Source: Hordeum vulgare subsp. vulgare
Taxonomy: Eukaryota > Streptophyta > Magnoliopsida > Poales > Poaceae
NCBI RefSeq assembly: GCF_904849725.1
Contig: NW_025422533.1
Span: 1-64,000, forward strand
Direction of reading: 5' to 3'
Length of the DNA stretch: 64,000 nt
Shown: piece after piece, positions 1 to 64,000 of the stretch
How positions within the stretch are numbered: position 1 is the stretch's first letter
Layout of the letters: each line of letters starts with the position of its first letter
Translations under genes and position numbers: made by a program
Notes under the pieces: generated by a model
The model's database searches: none
What the model saw: only the letters and a program-made list of their open reading frames with translations
Told to the model about the DNA's origin: nothing

Positions 1-626
1 TGGCTCCATAACTAGCAATGACCATAAATAACCTAGCAAACTACATAAACCATCTTGTGAAATTCAATTGGTTTGCCAATGCTCCATTAATTTATGTAAA
101 TTCAATTGGTTTACATAAACATCTTGTGAAATTCAAATTCATGATTTTTTTTAATTTGTGAATATTTTTTTGGATCCGTACACTTTACGGAATTTCACAT
201 TTTTTGTGTAATTCATGAACATGTTTTGAATTCACATTTATTTAGTTACACCAACATTTTTTGAATATCAGAATATTTTCTTGAACATTTTTAAGTCCCC
301 AAATATTTTTGAATTTCATGACAAGAATTTTAAGTTTGTGACCATTTTCTGAATTTGCAAAAGACTTGAATTTTTCATGCTAGAATAAACTTGAATTTGT
401 AATATTAAAGCAAAACTGACTTAAATAAAAAACCGACCAGAATAAACAACACCAAAACAACAAAAAATAAAAGAAAAAAGTGCGTCCAGGAGCCTTAGTT
501 GTCCTTTGCTTTTTGAGGAGGTTGCCGCTCGCTAGGGGGGTGACGCGTGCCTCCTTTCACTGTGGTGGGTTAGGCCCATGAATGTGCGCCCTAACTCCTA
601 ACTGATGCTAGACGGACGATTTCTTA

Positions 627-650
627 ATATATACATACATACATACATAT

Positions 651-683
<33 letters not shown>

Positions 684-687
684 AACA
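627..687. repeat. Microsatellite (TACA)n / (AC)n
   Basis: Tandem TACA units run into an AC run. The second copy is at 57566-57626. The flanking 100-450 is AT-rich with recurring degenerate TTGAATTT and TTCATGAA words and no recognisable gene. Confidence 0.9.
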
Positions 688-925
688 CAAAAAGAGGGCA
701 AGTTTATCTCCAAAAATGAAAAAGGAAAACCAAAACTAAAGGAAGGCAAGTGATGTCTGAAAATGATAACGTGGGTCTAGGAGTTCAAAGTTGTTTGAGT
801 AACACAAAGAATCATTGTGCTATTTCATTGGCGCACACATGGATCACCGGGCCCCTTTGTTGGAGTAGAACACCAGATTGGGCTTTCATTTATTGTTGGG
901 CTCGCTCGTATAATACCGGGCCCCC

Positions 926-1330
926 ATGTTTGGTGGTGGGGTGGGGTGGGGTGTGGCTTCTAGGTTTCACTTATTGCAAGACCAAGTAACACCTCACCTT
1001 TATCTAAAAACAAATATAGAACACATCACCTCAAGGGTCTACGTATTGTGCAACGCTGAGCACACCACCGCCTTAAGCGTCTACATGTGTACAAACGTAG
1101 TTAGGTACGCTACCGTTACGTATTGTTTCTCTCTCTCATTGTTGTTATCTTGCACGACACCATCGTCAGAGGACGAGAGAGATGACTTGGAGAACTTCCA
1201 GTTCCTCTACAATGGTGTCTTGGTGGAGCTGGAACACCACCGAAACAGGATCCAAACATTCCTCCAAGCTCTCACCGAAGGATCGAGAACTGAGAAGCTC
1301 TCACAACCAACTCCAAGAAGATCTTGTTGA
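926..1330 (+). other. Unrecognised open frame
   Basis: A 134-codon open frame whose last third (from about 1150) has a more protein-like composition, with acidic then charged helical residues (SSEDERDDLENFQFLYNG and following). I recognise no domain and see no upstream exon or splice signals that would make it a gene. It may be a chance frame or a decayed exon. The identical frame in the second copy (57865-58269) adds no evolutionary support, since the two copies are essentially one sequence. Confidence 0.2.
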
Positions 1331-1568
1331 GTACCATTGGCTACGATATAGCACTTGATTTTTTGTGCCTTCACCGTGTTTTATTTGGATTCACATTCCT
1401 CTCTACCACATGTTGTGTTCGGATTTGAATGGTAAAGTTTGAAAACATTCAATTTGATATGTACTTCAATTTTCAAGCTTCAAATAAATATGTTGTGATA
1501 ATATATGTTCAAATGTAGTTTTTATGCAAACATTTGGATAAGAATTAACAAAAAATATATATTGTTTA

Positions 1569-1690
1569 TGGGCTAGATGAAGAAAACTTTAATTCCTAAA
1601 CATGATGAATGAAATTATGGGGGATTGGGTAGATGAAAAAAAAGTTTAATTCCTGAGAAAAATGAGGAACTAAATTATGGGTGATGGGCT
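1569..1690. repeat. Diverged ~56-bp tandem duplication
   Basis: Two adjacent units share GGGTAGATGAA, TTTAATTCCT and AAATTATGGG words (about 1569-1622 and 1625-1681). A GGGCTAGAGATGCC word follows that resembles the ends of the Harbinger-type elements seen elsewhere in the window. Confidence 0.6.
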
Positions 1691-1900
1691 AGAGATGCCT
1701 TTAGCAGACCAAACATCTTTAGCATGCTTATGGTGGTTATATTTGAAAACCATTTAAAAGCTCTTGGACATTTGAAACAAAACATGAATAAGCAGGGAAG
1801 CGTTGCATAAATGAAACAGCCCACACAACTCGGCAAAAAAGAAACAAAAAAAAGAAACAGCCCACACAAGTAAGAGATCGGGATTTGGACAACAGAAACA

Positions 1901-1974
1901 GCTTTCATAGCTCAGTTGGTTAGAGCACCCGTTTAGTAAGCGGGAGGTCTTGAGTTCAACTCTCAATGAAAGCA
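1901..1974 (+). tRNA. tRNA-Thr (anticodon AGU)
   Basis: This 74-base gene folds as a complete cloverleaf. The acceptor stem GCTTTCA (1901-1907) pairs perfectly with TGAAAGC (1967-1973), followed by discriminator A. The D arm holds the A box TAGCTCAGTTGGTTAGAGC, the anticodon loop is TTAGTAA between CCCGT and GCGGG, giving AGU, and the T arm TTGAG-TTCAACT-CTCAA holds the B box. No intron is present. The product decodes ACU/ACC threonine codons after A34 is converted to inosine. The sequence is of the nuclear type, not one of the plastid trnT genes. A T-run follows as Pol III terminator. Confidence 0.96.
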
Positions 1975-3508
1975 TTCGTTTTCCTTTTTGGCACACAGCA
2001 ACAAACAGCTCCTACTTGTCATGGTTCTTGGGTCTGGCTTCCTGGGGCCTCGATCAAAGTTCTACACTGTGTAGTAGTAGTAGTAGGTTTCATGTCCGAA
2101 AGTTTTACCGCATTTACACTGTGTAGTTGTTCATTTCATTGGTCTTTTATGTGATGAAGGCCGGCAAATGCGCTCTAGGCGCTGTTTCCCTGATGCAACC
2201 TCATTACTCTTTTCTGATGACAGGAAATTAAGCGGAAGTGCCGAAACCCGAAAGAGCAGAGGCCCAAGACCATCGAGAGAAACCCACAATGATCGGATGA
2301 ATGAATGAACGAACATGTTTTATTTGGCTTGGGAATTAGTTTGCTTTGCCTAGCTTGAAACGAACGCTTCCAGGAATGCTCAATAATCATGCCATAGCTT
2401 CCGCTGCTAGACTTAATCCCTTTTGGCTGACAAGTTGAGCATGCACACCGCATAGTCTCCAATCCAAGCCCCCCTCCAGTGATTCAATTTATTTTTATTA
2501 CTACTAATATTAGGTCGAGCCAAGAAGTACTGTGGTAGGTGAAGCTCAAATATCAACCCATATACATAACGGCCAGCATTTGATCGAGCAACCAGTCTAC
2601 GGAATAGGCTTGATATATTTCATCTAGTTACAATTGTATTGCTGGTCCGCATGTGGAGTCATTTAGCTGGAATGGCCACTAATCCATTGGTCATTGTCCT
2701 TGTCGGGCATGTGAGGCATTGGGATCTTTTCTTTAAGACACACACGGTATGTTTGGATTCAGATTCACGCGAGCTCAATCATCATAGAGCGATGATTCAG
2801 TCTAGACTGGAAACACAGTACACACTAGTACAAAGAATGGCGCACCTTGGAGCACTAAACATGCATTTAGTCCTTGGAGCACTAAACATGCATTTAGTCA
2901 TAGAGCGATGATTTAGTCTAAACTTGATTCAGTGTACAAGGCGGTATGTTCCCTGCTTATGGAATGTGCATATGAACATCGAATGGAACAAGATCATGTA
3001 AGTGAGAAAACCCGAGGTAAAAGGTCGGTGTTCGTATGACTCTCAGTGAGTGTGAGGACCAAGGGACGTGACGATGATGAACTCCGATGGCCCATACCTG
3101 AATTCCCATGGTTAATACAAATTTCTTTCTTTATGCTGGGACAGCTATATGTTGCTCTACAGAGAGTGGTGGTGGAAACTTGAGACACCAAACTACAATT
3201 TGGCAAAGATATTGTTAAAGCAATATGTATGAGGAATAAGACTGTTGCCATTGTTCAACCTTTCTATTTAGCCTTGTTGGAAATCCATCTTAAAACTGAA
3301 GGACCTTTGTATGGCTAGTATGAAAAAATACAATTGAGGTTGGTGATGTTGCTTGGTCGGGTAAAGACTCACTTAATGGTCATGCATCTTTATGCGATTA
3401 ATTCCCTCAGCTATTTAATCTTTGCAATGATCCTGATTGTACATTATTATTTCGGTTCAATAAGATTAAAGCAACAACTTTGTTCAGAAGATGGCTTACC
3501 TCTGATGT
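1975..3508. other. Intergenic stretch with a paralogue of the LINE target region
   Basis: No supported gene. Bases 2582-2800 resemble 43611-43636 joined to 49143-49330 (shared words GCATGTGAGGCATTGGGATCT and GCGAGCTCAA), so this is a diverged relative of the site where the full-length LINE inserted. At 2847-2898 a 26-base unit beginning TTGGAGCACTAAACATGC is present twice in tandem. Two words beginning CATAGAGCGATGATT flank it (about 2783 and 2899). Confidence 0.6.
1979..1989 (+). terminator. RNA polymerase III terminator of tRNA-Thr
   Basis: TTTT at 1979-1982, backed up by TTTTT at 1985-1989, starts five bases after the discriminator base of the tRNA. This is the usual Pol III stop signal and spacing. 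Confidence 0.8.
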
Positions 3509-3520
3509 CCTTGACCAATG

Positions 3521-3609
3521 CCATTTTTTTTAGAAAAGGAGGTTAAACCCCCGACCTCTGCATCAATTAATGCATGTAGCCATCTTATTAATTATTCCAC
3601 AAAGGTCTA
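3521..3609 (-). mobile_element. 89-bp non-LTR retro-insertion with 12-bp TSD
   Basis: CCTTGACCAATG occurs at 3509-3520 and again at 3610-3621, flanking an 89-base insert. Read on the minus strand, the insert ends in GATGCAGAGGTCGGGGG, CCTCCTTTTCT and an A-run, the same 3' tail as the elements at 3843-5164 and 35339-35396. It is therefore a severely 5'-truncated copy of that retroelement family. The duplicate copy is at 60460-60548. Confidence 0.85.
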
Positions 3610-3842
3610 CCTTGACCAATGACATGAAGTTGATGTCTATGTTGATGATTTACATCTTAGCTCTAACGTTGATATTGTTGTCTGGGTATCAACAAGAATG
3701 GTTAGTATGCAAAATATACATGTACGGATGGCTAGAAGAACAAATGATGCCTGCGTGCAAAGGTTTCGGGTTGGCCGGACAAACTCCTTGATGGCGGCTA
3801 AGCGACAAACGATACAAGATGGTTCCTAGATGAAATTACAGA

Positions 3843-5164
3843 GCCCATGCTCATCTGTCACCTAATCTGAGTCCCCCGCGTCGGCCCCGCTAGGGCGACT
3901 CGGGCGGCGCCCAAACCCAAGCCGTCGGAGGCGCGCGCTCCCTCCTTCATTCCCTCTGTCGTCGTCGGGGCACGCCGCCGGGCAACACTCAGGGGGCGAC
4001 TACGGTGGCAGAGGCATCCCTCTCTCACACGTCTCCACGGGTGGTGCGGGGCCCCTGAACGCGCGGAGGCATGGCCGACCTGTGGAGCGACGGCGATGGT
4101 TGCGTCGACGTCGGCGGTGGTCGTCCCTGCCTCGGGCAACGGTGGTTGCAGGCACATCGGCTAGCCGGTCATGGGCAGCGGCGTGCGGCGGCTGGCCTGG
4201 TTCGGGTGGCAGCGACTGGCTATGCTGCGGCGGCGCGTCACCTGGCTTCAGATCAGCGGCGGTGTCGAGTGTCTGGTGAATTGTTCGGTGGCCTCGGATC
4301 AGATCTATTCTGGGCGGTGCTGCCGGTAGTGGCGGTCATCTCCTCTGTCGGAGGTAGTCGGCCTGAGGCTGGGTGGTTGGATCTCGCGATCCGTCATCTA
4401 GTCCCGGCTGCGAGTCAGGAAGACATAGTTCCCGGTGAAAACCGAGCCGATGACAGACGATGACGGAGTTCTGTGTCGTTACTTTGATGAAGGCATCGTC
4501 TTGTAACTACTGTTGACCCACTCGTGATGCTTAGGGGGAAACCCCAAGATCTGATCGTCGGATGATGGCGGCACTACGGTGTCGTGCCTCTTTTGGGAGC
4601 ATCGTTTCTGGAGCAGCACTGGATGACGGAGGAAGGCGGTGGAGCGGCTTCGTCTTGATCGGAGCTTCGGTGGAGATGTCAAGTCATGCCTGGCCGACAG
4701 GTATTACGCTGTATCATGCCTGCTCGGCAGGTGCTACGCACGACAGATCTTTCGGAGCATTCATTTCAGGATGGACGAGCGCAGGGCGGTGGCGCTGTTG
4801 GGCGCCGTGGTGGCGTCGACGGATGGACGGACTGGCAAGGGTGATACGGATCTCTCTCCTGAAGATGGGAAAGTGGTTCGATGAGGATGACGGCTTCTAA
4901 AACGTGTGCAAGTGGTATACGATTTAGGTTTGCTGCACCGTTTGTTGTTCCGATACGTTATGGGGATGGATCGATGATGACAACGGTTTTTGAAGAGTGA
5001 GAGCACTCAACATTATCATGTTTGTAGGTGTGAATGGCGGCTTCAGGTGGCTTGATGTATGATTTTGTCAGACCTTTATGGAATAATTAATAAAAATAAT
5101 TGTATGCATCGATTGATGCAGAGGCCGGGGTTTGAACCTCTTTTTCTAAAAATAAATAAAAAAG
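3843..5164 (+). mobile_element. 1.3 kb non-LTR retroelement with 15-bp TSD
   Basis: AGATGAAATTACAGA is present perfectly at 3828-3842 and 5165-5179. The insert ends in GATGCAGAGGCCGGGGTTTG and an A-rich tail (5138-5163), so it went in by target-primed reverse transcription on the plus strand. A diverged paralogue at 25701-25740 reads straight across the junction without the insert. The body is GC-rich in its first half (3870-4480). It has open frames of 112-130 codons (4071-4463, 4562-4900), but I recognise no reverse transcriptase or endonuclease. It is thus a non-autonomous or 5'-truncated element that would need a LINE in trans. Confidence 0.85.
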
Positions 5165-5179
5165 AGATGAAATTACAGA

Positions 5180-5401
5180 CTAGTTACATTCTGGTTTTCA
5201 TAGAAACTCCTTTTTCTGAAGGTGTATTGGTAAATCGTCACTGTCCAGGTCATAGCTTTCAAACCTCATATTTGGTTGCATTATCTCCTTAATTATTACA
5301 ATAATGTAAAAGACTCCCAAAAAATTACACAAGTAATTTAGGTATCACTGGCTCCATAGTACAAACAGAATACAAGAGCTGGATAGCTTTCCTATCCACA
5401 G
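5180..5401. repeat. Background segment with a paralogue at 25720-25951
   Basis: From CTAGTTACATTC through ATAGCTTTCC this matches 25728-25940 with scattered substitutions. Shared blocks include CTCATATTTGGTTGCATTAT and AGTAATTTAGGTATCACTGG. I recognise no coding content. It is the downstream flank of the retroelement at 3843-5164. Confidence 0.85.
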
Positions 5402-5466
5402 TTTTTCGAAAAGGAGGTTCAAATCCTCAGTCTCTGTATAAATCGATGCATACAGTTATACTAAAG
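5402..5466 (-). mobile_element. Short retroelement 3' tail
   Basis: Plus-strand TTTTTCGAAAAGGAGG followed by CCTCAGTCTCTGTA and ATCGATGCATACAG is the reverse complement of the same 3' tail seen at 3521 and 35339. The paralogue at 25951 lacks it. I could not identify a clear TSD. 5467-5880 holds nothing I recognise, apart from a repeated GGTGTCAAAACATT at 5790 and 5818. Confidence 0.55.
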
Positions 5467-6462
5467 TCATACTCGGAATGTTTAGTATCATTGTCCAATT
5501 CTTCACTTATGTTCTTTTTAGAACGAGGGCACCGCTTCGTGTAGACATTACGAAGATCTGACGGTGGACATCAAAAGTGGCCAGCCAACAAATAGAATCA
5601 GCTTTTTCTTTTCCTTTTTTGAGAGAGATTTATTACTTATCTTCTTAAACTAATTTTGTTTAACTAAGATAGTCTTCATATTCAGGATATATGTGGTCCG
5701 TGCACTTGGCAATGTGGCAAGATCAGCTTCGGCTGCATGCCTGTTGTGTGGGTTTTTCCGGCAGCCACTTAATGCGATTGGTGGTTAAATGGTGTCAAAA
5801 CATTGTATTTCCGTTATGGTGTCAAAACATTTAATGTGGCCACTTAATGTTTAGAGAGGGAAAGGGAAAAAAGCGAGTTCGGGACAATATCAGGAAACCC
5901 ACCGTTCATGCCTGTCATCAGGAACACAGACTGCGGGGTGAAAACCTGATATTATCCAAAACTACGCAACAAAGATCAAAAGTATTACACTGCCATGTAC
6001 CAACACCACTACCAGGAGCCCCACAACAACCATCACCGAACCAGGCTCACAAAAGAGCACAGAAATAAAACGAAAAGTTTTCACCAATTCGGACATAGAG
6101 CCTAAACATCACCATGGAAACCAAGCCATCAGCACCGCAACCAGCAAAGTTTATCACCAAGGGGGGGGGGGGAATCGAACATCTCCTTCCTGCATTTACC
6201 ATTCATCCCAGACTTCTTCTTCACCAGCCTGCTCGCTCGCTTCTGGCCTTGGTGGTCCACACAGCCGCAGCATTTGAGCTGCGCTCTTTTTCAGCAACTG
6301 AGCTCCCTTCTTGACATTCTCTGCCATCGCCGGTTTCTGCATACCTGCCCAGTATTCAATAAACGCACACGTTGTGAAGGCAATTTCGAAAGGAGTTTTA
6401 ATCCACTTTCTTTTCAAAAGTAGCCTGATTCCGAGCCAACCAAATAGACCAGCAAACTACAA

Positions 6463-9400
6463 CTAAGCCAACATTATAGATCTCGCATAAGCCTGGCAAA
6501 AAAGCATACGACAAGAGAAAACCTGCCAAATTGTTTTCGGAATATAACTGGTACCAAAAACAGCACCAACCGTTCTCCAAACAATCTTGGCCACAGAGCA
6601 CCCAAAGAACAGATGTTGCGCCGATTCAAGTTCATCATAGAAAGAACATTTAGGATCTCCCTGCCACTGTCGTTTTCTCATATTATCTCTAGTAAGAATG
6701 GAGTTTTGAAATAGCTGCCACAGGAAGATTTGAATCTTCAAAGGAATTTTAGTCCCCCAAATCCACTTATAATGGGCCCCCGCAAGATTTTTTTCTAACC
6801 ATCTATACATAGATTTAGTGGAATATTCTCTGGAGTTATCTAATCTCCAGTAAACCTCATCATCTTCATCTGCACAAATTTTATCCAACACACATTGCTT
6901 CATTTCATCCCATTTCTGAAGCATAGCTGGAGATAACCTTCTCCTAAAAGAAGTTAGATGATTCATACTCTCCAGTTTATCCATAGTACACTCCTTATCT
7001 AGGCAAATTTCAAAAAGATCAGGATATTTATCTTTAAGAAGGATATTCTCACCCAAATCATCTAGCCAAAGGCTAGCAATGTTACCTTTTTAAGCACCAC
7101 CCCTCTCCAGCCATGTAATGCTCCTTAACTTTCAAAATATTTTTCCAACACGGGGAATCAGTAGCTTTCTGCTAAACCTTAGCCACAGATGTTCTTCTAA
7201 GGTACTTAGCTTTCACAATATCTTACCATAATCCCTTCTTCTTCTCCAACTTCCACCACCATTTAGCTAGCAAGCTGATATTCTGTTTCCTTAAATCTTT
7301 AACCCCCAGACCCCCCTTTGCTTTAGATCTACAAACACGGGTCCATTTCACCATATGATACCCTTTTCTCCCTTTGCGGTGCCAAAAGAATTTTCTTCTA
7401 GGTTTGTCCCATTTTTCCAGCGTAGATTTTTTTATCAAAGCCATGGACATATAGTATGAGGGAATATGAGATAACACCGCATTAACTTTAATTAGTCTAC
7501 CCCCACTGGACAAAGATTCACTAATCCAGGATTCCCCATGACTAATAAACTTGTCATCAACAAAAAGCCAGTCACTGCATTTAAGCCCAGCATAATTAAC
7601 AGGCATACCCAGGTACTTAATAGGAAAAGCCCCAATGTCACAATTGAACATATCAGCATAATTCCTCATAGTATCATCATCCACACCAACTGAGAAAATC
7701 TCACTCTTCACAAAGTTGATTTTCAAACCAGACATAATCTCAAAGAGATAAAGCAACAGTTTAATATTCAAAGCATTACTAACATTGTCTTCAAAGCATA
7801 GGATAGTATCATCCGCGTACTGAAGAATTGCTACCCCGTTTTCCACTAAGTCCGCCGCTAACCCAGTAAACAGGCCATTCTCCTATGCTTTCAGGACCAT
7901 CTTAGTAAGATAATCAGCAGCTAGATTAAAGAGGAAAGGGGACAAGGGATCACCCTGTCTCACTCCCTTAGCACTCTGGAAATATTCTCCCACCTCATCA
8001 TTCAACTTCACGCTAATGGTACCACCTACCAGAATTCTCCTAATCCAATCAATCCAACGCGGGTCAAAATTTCTTTTGCTATGACAATCCAACAGGAATT
8101 CCCAGTTAACTTTATCATATGCTTTTTTCAAAGTCAAGTTTAAGGACAATCCCTTTTTTCTTCTGAGCATAAGTATGATGTAGAATCTCGTGCAGTGACA
8201 TGATCCCGTCCATAATATCTCTATTTTTGATAAAGGCATTCTGATGTCGACTAAACAAGATGTCTACATGGGGTTCTAATCTGATAGTCAGCACCTTGGT
8301 AATCAACTTGTAAATACACCTTAGCAAGCAAATAGGTCTGAACTGTTGCATTTTATCAGCTCCGGCTACTTTAGGTAACAGTGTTATTATACCATAGTTG
8401 ATTCTCTCCACATCGAGATTATTTTCATGAAACCATTTAAAAAGTGACATCACATCTTCCTTAACAACATCCTAGCAGGATTGAAAAAATTCAATTGGGA
8501 TATTATCAGGTCCAGGGGCCGTGTTATGTTTCATTAAGAACAAAGCATTTTTAACTTCTGTATCCGAAAAAGGCCTAAGTAAGAGAAAATTCTCAATATC
8601 TCCCAATTTCTCTTTATCATCCCACATATTCCCATCTATCTTACATAGGTTTCCAGGAGCAGGGCCAAAAAGATCTTTATAAAAATCAGTAGCATGTTTA
8701 AGCATGTTCTTATTCCCTTCTATTATCATATCCCCGCAACTACGAGAGATGATAGTATTTCTCCTTCTCCTCCCATTCACCATCCTATGAAAATATTCAG
8801 TGCTACTATCACCCTTTAGCAACCAATTGTCATGTGATTTCTGTAGCCAAGCTACCTCCTCTTCCATCAGTAAGCTATTTAATTCTACCAGCATCTCCAC
8901 TTTTTTGCAATAAAGCTCAGGGCTCAAAGTATCATTTTCTTGCAACTCCTCAATATGCCCTAATTCCTCCCTCAACCACTTTCTTCTCTTCCTGGCTTGA
9001 CCAAAATTATTTGAGTCCCACCCTTTAAAATACTTTTTGAATCTCTTCAATTTGATATTCATGATATCAATAGGATTACCAGAATATACAGGTTGCATCC
9101 AGATTTTAGCCACTAAAGTATTAAAATCAGGTTTGCTCAACCAATTCAGATCAAATCTGAATTCCCTCTTTCCAAAATTAATGGGAATATTATCATCAGT
9201 ATTAAGAATCAGGGGACAGTGGTCCGAAATCTCTCTAATAATCTTCCTAACAAAAGTAAAAGGAAACAGATGTTCCCAGGATTTGGACATGAAAACTCTA
9301 TCCAGTTTCTCCAAAGTAGGATTCTGTTGATTATTAGACCAGGTATAAATGCCACCACTCATATCCTCCTCCCGCAAGGAAAGAGCATTAATAATGGAAT

Positions 9401-9874
9401 TTAAAAGGTCTGAGGAGTGTCCTAGGCTCACCCTCTTATTTTTCTCCCCAACAAATCTCCCCCCAATGTAGGGACAAGTAATGTGACTGCATGTAGCCGC
9501 AAGCTCCGTCAGGAAATCAGTTTAAATTCTTCATGTGTTGATCCATATACCACCAGAATACAACATTTCATCTTAAGAATTTTGTTCCACAATTCGAAAT
9601 TCATAAGATATTTGCCCTCCACACAGTTAACAAGATCAAACACATTACTTCTAAAGCCACCTAATATTCCACCCGACTTCCCTTCCAAAGGGATCCACTT
9701 CCAACTGAAAGCTTCTCCAGGATCAATTATTCTCAGGAATTTAGGCGAAAAATCTTTCTTCATAGTTTCTTGAATCCCAACAAAATCAAGCTTAAAGTCT
9801 CTGACCAAGTCAGAAATATATGTCCCCATGCCTCTCTTCCCAATCCCCCTACAATTCCAAAAGAGACTAATCAT
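6463..9874 (-). pseudogene. LINE 1 ORF2, endonuclease-reverse transcriptase, broken
   Basis: Starts at the ATG at 9874 (MISLFWNCRGIGKRG, the N terminus of an APE-type endonuclease with an IQET motif). A frame change between 9509 and 9431 leads into the rest of the endonuclease (RKIIREISDHCPLIL) and the start of the reverse transcriptase (8472-9431). A TAG at 8472-8474 interrupts the frame, which continues through 8453-8115 (QFRPICLLRCIYKL, KNRDIMDGI). It shifts near 8130 to 8239-7883 (AYDKVNWEFLL, RQGDPLSPFLFN), then to 7846-7223 with the catalytic YADD box. 7056-6463 is the zf-RVT region, where the second zinc ligand is changed (CSFY for CSFC). Dead, but all domains are recognisable. Confidence 0.85.
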
Positions 9875-11987
9875 TTTTTTCTGTTTTTTGGATTTTGGGT
9901 TTTGGTGCTAGGTTTGCCAGGAGCCATAGCCTTACCTGGACCATCCCCCACTTTCTGCTTTTGACTTCTAGTCACAGGTTTAGATATAGTAATATTAACT
10001 TTTTTCCTTTCTTTCTTCCTGGATCTAACCACAGTAAAGTCATCAGCATCTAAGCCCTCATCTCCTACCCACTCAGTATCTAAGGGAGATGCTTTTCCAG
10101 CAGCATTAGTGATAAACAAAATTTTATCATGTTGATTATCACTCTTATCAACCTTTTTAGCAATGTTAGCTCTGGAAATCTCAAGTTCTCTTATGATATC
10201 TATGGTTTCAAAATTATCATCAGGAATATTAACGCCCATTTTAACAACAACAGATATAATCTCAAGATTTGATAAAACTTCAAAAGAATTACCAGGAGAT
10301 ATGCTGTTACCTTGTAGATCTCTCTTTTGAGCCAGCCTCTCAGCTGTAACACCCATATGCTCCACATTGGCCCCCACATTCCACTTGCTACATCAGACTT
10401 GCATTTCCTCCCTCACAGGGGGAGTAGGAATCACTTCCACTTTCTCACCAGAATTATCACGGGACTGCACCAAATAGGATTGTTTTTTTGATTACCAGAG
10501 GTTTCACTAGGGTCCATCTCAGTCACCACAAGTTCTCCCATACAAGCATCAAGATATGATGAGAATTTTTTACCAGAAACAGAAATAGAGCATGGCACAA
10601 TCTGCATAGAGTTCACTATAATTTCATCATAGGATACCATCCGAGAGTCCACATTCCCCCTTCCTCATTGTTTTGATTTTTTTCAGCCTCTTCCACCATA
10701 GTATCAATAAGCAGCCCATTTCCCACTTCCCCCACTTTCTTCCTCAGACAACATGTTCTCACTCTCATTTTGTTTCTTTTCCTCCTCCATGTTTTCTTCC
10801 ACAGGATTCATCACCACATTTTTCCCATAACCACCTCCAGCTGTTCCTGGGGGAGCCGAAGACTCCCCCATATTAGATGAGGATGCAATGTTTCTTTCAA
10901 CACGAGTATCAGTATTAAACCTAGCTTTTTTAGTAGCATTACCTTCCTCATTTTCTTGATGCACTCCAATTCTCTCTCTTGGAGGATTTTTAATCAGGAT
11001 TTTATCAACAGAAAAGAAGAAATCATAAAAGTGTCCTCCCAACACCCCTTCCGCTGAAGCAGGGATGTCCTCAGCATCTCTACAACCCAGCTTAATTCTA
11101 ACAGATTCAGGCCTATTTATAGTTGCTTTATCAATTTCCAAGGTTACTCCCACAAGAGATCCCACATAAGCAATATTCTTCTCATGTCTCTTATCTAGAG
11201 GAATGTTACTCACATTGACCCAAGCAACATTCAGCACCCCTTTAGCCCCCACAGATTCAAACCATTTTCTCAGGTTAATCACAACACCGTTAAAAAATTC
11301 CTCCAACTGTCTACCAGATGCATAACCCTCCACCACAAAAATCACAATAAATCTGTTCCTATTAGTAGTCTGGCTCGGTGTACTATGATCATGGATATAG
11401 AAAAAGCCCTTCCACTCTGCCTGGAACCCACACATGGGTGCTACGCACTCCCATGGAAGAACAGTATTGCATATAGGGGCCAGATGTCCATGAATCCCCC
11501 ATCTACCACAAATAGCACGCGGACAGCAAATAGGCAAGTGCCCAGGATTCTTGCAAGTGACGCAAACCTCAGCGCCTCCCACTAGTGGAGAGGCGTTCCT
11601 CTTGCCGGGAGTGGGATGTCGACGATCATGAGGTTGATGAAGTTGTTGCGGACGCGTCTCCTGAAGTCGTCCTCCCGCAGATCTACCCGCGGCGACCTGG
11701 GTGCTGTTGTCGCCCCACTTCTTCCCACGGGCTCCTCCTTGCACCTCCATGGCTGCCGCCTCCCATCTGGCCTTGTCGGAACCACCGTGTCGTGGATCTA
11801 TGTTGGAGGAGTTTTGCCTGCCGTCTTCGGCTTCGCGCGTCCACACCATGTTGCGTCCGCCTCCGCCTCCGCCACGGCCGCGACCTCCTCCAGGTCCGAT
11901 CCGACCACCACGTCCACCGCGCCCTAATCGACCTTCGCCACCTCCATCTCCACGGAACCCACGGCCACCCATCTCTCGCCCTGCCAT
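9871..11987 (-). pseudogene. LINE 1 ORF1, gag-like nucleic-acid-binding protein, broken
   Basis: The likely start is the ATG at 11987 (protein MAGREMGGRGFRG), although the frame stays open upstream to 12476. The N-terminal part is glycine/arginine-rich. A zinc knuckle CVTCKNPGHLPICC (CX2CX4HX4C) is encoded at about 11525-11566. A second knuckle has lost a cysteine (CGRW in place of CGRC). A DUF4283-like RNA-binding region follows (about 11000-11360). The main frame ends at a TGA at 10704-10706. Coding resemblance continues through 10652-10431 and then, shifted, through 10377-9871, so at least two frameshifts broke the gene. Its last codon overlaps the ORF2 start as ATGA (9871-9874). Plant LINE ORF1 proteins coat the element RNA. 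Confidence 0.8.
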
Positions 11988-12600
11988 GGGTGGATTCCGC
12001 GGCGGCGACGCTGTCACCTCGGCGAATGATCTACTATCCCCTCCAACCTTCCCCTCCCACCAGCCGAAGGAAGGCGAAACCCTAGGTGGCGAAACCCTAG
12101 CTTTTCCCCAGAAGTGGCCGAAGAGAGAGGCGAGATCTGGAATGGGCGACGCTGCGGGGGTGGGTGGGGATATCGCCGAAACCCTATCGCCGCTTCCTGT
12201 AGCACACGAGCCTTCCCTTAGCGGGGCCGGGGCCTCTCCCTGCCCGACGCTCGACACGGGCCTAGGCCCGAGAATGCCCGACTCGGGCGTGGCTTGCGGC
12301 ACACGGTCGCACAGGGGTACGTGGATGCTCCCCACGGTCACTCTCTCCTGCGTGTCGGCCCGAGCCGCCGGCGATGAGGAGCGCCGCCGTGGGCGCGCCT
12401 GCGGTGAAGGAGACGAGATAAACGTGAGGAATGCCATCAAGTAGCTGTCTCTGGTCCCACATAAAGCTTGAACCAAAAATAAATAAATAAAATAATATGT
12501 TTTGATAATTAAATAGAGGCGGCAACCAAATGTAACAGTTGACAGATATGAGAAAAGGTCCTAGGAAGGTGCGTGTTGCACCCCTTCTTTGTCGGACTAA

Positions 12601-13481
12601 GAGCATCTTTAAAAGACCCTTATAAATGATCAAACTTGTAAATAACCGTTTTTTATAATTTTAATCGAAAAACGGACTGGAACAGACCCCTTAAAATTGT
12701 CCGACCCTTAATTTTTTTACAGGGCCCTGTGAACACACGCCCGAGACCCGTATATCTTCAGTTTCAGAGGCAATTTTGCCACGGCCCTGAATACCAGTCA
12801 ACGCTAGCAGTTGGGGAATTTCAGCTCCCGCCAACGCCTTCCGCCCATAGGCTTGCCGAAGACAGGCCAAAATTCCCCTCAAAGCTTCGTGGTGCTGCTG
12901 CCTGTGTTGCTGCGCGGACGCGATGGCCAGCATAGACCTCACCTTCACGACCGCCGCGGCTTTCTCCGGCGGGCAACTGGCCTAGCAGCGGCTGCAGCAA
13001 CAGAACGGCCCGCGTCCGACCGCCCAGCCCCAAACGCCGTGCACGCCGCGCGGTACGCCTTGTCTGAGACTCGCGTCGAACGCGGCGATAGGGGGAGAAG
13101 GAGCCAGCGTGTGCGTGCGGCCATGCATGGCAGGCGGGCATATGCGGTCCTGGGGCGCTAGCTCGCGGCGACGGTGCACGAGACTGCGCGGAGAGCGGAT
13201 ACGCGGCGAGGGATGGACTAACGGGAGGCACAACCGGAGGGGCAGCGGATGGGTGGCGGCGGTAGGGCAGAAGGGGCAGCGGCGGGTCGCGCCTCAACTA
13301 GTCCGTGCGTGAGAAGGAAGAAGAGAAAAAAAATATGAAAAAAGTAGGTCCCGCGCTTGTTTACAGATTGATTTAAAGTCCATGTTCGGCCGCGTCTGTT
13401 TTTTGTCCTTATCCGTGACATGCCGTGAACTGTAAACGCAGTTTTACAATTTGCAATATAAAAGGTGTGCTAGAGATGGTC
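12601..13481. mobile_element. Harbinger-like non-autonomous element (~0.88 kb)
   Basis: The left end GAGCATCTTTAAAAGACCC and the right end, read inverted, GACCATCTCTAGCACACC resemble the ends of the element at 24365-25147. TAA (12598-12600) faces AAA (13482-13484), a one-off target duplication of the PIF/Harbinger type. The centre is GC-rich with overlapping open frames on both strands (12811-13297). None shows a known domain, so I leave them unannotated. Confidence 0.6.
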
Positions 13482-14064
13482 AAACTCTCAGGTCTCAGCT
13501 ACCTACCTCCTCCTTGGTCGATGGTCTGCGTGCTAGCACAGGGAGAAGAGTCACTAGTGGGGACGGAGCCTATAGCACCGGTCCGTAAGGGGTTTTAGTT
13601 CCGGTTCACTAACCGGGACTAAAGGGACGGGACTAAAGGCCTAACCTTTTCGTCCCGGCCCTCTTACACGTCGGGACTAAATGTGCTTCACGTGGGCGCC
13701 TCGTAGCGCCCCAGTGGCAGACCCTTTAGTCCCGGTTCGTTACAAGGACCGCGACTAAAGATTTTCAGATTTTGCTGGTTTTTGGTTTTTTTTTTGAATG
13801 AAATTATTTTTGGGTTCTAGGGTTTTAGGGTTTAGGTGTTCGGGAGATTAACGTGATGCCTCGTTTGGTGTTCAGGAATTAGTTTTCATATAATTTAAAT
13901 AGAAATAGTTATGCATATATATATATATATATATATAAGATTAACTTATCTTACAAACGATCATATATATACAATTATATGGAAATCTGAATTATCGGGA
14001 CTAGAGCCCGTATATTCAATTACATGGACGAACATCAGTAATGGCCCTTAGCTACACTAAATCG

Positions 14065-14732
14065 TCATTTGTCTTTTATAGCTTCCGTCCTCAGAAATCC
14101 CGCAAGCTCCTCTGCAACAGCAATCGCACGTTGCTCTGGTAGGACCTTCGTCCTCATGGCCGTGTGCTATATAAAAAGAGGAGATGAATATGAATATCAA
14201 TCATGATAACAAAGAATGACGGGTAAAAATAGAGTTGTGAATGTTCATTGCTTACGTCGAATCTGTGATCCTTGAACTCAGAGGTAAACGTGCGAATGGT
14301 CTCGCAAACATAGTATCCGCATAGATGCGTTCCCCGTGGCTGCTGGTCGCACTTTACGAGAATAGAATATATATAATCAAAATAATAATCTAGCATCATA
14401 AATGTATTGAAAATTAATAGAAGTATATCATACTACTACTTACCTGAGCCGCTCTAAAGGTCAGCTTCTCAGGCTCGATACCGGGAGTCACGCACTTGAA
14501 CCGCTTCCAAACCCTGCCCGACAAGGATAATGATTTGCTAAGTTTTTCATTAATTGATATATCAGAAAATCATCGAAAGAGACCGATAGAGCGCAAGAAT
14601 GATTAAAATTACCCTTGGAGCATGTCCTGTAGGCTTTGGAACTGTTCCAAGGGTCTCGATAATGGGTCGAAGGCATCAACTCTTCCCTTATCAATTTGAA
14701 TGTCCAACAGAATCCAATGAAAGCTGCACATG

Positions 14733-14775
<43 letters not shown>

Positions 14776-17700
14776 TAGTAACTTATCAATTACACTTATA
14801 AGTGAATGGACACAACAGAGTAAAGACCCTCACCTGAAGTTGTATGGAAACAATATGTGGTCACAGAAATTTTGATCTATTAGAAACCTTAGAAGGTTTT
14901 CCTCCGTCTCCTTGGGATAATTAGTTAGCGTCGCTATATGTATTTTATCTGGGTCAATAAACCCAATATTTAGGATGCTCTTACTTTTACACTCCAGAAT
15001 CTTCATTCTGCATAATAGAGTACAAGTTATATATAGACAATGAATTGAAATAACTAAACAAGTTATATGTAGACAAAGAATTGAAAAACTTACACATAAT
15101 AGCAACTCATAAGCGATTTGTCGAGGGCGTCGCCATTGTACATCTGTAAGAGTTCATCAAAGTCGATATGGATTTCTTCGGTGCGGCCGTAGTACTCCCG
15201 TGGGACACTCAGCACGATCATCGTTCTCCCATTCTTTGATTCACTTAAGTATCATTTATGCAAGTAACGCATTTTTGTTGGGAGATCATCTTTGCTGACC
15301 AAAGGCTCTCACATGACAAACTGTGGCTTAGGGGCTACCATAGCCTTGGGTATCCTGTTGTCTTGGGAAGCCAGCAAATCTTCAACCGAGATACCACATT
15401 CATCCGCCAACTCCTTTGCTTTTTCAAAAGCTTGCCCCTGCACCGGAGGGGGAACATTCTCGGTTAACACCTTGAGGGGTGGGATCGACTGTTTGGCCTG
15501 TTGTCCAAGCTGAGGAACGTCTGATTTTTTCTTGCTTGTAGTTGAACTTGATTTGCTCCAACTTGCACTTGCACGTGAGCTGCTCTTTTTCACTTCCTTC
15601 TGCAATGTGCGTGTATAGTCATCAGGCTTATAGTGTAAGTCATACTGTGATGGAGTGGTTATGAAGTCTTTTGCCCATGCTATGTGCTTCTCGGTGTATT
15701 CCGGGCGGGGCTCGGGTTCCTTCCTTTTCATCTGCGCATCATGCTGTTCCTTTGCTATCCTGGCGTTTTCCTCGGGGGTACGATCATAAGGTCTGATAGG
15801 AAGATTAGCATGAGGTACCTTTGGGAGGGGCGACAGTTTGTGCTTTGGGGAGCTCCATCCCTTAGAAATCATCGACGAAGCGTTCTTGCTGGCACGCTTC
15901 CGCTTAGTATCATGTGCGGGCGGCGGCGGAGACGGACGACCCAAGTCCGGCGGCGGTGATCGAGATGGACTCGTGTTGTGCTGGCCGACGTCATGTGGAG
16001 GGCTTGGAGGTAATGGAGGTGTAGGTGACCTGCGACAACTCGGAGGCGGTGTTGTCCTTGGGGCCGAGCCTGGAAGCTTGATGTAGTTCTTGTCCCATAG
16101 GATGACTCCACCCAGTACTTCTCCGAGTGTCCTCTCATCTTCGGGTCCAGCTATGTCGAGCTCCATATCATTAAACCCCGTCATGATTTCATCCACCCCG
16201 ACTTTAGCAAAGCCAGCTGGAATCTCACGACCATGCCAGCGTGCATCAGGGCCAGAAGGTAAAGCTTGTCCGACGGCCACCTTCATGGATATGTTCTTGA
16301 ATTTCTGATGGAGTTCACATGATGTTGACTCCTTTATTCCATCCACGGGGTAGCCGGGACCGCCCTCTATCATTCTTCGTTCATCGTCGGGCGGGGCCTC
16401 AGATTCAGCCACGCTGCTTTTCCGCTTAGATGGGGCGCCGGTAATATCAACTGCAGGATCTTCCTGGCGCGGTACTCCTCTAAGCTCATCAATCTGCTTC
16501 TGTTGCTCGTTAATCCTGGCAAGCAACTGGTTGAACTTGTCATTCTCCTCATCCTGCTGTAACTGTCCTGGTCTCTGGCAAACGCAAGCCACCACGGGTA
16601 AGAAGGACCGAAGGCTCGCGTTCGTCCTCCATGTTCGTCATTGCCGCGGACCAGTGTGAGCAAATCTTTATCTCTATCTGCAGTGAACTTTCTTTGTCCC
16701 TCCTTAATTTCTTTCACTATCCTTTTCCAATTCTCCCTGGGTATCCTAAGATTGTCATTGCAGATGAGGTCCCCTGTTGTTTCGTCGTACGACCCACCAT
16801 GTGCAAGGAACCAATTTCTTGCTCTCAATTCCCACTCATCACGGAGTGGTTCAGGTACGACGCCTTTATCTATCAGATCTTGCTCTTTCTTATACCACTT
16901 TGGGATGGCAGTCTCATAGCCCCCTGGCCCCAGCTTGTGGTGATATTTCTTCTTGTCGGCATTTATCTTGTTCTTTTCTGATAATGCCTGGGCATCTTCT
17001 GACTCCTTGTACTCTTGAAATGCCTTCCAGTGATTCGCCTGCTTGGCTAGATACCCCTCGAATACTGGCACTTTCTGTGTCTTCAGATAGTTTTTCCATA
17101 GCTTCTTCTTCCAGCTACGGAACAGTTCGGCCATCTTCTTTAGAGTCCACTGCTTGACTTTGGCCCTCAGTTTGTCTGCGACGTCTTCATTCTCACATTC
17201 TGGCAGGTTGAAATGTGACATGAGATCATTCCAAAGATTATCTTTGTACCTTTCGGCGACATAGTCACTATCGGCTGCCCCTTTGCGCTTGTTCCACTCC
17301 CGAACGCTGATCGGGACGTGATCCCTAACGAGAACTCCGCATTGCTTCTTGAATGTGTCAGCAGCATTCTTAGGAAGCTTGGGTTCGACCGTAGGCAATA
17401 TCACCTCAAATGTGTAATACGTTCGTGCATCCAACTTTCTAGTCGGGCCTCGTTTCATAGTTTTGCTCGATGTGGAGGCCTAAGAGGGAGAAACATTCGT
17501 CAAATGAATGTATATGTATACAATATAGAGCTATCTCCAATATTTTTCACATATTACAAGTGATTGTTGAACTTCATATGTATACCTCGCCGGACTTCTC
17601 CTCTTCACCGGCTTCTCCATCAGTGGAGCTATCACCTTCTCCGTCATTGGACCTATCTCCTGCCCCATCGGCTTCGTCTTCGTGTCGCTCGACCTCCATT

Positions 17701-17816
17701 CCAACGTCCTGGTTTAGATATGACGACGGAGATTCAGCTGGTTCAACGTCGGGGCCGTCTTTGATTATATCTTCCGGATGTTCTTCCTCTTCGAGGTTCC
17801 TGATATGTGGATCCAT
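14065..17816 (-). pseudogene. CACTA accessory gene with C-terminal ULP1-type protease, broken
   Basis: Seven exons with GT-AG junctions read from ATG 17816: 17586-17816, 15094-17479, 14834-15007, 14613-14724, 14444-14513, 14256-14351, 14065-14166. The N terminus is acidic (MDPHIRNLEEEEHPED). A basic middle follows (MKRGPTRKLDARTYYTFE, YPWWLAFARDQ), then a proline-rich linker with LNQLL/ARINEQQKQIDELRG. The C-terminal exons encode a C48 (SUMO-protease fold) domain with all catalytic positions: His in FHW, Asp in FDPL, Gln in QQPRG and Cys in GYYVC. Breaks lie upstream of that domain: a frameshift near 16560-16600 and two in-frame TGA codons at 15309-15311 and 15252-15254. Such proteins are common in plant CACTA elements. 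Their role is unclear. Confidence 0.8.
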
Positions 17817-18084
17817 AGTTCTGCAAAAAACGGATTCTCTTAACCTTTGTACCAAAAACCAAAGTAGGAGTACTTTTCCAATTTGAGACTCCTAGATTTC
17901 TGCATAGTATTCAAAGTAGGAGTACTTTTCCAATCTGAGAATTCAATAAGCAAAACCAAATCGTAAAATAAAGTAGTATTCAAATTAGCATGCATTCAAT
18001 TATAAGCAAATACATCATCTCTTTTGTCCGTACATCGTCGAATATTATCACTAATACTCCTCGAATACTATCATACATATAGCA

Positions 18085-18498
18085 TCACTGATACATATAG
18101 AACCGTAGCGCCCGACGGGTATCGGCGCTGGCGGTGGACACCCAAAGAGAAGGAACCATCACACGATCATAGCTCCAGTGAGATCCCCGAAGAACCTGCC
18201 AGGTATGCTCGAACCTGCCCTCCAACGCAACCATGTAGCGACGGACGTGCTCATCCTCCTCGCTGACACGGTGACGTACCACCTCCGCGGAGTTCGGAAG
18301 CCTCGACACCCTCACTGGCCCACGCGACCGCCACCAAACAAGGATCGGGTCAACGACGGGCTGGCTCCTCACCAACCTACGCCCCCCGAAAGGTAGCACC
18401 TCCCAATACCAGCCGGGCGGAGCCCAGTCCTGGACAGGGCCCCTCTGATCAAGCAGGTGTCGTCCGCCGAGTCGACGACGAGGATGCGGGATAGGCAT
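18085..18498 (-). CDS. CACTA-borne ORF of unknown function
   Basis: A 137-codon frame beginning MPIPHPRRRLGG, arginine- and tryptophan-rich, with no domain I can name. It lies upstream of the protease-tailed gene on the same strand, within the CACTA, and may be one of its upstream exons or a separate small gene. 17820-18080 and 18500-18960 are AT- and TC-rich without coding signal. A 26-base unit containing GTAGGAGTACTTTTCCAAT is present twice (about 17860 and 17910). Confidence 0.35.
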   Translation of the reverse strand: MPIPHPRRRLGGRHLLDQRGPVQDWAPPGWYWEVLPFGGRRLVRSQPVVDPILVWWRSRGPVRVSRLPNSAEVVRHRVSEEDEHVRRYMVALEGRFEHTWQVLRGSHWSYDRVMVPSLWVSTASADTRRALRFYMYQ

Positions 18499-18969
18499 CG
18501 TAAAATGAACTAAAAAATAAACTAGTTCTATTAATTTTCTTGCTAAAAATAAACTATTAACACTTAAGCATATACAATAGCAAAATTAAACTATTAATAA
18601 TAGCAAAATTAAGCAATAATCTAAGAAACACTATTAACACTTAAGCATATACACTATACAATAGCAAAATTCCTCCTTTTCTTCTTTTCATTTTTCTTCT
18701 CCTCCTCTTCTTTTCTTCTCTTCTCCTCCTCTTCTTTTCTTCTTTTCTTATACACTATACACTATATACACTATAGCAAAATTCCTCCTCTCCTTATACA
18801 CTATACACTATATACATTATACACTTAAGCATATACACTATACAATATACATTTTTTCTTCTTTTCTTCTCCTCCTCTTCTTATTTTCATTTTTCCTATT
18901 CTTATTTTCTTATTTTTGTTCATATTTCTTCTTCTTGTAAACCTAACCTAATTCTAAATATTACTAACC

Positions 18970-19365
18970 CTAATAATCTAGCACAAACCTAATAACAATA
19001 GGAATTAAATGACAAAAAAAATCTTTTTCTTTTTCTTCTTTTCTTCTCCTTTTTCTTCTTTTCTTCTCCTTTTTCTTCCTTTCTTCTATATATACTGGCC
19101 GGAGTGTTGGGGAGGAGGGGGCGGGGGGCTTACCGGCCGGAGGTGTCGACGGCGCGCGGCGAGGAGGACGGCGCGGAGGACGGCGCGATGGCGAGGAGGA
19201 CGGCGCGGCGGCGAGGAGGACGGCGCGACGGCGAGGAGGACGGCAGGCGGCGGCGAGCAGGACGGCGGACAGCCTGACGGCGTCGGTTAGTTCGTCGATG
19301 TGCCGCGCCGGGCAGGAGAACGAGAGGAAGAAGAGAAATGGACGAATTGGGTTGGAAATTTTCAA
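18970..19365 (-). other. CACTA leader ORF over a GC-rich 21-bp repeat
   Basis: The 131-codon frame begins MKISNPIRPFLFF and turns into an Arg/Pro/Ser-rich stretch. This is because 19157-19260 is a tandem array of about 21-bp units containing GGCGAGGAGGACGGCGCG. A Lys/Arg/Glu run follows. It sits directly downstream of a TATA box on the same strand, so it is probably transcribed leader. A real protein is doubtful. Confidence 0.25.
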
Positions 19366-19372
19366 AGTCCCG

Positions 19373-19380
19373 CTTATATA
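19373..19380 (-). promoter_or_regulatory. TATA box of the CACTA minus-strand transcript
   Basis: Minus-strand CCTATATAAGCGGG lies between a block of TTTAGTCCCGG repeats (upstream) and the leader region of the protease-tailed gene. That is the usual promoter position in these elements. On the plus strand a TTTATAAAC word at 19649-19657 faces the other way, so the repeat block may serve as a two-way promoter. Confidence 0.45.
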
Positions 19381-19387
19381 GGTGGAT

Positions 19388-19640
19388 CTATAGTCCCGGT
19401 GCGTGGCTCGGGCCGGGACTAAAGACCCCCTTTAGTCCCGGGTGGAGCCACGACCCGGGACTAAAGGCCTCTTTTCGGGCAGACCAAGAGGCGGGAAGCA
19501 CGGGGTCTTTAGTCCCGGGGTGTGGCTCCAACCGGGACTAAAGGGGGTCTGTAGTCCCGGGGCGTGGCTCCACCCGGGACTAAAGCCCCTCCTCGGGTGC
19601 ACGATAAATTTAGTCCCACCTCGCCCAGCGAGGGGGACTA
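19388..19640. repeat. Internal block of TTTAGTCCCGG repeats
   Basis: At least seven direct or inverted copies of TAGTCCCGG/CCGGGACTA lie in about 250 bases, separated by TGGAGCCACG words. Such arrays normally mark CACTA ends, but this one is in the middle of the element, about 5.8 kb from the left end. Confidence 0.85.
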
Positions 19641-19814
19641 ACACTTGTTTATAAACCCCGTCGCAGCTTGTCCATCGAGCTCCTCTCTAAAGCTGGCTTA
19701 CGGGCCTAAACTTACTAAAAATTGAAACTATATTCGAAATTGTGGATAAAATTCAATCTGAATTCAAAGTGAATTCAGGTCGAATTTTGTCCATGATTTC
19801 TCATATAGTTTCAA

Positions 19815-20370
19815 TTTTTTTCTATTTTCAAAATTAATTATTTTGACTATCCAAACTATTAACTTATTTTGTTATTTTCAATTAAAAACTATATTTATTA
19901 AAAATTCTTTTTGCATATTTGAGAATTTGACAAAACTATGATAATGAAAAGTGTTTGAAATTGAATAAATAATTCAAAACTATTTTCTATTTTCATAATT
20001 AATAATTTTGACTATCCAAACTATTATCTATTTTGTTATTTTCAATTAAAAACTATGTTTATTAAAAATTCTTTTTGCATATTTGAGAATTTGACAAAAC
20101 TATGATAATGAAAAGTGTTTCAAATTGAATAAATAATGCAAAAATATTTTCTATTTTCATAATTAATAATTTTTACTATCCAAACTATTATCTATTTTGT
20201 TATTTTCAATTAAAAACTATGTTTATTAAAAATTCTTTTTGCATATTTGAGAATTTGACAAAACTATGATAATGAAAAGTGTTTCAAATTGAATAAATAA
20301 TGCAAAACTATTTTTTATTTTCATAATTAATAATTTTGACTATCCAAACTATTATCTATTTTGTTATTTC
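19815..20370. repeat. Tandem array, ~165-bp unit, about 3.5 copies
   Basis: AT-rich units aligned on ACTATCCAAACTATT recur at 19845, 20010, 20174 and 20338. Each contains TTATTTTCAATTAAAAACTA and GAGAATTTGACAAAACTATG. The units are nearly identical apart from a few substitutions. The array lies within the CACTA and has no coding content. Confidence 0.9.
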
Positions 20371-21378
20371 TGACTTCATTTGATATATTTTGTGCATTTA
20401 CTTTTTTTTTGAGCTAGTTGACCCTGAAATTGAAAAGCACTGCAAATGAACTCTGAAAATGTTGAAAGTTGGCATGCTATCATCATTTCACCCACATAGC
20501 ATGTGTTAAAAAGTTGAGAGGGCTACGACAAAAACTGGATGCAGTTCGTGTACAAAACTGACAATCTCTCTCCAAGTAGCAGGGTTTCGAACGAGAACTC
20601 ATCTCTTACAAAGGGATTTCATTTTTTTGAACTTATTTGAACTCCATACTTTTTGTGTGTTCAAAATGCACCATTCAAAGGCACATCACAAAATTTCAAC
20701 AATTTCTGACTTCATTTGGTATATTTCGTGCATTTACTTATTTTTTTGAGCTAGTTGACCCTGAAATTGAAAAGCACTGCAAATAAACTCTGAAAATGTT
20801 GAAAGTTGGCATGCTATCATCATTTCACCCACATAGCATGTGTTAAAAAGTTGAGAGGGCTACGACAAAAACTGGATGCAGTTCGTGTACAAAACTGACA
20901 ATCTCTCTCAAAGTAGCAGGGTTTCGAACGAGAACTCATCTCTTACAAAGGGATTTTATTTTTTTTAAAACTTATTTAAACTCCATACTTTTTATGTGTT
21001 CAAAATGCACCATTCAAAGGCACATCACAAAATTTGAACAATTTCTGACTTTATTTGGTATATTTCGTGCATTTACTTATTTTTTTTGAGCTAGTTGACC
21101 CTGAAATTGAAAAGCACTACAAATGAACTCTGAAAAATGTTGAAAGTTGGCATGCTATCATCATTTCACCCACATAGCATGCGTTAAAAAGTTGAGAGGG
21201 CTACGACAAAAACTTGGTGCAGTTCGTGTACAAAACTGACAATCTCTCTCGAAGTAGCAGGGTTTCGAACGAGAACTCATCTCTTACAAAGGGATTTCAT
21301 TTTTTTAAACTTATTTGAACTCCATACTTTTTGTGTGTTCAAAATGCACCATTCAAAGGCACATCACAAAGGGATTTC
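20371..21378. repeat. Tandem array, ~337-bp unit, 3 copies
   Basis: Units start GACTTCATTTG near 20372, 20708 and 21047 and share GAGCTAGTTGACCCTGAAAT, AGTTGAGAGGGCTACGAC and CAGGGTTTCGAACGAGAAC. They are almost identical, so amplification is recent relative to the CACTA genes. The rest, 21379-21889, is unique sequence, with a doubled CCGCGGCACGCCACGTGG-like word near 21521-21548. Confidence 0.9.
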
Positions 21379-21889
21379 TTGTTCTCTCATATACGGTGGA
21401 CACTAGCTCACCTGATTTTTCAACCGTCGATGATGGTCGCTACTCCTACTTCCCCTAGTGCATAACCAATATCTAGCACAAGGAGAAGAAGGAGAAGCGA
21501 CCCCCACAACAAAAGTGGTTCCGCGGCACGCCACGTGGTTCCGCTGCACGCCACGTGGGACTAATGGTCTTTCATTTTTAAATGATTGTTTTAATCAAAA
21601 ACAGATCTGTTACAAAAGGGATTTCATTTTTTGAACTTATTTGAACTAAAGACTTTTTGTATATATATGTGGTCGAAATGCATGATACCATGAAGTTAGA
21701 AAGGGCTAAACCATTCAAAAGTAGCAAATGAAGTTAGAAAGGGCTAAACCATTCAAATTTGGAAATTATAATGGCACAAACAGAAACTAGACATATATAA
21801 ATTGGTCCAAGAAGTACATGATACTAGCCCAAACAGTACATAATAATAGCTACCATAGATATATATACAAGTGTTCGACGTTCAGAACA

Positions 21890-23295
21890 CTACTCGTCTG
21901 AATCATCTAAATCAGAATGTCCACGTTCCTCGAGGTGACGCTGGCCATAGTTGACGACTCGAATCTTGCGGTACAACTCGTATGAAACGTATGCATCCTT
22001 TGCTGCATACTCAATGTGAATATCATCAAGTGGGCCCTTCTCCCAAAGTTTGTGCCGATACTTTGGGAAACTGGTCTTCATATCACCATATGACTCGTCG
22101 ATCAAGGCAACTGCCATATGAGCCATCGAAGTCCTGTCATGTCGAAGCCTGAATATCGTTTGGAGATCAACGAGGCAACCAGCTGGTATCTCAATACCGA
22201 AGCTGTGCCTCATCTTCAGCCTGTCGTTCCTTATGTCAACGGAAGCAAAAGTGATGCCGCTGCGAAGGAACTCCATGAGTTCTGGACAATGCTTGTCACT
22301 CCTGCAACAGAAACAAATTAAAATGGAACAAATGTTAAATACTGCTGCAATAAGGAAACATGTTTCACTACAACTAAAGAGAAACTTATCTTTAGTATTC
22401 AAATAGAACATATGCAATGGAACTTAGAGAGATCACTATAGCTATCCAATGGAACCTAGAGAGATCACTAGCTATATGCAATTTTCATGACTATGACATA
22501 TCATATTGCTATCAATGGATCTTAGAGAGATCACTAGCTATATTCAATTTTCATAACCTTGGATCAAAGAACACCACATAAAATTGTATCACTACAACTA
22601 TGATTTCAATGGAACATATTGAACCAATCAGATTTTTCAGATTATGGAACACTATTCCAATCAGATTGTGTTCCCTTCAACTAATCAAAATTGTTTCACT
22701 ACAACTATTTGAAGCGAACCAACTATGATTCCAATGGAACATATTAAACACTAGTTCATTCTAATACGATTTTTTAGATTATGGAACACTATTCCAATCA
22801 GATTGTGTTCCCCTTCAACTAATCAAAATTGTTTCACTACAACTATTTGAAGGGAACCAACTATGATTCCAATGTTTAAACACTAGTTGATTCTAATACG
22901 ATTTTTCAGATTATGGAACACTATTCCAATCAGATTGTGCTCCCATTCAACTAATCAAAATTGTTTCACTACAACTATTTGAAGGGAACAAACTATGATT
23001 GAAACAAATAAACTTACAATGTCATTATCTTGGATCAAAGAAAGCCTCAAAACTTACCTCGCCCATTGGAAGATCAAGACATGGCGTCGAAGCATAGCTG
23101 GATCACTGCAACACCGCGTTGATCGGCCGTGTACTCCAGATCAAGCCCCAAGAACTTCTCATAATCCGCTGAGTGGTCAAACCATCGTTCCTTCAACTGT
23201 TGAAGAAAAAACGGCACCTCCCTGCTCAGGTTCGTGTACACGACACGGAGCTTGGTCGTGCCATGCGCGACCACCTCATGAAAGCTAGTTGGCAT
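21890..23295 (-). pseudogene. WRN/RNase D-like 3'-5' exonuclease gene captured in CACTA, frameshifted
   Basis: Two exons with clean splice sites: 23058-23295 (start ATG 23295) and 21890-22301. Exon 1 encodes an N-terminal segment and DEDD exonuclease motif I (LGLDLEYTADQRGVAVIQL). Exon 2 encodes SVDIRNDRLKMRHSFGIE, VDLQTIFRLR and motif III (YAAKDAYVSYELYRKI). A small frameshift just after VIQLCFD (about 23080-23090) makes the exon-1 frame hit TGA at 23074-23076. Shifting the frame restores HVLIFQWAR up to the splice site and joins exon 2. Members degrade DNA or RNA ends. Here the gene sits between the CACTA right-end repeats and the internal arrays, so it is probably cargo. Confidence 0.8.
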
Positions 23296-23944
23296 GGTGG
23301 AAGAAGAGAAGGGAAGAAGAGAGGAGAAGAACAGAGAGGGCGACGCGAGAGAGAAGAAGAACAGAGAAATGACGACTGTACGCTTCGGTTCGTGCTTTTC
23401 ATTCCCCGAAACGACGCGGGATGCAAACTGTTTGGGCCTTTAATACCGGGTTGAGCCACCAACCGGGACTAATTAAAGAGGTATACCAAACGGTTGCCAC
23501 CACTACGACAGGCCACGTGTTAGGCTTTTAGTCCCGGGTTGAGCCACCAACCGGGACTAAAGAGGTATACCAACGGTCGCCACCACTACGGCAGGCCACG
23601 TGTTAGTCCTTTAGTCCCGGGTTGAGCCACCAACCGGGACTAAAGGGGGATACGAACGGTTGCCACCACCACTGCCCACCGCGTAGCCCTTTAGTCCCGG
23701 TTTGTGACACGAACCGGGACTAAAGGCTCCTTACGGGCCGGGACTAAAGCCTTGAGGGAGGCATTGAGAATTGGGGCGACGTGGCCGGGCCTTTAGTCCC
23801 GACCCAGAGGCAGGCCGGGACTAAATGGTCCAGGCCAAAGGCCCGTTTTCTACTAGTGGTGTAGATTGTTTGCACTCGCACACACTTTTGTGCTCAGATG
23901 CTATGCGCTAATTCACTCATACAGTGGTGGAGGCCCTTCCTTTA

Positions 23945-24043
23945 TCCTTCCTCCGTCTCAAATTAATTATCTTAACTTTATGTTAATTTTAATATAAAAT
24001 TATACTAAAAATAAAACATTTATTTTGGAACAAAGGGAGTGGC
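23945..24043. mobile_element. Stowaway MITE (99 bp)
   Basis: The left end reads TCCTTCCTCCGTCTCAAATT and the right end TTTTGGAACAAAGGGAGTGG. They are roughly inverted and flanked by TA at 23943-23944 and 24044-24045, the target dinucleotide of Tc1/mariner-type Stowaway elements. 24046-24364 holds nothing I recognise. Confidence 0.75.
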
Positions 24044-24364
24044 TATCATCAGTAGTAACAAGCTTATAATTCAGAAATAAACTGATAGTCCTATTATTTT
24101 AATACGGGGTTAGAAAAGTCTTGAATTTAAGACCTCTTGGCTTGAATGTTATATTAAATTCATACTTCAGCCAATTGCTCGAAAAGTTTAAATGATGGAA
24201 AGAGGCCGGCAAAATATTTCAACAGTACAGTACAATTTATGCCTAGCTAACTCTAGTAGCTGGACTAAACAAAAACTAAATGGTTTACTAGTTGATAGGT
24301 GCATCTTTACTGGGTAAGTAAAGACTAATCCGTGATAGGCTTACCCAACTGCTCCTTGTGCTTA

Positions 24365-25147
24365 AGAGCATCTCTAACAGACCCCGTATCATGCACTGAC
24401 TCATAAAATAATCGTTAAAATACGGGTTCGCGTGGAAAAAATTGTCCGATCAGATCCGTAAATATTTTTGCGGGGCACGGTAAAAAGCTCCTCCCAATCT
24501 GCAAAAACACAGTTTTCGCATCCGCTTTACTGTGCCCTGTATCGAAAGAAAGCAGTTGACGGGAGCCCAACTGCAAGTAAACTTCTGCGCCCGCCCGTCC
24601 ACGTCCACCGTGCGCCGTCCCGGACGTCGCCCCGCCCGTCCTGAATGCCGCCGTGCTCGTCTTGGCCGGATTCGGCGTCAATGATGAACCTAGCTAGATA
24701 GCTCCTGACTCCTGGATGGATTCGGGGACGGGAGCTAGCTAGCTAGCTCCTGGATGGATTCTTGAACGGAGGAGCTAGCTAGCTTGATAGCTCTTGGATG
24801 GATTCGTGGATTCAGGGATGGGCGACTCCGTATTTAACTGTTTCATATGTTCTTCGTCGGTTTTTAGGAACAAATTTAGTTGATCATGAACACGGGCGAG
24901 AGAACGAAGAAGATATGGGAAAAAAATTGTAAGCGAAAATTTGATATGCAGTTTAAGTTTAAGGAGTCTGTTCGGCCGCTGTTCGAACCGATCTGTAAAA
25001 ATACATCTTCTGCGAATATCGTTTTTTACAAGTCCGTTTTGCACGGTCTGACTGTGTCCTCGCCCACGCCGATCCGTAAAACCGTTTTTCCATAAACTAT
25101 AAACACGTTTTGCGGATCGACATTATACGGAGTCTGCTAGAGATGCT
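24365..25147. mobile_element. Harbinger-like non-autonomous element (783 bp)
   Basis: The ends AGAGCATCTCTAACAGACC...CCGTAT (left) and, inverted, AGCATCTCTAGCAGACTCCG...TAT (right) are flanked by TTA at 24362-24364 and 25148-25150. TTA is the PIF/Harbinger target. The interior has a tandem GGAGCTAGCTAGCTCCTGGA-like motif near 24727-24800 and no transposase. Confidence 0.75.
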
Positions 25148-25151
25148 TTAA

Positions 25152-26380
25152 CTAACACCGGCACATGGACGGGGCTGTCCTGCTAACTCCGAGCAAGCTC
25201 CCCTGTGCTAGGGGAAAACCATCCAGAGCACCTGGAGACAGGGCTCTAGCCCACATTCTTCATATCAACGGTACAACAGTTACTGTAGTTAGCAGAGACG
25301 GAGATCCTAGGAAGGTGTGCGCTGCTCCTGTTTAGCCACGACAGCTACACATATTCTCCAAAATTCTAAAACCCTCGTTGCAGCTTTTGATTTCATTATG
25401 ATAAATTTTGCGTCATGATCTGTCATCAGTATGAGGTCATCCTCACCATTCACTACACAAAGATCATTTTTCTCATTGTGTCATCCTCACCTTCAGATTT
25501 AGATCGTCTATGACCGAACGAAAGCTTCTCAGCAACCTCAGGTTAAGATTTGGTTGTTTTTTTCATTTATTCGGCTGATCAGGTTGAAGTCATCAAGTAA
25601 GAGCCATTCAGGGTTGATGAATATTTGATCTTGTAGAGTCCTGACAGCTTTCTCTTCACTAAGAACAAAGTATACATACATCAGGTTTTATCTAGAAAAA
25701 CAAGATGGTGCCTAGATGAAGTTAAAGACTAGTTACATTCCGGTTTTCATAGAAACTGCATTGTTTTAAGGTTTATTAGAAACTCGTCACTATCCAGTAC
25801 ATAGCTCTCACACCTCATATTTGGTTGCATTATCTCCTTAATCATCACAATAATGCAAACACTCTCAATAAATTACACAAGTAATTTAGGTATCACTGGC
25901 TCCATAGAACAAACGAAATACAAGAGCTGGATAGCTTTCCCGTCCACAATCATACGTGACATGTTCAGACACTAGAAGAATAAATACTACAATAATTTTT
26001 TAAGAACAAAAAGGTTTTACCAGTCATTATTTCTGAGCTTCCAGTAGTAGATTTCACGACCAGTTCTTTTTGCCTATTTTGGTATTTGTTAACCAATCTA
26101 TCTGTATTTTTATGGTTATTTTTGACAACATATTATTAAATATGCACACTGGAACATAGTTCAGTAGCTGCAAAATGAGACTTAATATTCTCAAATTAAC
26201 AAAGATGATGTTTCCACACATTTACAATCCCAACTGCTTTGCCAAACCAAATAAATCGTATGATTTAGTTAATGTGAGGTAGCTAGTATCAATTTGGGAG
26301 GCTCCGAACCTAGTCGGATTCCTCCAGGCCAGAGCTTTTCAGGCCGGGAGAAAGAGGCGCCTCTTCTGACTAGTTTTGGC
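25152..26380. other. Background sequence with an empty-site paralogue at 25701-25951
   Basis: No supported gene. 25701-25951 is a diverged copy of 3814-3842 joined to 5180-5401 and lacks the 1.3 kb retroelement, so it shows the pre-insertion state. 25264-25335 shares CCTAGGAAGGTG and neighbouring words with 12529-12585. In both places the word lies beside a Harbinger-like element. Confidence 0.65.
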
Positions 26381-27660
26381 GGCGTTGACGAAAAAGGGTT
26401 TCTCCGCTTTGTATTACAAAGCAACCAAGCAAACATTCGATGATAGGTGCTGGGGCGGAAACGCACAGTCATGTCCAAAAAAAATAAAAAGAAAATACAA
26501 AGGAAACAAATGCTGACACCGGCGAATTGACATAAAACACAAAAGACTCGCGACAGCTGCGTTCACCAATAGTCTTCTACCAAGCTACAGGACTCCGAAG
26601 CGCAAGTATCCATCAGCACCTCCAAGAAGGAATGCGACGATGACGACGCTGCTGCCAAGGGTTTCCCCCCGGTACGCGACGAGGCGCGAGGAAGGGTTGC
26701 CCGACGCCTTCTAGGAAGGTTCGGCGACACCCAAGGGCGTCACCTCGTCAGTGTCGGCGGGGCCGACATGGGTTTTCCCCGATTCCAACCTGCACCTCGG
26801 GCGCTCCGGAGCCTGCCACCAAACCACCCGACACCCTGCACCAACACGGTCTTGAGGCCCCTGTGCCGTCTTACCACGACACCGTAAGGAGAAGCCTGCA
26901 CAACGATGAAGAGGAGTCGGGACAAGGAGCAACAGCACCGTCGACACGCGGGAGGGCTCAACCTCCACCGTCAACGATGGTAGCCGACCGGACGCAATAG
27001 CAGGAGCATACCAGGCCCGTGGGCCCACAGGCCCGACTGGGACCCCCCGTAAAGCTCCTGCCATCATGCTGCAATAGGCATGCTGTCAGCAACGCCGCCC
27101 CCTGTCCAAGCTACTCCGCCTGACCACCATGCAGAAGACACCGCAGCCACGTCGGGAGCCGGGCCGCTAGGACCCAGATGGGCCCCACAGGGCCCAGATC
27201 TGGGCCGGGGGTGCGCCACCAGCCACCCCGCACCACCATGCCGCCCTGTCGCCAAGGAGCAGTGCCGCCACCTCACCCGTCGCCGGCCACCATCACCGGG
27301 TCGCCGGACCGCAGCCGGCCGAACTGCACCTTCGCCGCCCCTGCCCCGGGAAGGGGGAACACGCTCGTGGGAAAACGAAGGCCCGCCGCCGTCGGCACCT
27401 CTCGGGCCAACGCCGGGGGCGCACGGCGGCGGCGGCGGGGGAGGAGACGATGAAGGAAACACCCGCGGGGAGGAGCTCGCATGCCGCCCCGGCCACCCCC
27501 CGGGGAGGCGGCGCGAGGGTGTATCTAGGAGGAGGGTGGAGGGATGGGGGGGGGGGTTGACTGGCGGCTGGCGGCGGCAAGGGAAGGGCGGAGCCCTAGG
27601 TCGCCTTGGTCGAGGGGTGAGACTTCTCCTAAAAAAAATCTTTTGGCAGCGTTAGCTTGC
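26380..27660 (-). mobile_element. GC-rich retroelement-like segment
   Basis: On the minus strand the left edge has a LINE-type 3' tail (TTTGTAATACAAAGCGG then GAGAAACCCTTTTTCG). The right part is GC-rich with G/C runs and overlapping open frames on both strands (for example 27080-27655). I recognise no domain and found no TSD. A non-autonomous or 5'-truncated non-LTR element is the best guess. Confidence 0.4.
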
Positions 27661-27699
27661 ACACTCTGGACGACACATAATAAGATGGTGATCGAGCGG

Positions 27700-27915
27700 A
27701 TCTTTGTTTGACGGACCTCTTGCGTTCTTGCCTGCCTCGCGTCGCCAGCGACCCCATGATGTTGTGGCCATTTGGTTGTATTTTTTCTGCTTTTCTTTCA
27801 TGTTTTATTTGGGCTCTTGTGTCGAGGCCCCAGCAGGCTTTCTATTTCGGTCTTTTTCTACTCATTGTATAGGCTTGTTGGTTGCTTTATTTATAAAGCA
27901 TGGTGAAAGTCTATT
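27700..27915 (+). mobile_element. LINE 3'-UTR-like fragment
   Basis: GGCTTGTTGGTTGCTTTATT followed by TATAAAGCATGGTGAAAG resembles the 3' ends of grass L1-type LINEs. The related tail at 49600-49616 (AATAAAGCATGGTG) follows recognisable RNase H codons. No frame is kept here. Confidence 0.35.
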
Positions 27916-27987
27916 TCGGTTGTATTAATTTAGATAATACACTTCTGCTTCGATACACTTCCTAAACACAAAGATGGTCCAGATTAA

Positions 27988-29250
27988 TCGATACCTCTTA
28001 ATAATAAAGGACAGGATGATCATATTCACGTATACACTGTATTTTTTTCATACGCACACATCCTCCTCTGCTGGGCAGACATGTTCATGTTTTCTCTATT
28101 TTTAAACCGTCAAGAAAGAATGCGAGAAGCCTGATTCGAACCATGCACCTTTCGGTATTGTCACAGCTGCACTAATCAACTAGGCAACAAGACCTCACGT
28201 GCTACACTTGTTTTTTTTATTCTAATAAACAACTCCACTAATGTAGTATTCTCTGTTATCTTTTCTTTTTCTCTTTATTTTTTCCTTTTCTTTTTTTGAT
28301 TTCCTTTTCCTTTCTAAATGCGTTAGCTTTTTAAACCGCGCCATTTGTTTTTTAAAAATGATGATTTTTTCAAGTTCATCAATTTTTCTTCAAAATAGGT
28401 GATTTTTTCACAAATTGATGAAGGTTTTTTTTCTAAATTCGTAAACTATTCCTCAAATAGGTGAACTTTTCTTGAAAGTTAATGAACTTTTTATAAAGTT
28501 GATGATCTGTTGTTTTAAAAATTGACGAACCATTACTTAAACCGTAATTTTGGTATTCTAAACCCTAAACCCTAAATTGTTGCGAAGTTGTTAACAACTT
28601 TGGAAAATGTGTTGAAGTTTTTAAAAATTTCATATATAATTTGAAATTTTAAAATTGTGCACAAATTAAAATTAGGTCCGTTTCATGAGTCGGAGTAACA
28701 TCATCGCATTATAACACCCTTCCGCCGTTATCGACACCCGTGTGTTTCACATGATGTACATGCATATGTTTATCAACTCTACCCAACTTTTGTCAGCAAG
28801 TGAGAATGAACATATAAATGACCCATGCAAAATTTGAACGAAATCGGCCACCAAACGCACATTGCGTCATGTCCGGCAACAATTTTTCCGTGTTTTCACA
28901 TAAAAAATCATAGAAAATGCACGGAATGTCAGAAACAAAAAAAATCTGTGTGCCTCCTTGTGCTGATCATTAGGTCATGTGAAAAAAAATGGATCCATTT
29001 CATGAGTCGAAGAATTGGTATTCTAAACTATTTTTCAGTTTATTGAATAAGTTTCAAAGGAATAATAAATATCAAAAAGGAGAAAATGAATTTAAGAAAA
29101 GTTCAAGATATTTAAAAATCACAAATTTTTAAAAATAAAAATAGGATGAAAAAGGAATACAAAAGAAAAATGAACTGACAGGCAAAATTTAAACCAAAAT
29201 AGGGAAGCCACTGTGGTTTTTATATAAGAGAAATATCATACTTGAGTTTG
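27988..29250 (+). mobile_element. Possible Helitron 5' part and AT-rich DNA
   Basis: A|TCGATACCTCTTAATAATAAAG at 27987 resembles the 5' terminus of the Helitrons below (TC start, TAATAATAAAG). No matching 3' hairpin with CTAG was found, so this may be a truncated element. 28340-28680 and 29040-29200 are AT-rich with recurring TTTTTCA/GATGAA words and no genes. The end coordinate is arbitrary. Confidence 0.35.
28128..28199 (-). other. tRNA-like A-box/B-box relic
   Basis: Minus-strand GTTGCCTAGTTGATTAGTGC resembles a Pol III A box, and TGGTTCGAATCAGGC, about 30 bases on, resembles a B box. Stems are not complementary enough for a working tRNA. It is probably a tRNA-derived promoter remnant or SINE head. 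Confidence 0.35.
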
Positions 29251-31396
29251 TCATATCTAGTAATGTGTCATGCTGATTGCTGCCGCTTGCATGTTGGCTA
29301 CAGGTCTGAAGTTTGAAATGTGGTACGTGTATAATTTTTGAACTCTAATAGAAGACAAAAAAATGGTGTACTTGTCCCAGCCAAGGACGTACATGTAGTG
29401 GATCTATCGTACATAAGACAATTGATGTGAAAGGTCCATATTATCCTTTATACGATTTGTAAGGGGGTGTACCGAAGCGGGGCTCTAGGTAATAAACATA
29501 GTGAGTATATATTGTTGTGCTTGTGTGTAGATGTGAATTAAACTGTTCCTTCGAAACATTTGATAGACTTACGAATTACTGCGTCAGATTGGAGACATGT
29601 GCTAGGATTTATATCCCCCCTCGTTTGAGCCCATGTATAATGACCAAGCCGACACATATCGAGCAGCGCTGGACTATGAGACCATAGACTTTTCATTGAG
29701 AGCTTGGTAGCTGGCTACAACTGCCATGCACGTCAGGATGATAGATCATTTCCGAGGTCCAAACGCACAATCCGCTCTTGGACATGGGAATAGGAGGCAC
29801 TGGGATCCCGGTTGTTACAACAGTTACATCGAGACTTCGTTTCTTGCGGTCTGCGTCCTCGACGACCTGCAGTTTGGTTTCTTGTGGTTGTGTCAGTTAT
29901 GCGTGCATTTCCTGTTCTAGGTGACTGCTCACCTATATCGACGAGCTGTAGTTTGGTTTAGGAACTCAATGTGGTTGTGGAAGTTATGCGTGCACATCTA
30001 GTGCTAGGTGACTGGTGACTACCCTCCCGCGGCCGGTCGCCATTGGGACCACCTATATCGGCAGCCACGTCATCCCATATATGCGCAAATATCGTACTAC
30101 ACTGATATCCTTATGTATAGCTGAACTATACAGAGTAACCGCATGTGGAACAGAACATGTCTCATTGTGTCCCACATGTGAGCCCCATGCCGATGATTCA
30201 GTCGGGGCATCGCAAAGCATCTGAATCCCACTTTGGACCCCGATTTTCAATCCTGACTGCTACTCCGGATTCCAATTCCTTAGCTCCGCTTCACGGATTC
30301 TAAGATGTTCTACGAGATAGTAGCTAGGTAACTTGCAGAAGCTAGGGCTCGCTTTTTCTCGGACGGGGCTCTTCCATGGCGGCCTCGAATGAACTCGGTG
30401 GTGGTGGCTGCACAGCACCTCCCTACCTAGACTTGTCGTCCATGGTTACGTTGAACACGACTTCCTCACTGCCGCCGTGTGGCCGTCATGGCCATGCCGA
30501 TCGATCTTGTTGCCAGCGACCGTGTGGCATGATGCTACGACGACTCCTCGTCTGTTGCCATGCCGAACGACCTTGTCGCCGGCAAACGCGTAATGGCAGC
30601 CGTGCGGCAAGATGCATATACAGCAGCTATGTGAGGTTGCACTCGTCCACGATGATGAACTTCTAGCCATAGGTTCCGGTGCTGGTTTTTGATCCCTAGA
30701 TCAAATCACCCAAGAGCATCACGTATGAGTACGCGCAGAGCTAACTCGAACAAGCACACTGACAACTTCATCGATTAGTGCCTTGTACATACGTACGTGC
30801 AACTAACCGGAAACATGCGCATGAATAAGTCTCAGCTGGCTAGCTTCGATTAATTGATCAGTCACAACGGGAACGAATCAACTCGGTTCTTTCGACAAGA
30901 ACGAACAAACGCGAAGACACTGAATCGTTGATGGTCACAGGCTCCTGTCGAGTCTGGTTTGCTTTATTGCTTTTCTGTTTTTCCGGTGTGTTACAAGGAC
31001 GGGGTGTTCATGTATATATACTATCAGGCTAGACTTAGACCAAAACCGACTGGGTTTATGTATCCTACATAGACACACACATATATACTATCAGGCGAAG
31101 TTATGGTGATAGAGTGATTACAACAGAGTTTTGGATTTCGGCCTGAAAAAAAAAATGAATTTTATCTGAAATTCTGCCATTTCGTACATGCCCGGTACAA
31201 CTGCTTGCGGGGCAAAATTTTCAGCCCTATTCAACCTTTTGGCCCAGACCATTCTTCGGCCCAACCTGGGTAACTCTCCCTGTGTTATAAAAGGCTTGAA
31301 CTGCGCTACAGACCCTAAAAACAATGAATTTTCCCCACCTGTTTGCCTTCAGTTCCATCATGTCAAGTTTGGTTGTAATCTAGGTATAGTGAGACA
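29251..31396. other. Intergenic sequence, no recognised gene
   Basis: Short open frames (30376-30670 on both strands, for example) lack domains, splice support or codon bias. 31013-31028 and 31083-31098 share TATATACTATCAGGC. The only clear structure is the tandem duplication listed next. Confidence 0.5.
29858..30019. repeat. Diverged ~82-bp tandem duplication
   Basis: Two adjacent units share CAGTTTGGTTT / TAGTTTGGTTT, AGTTATGCGTGCA and TAGGTGACTG. They differ by several substitutions and small insertions, so the duplication is old. Confidence 0.7.
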
Positions 31397-32993
31397 CTAG
31401 TACAATGCCCGTGCGTTGCAACGGGGGTATAATATAAATATTGTACTGGTTCAATATCAATTGTTTGAAACATAGTAAAAGTGTCGTGCGTTGCATTGAG
31501 TTAGGTTGTTGATTTGTAGACCATTAATTTTGTACTTGAAATGACTCTCATAATAGAGAAAGAGAAGATGCTGAAGTCCTTACATTTTTTAGTCAGTTTG
31601 ACCTTTCTTGTTAATCCAGAAATGAAGCATCAGTTGCTGGATCATCACCAATGGAGAACACCCCTCGGCAAAAGAAAATGATGATTACAAACTAATTGCA
31701 GGCACACTGTTATAAAATAATCATAGTATGCAATATCAAAAGTATATTTAAAATGTTTGAAGGAGGTACCCTTGATGACACAAATTTGCAGCAGTAGAAC
31801 ATGTGAGAGCCATTCACCCAGTGGAAAGCTATGCATAATCTGATTTCATCGTTTGCTGACATTCTCACAAATAGCTCATGTGCACAATCTCAGTCAAAAA
31901 GTACATTGGAAGTTGAAAGTAGTAAGCAGGGTAGGTGACATGTGTGGAGGAGTTGGGGAATATGAACAATGCTGGTCGTTATTGGGAATATGTTGATCAT
32001 AAGAGTTCAACTGCAGATCAGACCCATGCAGATGTACATTGTCTGTATTTTTCAAATAGTACTGGATCATTCTTGCAGGCAGGGAAATAAGGATGCTTCA
32101 TTTGAAATAACATGTGAATTCATAACTTGGGTATCTAGGTACCACCGAGAAAGCTTTACTGGTCATGAAAGTACCAATTTCTCCTACGATCCTCTCTCTA
32201 ATATCAACAAAAGTAGGCAACGGATCCTGAATACCTCTCCCTCGAGCGTTTGAATGATGTGACTATCACCCACAAACAAGAGACCATCTATTAAAAAAAG
32301 AGTCCAAACTATTGGAAAGGAAAAGAGTCCAACAAACACTGACGAAGCACCAACCTTTAGCGACATGCACAAAAAGCCCTCGCAGGAGTTCAAACCCGAG
32401 TTAGTCAAGCCAGTCACCCCCCGTCAGCAATTTGTAGCAGTAGGAACCTCCTCCCCCATCCCGCCGGTGAGCCAGCTCCTCCCCGCGCTTCTCCCTCCCC
32501 TTGTACTCCCGTTCTCTCGCCACAGGGGCGGTGGTGCAAACGGCGGTGGTGGCGGAGGCACAGGGAGGCGAGGCGTACGACACGGACGGCGATGGCGGCG
32601 GAGGACGGCGGTGGCGGCGGAGGCATGGGGAGGCGGCACGGGCGTTGGTGGCGGCGTTGGCAAAGGGCGGCGGCGGAGGCACGGGGAGGCGGCGCGGGCG
32701 TTGGTGGCGGTGTTGGCAAAGGGCGGTAACGTAGACGATAATGGGAGCGAAGGCAAAGGGCAGCGCGTGTTGGCGGGAGCGGAGGGCTGGGGTGCGGCGG
32801 CGGAGGTTACCCTAGTACCGCAGTGTATCTTGTTCTCATGCGGTAGAGAGAGGCTCCATTGAATCGGTATTCTTTCACTTAACGGATTGATGGGTAGGAG
32901 TGCGGGTTGATTATCGAAAAATAGGAGGGCTTATTTGTAAAAGCGCCGCGATGACGGGCGGCAGAAGCACCATGTGCTTTATTATTAGGAAGA
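31397..32993 (-). mobile_element. Non-autonomous Helitron (1.6 kb)
   Basis: On the minus strand it starts TCTTCCTAATAATAAAGCAC (32993 downward) and ends with hairpin CCCGTTGCAACGCACGGG, spacer CATTGTA and CTAG (31400-31397). The flanks are A before TC and T after CTAG, the expected A|T insertion. There is no Rep/helicase frame, so it would depend on an autonomous partner. The GC-rich part near the 5' end (32401-32860) has several open frames in repeats that look non-coding. I recognise no captured gene. Confidence 0.85.
32614..32726. repeat. ~57-bp GC-rich tandem repeat, two copies, in Helitron
   Basis: Two units share GGCGGAGGCA, GGGGAGGCGGC, GGGCGTTGGTGGCGG and GTTGGCAAAGGGCGG and differ at a handful of positions. 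The long open frames across this stretch are a by-product of the repeat. Confidence 0.8.
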
Positions 32994-33003
32994 TATATAT
33001 ATA

Positions 33004-33680
33004 ACTAGCACAAATGCCCGTGCGTTGCAACGGAAGAAAAATGAACAATGAAAAACGTATAGTCCATTGGTAAAAACGCGCATGGATACTGTCAAAAAAG
33101 GCACGTACGTAAGGTCTTAGATTATAAAATATGTACAAAGAAAGAACCTAGTGCAAGTACATCATGTCCAAAGATTATAACATTTCTCAAATATTGATGC
33201 TTAAGTTAACATGATACAATACAAATAGTCGGTACGAAATAAAGACAAATATTGATTAGCATTGTATCTTATATAGTATTTTTAAAAATACTTAACATGT
33301 AAAATAACAACATATTCAAACTCTACACATTTTTCTAATCAAGTTTCATATATAACATGTTTAAATTGAATATACAGTTTAAAAGATATTGTTATTTAAA
33401 AATACATAATTATTCTGAATGGACTTTAAGGTTATTAACGCATATGTGAGGGGTTTACGTAAAAAATTTAGAAAACGATTCAGTCTGAGTATAATTTGAA
33501 CCACGGGTTATTTAGCACGAAAGTAAGGGGATCTTGTGTAAAATGTGAAACAAAATGGTTCGGCCTCACTTATAAACGGACTGCGGGTTAATTAAAGGAA
33601 ACTATAAAAGCCTTTTTGCAAAAACGCGACGACGGAATATTTTGGATGGACGTCCCGCATTACCACATCCTTGTATCGAT
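33004..33680 (-). mobile_element. Short Helitron, 5' end decayed
   Basis: The minus-strand 3' end is clear: CCGTTGCAACGCACGG hairpin, spacer and CTAG at 33007-33004 followed by T. Toward the other end, minus-strand CGTCGTCGCGTTTTTGC and TTAACCCGCAGTCC parallel the 5' region of the neighbouring Helitron (CGTCATCGCGGCGCTTTTAC, CAACCCGCACTCC). The TC start should therefore fall near 33670-33685 but is mutated. The body is AT-rich without frames. Confidence 0.65.
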
Positions 33681-34126
33681 GAACATGGTTCAGAATGAAT
33701 AATATCAGGCATGATTTTTCAAAAACAGTAAAACCTGTTTGCCTTCAGCGGGGGCTGCCTCGTCCTGGAGCGCATCGCTGTCGGCTACAACTTCAAGGCA
33801 TTGGCTGACGGTGTCCACATACGTGGGGCAACACAATTTCCGATAGCTTATTTGTAACTTGAAAGTAATTAATCTATTACTACTTCCTCCATTACGGTTT
33901 AGAAGGCACAGTTAAATTTGTGTGCGTTTTTAAAATAGACAAGGTTTAAGGCGCGAAAGCAATTACTCCTATTAATCTATCTATACTTATACTAATTTAA
34001 GACTCTCTAGAAATTACCACGTTAATTAAATTTTACGAGCCGTTAATTTGATGGGATCGAATTATAACAGTGTAGATCGACTCGCAATATGAAAAAAACT
34101 TATCTCTCTCCCATGATATTTACTCT

Positions 34127-34423
34127 CTCAATCTAAATCTCCCACGTTAATTGCAAGAAATTGTAGAAAACTTGAGCCATTGATTCTGTGGGGCCATGTT
34201 ATAATGGTGGAGATTTGCGCTGGTGATTTCTAATTGTTTTTTCCCTTAGAAAATCAAGACTTTCTCAGGATAAAGTTTTTGTCTGCATATAGTGAGTAGT
34301 CCGATTTAAAAACAACAGCACACCGCTCCAACATTACCTTGCCTCATGAGGAAAAGAAAGAGTCCAAGAATACTACAAGTTTTCTACAATTTCTTGCAAT
34401 TAACGTGGGAGATTGAGATTGAT
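34127..34423. repeat. Inverted repeat, perfect 32-bp core, ~205-bp loop
   Basis: 34141-34172 (starting CCCACGTTAATTGCAAG) is the exact reverse complement of 34378-34409. The match continues outward with one mismatch through CAATCTNAATCT. RNA from either strand could form a hairpin of more than 40 bp. Confidence 0.9.
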
Positions 34424-35338
34424 TCTTTGGAGCCATGTCCTTGATGTGCTGCTAGCTGCCTAATGCAAGAAAGGCCTTCGTCGTCCCCAGTGCTGACGCA
34501 GATGTGGATCGCCGCTGCTCACCAAAGCATAGTCTCAACAAGTTTTCCTGGTCGATACGTTTCGGCACGAAGATAAAAATATTTAGAAGCAGACAAGTGG
34601 ACGGATAATTCAGGAGACTATCACAAACACGTAACACACTACAAGCTGCCAGCAATCAAATCGATTTGTGTATGTACGTACTTTGCCTCATATACGTCTC
34701 CCGGCTGAATACATAATTCAGCTAGCTTTAGCCCACGGATCCGTGCAGCTGATTACCGTCTGTTGTACTATTTTCTCCGGCCAAAATCACCATAGAGCAA
34801 GGAAATCCTATAGTGCAATCAGTTCACATATGACCGGAAAGAACTCGGCCAGTTTGACAGACTGCATCCAGGCTATACAAACACCCAACGCCATCTTATT
34901 CAAGTTCGGCCACTCCATGATGTTTGAGTACATTGCTTGGAAACAGTGTATCTTGGCTACGACAATGTTGTGGGCACTAAGTAGCTGGCTATGTATATGT
35001 CACCCATGCTAACAGCCATTGATTCATCGATGGGTTGAGTACGACCCTTGTGTGAAGGCCCATGTGTGACTAGCTATATGGTAACCAAAGGCTGGAGGAT
35101 TATGTTCAACCAACCAAAGGTAAACATGGCCCCTTCTTCAATGCATGGTTTTCTACACAATACATGTGATCTTTTAATAACAGAGTCAAACTGGTATATG
35201 TTTCTCTATACAGGAATATTTCTTATTGTATCAGTTGACCAGTACTCAAGAGTATGATGCTTTTTTCTTAGTTTCTACAAAGAAAAAAAGTTCTACTAAT
35301 TAGCGGGGAGAATTCCAGACATATATCACAAAAGCACT

Positions 35339-35396
35339 TGGCTGTATGCATCACTCGATGCAGAGGCCGGGGCGTGGCCTCCTTTTCGAAAAAAAT
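35339..35396 (+). mobile_element. 58-bp retro-insertion with 18-bp TSD
   Basis: ATATATCACAAAAGCACT is present at 35321-35338 and 35397-35414. Between them lie just 58 bases: GATGCAGAGGCCGGGG, CTCCTTTTCG and a short A-run, the same 3' tail as the elements at 3521 and 3843. This is an extremely 5'-truncated product of target-primed reverse transcription. Confidence 0.9.
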
Positions 35397-36558
35397 ATAT
35401 ATCACAAAAGCACTATTAAAAAACTAACAAAATCTTTCCCTTTGAACCAGTTAGACATATTGGCAAACATTTGACACAGACAATGAGAAAAAAAAATCTC
35501 AGTTTCGCAAAGGCAAAGAGTATCATTTTGTTTGCCGTGATCGAAGGTTTAAACTTTTTTGTAATAAAGCAAGGAAATTTGAAACATATATACATTAACA
35601 TCTGGCATAACATTTCAGATGTGATGGAGAACACAAATTGAGAAATCATAAGATGTTGAGATTAATATTTTGTCTAATGATCAAATTTCAGTTTTTGCAA
35701 ATTAGTTATTTAATGAATTTACTAGGACATCTTATACATATTTTCAGTTATCGTCCCATGTTTTTCAGTGAGGTAAGCCAATGCCAAAAAAAAACAAAAA
35801 AAACCAATGCCACTATCCTCTATTTCATTTCACTATATATTTAATAAGTTCTTTCACCATTCCTTCAATTCCCTTTTAATCCTGAGTGTATCGGCTTCAA
35901 ACCACTCATATGTTGATTTTTAATGGATATGGTATCAGTACCAATGAATCTTACCGGTATATAGAGATGTAACTTGACAGACTTTCTTCTATCTGTTCTT
36001 TTTACTAATATTGTGTATTGGTGCAGCTTAATACGCGAGACCATGGACGATCAATGTGTGACAAGTGTACGGTGCTAAGAAGCTTGCATTCGTACAGCTA
36101 TCCTTTTTCTTTTTCTCACGTACAATTGTTATATTGACATACTTCTATGTAATTTATGAATGATATTAAATGCAAATAGGATTATGTATTAACTCGACTC
36201 TAATATTTAGCATTTGTCTATTTTATAATGTTGTCACTCCAAGATGTTGGAATGTTTATAAAAAAATTGTGTTAGTTGATATACATGGTTCATGAATGTC
36301 TTCTAGTGGACATTTTACGTGCAATTGTGTTACAAATATTATCATTGATTGCTATATAGTATTTTGGAACAAAGCAAATATTGTCCTTTTGACCAACATC
36401 TCACTAGCATAAGAAATATATTTTGTTATTCTTTTACGCAATGACTTTGTTCTATTTTAATAAGAAAAAAATCATTTCATATGCAAATTTATGTGTGCGG
36501 TTCATGTTCATAATTTTCATAATTTATATGCGGCCGTGCGAATGCATGGGTCGACTAG

Positions 36559-37186
36559 TTAGTACTAGTATTACTCATGCATGTGTCCTTCTAATTTGTT
36601 GTTCACGTCGGGTGAAGTTGATGCATACATGCATGCGATGGTTATTAACTCGGCTGTGGAAACATCAACCGCTTATTTTCTCAGTTGATTAGACGCATTA
36701 GCATCTACACCTGCTACATCTCACAACCAATCGTGGCTATCTTGATCCCAGAGATTTTTCAATCATGCCTTCTAAACTATGTCGGAGGGAATATGAAGGA
36801 TATACCAACTCCGATGCCAAGAAAAACAGATGGTGCCTGCGCGCCAAGACATCGTCGCCGGTGGCTGGACAAACTCCACCTCGATCGAAGGCGGCCAAGC
36901 ACCAAGACACGTTGAACTGCTCAGTGCTCCTGCACTGGCTTATGCTGGCCGCCGGCGCCGGCGGACTCCATGACCCTGACACGATCTATCCCTCTTGCTC
37001 TCCTCAGATCAGAGTGCGCGTGATACGCCTGGCGTACATAAGTATAATATGCATGCGCATAGTTCTGTGCTAGCTAGCTTGGTTCAGTGTGTTCAGGCTA
37101 GCACCTACTGTACTATATATAGCATTCGTTGTAGAGCTGATATATAGAATTAGCTGTACAACTGAACTTGCAAGTAGGTATACTAA
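36559..37186. other. Intergenic; possible exon relic
   Basis: 36765-37073 is a 102-codon frame (MPSKLCRREYEGYTNSDAKK at the start) of unknown kind. Part of it (36812-36882, with TGGACAAACTCC) loosely resembles 3725-3790 (CCGGACAAACTCC), pointing to another shared background segment. No domain, no splice support. Confidence 0.3.
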
Positions 37187-38180
37187 GATCGTTTCTAGCA
37201 GATCCCGTATAACGTTCCGATCCGTGAAATAACTGTCAAAATATGGGTCTGTATAAAAAAAGTTGTCCAATCAGACCCTGCAAACGTGTCGGACCCGTAA
37301 GTTATTTTGCGGGACTCCACAAAAGTGCGCGCTCAACCGCTAGATTCACGAGGGGAGGCTCGCCTCCAATCCGCAGCGAGATTAGCGCGAGGGATATTTC
37401 CACGCGGCCGTTCCCGCTTCCCACCCCTTCGTCGCCATTGCCCCGCCTCCTCCGGCATCGGTCCATCTTCCCCAGCCATTCTTCGCCGCCATGGAAGCCT
37501 CCTAGCTGCCCCCCGTCTTCGTGGATCTCGCGCACACACAATCCCCTCTGACAGATCTCGTTGCCAGCCATGTTGCCCCCGCCGTCGCTCAAGGCACCAC
37601 CGCGTCCGTCCGCAAGTGGCAGGGCAACATCGTCATGCAGGGCGGAAATTCGACTGGCCCCACCGTGAATGAACGCGCGCCCGGCGCTGCTACTGCTGCA
37701 CAACCAGCCCGACAGCCGTCAGAGAAGAAGGGCAAGGTTTCGGGGGTAAAGCGAAAGAAGGTTCCTACAAAAAAGCCAGCGACTTCATCCTCTCCCTCCG
37801 CCACGGCAACAGGTACCCCTACGATTCCCTTCGACGCAGTTGCTTCCATCGCAAGCGAGGTGTTCGACAAAATGGCTGGTTCGCACAGTGCCACTGCCGA
37901 GTTCGTCAACTTGTTGGACACCAACTCCGTCGGCATCGATCAAGCCACGATTGGTGGTTTCAATTACAATGAAATGGATGGTGATGTGGATGATCAAGGT
38001 GGTGAAGATGAGTTGGAGGAGATAGATGAGGGGGTGTATGACCAAGCGCAAGCAAAAAACCGTGAAATCGAAGAACTACACGTTGTTTGAAGACTATGTG
38101 AGTTTGTTTTCACGTCTCAAGCTGTGCAAATCTTTTGTAGCATTTTAAGTGATTGCATCATTTGATATTTTTTTCATTGT
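37187..38180 (+). mobile_element. Left part of a Harbinger element with ORF1
   Basis: TAA (37184-37186) is followed by GATCGTTTCTAGCAGATCCC, related to the ends of the elements at 24365 and 12601. The segment holds a Myb/SANT-type ORF1. No right terminus or DDE transposase was found. From about 38180 the sequence becomes LTR-type, so the element was probably interrupted. Confidence 0.5.
37521..38096 (+). pseudogene. Harbinger ORF1-like (Myb/SANT-type) gene, frameshifted
   Basis: The 189-codon frame has a basic patch (KKGKVSGVKRKKVPTKKP), a Ser/Thr-rich linker, a helix (FDAVASIASEVFDKMAGS) and an acidic tail (GDVDDQGGEDELEEIDEG). The frame stops at about 38090. One frame over, codons read TKRKQKTVKSKNYTLFEDYV, the start of a SANT-like DNA-binding domain, and run into GTGAG at 38097, which looks like a splice donor, with TGTGTAG at 38180-38186 as possible acceptor. 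In Harbinger elements this protein helps the transposase bind the ends. A frameshift and the loss of downstream exons make it non-functional. Confidence 0.5.
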
Positions 38181-39922
38181 GTAGGCAATAATAAATTAGT
38201 TATTATTATATTTCCTTGTTCATAATAATCGTTTATTATCCATGCTAGAATCGTATTGATTGGAAACTCAAATACATGTGTGGATACATAGACAACACAC
38301 TCTTTCTAGTGAGCCTATAGTTGACTAGTTCGTTGATCAAAGATGGTCAAGGTTTCCTGGCCATAGGCAAGTGTTGTCACTTGATAACGGGATCACATCA
38401 TTAGGAGAATCATGTGATGGACAAGACTCAAATTATATACGCAGCATGTTGATCGTGTCATTTTATTGCTATTGTTTTCTGCGTGTCAAGTATTTATTCC
38501 TATGACCATGAGATCATATAACTCACTCGCACCGGAGGAATACCTTGTGTGTATCAAACGTCACAACGTAACTGGGTGACTATAAAGGTACTCTACAGGT
38601 ATCCCCGAAGGTGTCCGTTGAATTAGTATGGATCAAGAGTGGGATTTGTCACTCCGTGTGACGGAGAGGTATCTCGGGGCCCACTCGGTAATACAACATC
38701 ACACACAAGCCTTGCAAGAAATGTGACTAAGTGTAAGTCATGGGATCTTGTATTACGGAACGAGTAAAGAGACTTGCCGGTAACGAGTTTGAAATAGGTA
38801 TGCAGATATCGACGATCGAATCTCGGGCAAATAACATACCGAAGGACAAAGGGAATGACATACGGGATTATATGATTCCTTGGCACTGAGGTTCAAACGA
38901 TAAGATCTTCGGAGAATATGAGGATCCAATATGGGCATCCAGGTCCCGTTATTGGATATTAACCGAGGAGAGCCTCGGGGCATGTCTACATAGTTTTCAA
39001 ACCCGTAGGGTCTGCACACTTAAGGTTCGATGATGTGTTATTATAGTTGAGTTATATGTGTGGTTACCGAATGTTGTTCGGAGTCCCGGATGAGATCGCG
39101 GACGTCACGAGGGTTTCCGGAATGGTCCGGAAACGAAGATTGATATATAGCATGGTTTCATTTGGTTACCAGAAGGTTTTCGGGCATTACCGGCATTGTA
39201 CCGGGAGTGACGAATGGGTTCCGAAAGTTCATCGGGAGGGGGGCCACCCACTCGGAGGTAGCCCAATGGCTTTAGGGTGGCGCACCATCCCTTAGTGGGA
39301 AGGAAGAGGAGGACTTCTCCTTCCCAAACCTAATTGGAGTAGGAGTCCTCCTCTCCTCCTTGGCCGGAGCATCTTGGGCTCCTTGAGCCTGAAGGCAAGC
39401 CCCTCCCCCTACCTCCTATATATAGTGGTGTTTTAGGGCTGATTTGAGACAACTTTTACCACGTGCAACTCAACCCTAGACCACATAGTTTTACATCTAG
39501 ATCGGATTTCTGCGGAGCTCGGGCGGAGCCCTGCAGGAGTAGATCGTCATCACCACCGGAGCGTCGTCACGCTGCCGGAGAACTCATCTACTTCTCCGTC
39601 TTGCTTGCTGGATCAAGAAGGCTGAGATCATTGTCGAGCTGTACGTGTGCTGAACGCGGAGGTGCCGTCCGTTTGGCACTAGATCGGAACGGATCATGGG
39701 ACGGATCGCGGGACGGTTCGCGGGACGGATCGCGGGACGGTTCGTGGGATGGTTCGAGGGACATGAAGACGTTCCACTACATCAACCGCGTTTCTTAACG
39801 CTTCCTGCTGTGCGATCTACAAGGGTACATAGATCCAAATCTCCTCTCATAGATGGACATCACCATGATAGGTCTTCGTGTGCGTAGGAAATTTTTTGTT
39901 TCCCATGCAACGTTCCCCAACA
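38181..39922 (+). mobile_element. Triticeae-type LTR (apparently solo or chimeric)
   Basis: The right end is clear (CGTTCCCCAACA at 39911-39922, a standard ...CA end). Typical internal words include GATAACGGGATCACATCATT, AACGTAACTGGGTG, CACTCCGTGTGACGGAGAGG and CCGAATGTTGTTCGGAGTCC. A TATA box (CCTATATATAGTGG, core 39417-39424) fits the promoter. The left end is not resolved, and no primer-binding site or gag follows. I recognise the sequence type from common wheat repeats but do not assign a family. Confidence 0.7.
39690..39765. repeat. 12-bp tandem repeat in the LTR
   Basis: About six units of the type GGGACGGATCGC / GGGACGGTTCGC alternate and decay toward the right. Confidence 0.85.
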
Positions 39923-40345
39923 TAACAAGTATGCAAGCTCCAACAATCCTTCTATGAACTGGAGCAAGCATCTCGGAGTTGGAGTATATGCTTTGATGAG
40001 ATTATCCAGGCTTTTGGGTTTATACAAAGTTTATGAGAAACTTGTATTTTCAAAAAAGTGAGTGGTAGCACTATAGAATTGCTTATGAGTATATGTGGTT
40101 GAAATATTGTTGATCGGAAATGATGTAGAATTTCTGGAAAGCATATAAGGTTGTTTGAAAAGTGTTTTTCAAAGGTAAACCTAGATTGAGCGACTTGACC
40201 ATTGAGCATCCAGATCTATAGAGATAGATCAAAGCGCTTGATAAAACTTTCAATGAATACATACCGTGACAAGATTTTGAAGGACTTCAAAATAGATCGG
40301 TCAAAGAAGGAGTTCTTGGTTGTGTTGTAAGGTCAAAGAAGGACT
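39923..40345 (+). pseudogene. Copia reverse-transcriptase remnant
   Basis: Codons from 39930 read in pieces as a Copia RT: NNPSMNWSKHLG, then FDEIIQAFGFIQS, ETCIFKKVSGST, and after a frame change YVVEILLIGNDVEFLESI. Further on come RSKRLI-like and KEFL-like words. The catalytic YVDD box is YVVE. At least one frameshift and several stops are present. The fragment abuts the LTR directly, without gag, protease or integrase, so it results from an internal deletion or a nested insertion. Confidence 0.75.
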
Positions 40346-40529
40346 TCAACATTGTCCATAAATATGAAAATTACTCACAATTGGCAATTATAAGTCATAG
40401 AAAACGTTTCAAACAGAAAAATCTTTGGAGTGGGCCGGCCCATGTAGGCATCTCCTATTACGCTCTGGACATTGAAAAAAGATGCAGCACACCTACTTGG
40501 GCCGGCCCATGCGTGGCCGCCTGTTCTTT

Positions 40530-41100
40530 TAGTTTAGTTTTTTATTTTTTTTTCAGTTCCATTTTTTTATACTTTAAATAATTTAGAACTTCAAATAACT
40601 TTTCTTAAATTTAAGAAACTGAGAATTTTGAAATAAAATATTAAAAAAACATAATTGTTTTGAGAATTCAAAAACTACTCAGGAGTTTTGAAAAATGTTT
40701 GCATATACAAAAAAATGTTTAAATTTCTAGAAAATGTCTGTAAAATGAAAAAAGTCAATAATTTTAAACAAAAGTCCGTGTGAAAATCTTAAAAACAGTT
40801 CGTACCTCTGTTTTTAGTCTCATTTTTTATTTTTCTTTTCTGTTCCATTTTTTAAAATTTAAATAATATCGACTTTTGAAAAACTTTTGCAACTTATAAA
40901 ACTGAGAATTTTGAAATAGAATTTTGAAGAAAACATAAAATGTTTGTGAATTCAAAAAATGCTCGAGATATTTGTAAAAGTATTCCCATATTTAGAAAAA
41001 TGTTCATAATTTTGAGAACAATGCTGGTGAAAACAATAAAAGTCCATGATTTTGAGAAAAAAGTTTGTGTATTATTTTTTGAGTGCAATTGAAAAAAATG
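40530..41100. repeat. Diverged ~286-bp tandem duplication, AT-rich
   Basis: GTTCCATTTTTTTATACTTT (40556) and GTTCCATTTTTTAAAATTT (40842) begin two related units, each continuing with AACTGAGAATTTTGAAATA. The rest is AT-rich with recurring AAAATGTTCAT words, like 120-410 and 51240-51560. At 40432 and 40501 GGGCCGGCCCATG occurs twice. No genes. Confidence 0.65.
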
Positions 41101-41197
41101 TTTGCTAATTTAAAAAATGTTCATGCATTTTAAGAAATGTTCTAAAATTTTAAGGACGTAATATGATCAGCATCTTTGAAGATTATAATTATTTTTC

Positions 41198-41231
41198 TCC
41201 CGTTGCAACGCATGGGTCCTTTTGCTATGAG
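41198..41231 (+). mobile_element. Isolated Helitron-type 3' terminus
   Basis: CCCGTTGCAACGCATGGG followed by TCCTTTTG and CTAT looks like a plus-strand Helitron 3' hairpin whose CTAG end has mutated. No matching 5' end was identified. 41232-41586 is otherwise unassigned. Confidence 0.45.
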
Positions 41232-41586
41232 ATACCTAAATGACCAGGCTAATGTGGACGCCATTCTTTGGCTGATACATGCCGTGGCAATATATTTTCA
41301 GAGAAACCCTTGAGATGTTGGTAAATCCGGTCGTGGAATCCGGTCGTGGAGATGATGGCGATGATGTTACAGTCCTGCTCCTGAGAGAGCATCACTGCAA
41401 CCCTTAGATTTTAGGTTTATCAAGTCGCCTACCAAGCCAGCCGTTCGGTGGTGAAGGTCGATGGGAGCGGAGCTGCAGGTTTATATAAGTTACTTTACTT
41501 CAAGTATAATTGAATGGGCGCAGTTGTGTGTTCTGGCATCAAAATGGAAGTTTTTATCAACTCTTCACCACAAATGTAGACTACTA

Positions 41587-42992
41587 GAGCAACTCCAATG
41601 GCCACTTCAATGGCCGATCCAAACAGAATGTGATTTTGTCCGCTTTTTGTCCGTTTGGGTCGATCAGACGGACACGAATGTCCGCTTCTACGTTTGGGTC
41701 GGTGCATCCGTCCAACGATGGCCCGATCCATTTTGACCGCAATGCTCCTTCTCGGCGTCGCGATGCTCCTCCCCGGGGTCGCGCTGCGCCTCCTCGACGC
41801 CGCGCTCGAGCATCTCGAGGTACTCGTCGTGGTGGCGCTCCTCGGCCAGCCGTCGCTGGCGCAAATGTTCGAGGTACGCCGCCTCCTGCGCCGGCGTCGC
41901 CCCAACCCAGACTGGTGGCGCGTTGACCCACTCGCGCGCTACTCCCGTCCAGCTCCGGCTCCGGCTCAATTTCGACAGGGGACATCGGGGTCACCGGCGG
42001 CAGGACGCAGTCGCCTGTCGTGGAGAGGGCCATGGCCTGCACCATGGTCGCCTCGTACACTGCCTCCTCTTGCTCGGCCGCCGCCGCCGCCCTGCGCCGC
42101 TCGTCCTCCTCGCTCTCCTGGTAGACCGCCGCAAGGGCCGCCTGGTCCTCCTCGCGGACGACGAGCGGGGGCGCTGGCATTGTGCGGTCGACTTCGTGAA
42201 CGCCGCGTCGCCTCGCTTCCTCGTGCTCGAAGGCGAACCAACGAGTCCAGTTGGGCGAGTTGGTTGCGTAGGCGGGGTCGTGGCGCTGCTTCGGAGTTAG
42301 GAGCGTCCGCTGGCGTCGCACCTCCTCCGCGTGCGCCCTAGCCGATCGCGGTGCCATCGGCACTGGGATCCTCTCCGGATCCAGGTGACAGTCGTGCGGC
42401 AGGGTGTCGTCGGGGTACGGGAGAGGCTTGCAGTGTTGCTAGTGCCACTCCGCCTGGTGCACTGGCACTTTGACGCGCTGCCTCGGCCGGTGAGCTGGCG
42501 CCGACGGAGGCGGGAGGAACTTCGAGGGAAAAGGAATGACAAAGGACTTGCCTTTGGCCTTGCTGCTGCCGGCGTCGGAGAAGAGCCCCATCTGGCACGG
42601 CTAGGATGGTTATGGTTTGTCGGCGACGGGGGAGCGAGTGATGGGGACAGGGGCTGGCTGGAAGCGAATGAGGACGGCCCCACCACACGGTCGGCTTAAA
42701 AAAGGACGACCGCTGTCGCTGACGCGTGGGCCTGAGGTCATAAAGTAAGCTGACCAGGTAGCCCGCGTGCAGTTGGACGACCGTCACGTGGGGACGCGGC
42801 GAACACCGAGAAGGCGCGCGTGGCGTCCGTGCCGACGCATTTGGGGCGTAAATTTGGTCCACAAATGCGTCGGTGTGGACGCGAAGCAGACTCGATTTGG
42901 GTTTGCGTCGTCGCGTTGGGCTTCCTCTTTTGTCCGCGCCGACCCAAACGAACGACGACGGACGAAATGGATAGCCCCCATTGAAGTTGCTC
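41587..42992. mobile_element. Harbinger-type element (1.4 kb) carrying an ORF
   Basis: Inverted ends GAGCAACTCCAATGGCC and (inverted) GAGCAACTTCAATGGGG match at 15 of 17 positions. They are flanked by CTA (41584-41586) and TTA (42993-42995), a PIF/Harbinger target with one change. Both subterminal regions carry TTGTCCGTTTGGGTCG / CCGACCCAAACG-type words. The GC-rich interior encodes a minus-strand protein but no transposase. Confidence 0.75.
41688..42591 (-). pseudogene. Element-borne ORF of unknown function, broken
   Basis: From ATG 42591 the protein starts MGLFSDAGSSKAKGKSFVIP. It has an in-frame TAG at codon 51 (42439-42441, in VHQAEWH*QHCK, probably from TGG), then continues in frame (MAPRSARAHAEEVRRQRTLL, SPNWTRWFAFEHEEARRRG) through an acidic, alanine-rich helical part. 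Near 41970-42000 the frame shifts to one reading VNAPPVWVGATPAQEAAYLE and ending at 41688. I know no domain for it. Similar sequences seem common in grass elements, so it is likely cargo, now dead. Confidence 0.6.
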
Positions 42993-43166
42993 TTATTGTG
43001 TTTTTTCAGAAGTTAGGGATTGAAGTGACACCTTGACTAACTTCATTTCATTGGTTGAAATAACTCACTGAGTCAGATGGCACATGTCTGACCTCTGATT
43101 TCTTTCCTCAACTACCTTTATCTGTATATGATTCCTTATATTTGTGCAAAATCCTTAAATAACGTA

Positions 43167-43381
43167 CTACCTCCTTTTCGATTTATAAGGCTTGCGCGTA
43201 TCCCTAGGTTGACAAATAGGTCATCGTAATACAAATTATATATCACAAAAAATATGTCATTAGAAACTTCAAACCATCTACTTTCTAATGGTATAATTTT
43301 TAGACTATACAACTCATCTTAACTTGATCAAATTATAAATCTAGAAATACGTACAAGACTTATAATCTGAAAAGGAGGTAG
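43167..43381. mobile_element. Stowaway MITE (215 bp)
   Basis: Inverted ends CTACCTCCTTTTCGATTTAT and (inverted) CTACCTCCTTTTCAGATTAT are flanked by TA at 43165-43166 and 43382-43383. The interior is AT-rich and non-coding. Confidence 0.92.
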
Positions 43382-43667
43382 TACTTGTAATGTTTACATC
43401 TTCTAATATAACCTTGATCATGGACAACTGAGATTATATTCTTGACTTAAAAAGGCTCGCATTTTTCATTTCATTTACTTTTGAACAGAGTGATGAAGAT
43501 GGAGTAGAGCAGTAGGTGAACCATTGAATGGTCGATGAATGATTTTGTATAACCAAGTCATAAATGTATGACGGTCTATCCTCTTTTTTGGCCCAGATAT
43601 ATAGCGAACACGGATCGGCCAAGCAACTGGTCTATGTTTTTTTTTTTAAGATACGGCCCTTTGCACT

Positions 43668-46600
43668 TTATTTATTCAAAGACCGTACATAATCTGAATA
43701 CACAGCCGCATTCAGAAAGTCAGGGATAACATCAAAAGTTACAATTTGCATCTCAGTGGAGAGCCCTCTTTTTACAAGTACATGAGCTACTACATTTGCT
43801 TCTCTTCAACTGAATTTTAGTTCGAATCCCTGGAAACACGAGAGATATGAGGACATCTCTCTAAAGATTGGACCACAACTTGATCGGTCCCTGCCTCCAT
43901 TCCAGTCATCTATCACTGTTTTGCAATCTGATAAGATTTCAATGATCGGCCACCGTCTCTCCTTAGCTAGTAACATAGCATCTCTGCATCCCAAAGCTTC
44001 ACTTACATAAGGGTCAGTAATACCAGCATATGGGCAATACCTTCCCGCAACGAATCTTCCTTCATGATCCCTGGCAACAACTCCCGTACCTGCTCGTCCA
44101 CCCATTGCATCAATTGCCGCATCGGAGTTAATCTTTATCACACCCACATCCGGTGTCATCCAAAACTCACTTATCTTTTGAATAGATTGCTGCTTGGTAG
44201 GGATATAAAGTGATCTTATATGCTCCTGGATGATCTCCATCGATCTAAGAGGCTGAAACATTGTCTCACCGTGTGTGTATTTGTTACGGTTGCCCCAAAT
44301 AGTCCACATAACAGAGGTTATCACCGCTGCCTCCTCCTTAGCGATAAACTTTGGATCCAAAAGGTCCCTTGTCCATGTCGCTTGGTATAACCTTGGGAGT
44401 TTTACCCCAAAGAACCGTAGTGTTTCCACCCAGAATTGTGCCGCCTGATTGCAAGTAACGAATGTATGGAACAATGTTTCATCATCATTGCCACACAATG
44501 CGCATGTAGCAACGTCGCCTACATGTCTCCTGACAAGTTCCGCCCTTGCAGGTAAAAATCCCTTGATCACCCTCCACCAGAAAACCCGTATTTTTGGTTG
44601 AACATTCAGCTTCCACAAGCGTTTCCATGTTTCCTCATCGCCAGACGAGCTACTCGGCCCACCTTGTATCTCACTTTGTTGCTGTTTCAGCTCTGTGTAT
44701 GCCGACCTGACCGAGAAAGTTCCCGATCGATCACAAGCCCATGCCCAAAAATCAGTTGCGACAGTCCTTGGTCTAGGCATATTCAGGATTGCCTCAACAT
44801 CCGATCGAAGAAACAAACATTGGAGTATCTCTAAGTTCCACTCCCCACTGTCTCCATGTAGCAAGTCAGACACAAGCTGCACCGGTTCTTCAGACAACCT
44901 GCATACTGGCCTCATTGATGGTGATCCATCTATCCATTGATCGTGCCAAATCTCAGTAGTTCGGCCATCTCCTATCCTGCGGATCAACCCTTTCTTAAGT
45001 ACCTCACGCCCCTGTATGATTGCCCGCCAAGTACGAGATGAATTGGCAGGGCATCCGGCCTGCAAGAAGTTACCTTCCGCATAATATCTTCCTCTCAATA
45101 CCCTTGAACACAATGTCTCTGGGAAGTTCAACAGTCTCCATGCTTGCTTTGCCAACAAGGCATCATTGAACAACTCAAGATCTCGGAAACCGATTCCTCC
45201 CTTCGACTTTGGAGTCGCCATGTTCGACCATGCTTGCCAGTGCATACCTTTCTTATCTAGCGATCCCGCCCACCAGTATTTGGACATTACTGTCATCAAC
45301 TTACGACATAAACCTTTTGTGAGTTTAAAGCAACTCATAGAGAAAGCCGGCAAAGCTTGGATCACAGATTTGAGATGCACTTCTCTCCATGCACATGATG
45401 CTTTCCTAAAACTCCACCCCTGAACATTAGATCTTGCTGATTCGACTATATGTTCAAAGTTCTGCTCTGTAATCTTCCCTGTTGCAGTCGGCAGACCAAG
45501 ATACTTCTCTGTTAGTGCTTCTCTCTGTATCTGCAGTACATTCCGTACCCCACGTTTTGTTGAAGCCCCACACTTTGGGCTAAAGAACACTGAGATCTTA
45601 TGCTTATTAGCACTTTGGCCTGAACCAATACTGTATGCACTTAAGATTTCATTTAGCCGAGTTGCACTCCTACTATAAGCTTTCATAAACACCAAACAAT
45701 CATCTGCAAAAAGAAAATGTGATACCCAAGGAGATCTCTGGCCTGCCCAGATACCTCTATCAATCCATCCTCCATCATAATTCTTTAGCATGCATGACAG
45801 GCCTTCTCCACATAGTAGAAACAAATAAGGAGAGATCGGGTCCCCTTGTCGCAACCCCCGCGTTGGACTGAAACTTGGTAGTAGCTCTCCATTCACCTTC
45901 ACCTGGAATGAGACTGAATTGACACATTTCATCACTATAGATATCCATTCCTCACAGAAGCCCAATTGGCACATGATCCCTTGTAGATAGTCCCACTCCA
46001 CCCGGTCATATGCTTTCATCATATCTATTTTAACAGCACACCACCCCTGCTTTCCTTTCTTTCTCTTCATCGCATAGATACACTCATAAGCTATAAGAAT
46101 ATTATCAGTTATGAGCCTTCCTGGTACAAAAGCACTTTGTTCTTCGGAAATGATCTCATCAAGAATCTCACGAAGACGATTAGCCAAAACCTTGGAGCAA
46201 AGTTTATAAATAACGTTACACAAGGATATAGGTCTGTACTGAGTAATGTTTTGAGGTTTTTTAACCTTTGGAATAAGGACAATCACTGTCCTATTTACCG
46301 CCTCTGGCATGTGGCCCCCATTTAAGAAATTGAGCATTGCCTTTGTCACATCATCACCGATCAACCCCCAATGCCTCTGATAGAAGCCATCATTAAAGCC
46401 ATCCTCACCCGGTGCTTTCGAAGGAGCCATACCAAACAAAGCGTTACGGATCTCTTCGGCTTGAAACTCCCTAGTGAGCCTCTCATTCATCTGCAAAGTT
46501 ACCTTAGCCGGCACATGGTGCAACATCTCCTCCGTCACCAGATCTTCCTGTGCAGTATAGAGGTTAGTGTAAAACTGCTGTATCTCCTCGTGTATTGCCT

Positions 46601-47777
46601 CCTTGCTTTCAGATAGTTGGCCTTGCGCATCCACCAAGGCTGTGATTCTATTGCGCACCCGTCGAGCTTTTGACTGTGCATGGAAAAACTCGGTATTTCG
46701 ATCGCCCGCACGCAACCAGTTCACCCTGGATCTTTGGCGTGCCATGATCTCCTCCCTCAACAGTAGCTCATTCAGCTGCTTTGCCAACTCCTTCTCCCGC
46801 TGTGAGGATCTGCGGTATAAGGATTTGCTCTTTTCCTGCTCAAAGTCTTTCCTCACCTTCTTTAGTTTTCTTCTCACATCACCAAACTTCTTTCCTTTCT
46901 AGTCGGTTAGATGGCTTTGCATATGTTGTAATCTAGTTTGGAGACCCATAAGGGAGAGAGGTCCCTCCCCATGCTCCCAGCCACTCTCCACCGCGGATGT
47001 GTACGATTCTTCCCGATGCCAAGCATCTTCATAGATAAAACGGCGCATCCCCCTTCTCTCATCAGCATGCCCATGTTTTATTTTGGCCGACACTATACAA
47101 TGATCAGATCTAGGTGAAGGTATATGGCGCACTCTTGTTGCTTCATACATAGACAGAAACGCTGGGTTGGCCAGATACCTGTCCAATCTAACTTTCACAT
47201 TTGCTGCTCCCTCTCTCCGATTGTCCCACGTGAACGGGGTCCCATTAAACCCAAGATCATGGAGATCACAATCATCTATTGCCTCGCGAAAACCTTCCAT
47301 TTGACACTCAGTTCTGTCATGTGTACCAAAGCACTCGGAATTGTTGACTATCTCATTAAAATCTCCACCACATAGCCACGACAAGGAACTTTTTGTGTTT
47401 AACTGCTTGAGAAGATCCCAACTCTGGGCTCTCTCGCTACGGCGAGCTTTGGCATAGAAACCAGTAAACCGCCATGTATTACGGTCCGAGCCCACATTCT
47501 GCACTTCTACGTCAATATGTTGATCAGAGTAGTTATTGAGTTTCACGTCCACCTCTTGTGACCAAAATAAGGCCAAACCGCCACTTAAGCCGACATTGCT
47601 TACGGGCACACATCCAGCAAAACCCAATCGCGTTGTTAAGTCTACAACTTTCGAGCCCTCGATTTTTGTTTCAGCAACAAACACCAAGGCGGGCACTTCC
47701 ACTCTCACCAGATGGTGGAGTTCACGAACTGTCTCCGGGTTCCCAAGCCCGCGACAGTTCCAAACGAAGCAATTCAT
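43668..47777 (-). pseudogene. LINE 2 ORF2, endonuclease-RT-RNase H, two nonsense codons
   Basis: Start ATG 47777. The APE endonuclease has WNCRGLGN, AETK, GGDFNE, GFNGTPFTWDN, RLDRYLAN and SDHC. The reverse transcriptase has YRPISLCNVIYKL, AFVPGRLITDNI, DMMKAYDRVEWDYL, RQGDPISPYLF and catalytic FADD. A zf-RVT follows (CALCGNDDETLFHTFVTC), then RNase H with INSDAAID, the conserved Glu in SEALGCRDA and Asp in LSDCKTV. An in-frame TAG at 46899-46901 falls between endonuclease and RT. A TGA at 43806-43808 cuts the end of RNase H, but codons downstream still read REANVVAHVLVKRG and reach a natural TAA at 43668-43670. Without those stops it would be 1,369 residues, a normal plant L1 ORF2 length. 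Confidence 0.93.
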
Positions 47778-48994
47778 TGGTCCTGGCGGGGCTGATCATC
47801 CTCCAATATCGTTGTGTCAATTTCCCCCTCTGCTTTCTTCTTCTTTGTGTCCCTGCTATCTGTACGTGACTCGTTCGATAGCTCTTCTTCGTTTGCTCGT
47901 TTTTTGTTCAGCGTCTCCTGATCAACTAGCATGAGCTGAGTCTGTTTCCTCCCCACCACATCTCCCTGATGGACGTCCATATTCACCCTTCTGTAGACTT
48001 GGTTCTTTCCATTAGTATGGTTTCGCCCCCTCTGAAAAGGAGCACCTCTCCCTGATCCACCACCTCTAGCATTAAACTGATATACCGCTGCTTGCACTCG
48101 GCCATTAGTAGCCTTGTTTGGAGAGGTCACTTCTTCTCCTTTCTCCACTTCTTCTTCTTCTTCCCCCTTTTCTTCCCCCCGACCAGCTGTCGGGTTCCTT
48201 CCACCCCTCATGGGCATATTGCCCCAACTCTTCTTACGAGTAAGCACTCTCAAGTTTTCTCCATATGTGAGTCAGCCATTAGCATCTCTCCCTGCCGGAG
48301 TAGGGCAGTAAAGATCTGCATGCCCAAGACAACCACACGAGAAGCAGAAATATGGCAAAGCTTCATATTGGATATCATAAAATACCACTTCTTTCGTTTT
48401 TGCCGATTCCAACCGAACCCATCTCATTAGGGGTTCATTCACATTGATCCAAACCCTTGCTCTCAGCGCTTCCCCAAAAGCAAAACCCTTCGCATCAACA
48501 TCCACCCTAATCACCTTCCCAACTAGTTTTGCAATTCTCTCCGGCCATGGAGGACATCTCAGGTTAAAGGGTAGATTGATTACCCTAGCCCAAATTTGCA
48601 TCATCTCAAACTTCAGATCAGAAGGCCGTGCCCTAGCATCAAAGATTTCCAGTACCACTGCATGTTTTCCAACCATCCATGACCCCCCTTCAAGAATCCT
48701 ATCTCTCTCCCTCTTGCCTTCGAAGCTTGCAAGGAACAGGCTATCCCCTGCAGGGCTAAATGATAGACCTCGCACATTGCCCCATGCCGGACGAAGCGCC
48801 TCCTCAATGGTGTTTACATGAAGAACCCTCCTATTCAACACCTTCCCGACCACACCCAAGATCGGTCCCCCTTGCATCTCCTCCTCATCATCAACCACAA
48901 GTTTTACACTTTCCCTATCCGTCAGATTCATCTTCTCCATCATCTTCTCCATCCCCTCCTTCTCTTTCGCAGCATTCGTTGACGAGCTAGCCAT
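47774..48994 (-). pseudogene. LINE 2 ORF1, gag-like protein with one nonsense codon
   Basis: Start ATG 48994 (MASSSTNAAKEKEG); a GTG just before it is in frame but is not needed. Order: acidic N terminus (ESVKLVVDDEEEMQGG), DUF4283-like RNA-binding domain (residues about 40-190; LSFSPAGDSLFLASFEGKRE, WARVINLPFNLR), zinc knuckle CFSCGCLGHADLYC (CX2CX4HX4C), then a basic, Glu-rich C-terminal region (RKKSWGNMPMRGGRNP). One in-frame TGA at 48272-48274 separates the knuckle from the tail. The frame is otherwise open for 406 residues. The stop overlaps the ORF2 start as ATGA (47774-47777). It would bind element RNA and form the retrotransposition particle with ORF2. Confidence 0.9.
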
Positions 48995-49157
48995 CACGGC
49001 CGATCCCTCCCGCGGAACACAAGGCCAGGCGGAGAAGGACGCGGTCTAGATCTTCAAATCGCTCCTCGGAGGAGAAAATCGCCCGAGCGCCGCCGTTCCA
49101 CTCGAAACCCTAGAAAAACGTTTCGGGGATTTCGCTCCGCTTAGCAACTAGTCTATG

Positions 49158-49464
49158 TGGGTTGATGTTTTTCATGGAGACAGGACACACCAGTCATTTA
49201 GCAAGGCCACTAAATTGGCTGTCGTTTAGGCATGTGAGGCATTGGGATCTGTTCAGTAACAAAGATGAGCTCTTCTGCAGCTGTATGATTCAAATTCGTG
49301 CGAGCTCAAATTTCACATAGTGATGTTTTGTCTACAGTATTGTTAAATGCTTTAGTTGTCCCATTAAGTTGTGAATGACAATCAGAAGGATAATAGTGGC
49401 ATATACGGGCAAATCATCAAGGAGATCAAGTTGAGAGCTCTCAATGTAATTGTATTTTTCATTT
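49158..49464. other. Background flank of LINE 2, paralogous to 2610-2830
   Basis: It shares GCATGTGAGGCATTGGGATCT and CGTGCGAGCTCAA with the region at 2709-2778. No gene recognised. Confidence 0.6.
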
Positions 49465-49625
49465 TGAAAGTAGGTTCACTAACTTTGAGGCCGACTTGTT
49501 AGCCAAGCATTCAAATTCTTTAAATCGGGGCGTATGTACGGTTGGGCCAACCCCACAATCCGATTTGTATCCCACTTTTTGAGAAGTTTGAGTAATAAAG
49601 CATGGTGTTTCTCAATATCTTTTTA
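49465..49625 (+). pseudogene. LINE RNase H 3' fragment
   Basis: Codons read FESRFTNFEADLLAKHSNSL, then GRG-like and GPTPQSDLYP words, ending near 49580. This resembles the C terminus of grass LINE RNase H domains (the ...EAHRLAKHS type). It is followed by AATAAAGCATGGTG and a T-rich tail. Only this 3' end of the element remains. Confidence 0.5.
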
Positions 49626-49644
49626 AACCCACCTTTACCCTTTA

Positions 49645-49805
49645 GGCCGCGCTTGGCATCGGGGTATTTAAATACAAGGGTATTAAATTTACAGATGTAA
49701 GTTACTGAGCTGTGAAGGATTCCGCTTGGAAATTAAACGGTCAACGGAGGTCCCTATTTTCTATGCAAGTGTATTTGATGGGAAAACGTCAATCCAAACA
49801 TGGCC
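49645..49805. mobile_element. Tourist-like MITE, first of a tandem pair
   Basis: The ends GGCCGCGCTTGG and (inverted) GGCCATGTTTGG are flanked by TTA at 49642-49644 and 49806-49808. The interior includes GGGTATTAAATTTACAGATG. Confidence 0.7.
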
Positions 49806-49808
49806 TTA

Positions 49809-49960
49809 GGTCGGGCTTAGAAGGGCTGCAATCAAATACATACGTATTAATTTTACAGGTGTATCTTACCGGCCGCTAGAAGATTTTTAGACCGAAACAA
49901 AAACGATGGGGAAAGTATTTTTCTTATAGAGGTATTTGAGGAGAAACGGTAATCCAGACC
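49809..49960. mobile_element. Tourist-like MITE, second of a tandem pair
   Basis: It begins GGTCGGGCTTAGAAGG right after the TTA at 49806-49808 and ends AATCCAGACC before TTA at 49961-49963. Its interior (CGTATTAATTTTACAGGTGT) is related to the first element, with which it shares the middle TTA. Confidence 0.6.
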
Positions 49961-50027
49961 TTACCCTGCTAGACAACGAAAATGCTCCATGTCGCTTGTT
50001 GTTCACCCATCAGTCCGTTATTAGCTA

Positions 50028-50099
50028 CTCCGCCCATTCCAAAAAAATTGTCGTTGTTTTAGTTTAAATTTGAACTAAAGAATTATGAAATAGAGGAAG
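50028..50099. mobile_element. Stowaway MITE (72 bp)
   Basis: The left end CTCCGCCCATTCCAAAAAAA and the right end AAATAGAGGAAG are partly inverted and flanked by TA at 50026-50027 and 50100-50101. Confidence 0.7.
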
Positions 50100-50101
50100 T
50101 A

Positions 50102-52500
50102 CTTTTTTTGATATTTCATACATGTCAATGAATAAAAACATCTAATACTTATTAGTTTTCATATTGTCAAAAACAAAGGACCATATCCGAAAGTGTGTCT
50201 GGATTTATAGAAGATAACCCATAACTTTTGTACAATAAGGAATGCGTCGAAGCTACAAACATGTCTAGGTATAAGTAATTGTAGAAAAAATATACGGAAT
50301 ATCGTTTTTCTCAAAACTTTGCCTGATTTGGCAATCAGGTGAACATGATCCATTGTTGGCTTTAGTTTAGGCAGACTTCTTAAACTATTGGATACTAGAT
50401 AAAAAATAGTAAATTGGACTATTATATTATGTTTGTAAATTATGCACTTGGCAGTGAGAAAGTAGTACTTACACATACTTTTATTTTTGTAATGTACCCA
50501 CTTGGCGGTGAGAAAGTAGTATTCAGACTTAGTTTTCAATGCGCACATGATTTCTCGAAAATTCTGATGGTGTACCAGATGAACGTTTTGTGTGCTAACA
50601 TACATGCAAACTAATTTTCGTGGACCTTTATAGTTTCGAACAATGTGTCCATTGACTTCAGTTGTATATGTGGTACAATGATGATATTGCTGCCAACCAG
50701 AGTACAAGGCTAGATGTAGTAGATATTTGTTTGTTACATATTAGCTCACTCTCCTCTTGATTATGTTAGATGAGTCAATTCTCTTTTTTAAAAGCACTTA
50801 TGGACGACTCAACAATTCTAGGATTCTCTAAAGGCTAATTATCAGTTGGTCTCAAGATTGTTATCTAGCTGAGTGGCTGCCTTGTTTAATGTCCAATTGG
50901 TTAAAACTAGTAGTTTCAATAATCCGATCTTAATTGAGACCACACAGATGCAATTTTTTTTTCCATATTGGAGCCCTTCTAATGGTTGAAATGAGCTTAC
51001 AGTAGGAATGAAGATTGGTATCTAACCCAATAGAAGTTTATTTTCTGAACATACCCTATGGAGTTTGGCGCTGCTAGGTATCGCTTCTAGCAAGCACTAA
51101 CTTGGTATCACCTACACACATCTGTCGCTCATCTTTGTGTTTGTCCAACCCACTTTTGACGCTCGCCCATGATTCTTCAAACTATGACGTTGGAACTATA
51201 ATTATCTTTTCAGGAAATTTCCAAACATTTTTCTTTACATATCCTAACATATTGTTACTTTTTTTGCAATCATTTAAGAATATATTTAAAAACAGTTGGA
51301 TTGAAGAAATGTTCACGAACTTGCTAAAATGTTCACAAACTAAAAAAGTTCATTCATTTGAATATTTTCCTGATTTTTTTTTAAATTGCAACTTTAAAAT
51401 TTCCATGAATTCAAGAAGTATCTGTGACTTTGAAAAATGTTCATGGATTCAGAAAATGTTCATGAACTCTAAAAATCCTCAAGAATTTTAAAATATAATT
51501 TTGGATTTAGAAAATGTTTATGAATTTAATATATGTTTCATGAATTAAAATTATCCTCACATGACTACAAGAAGAATAAGGTATGATTTAGGACATGAGT
51601 GAGTGTAAATGATTATTGGGGAGGGGGACCAGAAATATCCTCAGGCGGTTGTGGTGGGAGTCATACTCAAAGAGAAATGGCAGGGCCCACTGCAGATCTG
51701 AACGAGGTGGTGTACGTCGCATCTTTTGCAATGCTAGCTCCAGCAGCCCCCCGCGCATCCTTAACCTACGCCCCTACACCCATGCCGTTTTCAGACCCCA
51801 CACTGCCGCCAACCCCCGAGAATACATTCATGGTGTCGCCGCCACCAAGGACAACTTCACCAAAGACGAGGGTTTTGATTTGTTTGGGTGGGATTAGGCA
51901 GGGGGCGAGTGTAGTAGAATCCATTCATCCTCACTCGTCCACTCCACGCGAAGGAGAAACCACTCTGGTGAGGCCGGGGAAACTGTGCCGCGGGCAGCGC
52001 ATGGAAGGGGGATCCAATTTACATAGACAGTGAATGCGGGGAATCGATACTGTATTGCGAGTTTCCCTCTTCACTTGTTCCTGTTTGTCTTCTGCACTTA
52101 TAATTGGTCGTCCTCATTTCCGTGTTATCTTGTTTATGTGCCATGCAATTATTCATATTTATAATTTGGGTGAAATTCTATGAAATCGTCATAGTCAAGT
52201 TATTTGTAAGAAATCAAATGACACCAAGCAAAAGAGTAACTCTGAGGCCCAAGCACTGTAGGGTATATGTCCTTTTCCTTGAAAACACACAAAAATAGTT
52301 CCATTTTTTCATTAAAGGGTGATTTCAAGAGGGCACAAAGTATACAAAAAAATAAAAGCCCACTCAAGGCACAAAAAATAAGATATCCAAAAAAGAGTGA
52401 AATGAACAAATTAATAGAACTAAAACATAAGCAGAACCAGAAAACTGAAATTAAAGTCAAGACGATGTTTATTGTCACTCCATTCACAACAATTTTGCAA
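50102..52500. other. AT-rich intergenic sequence
   Basis: No supported gene. At about 50438-50475 and 50490-50527 a 53-base unit is duplicated (CACTTGGC[AG]GTGAGAAAGTAGTA). 51240-51560 repeats AAAATGTTCATGAA-type words. 51599-52033 is GC-richer with two overlapping frames and no known domain. This region lies downstream of the microRNA cluster (minus strand), so its right part may be the 3' end of that primary transcript. Confidence 0.5.
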
Positions 52501-52526
52501 ATCATAAGGGACAGGAAGGAGCACTT

Positions 52527-52642
52527 ACGAACAATATGTATGGGAGGCATCGGGAAAATTAAGAAACAAATGTTGGACCCTAGTTATAGTGGGACACTGG
52601 TTTGGATCTTCCTTCATGTTCCCATGCCCAATGCTCCTAGAT
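52527..52642 (-). ncRNA. MIR2118: miR2118-family precursor, copy 1 (3'-most)
   Basis: On the minus strand the 5' arm carries the star-type strand GGCATGGGAACATGAAGGAA (within 52608-52629). The 3' arm carries the mature-type 22-mer at 52535-52556, with core CCCGATGCCTCCCATA. A loop of about 51 bases separates them. Arm order, the 22-nt length and the family core GATGCCTCCCAT match MIR2118 precursors of grasses. Two asymmetric mismatches sit mid-duplex, as is usual for this family. The last bases (ACATA for the usual YCCTA) are unusual. Function by family: cleavage of PHAS or NLR transcripts that starts 21-nt phasiRNA production through RDR6 and DCL4. Confidence 0.87.
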
Positions 52643-52749
52643 GCTCATTTTATTCCTCTTCCTGACTTGCCTTCACATCCCCATCATCTAAACCAAAGTG
52701 TGCACTTTTGTTTTGATAATTACGCAAGAAAATAGGAAAGGGAAGGAAT

Positions 52750-52868
52750 ACCTAAGAACAATAGGCATGGGAGGCATCAGGAAAATGCAAAATAATTTCG
52801 GCCCCTAAATTTAGAGGCCAAGAAGTATTGGCTTTCCTCCATGTTCCCATGCCCACTGCTCTGAGATA
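52750..52868 (-). ncRNA. MIR2118: miR2118-family precursor, copy 2
   Basis: This is the best match to the family. The minus-strand 5' arm has GGCATGGGAACATGGAGGAA (within 52832-52853). The 3' arm has the mature-type 22-mer at 52762-52783, beginning TTCCTGATGCCTCCCATG. The loop is 48 bases. The stem extends outward on both sides (GTTCTTAGG below the mature strand). It lies 227 bases from copy 1 and 240 from copy 3, all in the same orientation, so one primary transcript probably carries all three. Confidence 0.92.
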
Positions 52869-52987
52869 CTCATGGCTTCCTTTTCCCTAGTCTCTCTCAA
52901 GGCCTCATGATCTACAACTTTACATACGTTAATTTATCAAGCTTTCAGCATGACCTCACTTCCATGACGTAAAAGGAAGGGTAAGGA

Positions 52988-53112
52988 GAACCTAAGAACA
53001 ATAGGAATGGGAGGAATGGGGAAACACTAAGAGAAATAGCCACCCCTGGTTATAGAGGTGCACACGGATAGCTCGGGGTTTCCTCCATGTTCCCATTCTC
53101 ACCGCTCTTAAA
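52988..53112 (-). ncRNA. MIR2118: miR2118-family precursor, copy 3 (promoter-proximal)
   Basis: The minus-strand 5' arm has GAATGGGAACATGGAGGAAA (within 53079-53100). The 3' arm has the mature-type 22-mer at 53002-53023, with TTCCCCATTCCTCCCATTCC. The CCTCCCAT core is kept, but GATG is replaced by CATT. The star arm has GAATGGG for GCATGGG, which keeps pairing, so the change is compensated. Loop about 55 bases. The altered 5' seed implies other targets. Confidence 0.85.
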
Positions 53113-53190
53113 CTATTTCTTACTCTTTCTACCTCACCTTGAAGGTAGTATGATTCTAAAAATCTGGAGAAAAAAGGTTGAACTTCTGAG

Positions 53191-53198
53191 ATATATAT
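53191..53198 (-). promoter_or_regulatory. Candidate TATA box for the miR2118 transcript
   Basis: Minus-strand CCAATATATATCTCAG lies about 90 bases upstream of the first star strand. A start 25-35 bases downstream (about 53160) would leave a short leader. The call rests on sequence and position only. AT-rich DNA gives such words by chance. Confidence 0.3.
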
Positions 53199-53518
53199 TG
53201 GCATCTTAGGAAGTACTCTAGAGTGTAAATTGTGTGGAATTTTCTGAGCGGAATGCTGAAATCAATGAAACAAACAAATATCTTCATGGTGCGTCATAGT
53301 GTACCAGTGAATGACAGTGGGCCATGGAGTACCTATTGCTAATATGGGCACGTGGATGGAGGATACTGTGGATCTTTTTCTCATGCAGAGCTAAAATAAA
53401 TGGTTTGTCCCTGACCATGAACTTGCAATTACATAGAGTGAAAGGTAATAAACCATATAGTCCTTTCGTATATTTTATAAGAGCAAGGCGAATGAAGAGA
53501 GAATAGTCCATGTGATGA

Positions 53519-53700
53519 AGAGACCATTATGGCCGCAAAGGAAAGAGACCATTATGGCATGCCTTGAACTAACATATAAATATCAAAATAATCCAAGAAA
53601 AGAGACCATTATAATCCAAGAAAATAAATATCAAAATAAGAGACCATTAAGACCGTAAAGGAAAGAGACCATTATGGCATGCCTTGAATTAACATATCAT
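53519..53700. repeat. 120-bp tandem repeat upstream of the miR2118 cluster
   Basis: 53521-53580 recurs at 53641-53700 with five differences (AGACCATTATGG, AAGGAAAGAGACCATTATGG, CATGCCTTGAA). The AGAGACCATTA word occurs five times in all. Confidence 0.9.
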
Positions 53701-54946
53701 TGTATCAAATGTTTGTTGATGAATTGCATGAGTTCTCTTTTCATGTGACAACTTCCCAGATGTGTTGATTGGATGAGAAGCTCCTCATGCAACCGCCTAG
53801 CGCCGACGAGTCGCCCCTCCCGTCCGTGCGGCCCACCGACGGAATTGCTGGCAACACCAGCGAGGAGAACAAGAAATTGGCACATGTGAAGCTAGGGTTA
53901 GGGGCTTGTTAGTCTTAGAGTGTCGAGGGGCCTATTGGGCTCTGTAGTATCAGTTTTCCCCTCGGAAATAATTGAATCTTATTGCCGCGGCACGGATTGG
54001 GGCCTTTAGATGAGCGATTCGAGTGTTCAAGGGGGGAGGGGACTGAGATCGTAGAATAATTAGTGGCTTAAATAAAAGGAAGATTGCTGTTAGCGTTGGT
54101 TGAGCGAGTGCTACTGATGTTGGAAACAATGTCCAAGTTCTTGTGAATGGTTTGGTGCCCATTTTAATTAAATGGTGATTAGCCTTTTATGGCAATGTCC
54201 TATTTCCTGCAAGTTTTTGGTGGTATTCGGCCTTCGGAGCAATACCGGATTTGAACCTGCACCAGAAGTTTGGCATAATACTTCCTTCATGCTTATTATC
54301 AGATCAACCTGTGATAGTAGAGATTGTTGATCAACCTGTGAGACAGACAAAATAATGAAGGAAAATGTTTTTCTTCACACTAATCTGCATGTCGGTTTGT
54401 AGTCAGGTCATATGTACCATGTGGTTGCGTACCGTTGCATTTGGAAGGCCATGACATTTCGAATATATCATGCATGCTTTGCCTATTTTTGGTATCATGG
54501 AAGTCAGGTAAGACATCTCCATTTTTTCCGGTAGTTAACAAACTTTTCGTAAGACACTTTATGGTTAGCTCAAGGATCAGGTTTCTTTAGATACTTTAGA
54601 ATATATCTACCACCGTGAGTTTTGTCTTTCATTTGCTGATGTTTAAGGCTTTAAGCTACATTTTCTGTTTTAAGTTTTGCCATGACGAGAACTTAACATG
54701 ATGGTCATATTTATTTCTCTCTGAACACATTTATGATCAACAACAATGTAGGATTGCACTCAATGTGCCCCCGAAGACCAGTCAGTTTTTTGATCCAAAT
54801 GCTTGGAAGATCATGCACTTCTACTAACTAATATGGCTACGAATCTAGGTATGAATGGACTGTCATTTTACCTTTTTTGAAGTGTTTTTTTGGCTCGATG
54901 TTCTATGCTGTATTATCATGCTGTAGACCAAGAGTAGTATGATTTA
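53701..54946. other. Intergenic, no recognised gene
   Basis: The 62-codon frame at 53697-53885 (minus) starts with a hydrophobic stretch (MCQFLVLLAGVASNSVGG) but has no further support. The rest shows no domain, terminal repeat or RNA signature. Confidence 0.4.
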
Positions 54947-55103
54947 CTCCCTCTGTTCCAAAATATAAGTAAGGTCTATTATTTGATTTCAGAATCTGTT
55001 CCCAAATGTAAGGCATATTAATTTTTCAGAAGTCAACCTTCTCTATGTTGGACCAAGTTTATAGGAAAATATTAATACACTTTAATTTTGGAAGAGAGGG
55101 GGC
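54947..55103. mobile_element. Stowaway MITE (157 bp), decayed right end
   Basis: The left end CTCCCTCTGTTCCAAAATAT and the right end ATTTTGGAAGAGAGGGGGC are inverted with a few changes. They are flanked by TA at 54945-54946 and 55104-55105. Confidence 0.75.
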
Positions 55104-55261
55104 TACTGTTACAATTTTACCAAGAAGTTATAAGTTTACCCACAAGTTATAATAATCATTGCTAATAGAAACATATACATACCTATATTTGTACTGAATG
55201 TCAAGTCATGGAATTGCATGTATCTGATATGAACAGAGGTGAAACTGAAATCTCACATATA

Positions 55262-56480
55262 ATTTTTTTCTTCAGAAAAGAGGATGGCGCCCGCTTTAAA
55301 TTAATGAAGCGCTTACAACCAATGCAACAGTTCAACGCAACACAGAAAAGAAAGGAAAAATAATTCCGGCAAGATACATGGATGCCCAGGAGCAGCAACA
55401 AAGCTCAAAAAATAATACATCAAGACATTGGAGCCCTCAAACATGATCTGAGAACCGATGTTGCGAAAGAAGCAAAATTCAAGAAGGAGAACAGTTGGCA
55501 GGGGAAGCTATGCCATTGTCGCTGCCTGTGCGTCCGACACAACAGTGCCATCTTGTTCCATCACCGAAAGGAGCCCCCAGCTCCTCGCCCTGGCTCGAAG
55601 GGCGCCGCACCGTTGGACGATGGAGTGCTCATCACCCTAGAGCACATGTGAAAGTTGGCGCCAAGACAACAAAGGAAGGCCTTCGAGCACAGCCATCACG
55701 CCGAGCCTAGTTCCTCAAGAGTGCGCTACTGTTGAAGCATGGATCATCACATGACGAGAAGAAGCTGTCATACACAAAAACCGTGCAACAACCAGCAAAA
55801 TGAGACCTTGTTCACAGGACGGAGCCTCCAAGGTGGAAATGATGCCACAACACCGCCACTGCCCGGTCTAGAACATGCCAAACCAAGGGTTTTCACCCAC
55901 AACCCATGGTGGATGGAGGTCACCCACGATGATACCTCCAAGGAGGGAAACTAGACACAGGAGCGTCGCTATCATCGGCACCGACATCGTCGAGAAAAAC
56001 TTTCGCTTGGGATACGACCCCCACCAACGAGGTCCATCAGCCATGGCCGGCTAAGGCAAGATGTAGACGACGCCCAAAGCTGGCGAGGTGACCGTGAGGA
56101 ACATACCCGCCCGACAGACACTCTCGAAATGGACCACGTCGCCGCCCAAGAGGCTGAAATGATACACGAGCACCAACACAGCAACACCCGCCAAAATGGC
56201 GTCGTCGTGTCCACCGTACGGAGGCGCCGCCCCGGCGACCAAAAAGATCCACCCTCATCCACCACCCACCTGGTGGTGGACCGCAAGCACATAGCCGACC
56301 ACCACTGCTGCCGCGTTAGTGTAAATGTTCCACCCACTGCACCTGAATGCTTGCTCATTGCACCCGCACGGAGACGAACCCTAGATCTGGAAGACCGGGT
56401 GCCCAGAAGAAGCAACCATGATGATCACCCACGAGGAAAGGGGCGATGCCCAAGGATGCCACCAGTCGGTCCTAGATCCC
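55262..56480 (-). mobile_element. GC-rich retroelement-like segment
   Basis: A T-run (55263-55269) followed by CTTCAGAAAAGAGGATGG on the plus strand looks like the 3' tail of a minus-strand non-LTR element. The body is GC-rich to about 56480, where minus-strand CAGATCTAGGGTTCGTCTCC resembles a 5' leader. Overlapping frames on both strands (55972-56415, 56129-56485) show no domain, and no TSD was found. Confidence 0.4.
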
Positions 56481-56938
56481 GCTGAATCCGACAGATCCAT
56501 CCTTCGTGGCGGACGAGAACTTATACTATTCTTAGCCATGTCTGTAGTTAATTATACATGATTAGGAAAACTATTGTTTTGTCCTAATAGAGGTGATATG
56601 GTCCCTTAGATCGTAATAGAGGAATTATAACAGGGTACATACTGCTGAGAGGACAGTTTTATCAAACTAGCTTCCTCAGGGGAGGAGAGACTACCAAAGT
56701 TGAGACAGAATATATAGGACTCAATCGCCATATATTCATTTTTTTTTCTCGAAATACACCAAAATGTGTAATCCTTTTCCCGTTTTTAAAGTTTTCCTAG
56801 TTGTAGTCCCTTAATATAAATCAGGATTATAAAGCGTGTATAAAAAAACCAGAAAATATTTTCCAAAATTCGAATGATTAATTGAATATTGTTTGTCACT
56901 GCTCCAAGATATTGCATACGATTGTTTTGTATTAAGAA
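56481..56938. other. Spacer before the right copy of the duplication
   Basis: AT-rich, no gene. Its end at 56938 is only where the visible match with base 1 begins. The true junction cannot be seen, because the left copy is cut by the window start. Confidence 0.6.
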
Positions 56939-57589
56939 TGGCTCCATAACTAGCAATGACCATAAATAACCTAGCAAACTACATAAACCATCTTGTGAAA
57001 TTCAATTGGTTTGCCAATGCTCCATTAATTTATGTAAATTCAATTGGTTTACATAAACCATCTTGTGAAATTCAAATTCATGATTTTTTTTAATTTGTGA
57101 ATATTTTTTTGGATCCGTACACTTTACGGAATTTCACATTTTTTGTGTAATTCATGAACATGTTTTGAATTCACATTTATTTAGTTACACCAACATTTTT
57201 TGAATATCAGAATATTTTCTTGAACATTTTTAAGTCCCCAAATATTTTTGAATTTCATGACAAGAATTTTAAGTTTGTGACCATTTTCTGAATTTGCAAA
57301 AGACTTGAATTTTTCATGCTAGAATAAACTTGAATTTGTAATATTAAAGCAAAACTGACTTAAATAAAAAACCGACCAGAATAAACAACACCAAAACAAC
57401 AAAAAATAAAAGAAAAAAGTGCGTCCAGGAGCCTTAGTTGTCCTTTGCTTTTTGAGGAGGTTGCCGCTCGCTAGGGGGGTGACGCGTGCCTCCTTTCACT
57501 GTGGTGGGTTAGGCCCATGAATGTGCGCCCTAACTCCTAACTGATGCTAGACGGACGATTTCTTAATATATACATACATACATACATAT

Positions 57590-57622
<33 letters not shown>

Positions 57623-58839
57623 AACACAAAAAGAGGGCAAGTTTATCTCCAAAAATGAAAAAGGAAAACCAAAACTAAAGGAAGGCAAGTGATGTCTGAA
57701 AATGATAACGTGGGTCTAGGAGTTCAAAGTTGTTTGAGTAACACAAAGAATCATTGTGCTATTTCATTGGCGCACACATGGATCACCGGGCCCCTTTGTT
57801 GGAGTAGAACACCAGATTGGGCTTTCATTTATTGTTGGGCTCGCTCGTATAATACCGGGCCCCCATGTTTGGTGGTGGGGTGGGGTGGGGTGTGGCTTCT
57901 AGGTTTCACTTATTGCAAGACCAAGTAACACCTCACCTTTATCTAAAAACAAATATAGAACACATCACCTCAAGGGTCTACGTATTGTGCAACGCTGAGC
58001 ACACCACCGCCTTAAGCGTCTACATGTGTACAAACGTAGTTAGGTACGCTACCGTTACGTATTGTTTCTCTCTCTCATTGTTGTTATCTTGCACGACACC
58101 ATCGTCAGAGGACGAGAGAGATGACTTGGAGAACTTCCAGTTCCTCTACAATGGTGTCTTGGTGGAGCTGGAACACCACCGAAACAGGATCCAAACATTC
58201 CTCCAAGCTCTCACCGAAGGATCGAGAACTGAGAAGCTCTCACAACCAACTCCAAGAAGATCTTGTTGAGTACCATTGGCTACGATATAGCACTTGATTT
58301 TTGTGCCTTCACCGTGTTTTATTTGGATTCACATTCCTCTCTACCACATGTTGTGTTCGGATTTGAATGGTAAAGTTTGAAAACATTCAATTTGATATGT
58401 ACTTCAATTTTCAAGCTTCAAATAAATATGTTGTGATAATATATGTTCAAATGTAGTTTTTATGCAAACATTTGGATAAGAATTAACAAAAAATATATAT
58501 TGTTTATGGGCTAGATGAAGAAAACTTTAATTCCTAAAACATGATGAATGAAATTATGGGGGATTGGGTAGATGAAAAAAAAGTTTAATTCCTGAGAAAA
58601 ATGAGGAACTAAATTATGGGTGATGGGCTAGAGATGCCTTTAGCAGACCAAACATCTTTAGCATGCTTATGGTGGTTATATTTGAAAACCATTTAAAAGC
58701 TCTTGGACATTTGAAACAAAACATGAATAAGCAGGGAAGCGTTGCATAAATGAAACAGCCCACACAACTCGGCAAAAAAGAAACAAAAAAAAGAAACAGC
58801 CCACACAAGTAAGAGATCGGGATTTGGACAACAGAAACA

Positions 58840-58913
58840 GCTTTCATAGCTCAGTTGGTTAGAGCACCCGTTTAGTAAGCGGGAGGTCTTGAGTTCAACT
58901 CTCAATGAAAGCA
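58840..58913 (+). tRNA. tRNA-Thr (anticodon AGU), second copy
   Basis: Identical base for base to the tRNA at 1901-1974, lying in the right copy of the duplication. Acceptor, D, anticodon and T arms are all intact, and the T-run terminator is kept. If the duplication is an assembly artefact this is the same gene counted twice. Confidence 0.95.
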
Positions 58914-60781
58914 TTCGTTTTCCTTTTTGGCACACAGCAACAAACAGCTCCTACTTGTCATGGTTCTTGGGTCTGGCTTCCTGGGGCCTCGATCAAAGTT
59001 CTACACTGTGTAGTAGTAGTAGTAGGTTTCATGTCCGAAAGTTTTACCGCATTTACACTGTGTAGTTGTTCATTTCATTGGTCTTTTATGTGATGAAGGC
59101 CGGCAAATGCGCTCTAGGCGCTGTTTCCCTGATGCAACCTCATTACTCTTTTCTGATGACAGGAAATTAAGCGGAAGTGCCGAAACCCGAAAGAGCAGAG
59201 GCCCAAGACCATCGAGAGAAACCCACAATGATCGGATGAATGAATGAACGAACATGTTTTATTTGGCTTGGGAATTAGTTTGCTTTGCCTAGCTTGAAAC
59301 GAACGCTTCCAGGAATGCTCAATAATCATGCCATAGCTTCCGCTGCTAGACTTAATCCCTTTTGGCTGACAAGTTGAGCATGCACACCGCATAGTCTCCA
59401 ATCCAAGCCCCCCTCCAGTGATTCAATTTATTTTTATTACTACTAATATTAGGTCGAGCCAAGAAGTACTGTGGTAGGTGAAGCTCAAATATCAACCCAT
59501 ATACATAACGGCCAGCATTTGATCGAGCAACCAGTCTACGGAATAGGCTTGATATATTTCATCTAGTTACAATTGTATTGCTGGTCCGCATGTGGAGTCA
59601 TTTAGCTGGAATGGCCACTAATCCATTGGTCATTGTCCTTGTCGGGCATGTGAGGCATTGGGATCTTTTCTTTAAGACACACACGGTATGTTTGGATTCA
59701 GATTCACGCGAGCTCAATCATCATAGAGCGATGATTCAGTCTAGACTGGAAACACAGTACACACTAGTACAAAGAATGGCGCACCTTGGAGCACTAAACA
59801 TGCATTTAGTCCTTGGAGCACTAAACATGCATTTAGTCATAGAGCGATGATTTAGTCTAAACTTGATTCAGTGTACAAGGCGGTATGTTCCCTGCTTATG
59901 GAATGTGCATATGAACATCGAATGGAACAAGATCATGTAAGTGAGAAAACCCGAGGTAAAAGGTCGGTGTTCGTATGACTCTCAGTGAGTGTGAGGACCA
60001 AGGGACGTGACGATGATGAACTCCGATGGCCCATACCTGAATTCCCATGGTTAATACAAATTTCTTTCTTTATGCTGGGACAGCTATATGTTGCTCTACA
60101 GAGAGTGGTGGTGGAAACTTGAGACACCAAACTACAATTTGGCAAAGATATTGTTAAAGCAATATGTATGAGGAATAAGACTGTTGCCATTGTTCAACCT
60201 TTCTATTTAGCCTTGTTGGAAATCCATCTTAAAACTGAAGGACCTTTGTATGGCTAGTATGAAAAAATACAATTGAGGTTGGTGATGTTGCTTGGTCGGG
60301 TAAAGACTCACTTAATGGTCATGCATCTTTATGCGATTAATTCCCTCAGCTATTTAATCTTTGCAATGATCCTGATTGTACATTATTATTTCGGTTCAAT
60401 AAGATTAAAGCAACAACTTTGTTCAGAAGATGGCTTACCTCTGATGTCCTTGACCAATGCCATTTTTTTTAGAAAAGGAGGTTAAACCCCCGACCTCTGC
60501 ATCAATTAATGCATGTAGCCATCTTATTAATTATTCCACAAAGGTCTACCTTGACCAATGACATGAAGTTGATGTCTATGTTGATGATTTACATCTTAGC
60601 TCTAACGTTGATATTGTTGTCTGGGTATCAACAAGAATGGTTAGTATGCAAAATATACATGTACGGATGGCTAGAAGAACAAATGATGCCTGCGTGCAAA
60701 GGTTTCGGGTTGGCCGGACAAACTCCTTGATGGCGGCTAAGCGACAAACGATACAAGATGGTTCCTAGATGAAATTACAGA

Positions 60782-62103
60782 GCCCATGCTCATCTGTCAC
60801 CTAATCTGAGTCCCCCGCGTCGGCCCCGCTAGGGCGACTCGGGCGGCGCCCAAACCCAAGCCGTCGGAGGCGCGCGCTCCCTCCTTCATTCCCTCTGTCG
60901 TCGTCGGGGCACGCCGCCGGGCAACACTCAGGGGGCGACTACGGTGGCAGAGGCATCCCTCTCTCACACGTCTCCACGGGTGGTGCGGGGCCCCTGAACG
61001 CGCGGAGGCATGGCCGACCTGTGGAGCGACGGCGATGGTTGCGTCGACGTCGGCGGTGGTCGTCCCTGCCTCGGGCAACGGTGGTTGCAGGCACATCGGC
61101 TAGCCGGTCATGGGCAGCGGCGTGCGGCGGCTGGCCTGGTTCGGGTGGCAGCGACTGGCTATGCTGCGGCGGCGCGTCACCTGGCTTCAGATCAGCGGCG
61201 GTGTCGAGTGTCTGGTGAATTGTTCGGTGGCCTCGGATCAGATCTATTCTGGGCGGTGCTGCCGGTAGTGGCGGTCATCTCCTCTGTCGGAGGTAGTCGG
61301 CCTGAGGCTGGGTGGTTGGATCTCGCGATCCGTCATCTAGTCCCGGCTGCGAGTCAGGAAGACATAGTTCCCGGTGAAAACCGAGCCGATGACAGACGAT
61401 GACGGAGTTCTGTGTCGTTACTTTGATGAAGGCATCGTCTTGTAACTACTGTTGACCCACTCGTGATGCTTAGGGGGAAACCCCAAGATCTGATCGTCGG
61501 ATGATGGCGGCACTACGGTGTCGTGCCTCTTTTGGGAGCATCGTTTCTGGAGCAGCACTGGATGACGGAGGAAGGCGGTGGAGCGGCTTCGTCTTGATCG
61601 GAGCTTCGGTGGAGATGTCAAGTCATGCCTGGCCGACAGGTATTACGCTGTATCATGCCTGCTCGGCAGGTGCTACGCACGACAGATCTTTCGGAGCATT
61701 CATTTCAGGATGGACGAGCGCAGGGCGGTGGCGCTGTTGGGCGCCGTGGTGGCGTCGACGGATGGACGGACTGGCAAGGGTGATACGGATCTCTCTCCTG
61801 AAGATGGGAAAGTGGTTCGATGAGGATGACGGCTTCTAAAACGTGTGCAAGTGGTATACGATTTAGGTTTGCTGCACCGTTTGTTGTTCCGATACGTTAT
61901 GGGGATGGATCGATGATGACAACGGTTTTTGAAGAGTGAGAGCACTCAACATTATCATGTTTGTAGGTGTGAATGGCGGCTTCAGGTGGCTTGATGTATG
62001 ATTTTGTCAGACCTTTATGGAATAATTAATAAAAATAATTGTATGCATCGATTGATGCAGAGGCCGGGGTTTGAACCTCTTTTTCTAAAAATAAATAAAA
62101 AAG
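60782..62103 (+). mobile_element. 1.3 kb non-LTR retroelement, duplicate copy
   Basis: Same element and same 15-bp TSD as 3843-5164, in the right copy of the duplication. I see no difference between the two copies. Confidence 0.85.
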
Positions 62104-62818
62104 AGATGAAATTACAGACTAGTTACATTCTGGTTTTCATAGAAACTCCTTTTTCTGAAGGTGTATTGGTAAATCGTCACTGTCCAGGTCATAGCTTTCA
62201 AACCTCATATTTGGTTGCATTATCTCCTTAATTATTACAATAATGTAAAAGACTCCCAAAAAATTACACAAGTAATTTAGGTATCACTGGCTCCATAGTA
62301 CAAACAGAATACAAGAGCTGGATAGCTTTCCTATCCACAGTTTTTCGAAAAGGAGGTTCAAATCCTCAGTCTCTGTATAAATCGATGCATACAGTTATAC
62401 TAAAGTCATACTCGGAATGTTTAGTATCATTGTCCAATTCTTCACTTATGTTCTTTTTAGAACGAGGGCACCGCTTCGTGTAGACATTACGAAGATCTGA
62501 CGGTGGACATCAAAAGTGGCCAGCCAACAAATAGAATCAGCTTTTTCTTTTCCTTTTTTGAGAGAGATTTATTACTTATCTTCTTAAACTAATTTTGTTT
62601 AACTAAGATAGTCTTCATATTCAGGATATATGTGGTCCGTGCACTTGGCAATGTGGCAAGATCAGCTTCGGCTGCATGCCTGTTGTGTGGGTTTTTCCGG
62701 CAGCCACTTAATGCGATTGGTGGTTAAATGGTGTCAAAACATTGTATTTCCGTTATGGTGTCAAAACATTTAATGTGGCCACTTAATGTTTAGAGAGGGA
62801 AAGGGAAAAAAGCGAGTT

Positions 62819-64000
62819 CGGGACAATATCAGGAAACCCACCGTTCATGCCTGTCATCAGGAACACAGACTGCGGGGTGAAAACCTGATATTATCCAAAA
62901 CTACGCAACAAAGATCAAAAGTATTACACTGCCATGTACCAACACCACTACCAGGAGCCCCACAACAACCATCACCGAACCAGGCTCACAAAAGAGCACA
63001 GAAATAAAACGAAAAGTTTTCACCAATTCGGACATAGAGCCTAAACATCACCATGGAAACCAAGCCATCAGCACCGCAACCAGCAAAGTTTATCACCAAG
63101 GGGGGGGGGGAATCGAACATCTCCTTCCTGCATTTACCATTCATCCCAGACTTCTTCTTCACCAGCCTGCTCGCTCGCTTCTGGCCTTGGTGGTCCACAC
63201 AGCCGCAGCATTTGAGCTGCGCTCTTTTTCAGCAACTGAGCTCCCTTCTTGACATTCTCTGCCATCGCCGGTTTCTGCATACCTGCCCAGTATTCAATAA
63301 ACGCACACGTTGTGAAGGCAATTTCGAAAGGAGTTTTAATCCACTTTCTTTTCAAAAGTAGCCTGATTCCGAGCCAACCAAATAGACCAGCAAACTACAA
63401 CTAAGCCAACATTATAGATCTCGCATAAGCCTGGCAAAAAAGCATACGACAAGAGAAAACCTGCCAAATTGTTTTCGGAATATAACTGGTACCAAAAACA
63501 GCACCAACCGTTCTCCAAACAATCTTGGCCACAGAGCACCCAAAGAACAGATGTTGCGCCGATTCAAGTTCATCATAGAAAGAACATTTAGGATCTCCCT
63601 GCCACTGTCGTTTTCTCATATTATCTCTAGTAAGAATGGAGTTTTGAAATAGCTGCCACAGGAAGATTTGAATCTTCAAAGGAATTTTAGTCCCCCAAAT
63701 CCACTTATAATGGGCCCCCGCAAGATTTTTTTCTAACCATCTATACATAGATTTAGTGGAATATTCTCTGGAGTTATCTAATCTCCAGTAAACCTCATCA
63801 TCTTCATCTGCACAAATTTTATCCAACACACATTGCTTCATTTCATCCCATTTCTGAAGCATAGCTGGAGATAACCTTCTCCTAAAAGAAGTTAGATGAT
63901 TCATACTCTCCAGTTTATCCATAGTACACTCCTTATCTAGGCAAATTTCAAAAAGATCAGGATATTTATCTTTAAGAAGGATATTCTCACCCAAATCATC
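62819..64000 (-). mobile_element. LINE 1, duplicate copy, cut by the window edge
   Basis: Same sequence as about 5880-7062, including the zf-RVT frame (63401-63994). The G-run at 63100-63110 is one base shorter than in the left copy. The rest of the element would lie beyond the window end. Confidence 0.85.

Follow-up and report, generated by a model that had tools for sequence, protein, structure and literature searches.

A three-hairpin MIR2118 cluster and putative target-like loci within a recent 57-kb tandem array of the barley genome

The window analysed here, a stretch of 64,000 nucleotides, comprises bases 1-64000 of an unplaced barley contig (C47, 132,872 bp). The assembly (4.21 Gb, 180 contigs) looks like MorexV3, which we take it to be; contig C2 would then be chromosome 2H. 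The window contains a genuine cluster of three MIR2118 precursors on the minus strand (Table 1), named here u3, u2 and u1 in the order in which they would be transcribed. All three exceed the curated gathering score of the Rfam covariance model RF01911 (98.9-115.3 bits vs 85), and their membership in the family is solid. The layout proposed in the original prediction was largely recovered: each hairpin has a 22-nt mature-type strand on the 3' arm, CCTCCCAT is common to all three of these strands, the loops measure 50 (u1), 48 (u2) and 53 nt (u3) from arm to arm, within the expected 48-55 bases, and the same hairpin-to-hairpin spacing of 227 and 240 nt was found. The star-type motif ascribed to the 5' arms, GGCATGGGAACATGNAGGAA, is exact in two of the three hairpins, while the 5'-most one has GAATGGGAACATGGAGGAA instead. 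At E ≤ 1 the window contains no fourth miR2118 hairpin besides mirror matches on the plus strand over the same stretches (48.4, 42.1 and 28.2 bits, all below gathering), which arise because the stem is palindromic.

Table 1. Features of the 64,000-nt window (coordinates are those of the window)
Feature	Position	Strand	Evidence or remark
u3, hairpin 1 in transcription order, MIR2118 precursor	52967..53137	-	RF01911 98.9 bits, E 1.3e-18
u2, hairpin 2, best MIR2118 precursor	52727..52891	-	RF01911 115.3 bits, E 1.3e-22
u1, hairpin 3, weakest MIR2118 precursor	52500..52666	-	RF01911 102.4 bits, E 1.9e-19
u3 mature-type strand	53002-53023	-	TTCCCCATTCCTCCCATTCCTA
u2 mature strand	52762-52783	-	TTCCTGATGCCTCCCATGCCTA; 5' arm 52832-52853
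u1 mature-type strand	52535-52556	-	TTCCCGATGCCTCCCATACATA
Upstream block, possible promoter and 5' part of primary transcript	53138..53515	-	aligns at same position at C5 and C7 clusters
Target-like site, candidate 21-PHAS locus	49227..49248	+	TAGGCATGTGAGGCATTGGGAT; best family score 2.0, u2 4.0
Second target-like site	2704..2725	+	CGGGCATGTGAGGCATTGGGAT; best family score 3.5, u2 5.5
Next-unit copy of 2704 site	59643..59664	+	inside repeat 56939-64000
Weaker target-like site	29785-29806	+	best score 4.5; shares GGGAT with the others, flanks unrelated
LINE	about 43806-49045	-	Pfam: RT, zf-RVT, RNase H-like, endonuclease, DUF4283/CCHC
LINE-type pieces	6463-7882		Pfam
DUF4283 and Transposase_24, weak matches	10704-12560 and 16370-17479		below cut-offs
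Tandem-period repeat	1..7062	.	matches 56939-64000: 0 mismatches, 4 gap openings
Neighbouring-unit copy of 1-7062	56939..64000	.	0 mismatches, 4 gap openings
Unit junction of 57-kb array	40333..40348	.	outer C2 array edges map to 40333 and 40348

The members of the trio are unequal in quality: both the fold z-scores and the numbers of unpaired bases differ among them. Relative to dinucleotide shuffles, the z-score is -7.54 for u2 and -3.72 for u3 (0/200 shuffles fold as well in either case) and -2.68 for u1 (3/200), and the predicted folds leave 3/22 mature bases unpaired in u2, 4/22 in u3 and 6/22 in u1. The usual limit for a miRNA duplex is five mismatches. Judged by these predicted folds, u2 is an excellent precursor and u3 an acceptable one, while u1 appears doubtful as a miRNA gene because its six unpaired mature bases exceed this limit. 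The cores of all three fold better than their shuffles, and a stable stem with a paired miRNA/star duplex is clear for u2 and u3. A known mature sequence is matched by one of the three hairpins: the u2 strand is identical at 22/22 positions to zma-miR2118d as given for maize (PMC3749131), and the sugarcane pair sof-miR-Seq501 carries the same strand (PMC3464620), while the main text of the papers searched contains no match to the u1 and u3 strings. The trio shares with the grass MIR2118 family (RF01911; zma-miR2118d) the precursor layout, the mature strand on the 3' arm, the 22-nt length, the 5'-UU and the occurrence in clustered copies, but differs in that it sits inside a near-identical 57-kb array.

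Hairpins were collected from 31 of the loci L001-L038 scanned with Rfam, the remainder overlapping those scanned. At least 63 distinct places in the barley assembly score above the RF01911 gathering threshold with the array counted once, a lower bound that leaves out further matched places in the genome. Compensatory change across these relatives supports the MIR2118 helix: in the alignment of the 63 hairpins (A1, helix from RNAalifold), 72 cells are changed on both sides of a pair vs 20.8 in shuffles (0/500 as high), and 11/23 pairs show such changes vs 7.9 in shuffles (6/500 as high). Controls with the helix slid along the alignment give 4-28 cells, a lenient comparison since the helix was derived from the same alignment. 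A MIR2118 hairpin of 88.4 bits at C2:16021996-16022157 (L037) lies about 1 Mb from the array. Its mature-type strand is shorter by one base, and the 3.2 kb around it contain no other hairpin above the gathering score.

Relatives covering nearly the whole length of the 681-bp cluster occur on C5 (82%) and C7 (77%), and the tree of the 63 hairpins joins u3 with its C5 counterpart (support 100/100), u2 with its C7 and C5 counterparts (100/99) and u1 with its C7 and C5 counterparts (99/92). Since every hairpin resembles the one at the corresponding position on C5 and/or C7 more than it resembles the adjacent hairpins, the trio is, on the evidence of this tree, old and predates the split of the C2/C47, C5 and C7 loci. 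The regular spacing had been read as tandem duplication of one unit; the duplication within the trio is ancient, and a recent one was rejected as the trio's origin on the basis of the tree and of the repeat copies, which are only 67-75% alike.

Conservation differs among the hairpins, and it bears on the possibility that the cluster is a decaying relic in which u2 alone, or none of the three, makes a miRNA, its amplification being neutral hitch-hiking in a duplication-prone region. We would give this an appreciable chance, though one clearly below even. The mature strand of u1 retains 19/22 positions on C7 and 17/22 on C5, little better than the spacers (68-78%), and that of u3 retains 19/22 on C5 and 12/22 on C7. 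Only two hairpins of the C7 locus score over gathering, the degenerate counterpart of u3 not being among them. The same reading would accommodate the upstream block, which is conserved no better than the spacers, several older pieces of this region, already diverged, in the right flank of the array, and the dozens of other family members in the genome. It fits poorly, however, with the mature strand of u2, which is unchanged on C7 (22/22) and nearly so on C5 (20/22) while its loop retains 30/48 and 38/48 positions, and with the C5 locus, where the trio layout is kept and all three hairpins score over gathering, as on C2.

The upstream block contains a TATA-like TTATAAAATA near 53480-53471. Its identity to the C5 and C7 loci, 68-73% in the first 300 bp, is no higher than that of the spacers; it therefore attests homology, not constraint, and conservation of the block was set aside as promoter evidence. 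The block may nevertheless act as a promoter, and the hairpin spacing makes it plausible that the three hairpins share a primary transcript starting near 53.4 kb. The C2 copy carries about 160 bp extra around 53517-53690.

The surroundings are, as first described, rich in transposons, with a LINE and other transposon-type domains in the window. There are 67 stop-to-stop ORFs of at least 120 aa; Pfam was run on 19 of them and on one shorter ORF, and 7/20 matched, all to transposon-type domains and three below cut-off. A host protein gene may be present among the remaining 48 ORFs. The presumed 5' end of the LINE, at about 49130, lies about 100 bp from the site at 49227.

A scan of the window for miR2118 target-like sites was carried out with a set of 40 different 22-nt mature strings taken from the barley genome, using a purpose-written script (mismatch 1, G:U 0.5, doubled at positions 2-13) rather than the tool of PMC8368212. 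Besides the hairpins' own antisense it returned the sites at 49227, 2704/59643 and 29785 (Table 1). With the best family member, scores ≤4 were obtained at 49227 and 2704/59643; 12 Markov resamples of the window gave 0 matches at ≤4 and 2 at ≤5. The site at 29785 was dropped from the set as weak, two of the 12 resamples also reaching ≤5. The same scan of the collected genomic loci, with exact mature antisense excluded, yielded 16 rows at ≤4.5, of which 13 lie inside loci chosen for miR2118 clusters and were taken, without checking them one by one, as hairpin arms. Two others lie right of the array (C2:14981872 and C2:14983647, both 4.0, on the same relative strand), and one, C5:8278770 (L095; TAGGCATGGAAGGCATTCGGAA, score 3.5), lies some 8.7 kb away from the cluster on C5 and was the sole match in a rough control comprising 52 kb of L095-L098, L107 and L108.

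The four loci at 49227, 2704, C2:14981872 and C2:14983647 are identical in 20/22 columns of their best window, the 20-nt form of the site being GGCATGTGAGGYATTGGGAT. Three of them (49227, 2704 and C2:14981872) also share flanking sequence (74-80% over 74-129 bp, in two pieces for one pair) and are therefore relatives rather than independent cases. In contrast, the match of C2:14983647 to each of the other three is limited to 23-29 bp, i.e. to the site itself, so that only-site matches occur in three of the six pairs and flank matches in the other three. This is the pattern described in PMC8368212 for 21-PHAS loci, otherwise different transcripts that have the 22-nt trigger site alone in common; the putative barley sites differ in lying in or beside an amplified block with the trigger cluster. 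When 49080-49400 was searched against the genome, 13 matches were obtained, namely the five array copies, seven to the first ~50 bp and one relative (14981809, 74%), and it was non-exhaustive, as the relative at 2704 was missed.

For the four sites u2 scores 4.0, 5.5, 6.0 and 6.0 (49227, 2704 and the two right of the array). The score of ≤4 is reached at 49227 by 11/40 mature variants and at each other site by 1/40; of the family members, the C7 counterpart of u1, TTCCCGATGCCTCACATGCCTA, fits each of the four best. The local mature strands thus fit the target-like sites moderately at best. We regard 49227 and 2704 as candidate miR2118 target-like, PHAS-like loci, and there is a substantial chance, somewhat short of even, that such sites are not PHAS loci at all but what remains of miR2118 hairpins in antisense, or else a motif that serves some other function. 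A mature strand read in antisense does resemble a target site, and a terminal T and a G-to-T change common to the sites have no match in u1, u2 or u3. On the other hand, none of the four loci has a MIR2118 hairpin signal at E ≤ 1, for which reason we rejected the sites as hairpin arms, and C2:14983647 shares nothing beyond 23-29 bp with the others, as PMC8368212 describes for PHAS loci. Two further candidates were discarded: the site at 49227 as part of the adjacent LINE, the seven matches to the presumed LINE end stopping at ~49130, and coding of an NLR P-loop, as the P-loop frame has a TGA stop inside the site (by eye). Pfam gave no match for the ORF at 49114-49320, which is in another frame than the P-loop frame.

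Comparison of the window with the assembly reveals a head-to-tail tandem array with a shared junction and very low divergence, i.e. a recent segmental array. Five copies of the 681-bp cluster occur at 100% identity, three on C2 (spacing 56,942 and 56,971 bp) and two on C47 (56,993 bp). On C2 the array extends from 14,810,031 to 14,980,927 and comprises three units, with both outer edges read. An identical 91 bp spans all four junctions read (the window's own, two others on C2 and one other on C47), which therefore all derive from one event; the junction contains a filler of 14 bp (40334-40347), most of which is also found 20-30 bp away (by eye), and this would be typical of end joining.

For comparison of the units we used seven stretches (12,193 aligned columns), with five units represented in each and six in one; the C47 stretches were assigned by the places of the junctions to units X, Y and Z, and the C2 units are termed a, b and c. 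Over all sampled units we found nine SNVs (13814, 14332, 20338, 20978, 36196, 37215, 45309, 51626 and 52092) and one (AT)n length difference. Against a, b and c, respectively, Y shows 6, 2 and 5 SNVs (12,193 columns), Z shows 3, 3 and 2 (7,011 columns), and X shows one each (6,658 columns). Pairwise divergence is 1.5e-4 to 7.1e-4 in 14/15 pairs, X and Z showing 0 in 1,476 columns; at the grass substitution rate of 1.3e-8 per site and year this corresponds to about 6,000 to 27,000 years. As one SNV or more separates every C47 unit from every C2 unit, the comparison speaks for five or more units with the cluster (15 hairpins) in the assembly, perhaps six units in all, although the case for X as a separate copy is thin, and single SNVs in near-identical repeats may be errors of assembly.

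This count would be too high if the array were shorter than it looks and C47 represented the C2 copies a second time, an assembly artefact that we consider unlikely. C47 is a separate contig of 133 kb, its units are nearly identical to those of C2, with X one SNV from each, and the HiFi reads used for MorexV3, 15-22 kb long, are too short for 57 kb (PMC9241371). The artefact does not readily explain why Y and Z as well as X differ from every C2 unit (Y by 2-6 SNVs, Z by 2-3), and three copies with both outer edges are found within C2 itself. The absence of extended regions of raised read depth, as described in PMC9241371, argues in addition against much further collapse. Among the matches listed from the literature on miR2118 in wheat and barley, on its clusters and their copy number, and on linked loci, no title or beginning of an abstract reports the array, a result that carries little weight.

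Grass miR2118 acts in anthers before meiosis, where its cleavage of non-coding PHAS transcripts starts the production of 21-nt phasiRNAs (PMC7057497). The control of NLR genes, which had also been ascribed to the family, is its role in eudicots; in monocots, according to the same paper, the targets are mostly non-coding transcripts. Deletion of the rice cluster leads to male and female sterility (PMC7305157). The rice chromosome 4 cluster resembles the barley one in containing several clustered hairpins of different mature classes; rice, however, has 18 members at two sites, a deletion of 14 loci (16 kb) causing sterility, whereas in barley a block of three hairpins recurs every 57 kb. In bread wheat, a related cereal, 140 perfect-match miR2118 members have been counted, most of them in clusters, and chr5B shows an additional expansion (PMC7057497). 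This is likewise a lineage-specific growth in the copy number of clustered miR2118, but the counts are of perfect matches to miRBase strings, and no 57-kb unit with linked targets appears in the portion of the paper available. For barley anthers 568 lncRNAs with predicted miR2118 sites have been reported (PMC7835676), so that candidates for the pathway exist in barley and predicted sites are common.

Taken together, these data make it quite probable that an old grass MIR2118 cluster was recently amplified, with putative targets, in a 57-kb array; transcription, processing, cleavage, phasing and an effect of dosage would then be expected along the following lines. One Pol II primary transcript, starting at about 53.4 kb and running along the minus strand, would carry the three hairpins and be processed in a DCL1-type manner into 22-nt miR2118 with a 5'-U, mainly out of u2. 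The 22-mers would then cleave non-coding PHAS transcripts before meiosis in the anthers and trigger 21-nt phasiRNAs, as in the pathway known from the literature. Because the junction is shared, we infer that the tandem array into which the cluster was carried formed by one end-joining event and later grew through unequal exchange. Since the unit holds at least two PHAS-like, target-like loci, the trigger and its putative targets were amplified jointly.

The gene family itself is ordinary and well supported; what seems unusual is a very recent multi-copy block that has the trigger among target-like loci. A bolder reading, which we find doubtful and offer as speculation, is that a single linked locus combines the trigger cluster with several 21-PHAS-type targets and was co-amplified as a 57-kb block to at least five copies in the last ~ten to thirty thousand years, and that its copy number varies among barley lines and sets premeiotic phasiRNA dosage and the robustness of male fertility. 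A recent, near-identical multi-copy array of a miR2118 cluster in a cereal, with putative targets inside the unit, would provide a natural dosage series for testing whether reproductive phasiRNAs depend on the number of trigger copies. These genes would be overlooked or wrongly counted if annotation or read mapping discarded unplaced contigs or reads that map to several places. C47 holds further units, and a window-by-window scan of such contigs would report the same genes repeatedly.

Several minor features accompany the array. To its right, at C2:14983949-14990201, several ~80-94% fragments of window 53849-57026 represent older duplications, and no miR2118 cluster was found among them. At 19443-23734 the window contains tandem arrays of 164, 337, 132 and 83 bp, with hairpins that have sub-threshold MIR5387/MIR7807 scores and look MITE-like by eye. 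Two identical tRNA-Thr (AGT) genes at 1901-1974 and 58840-58913 are the same gene in neighbouring units, and the array therefore multiplies a tRNA gene too.
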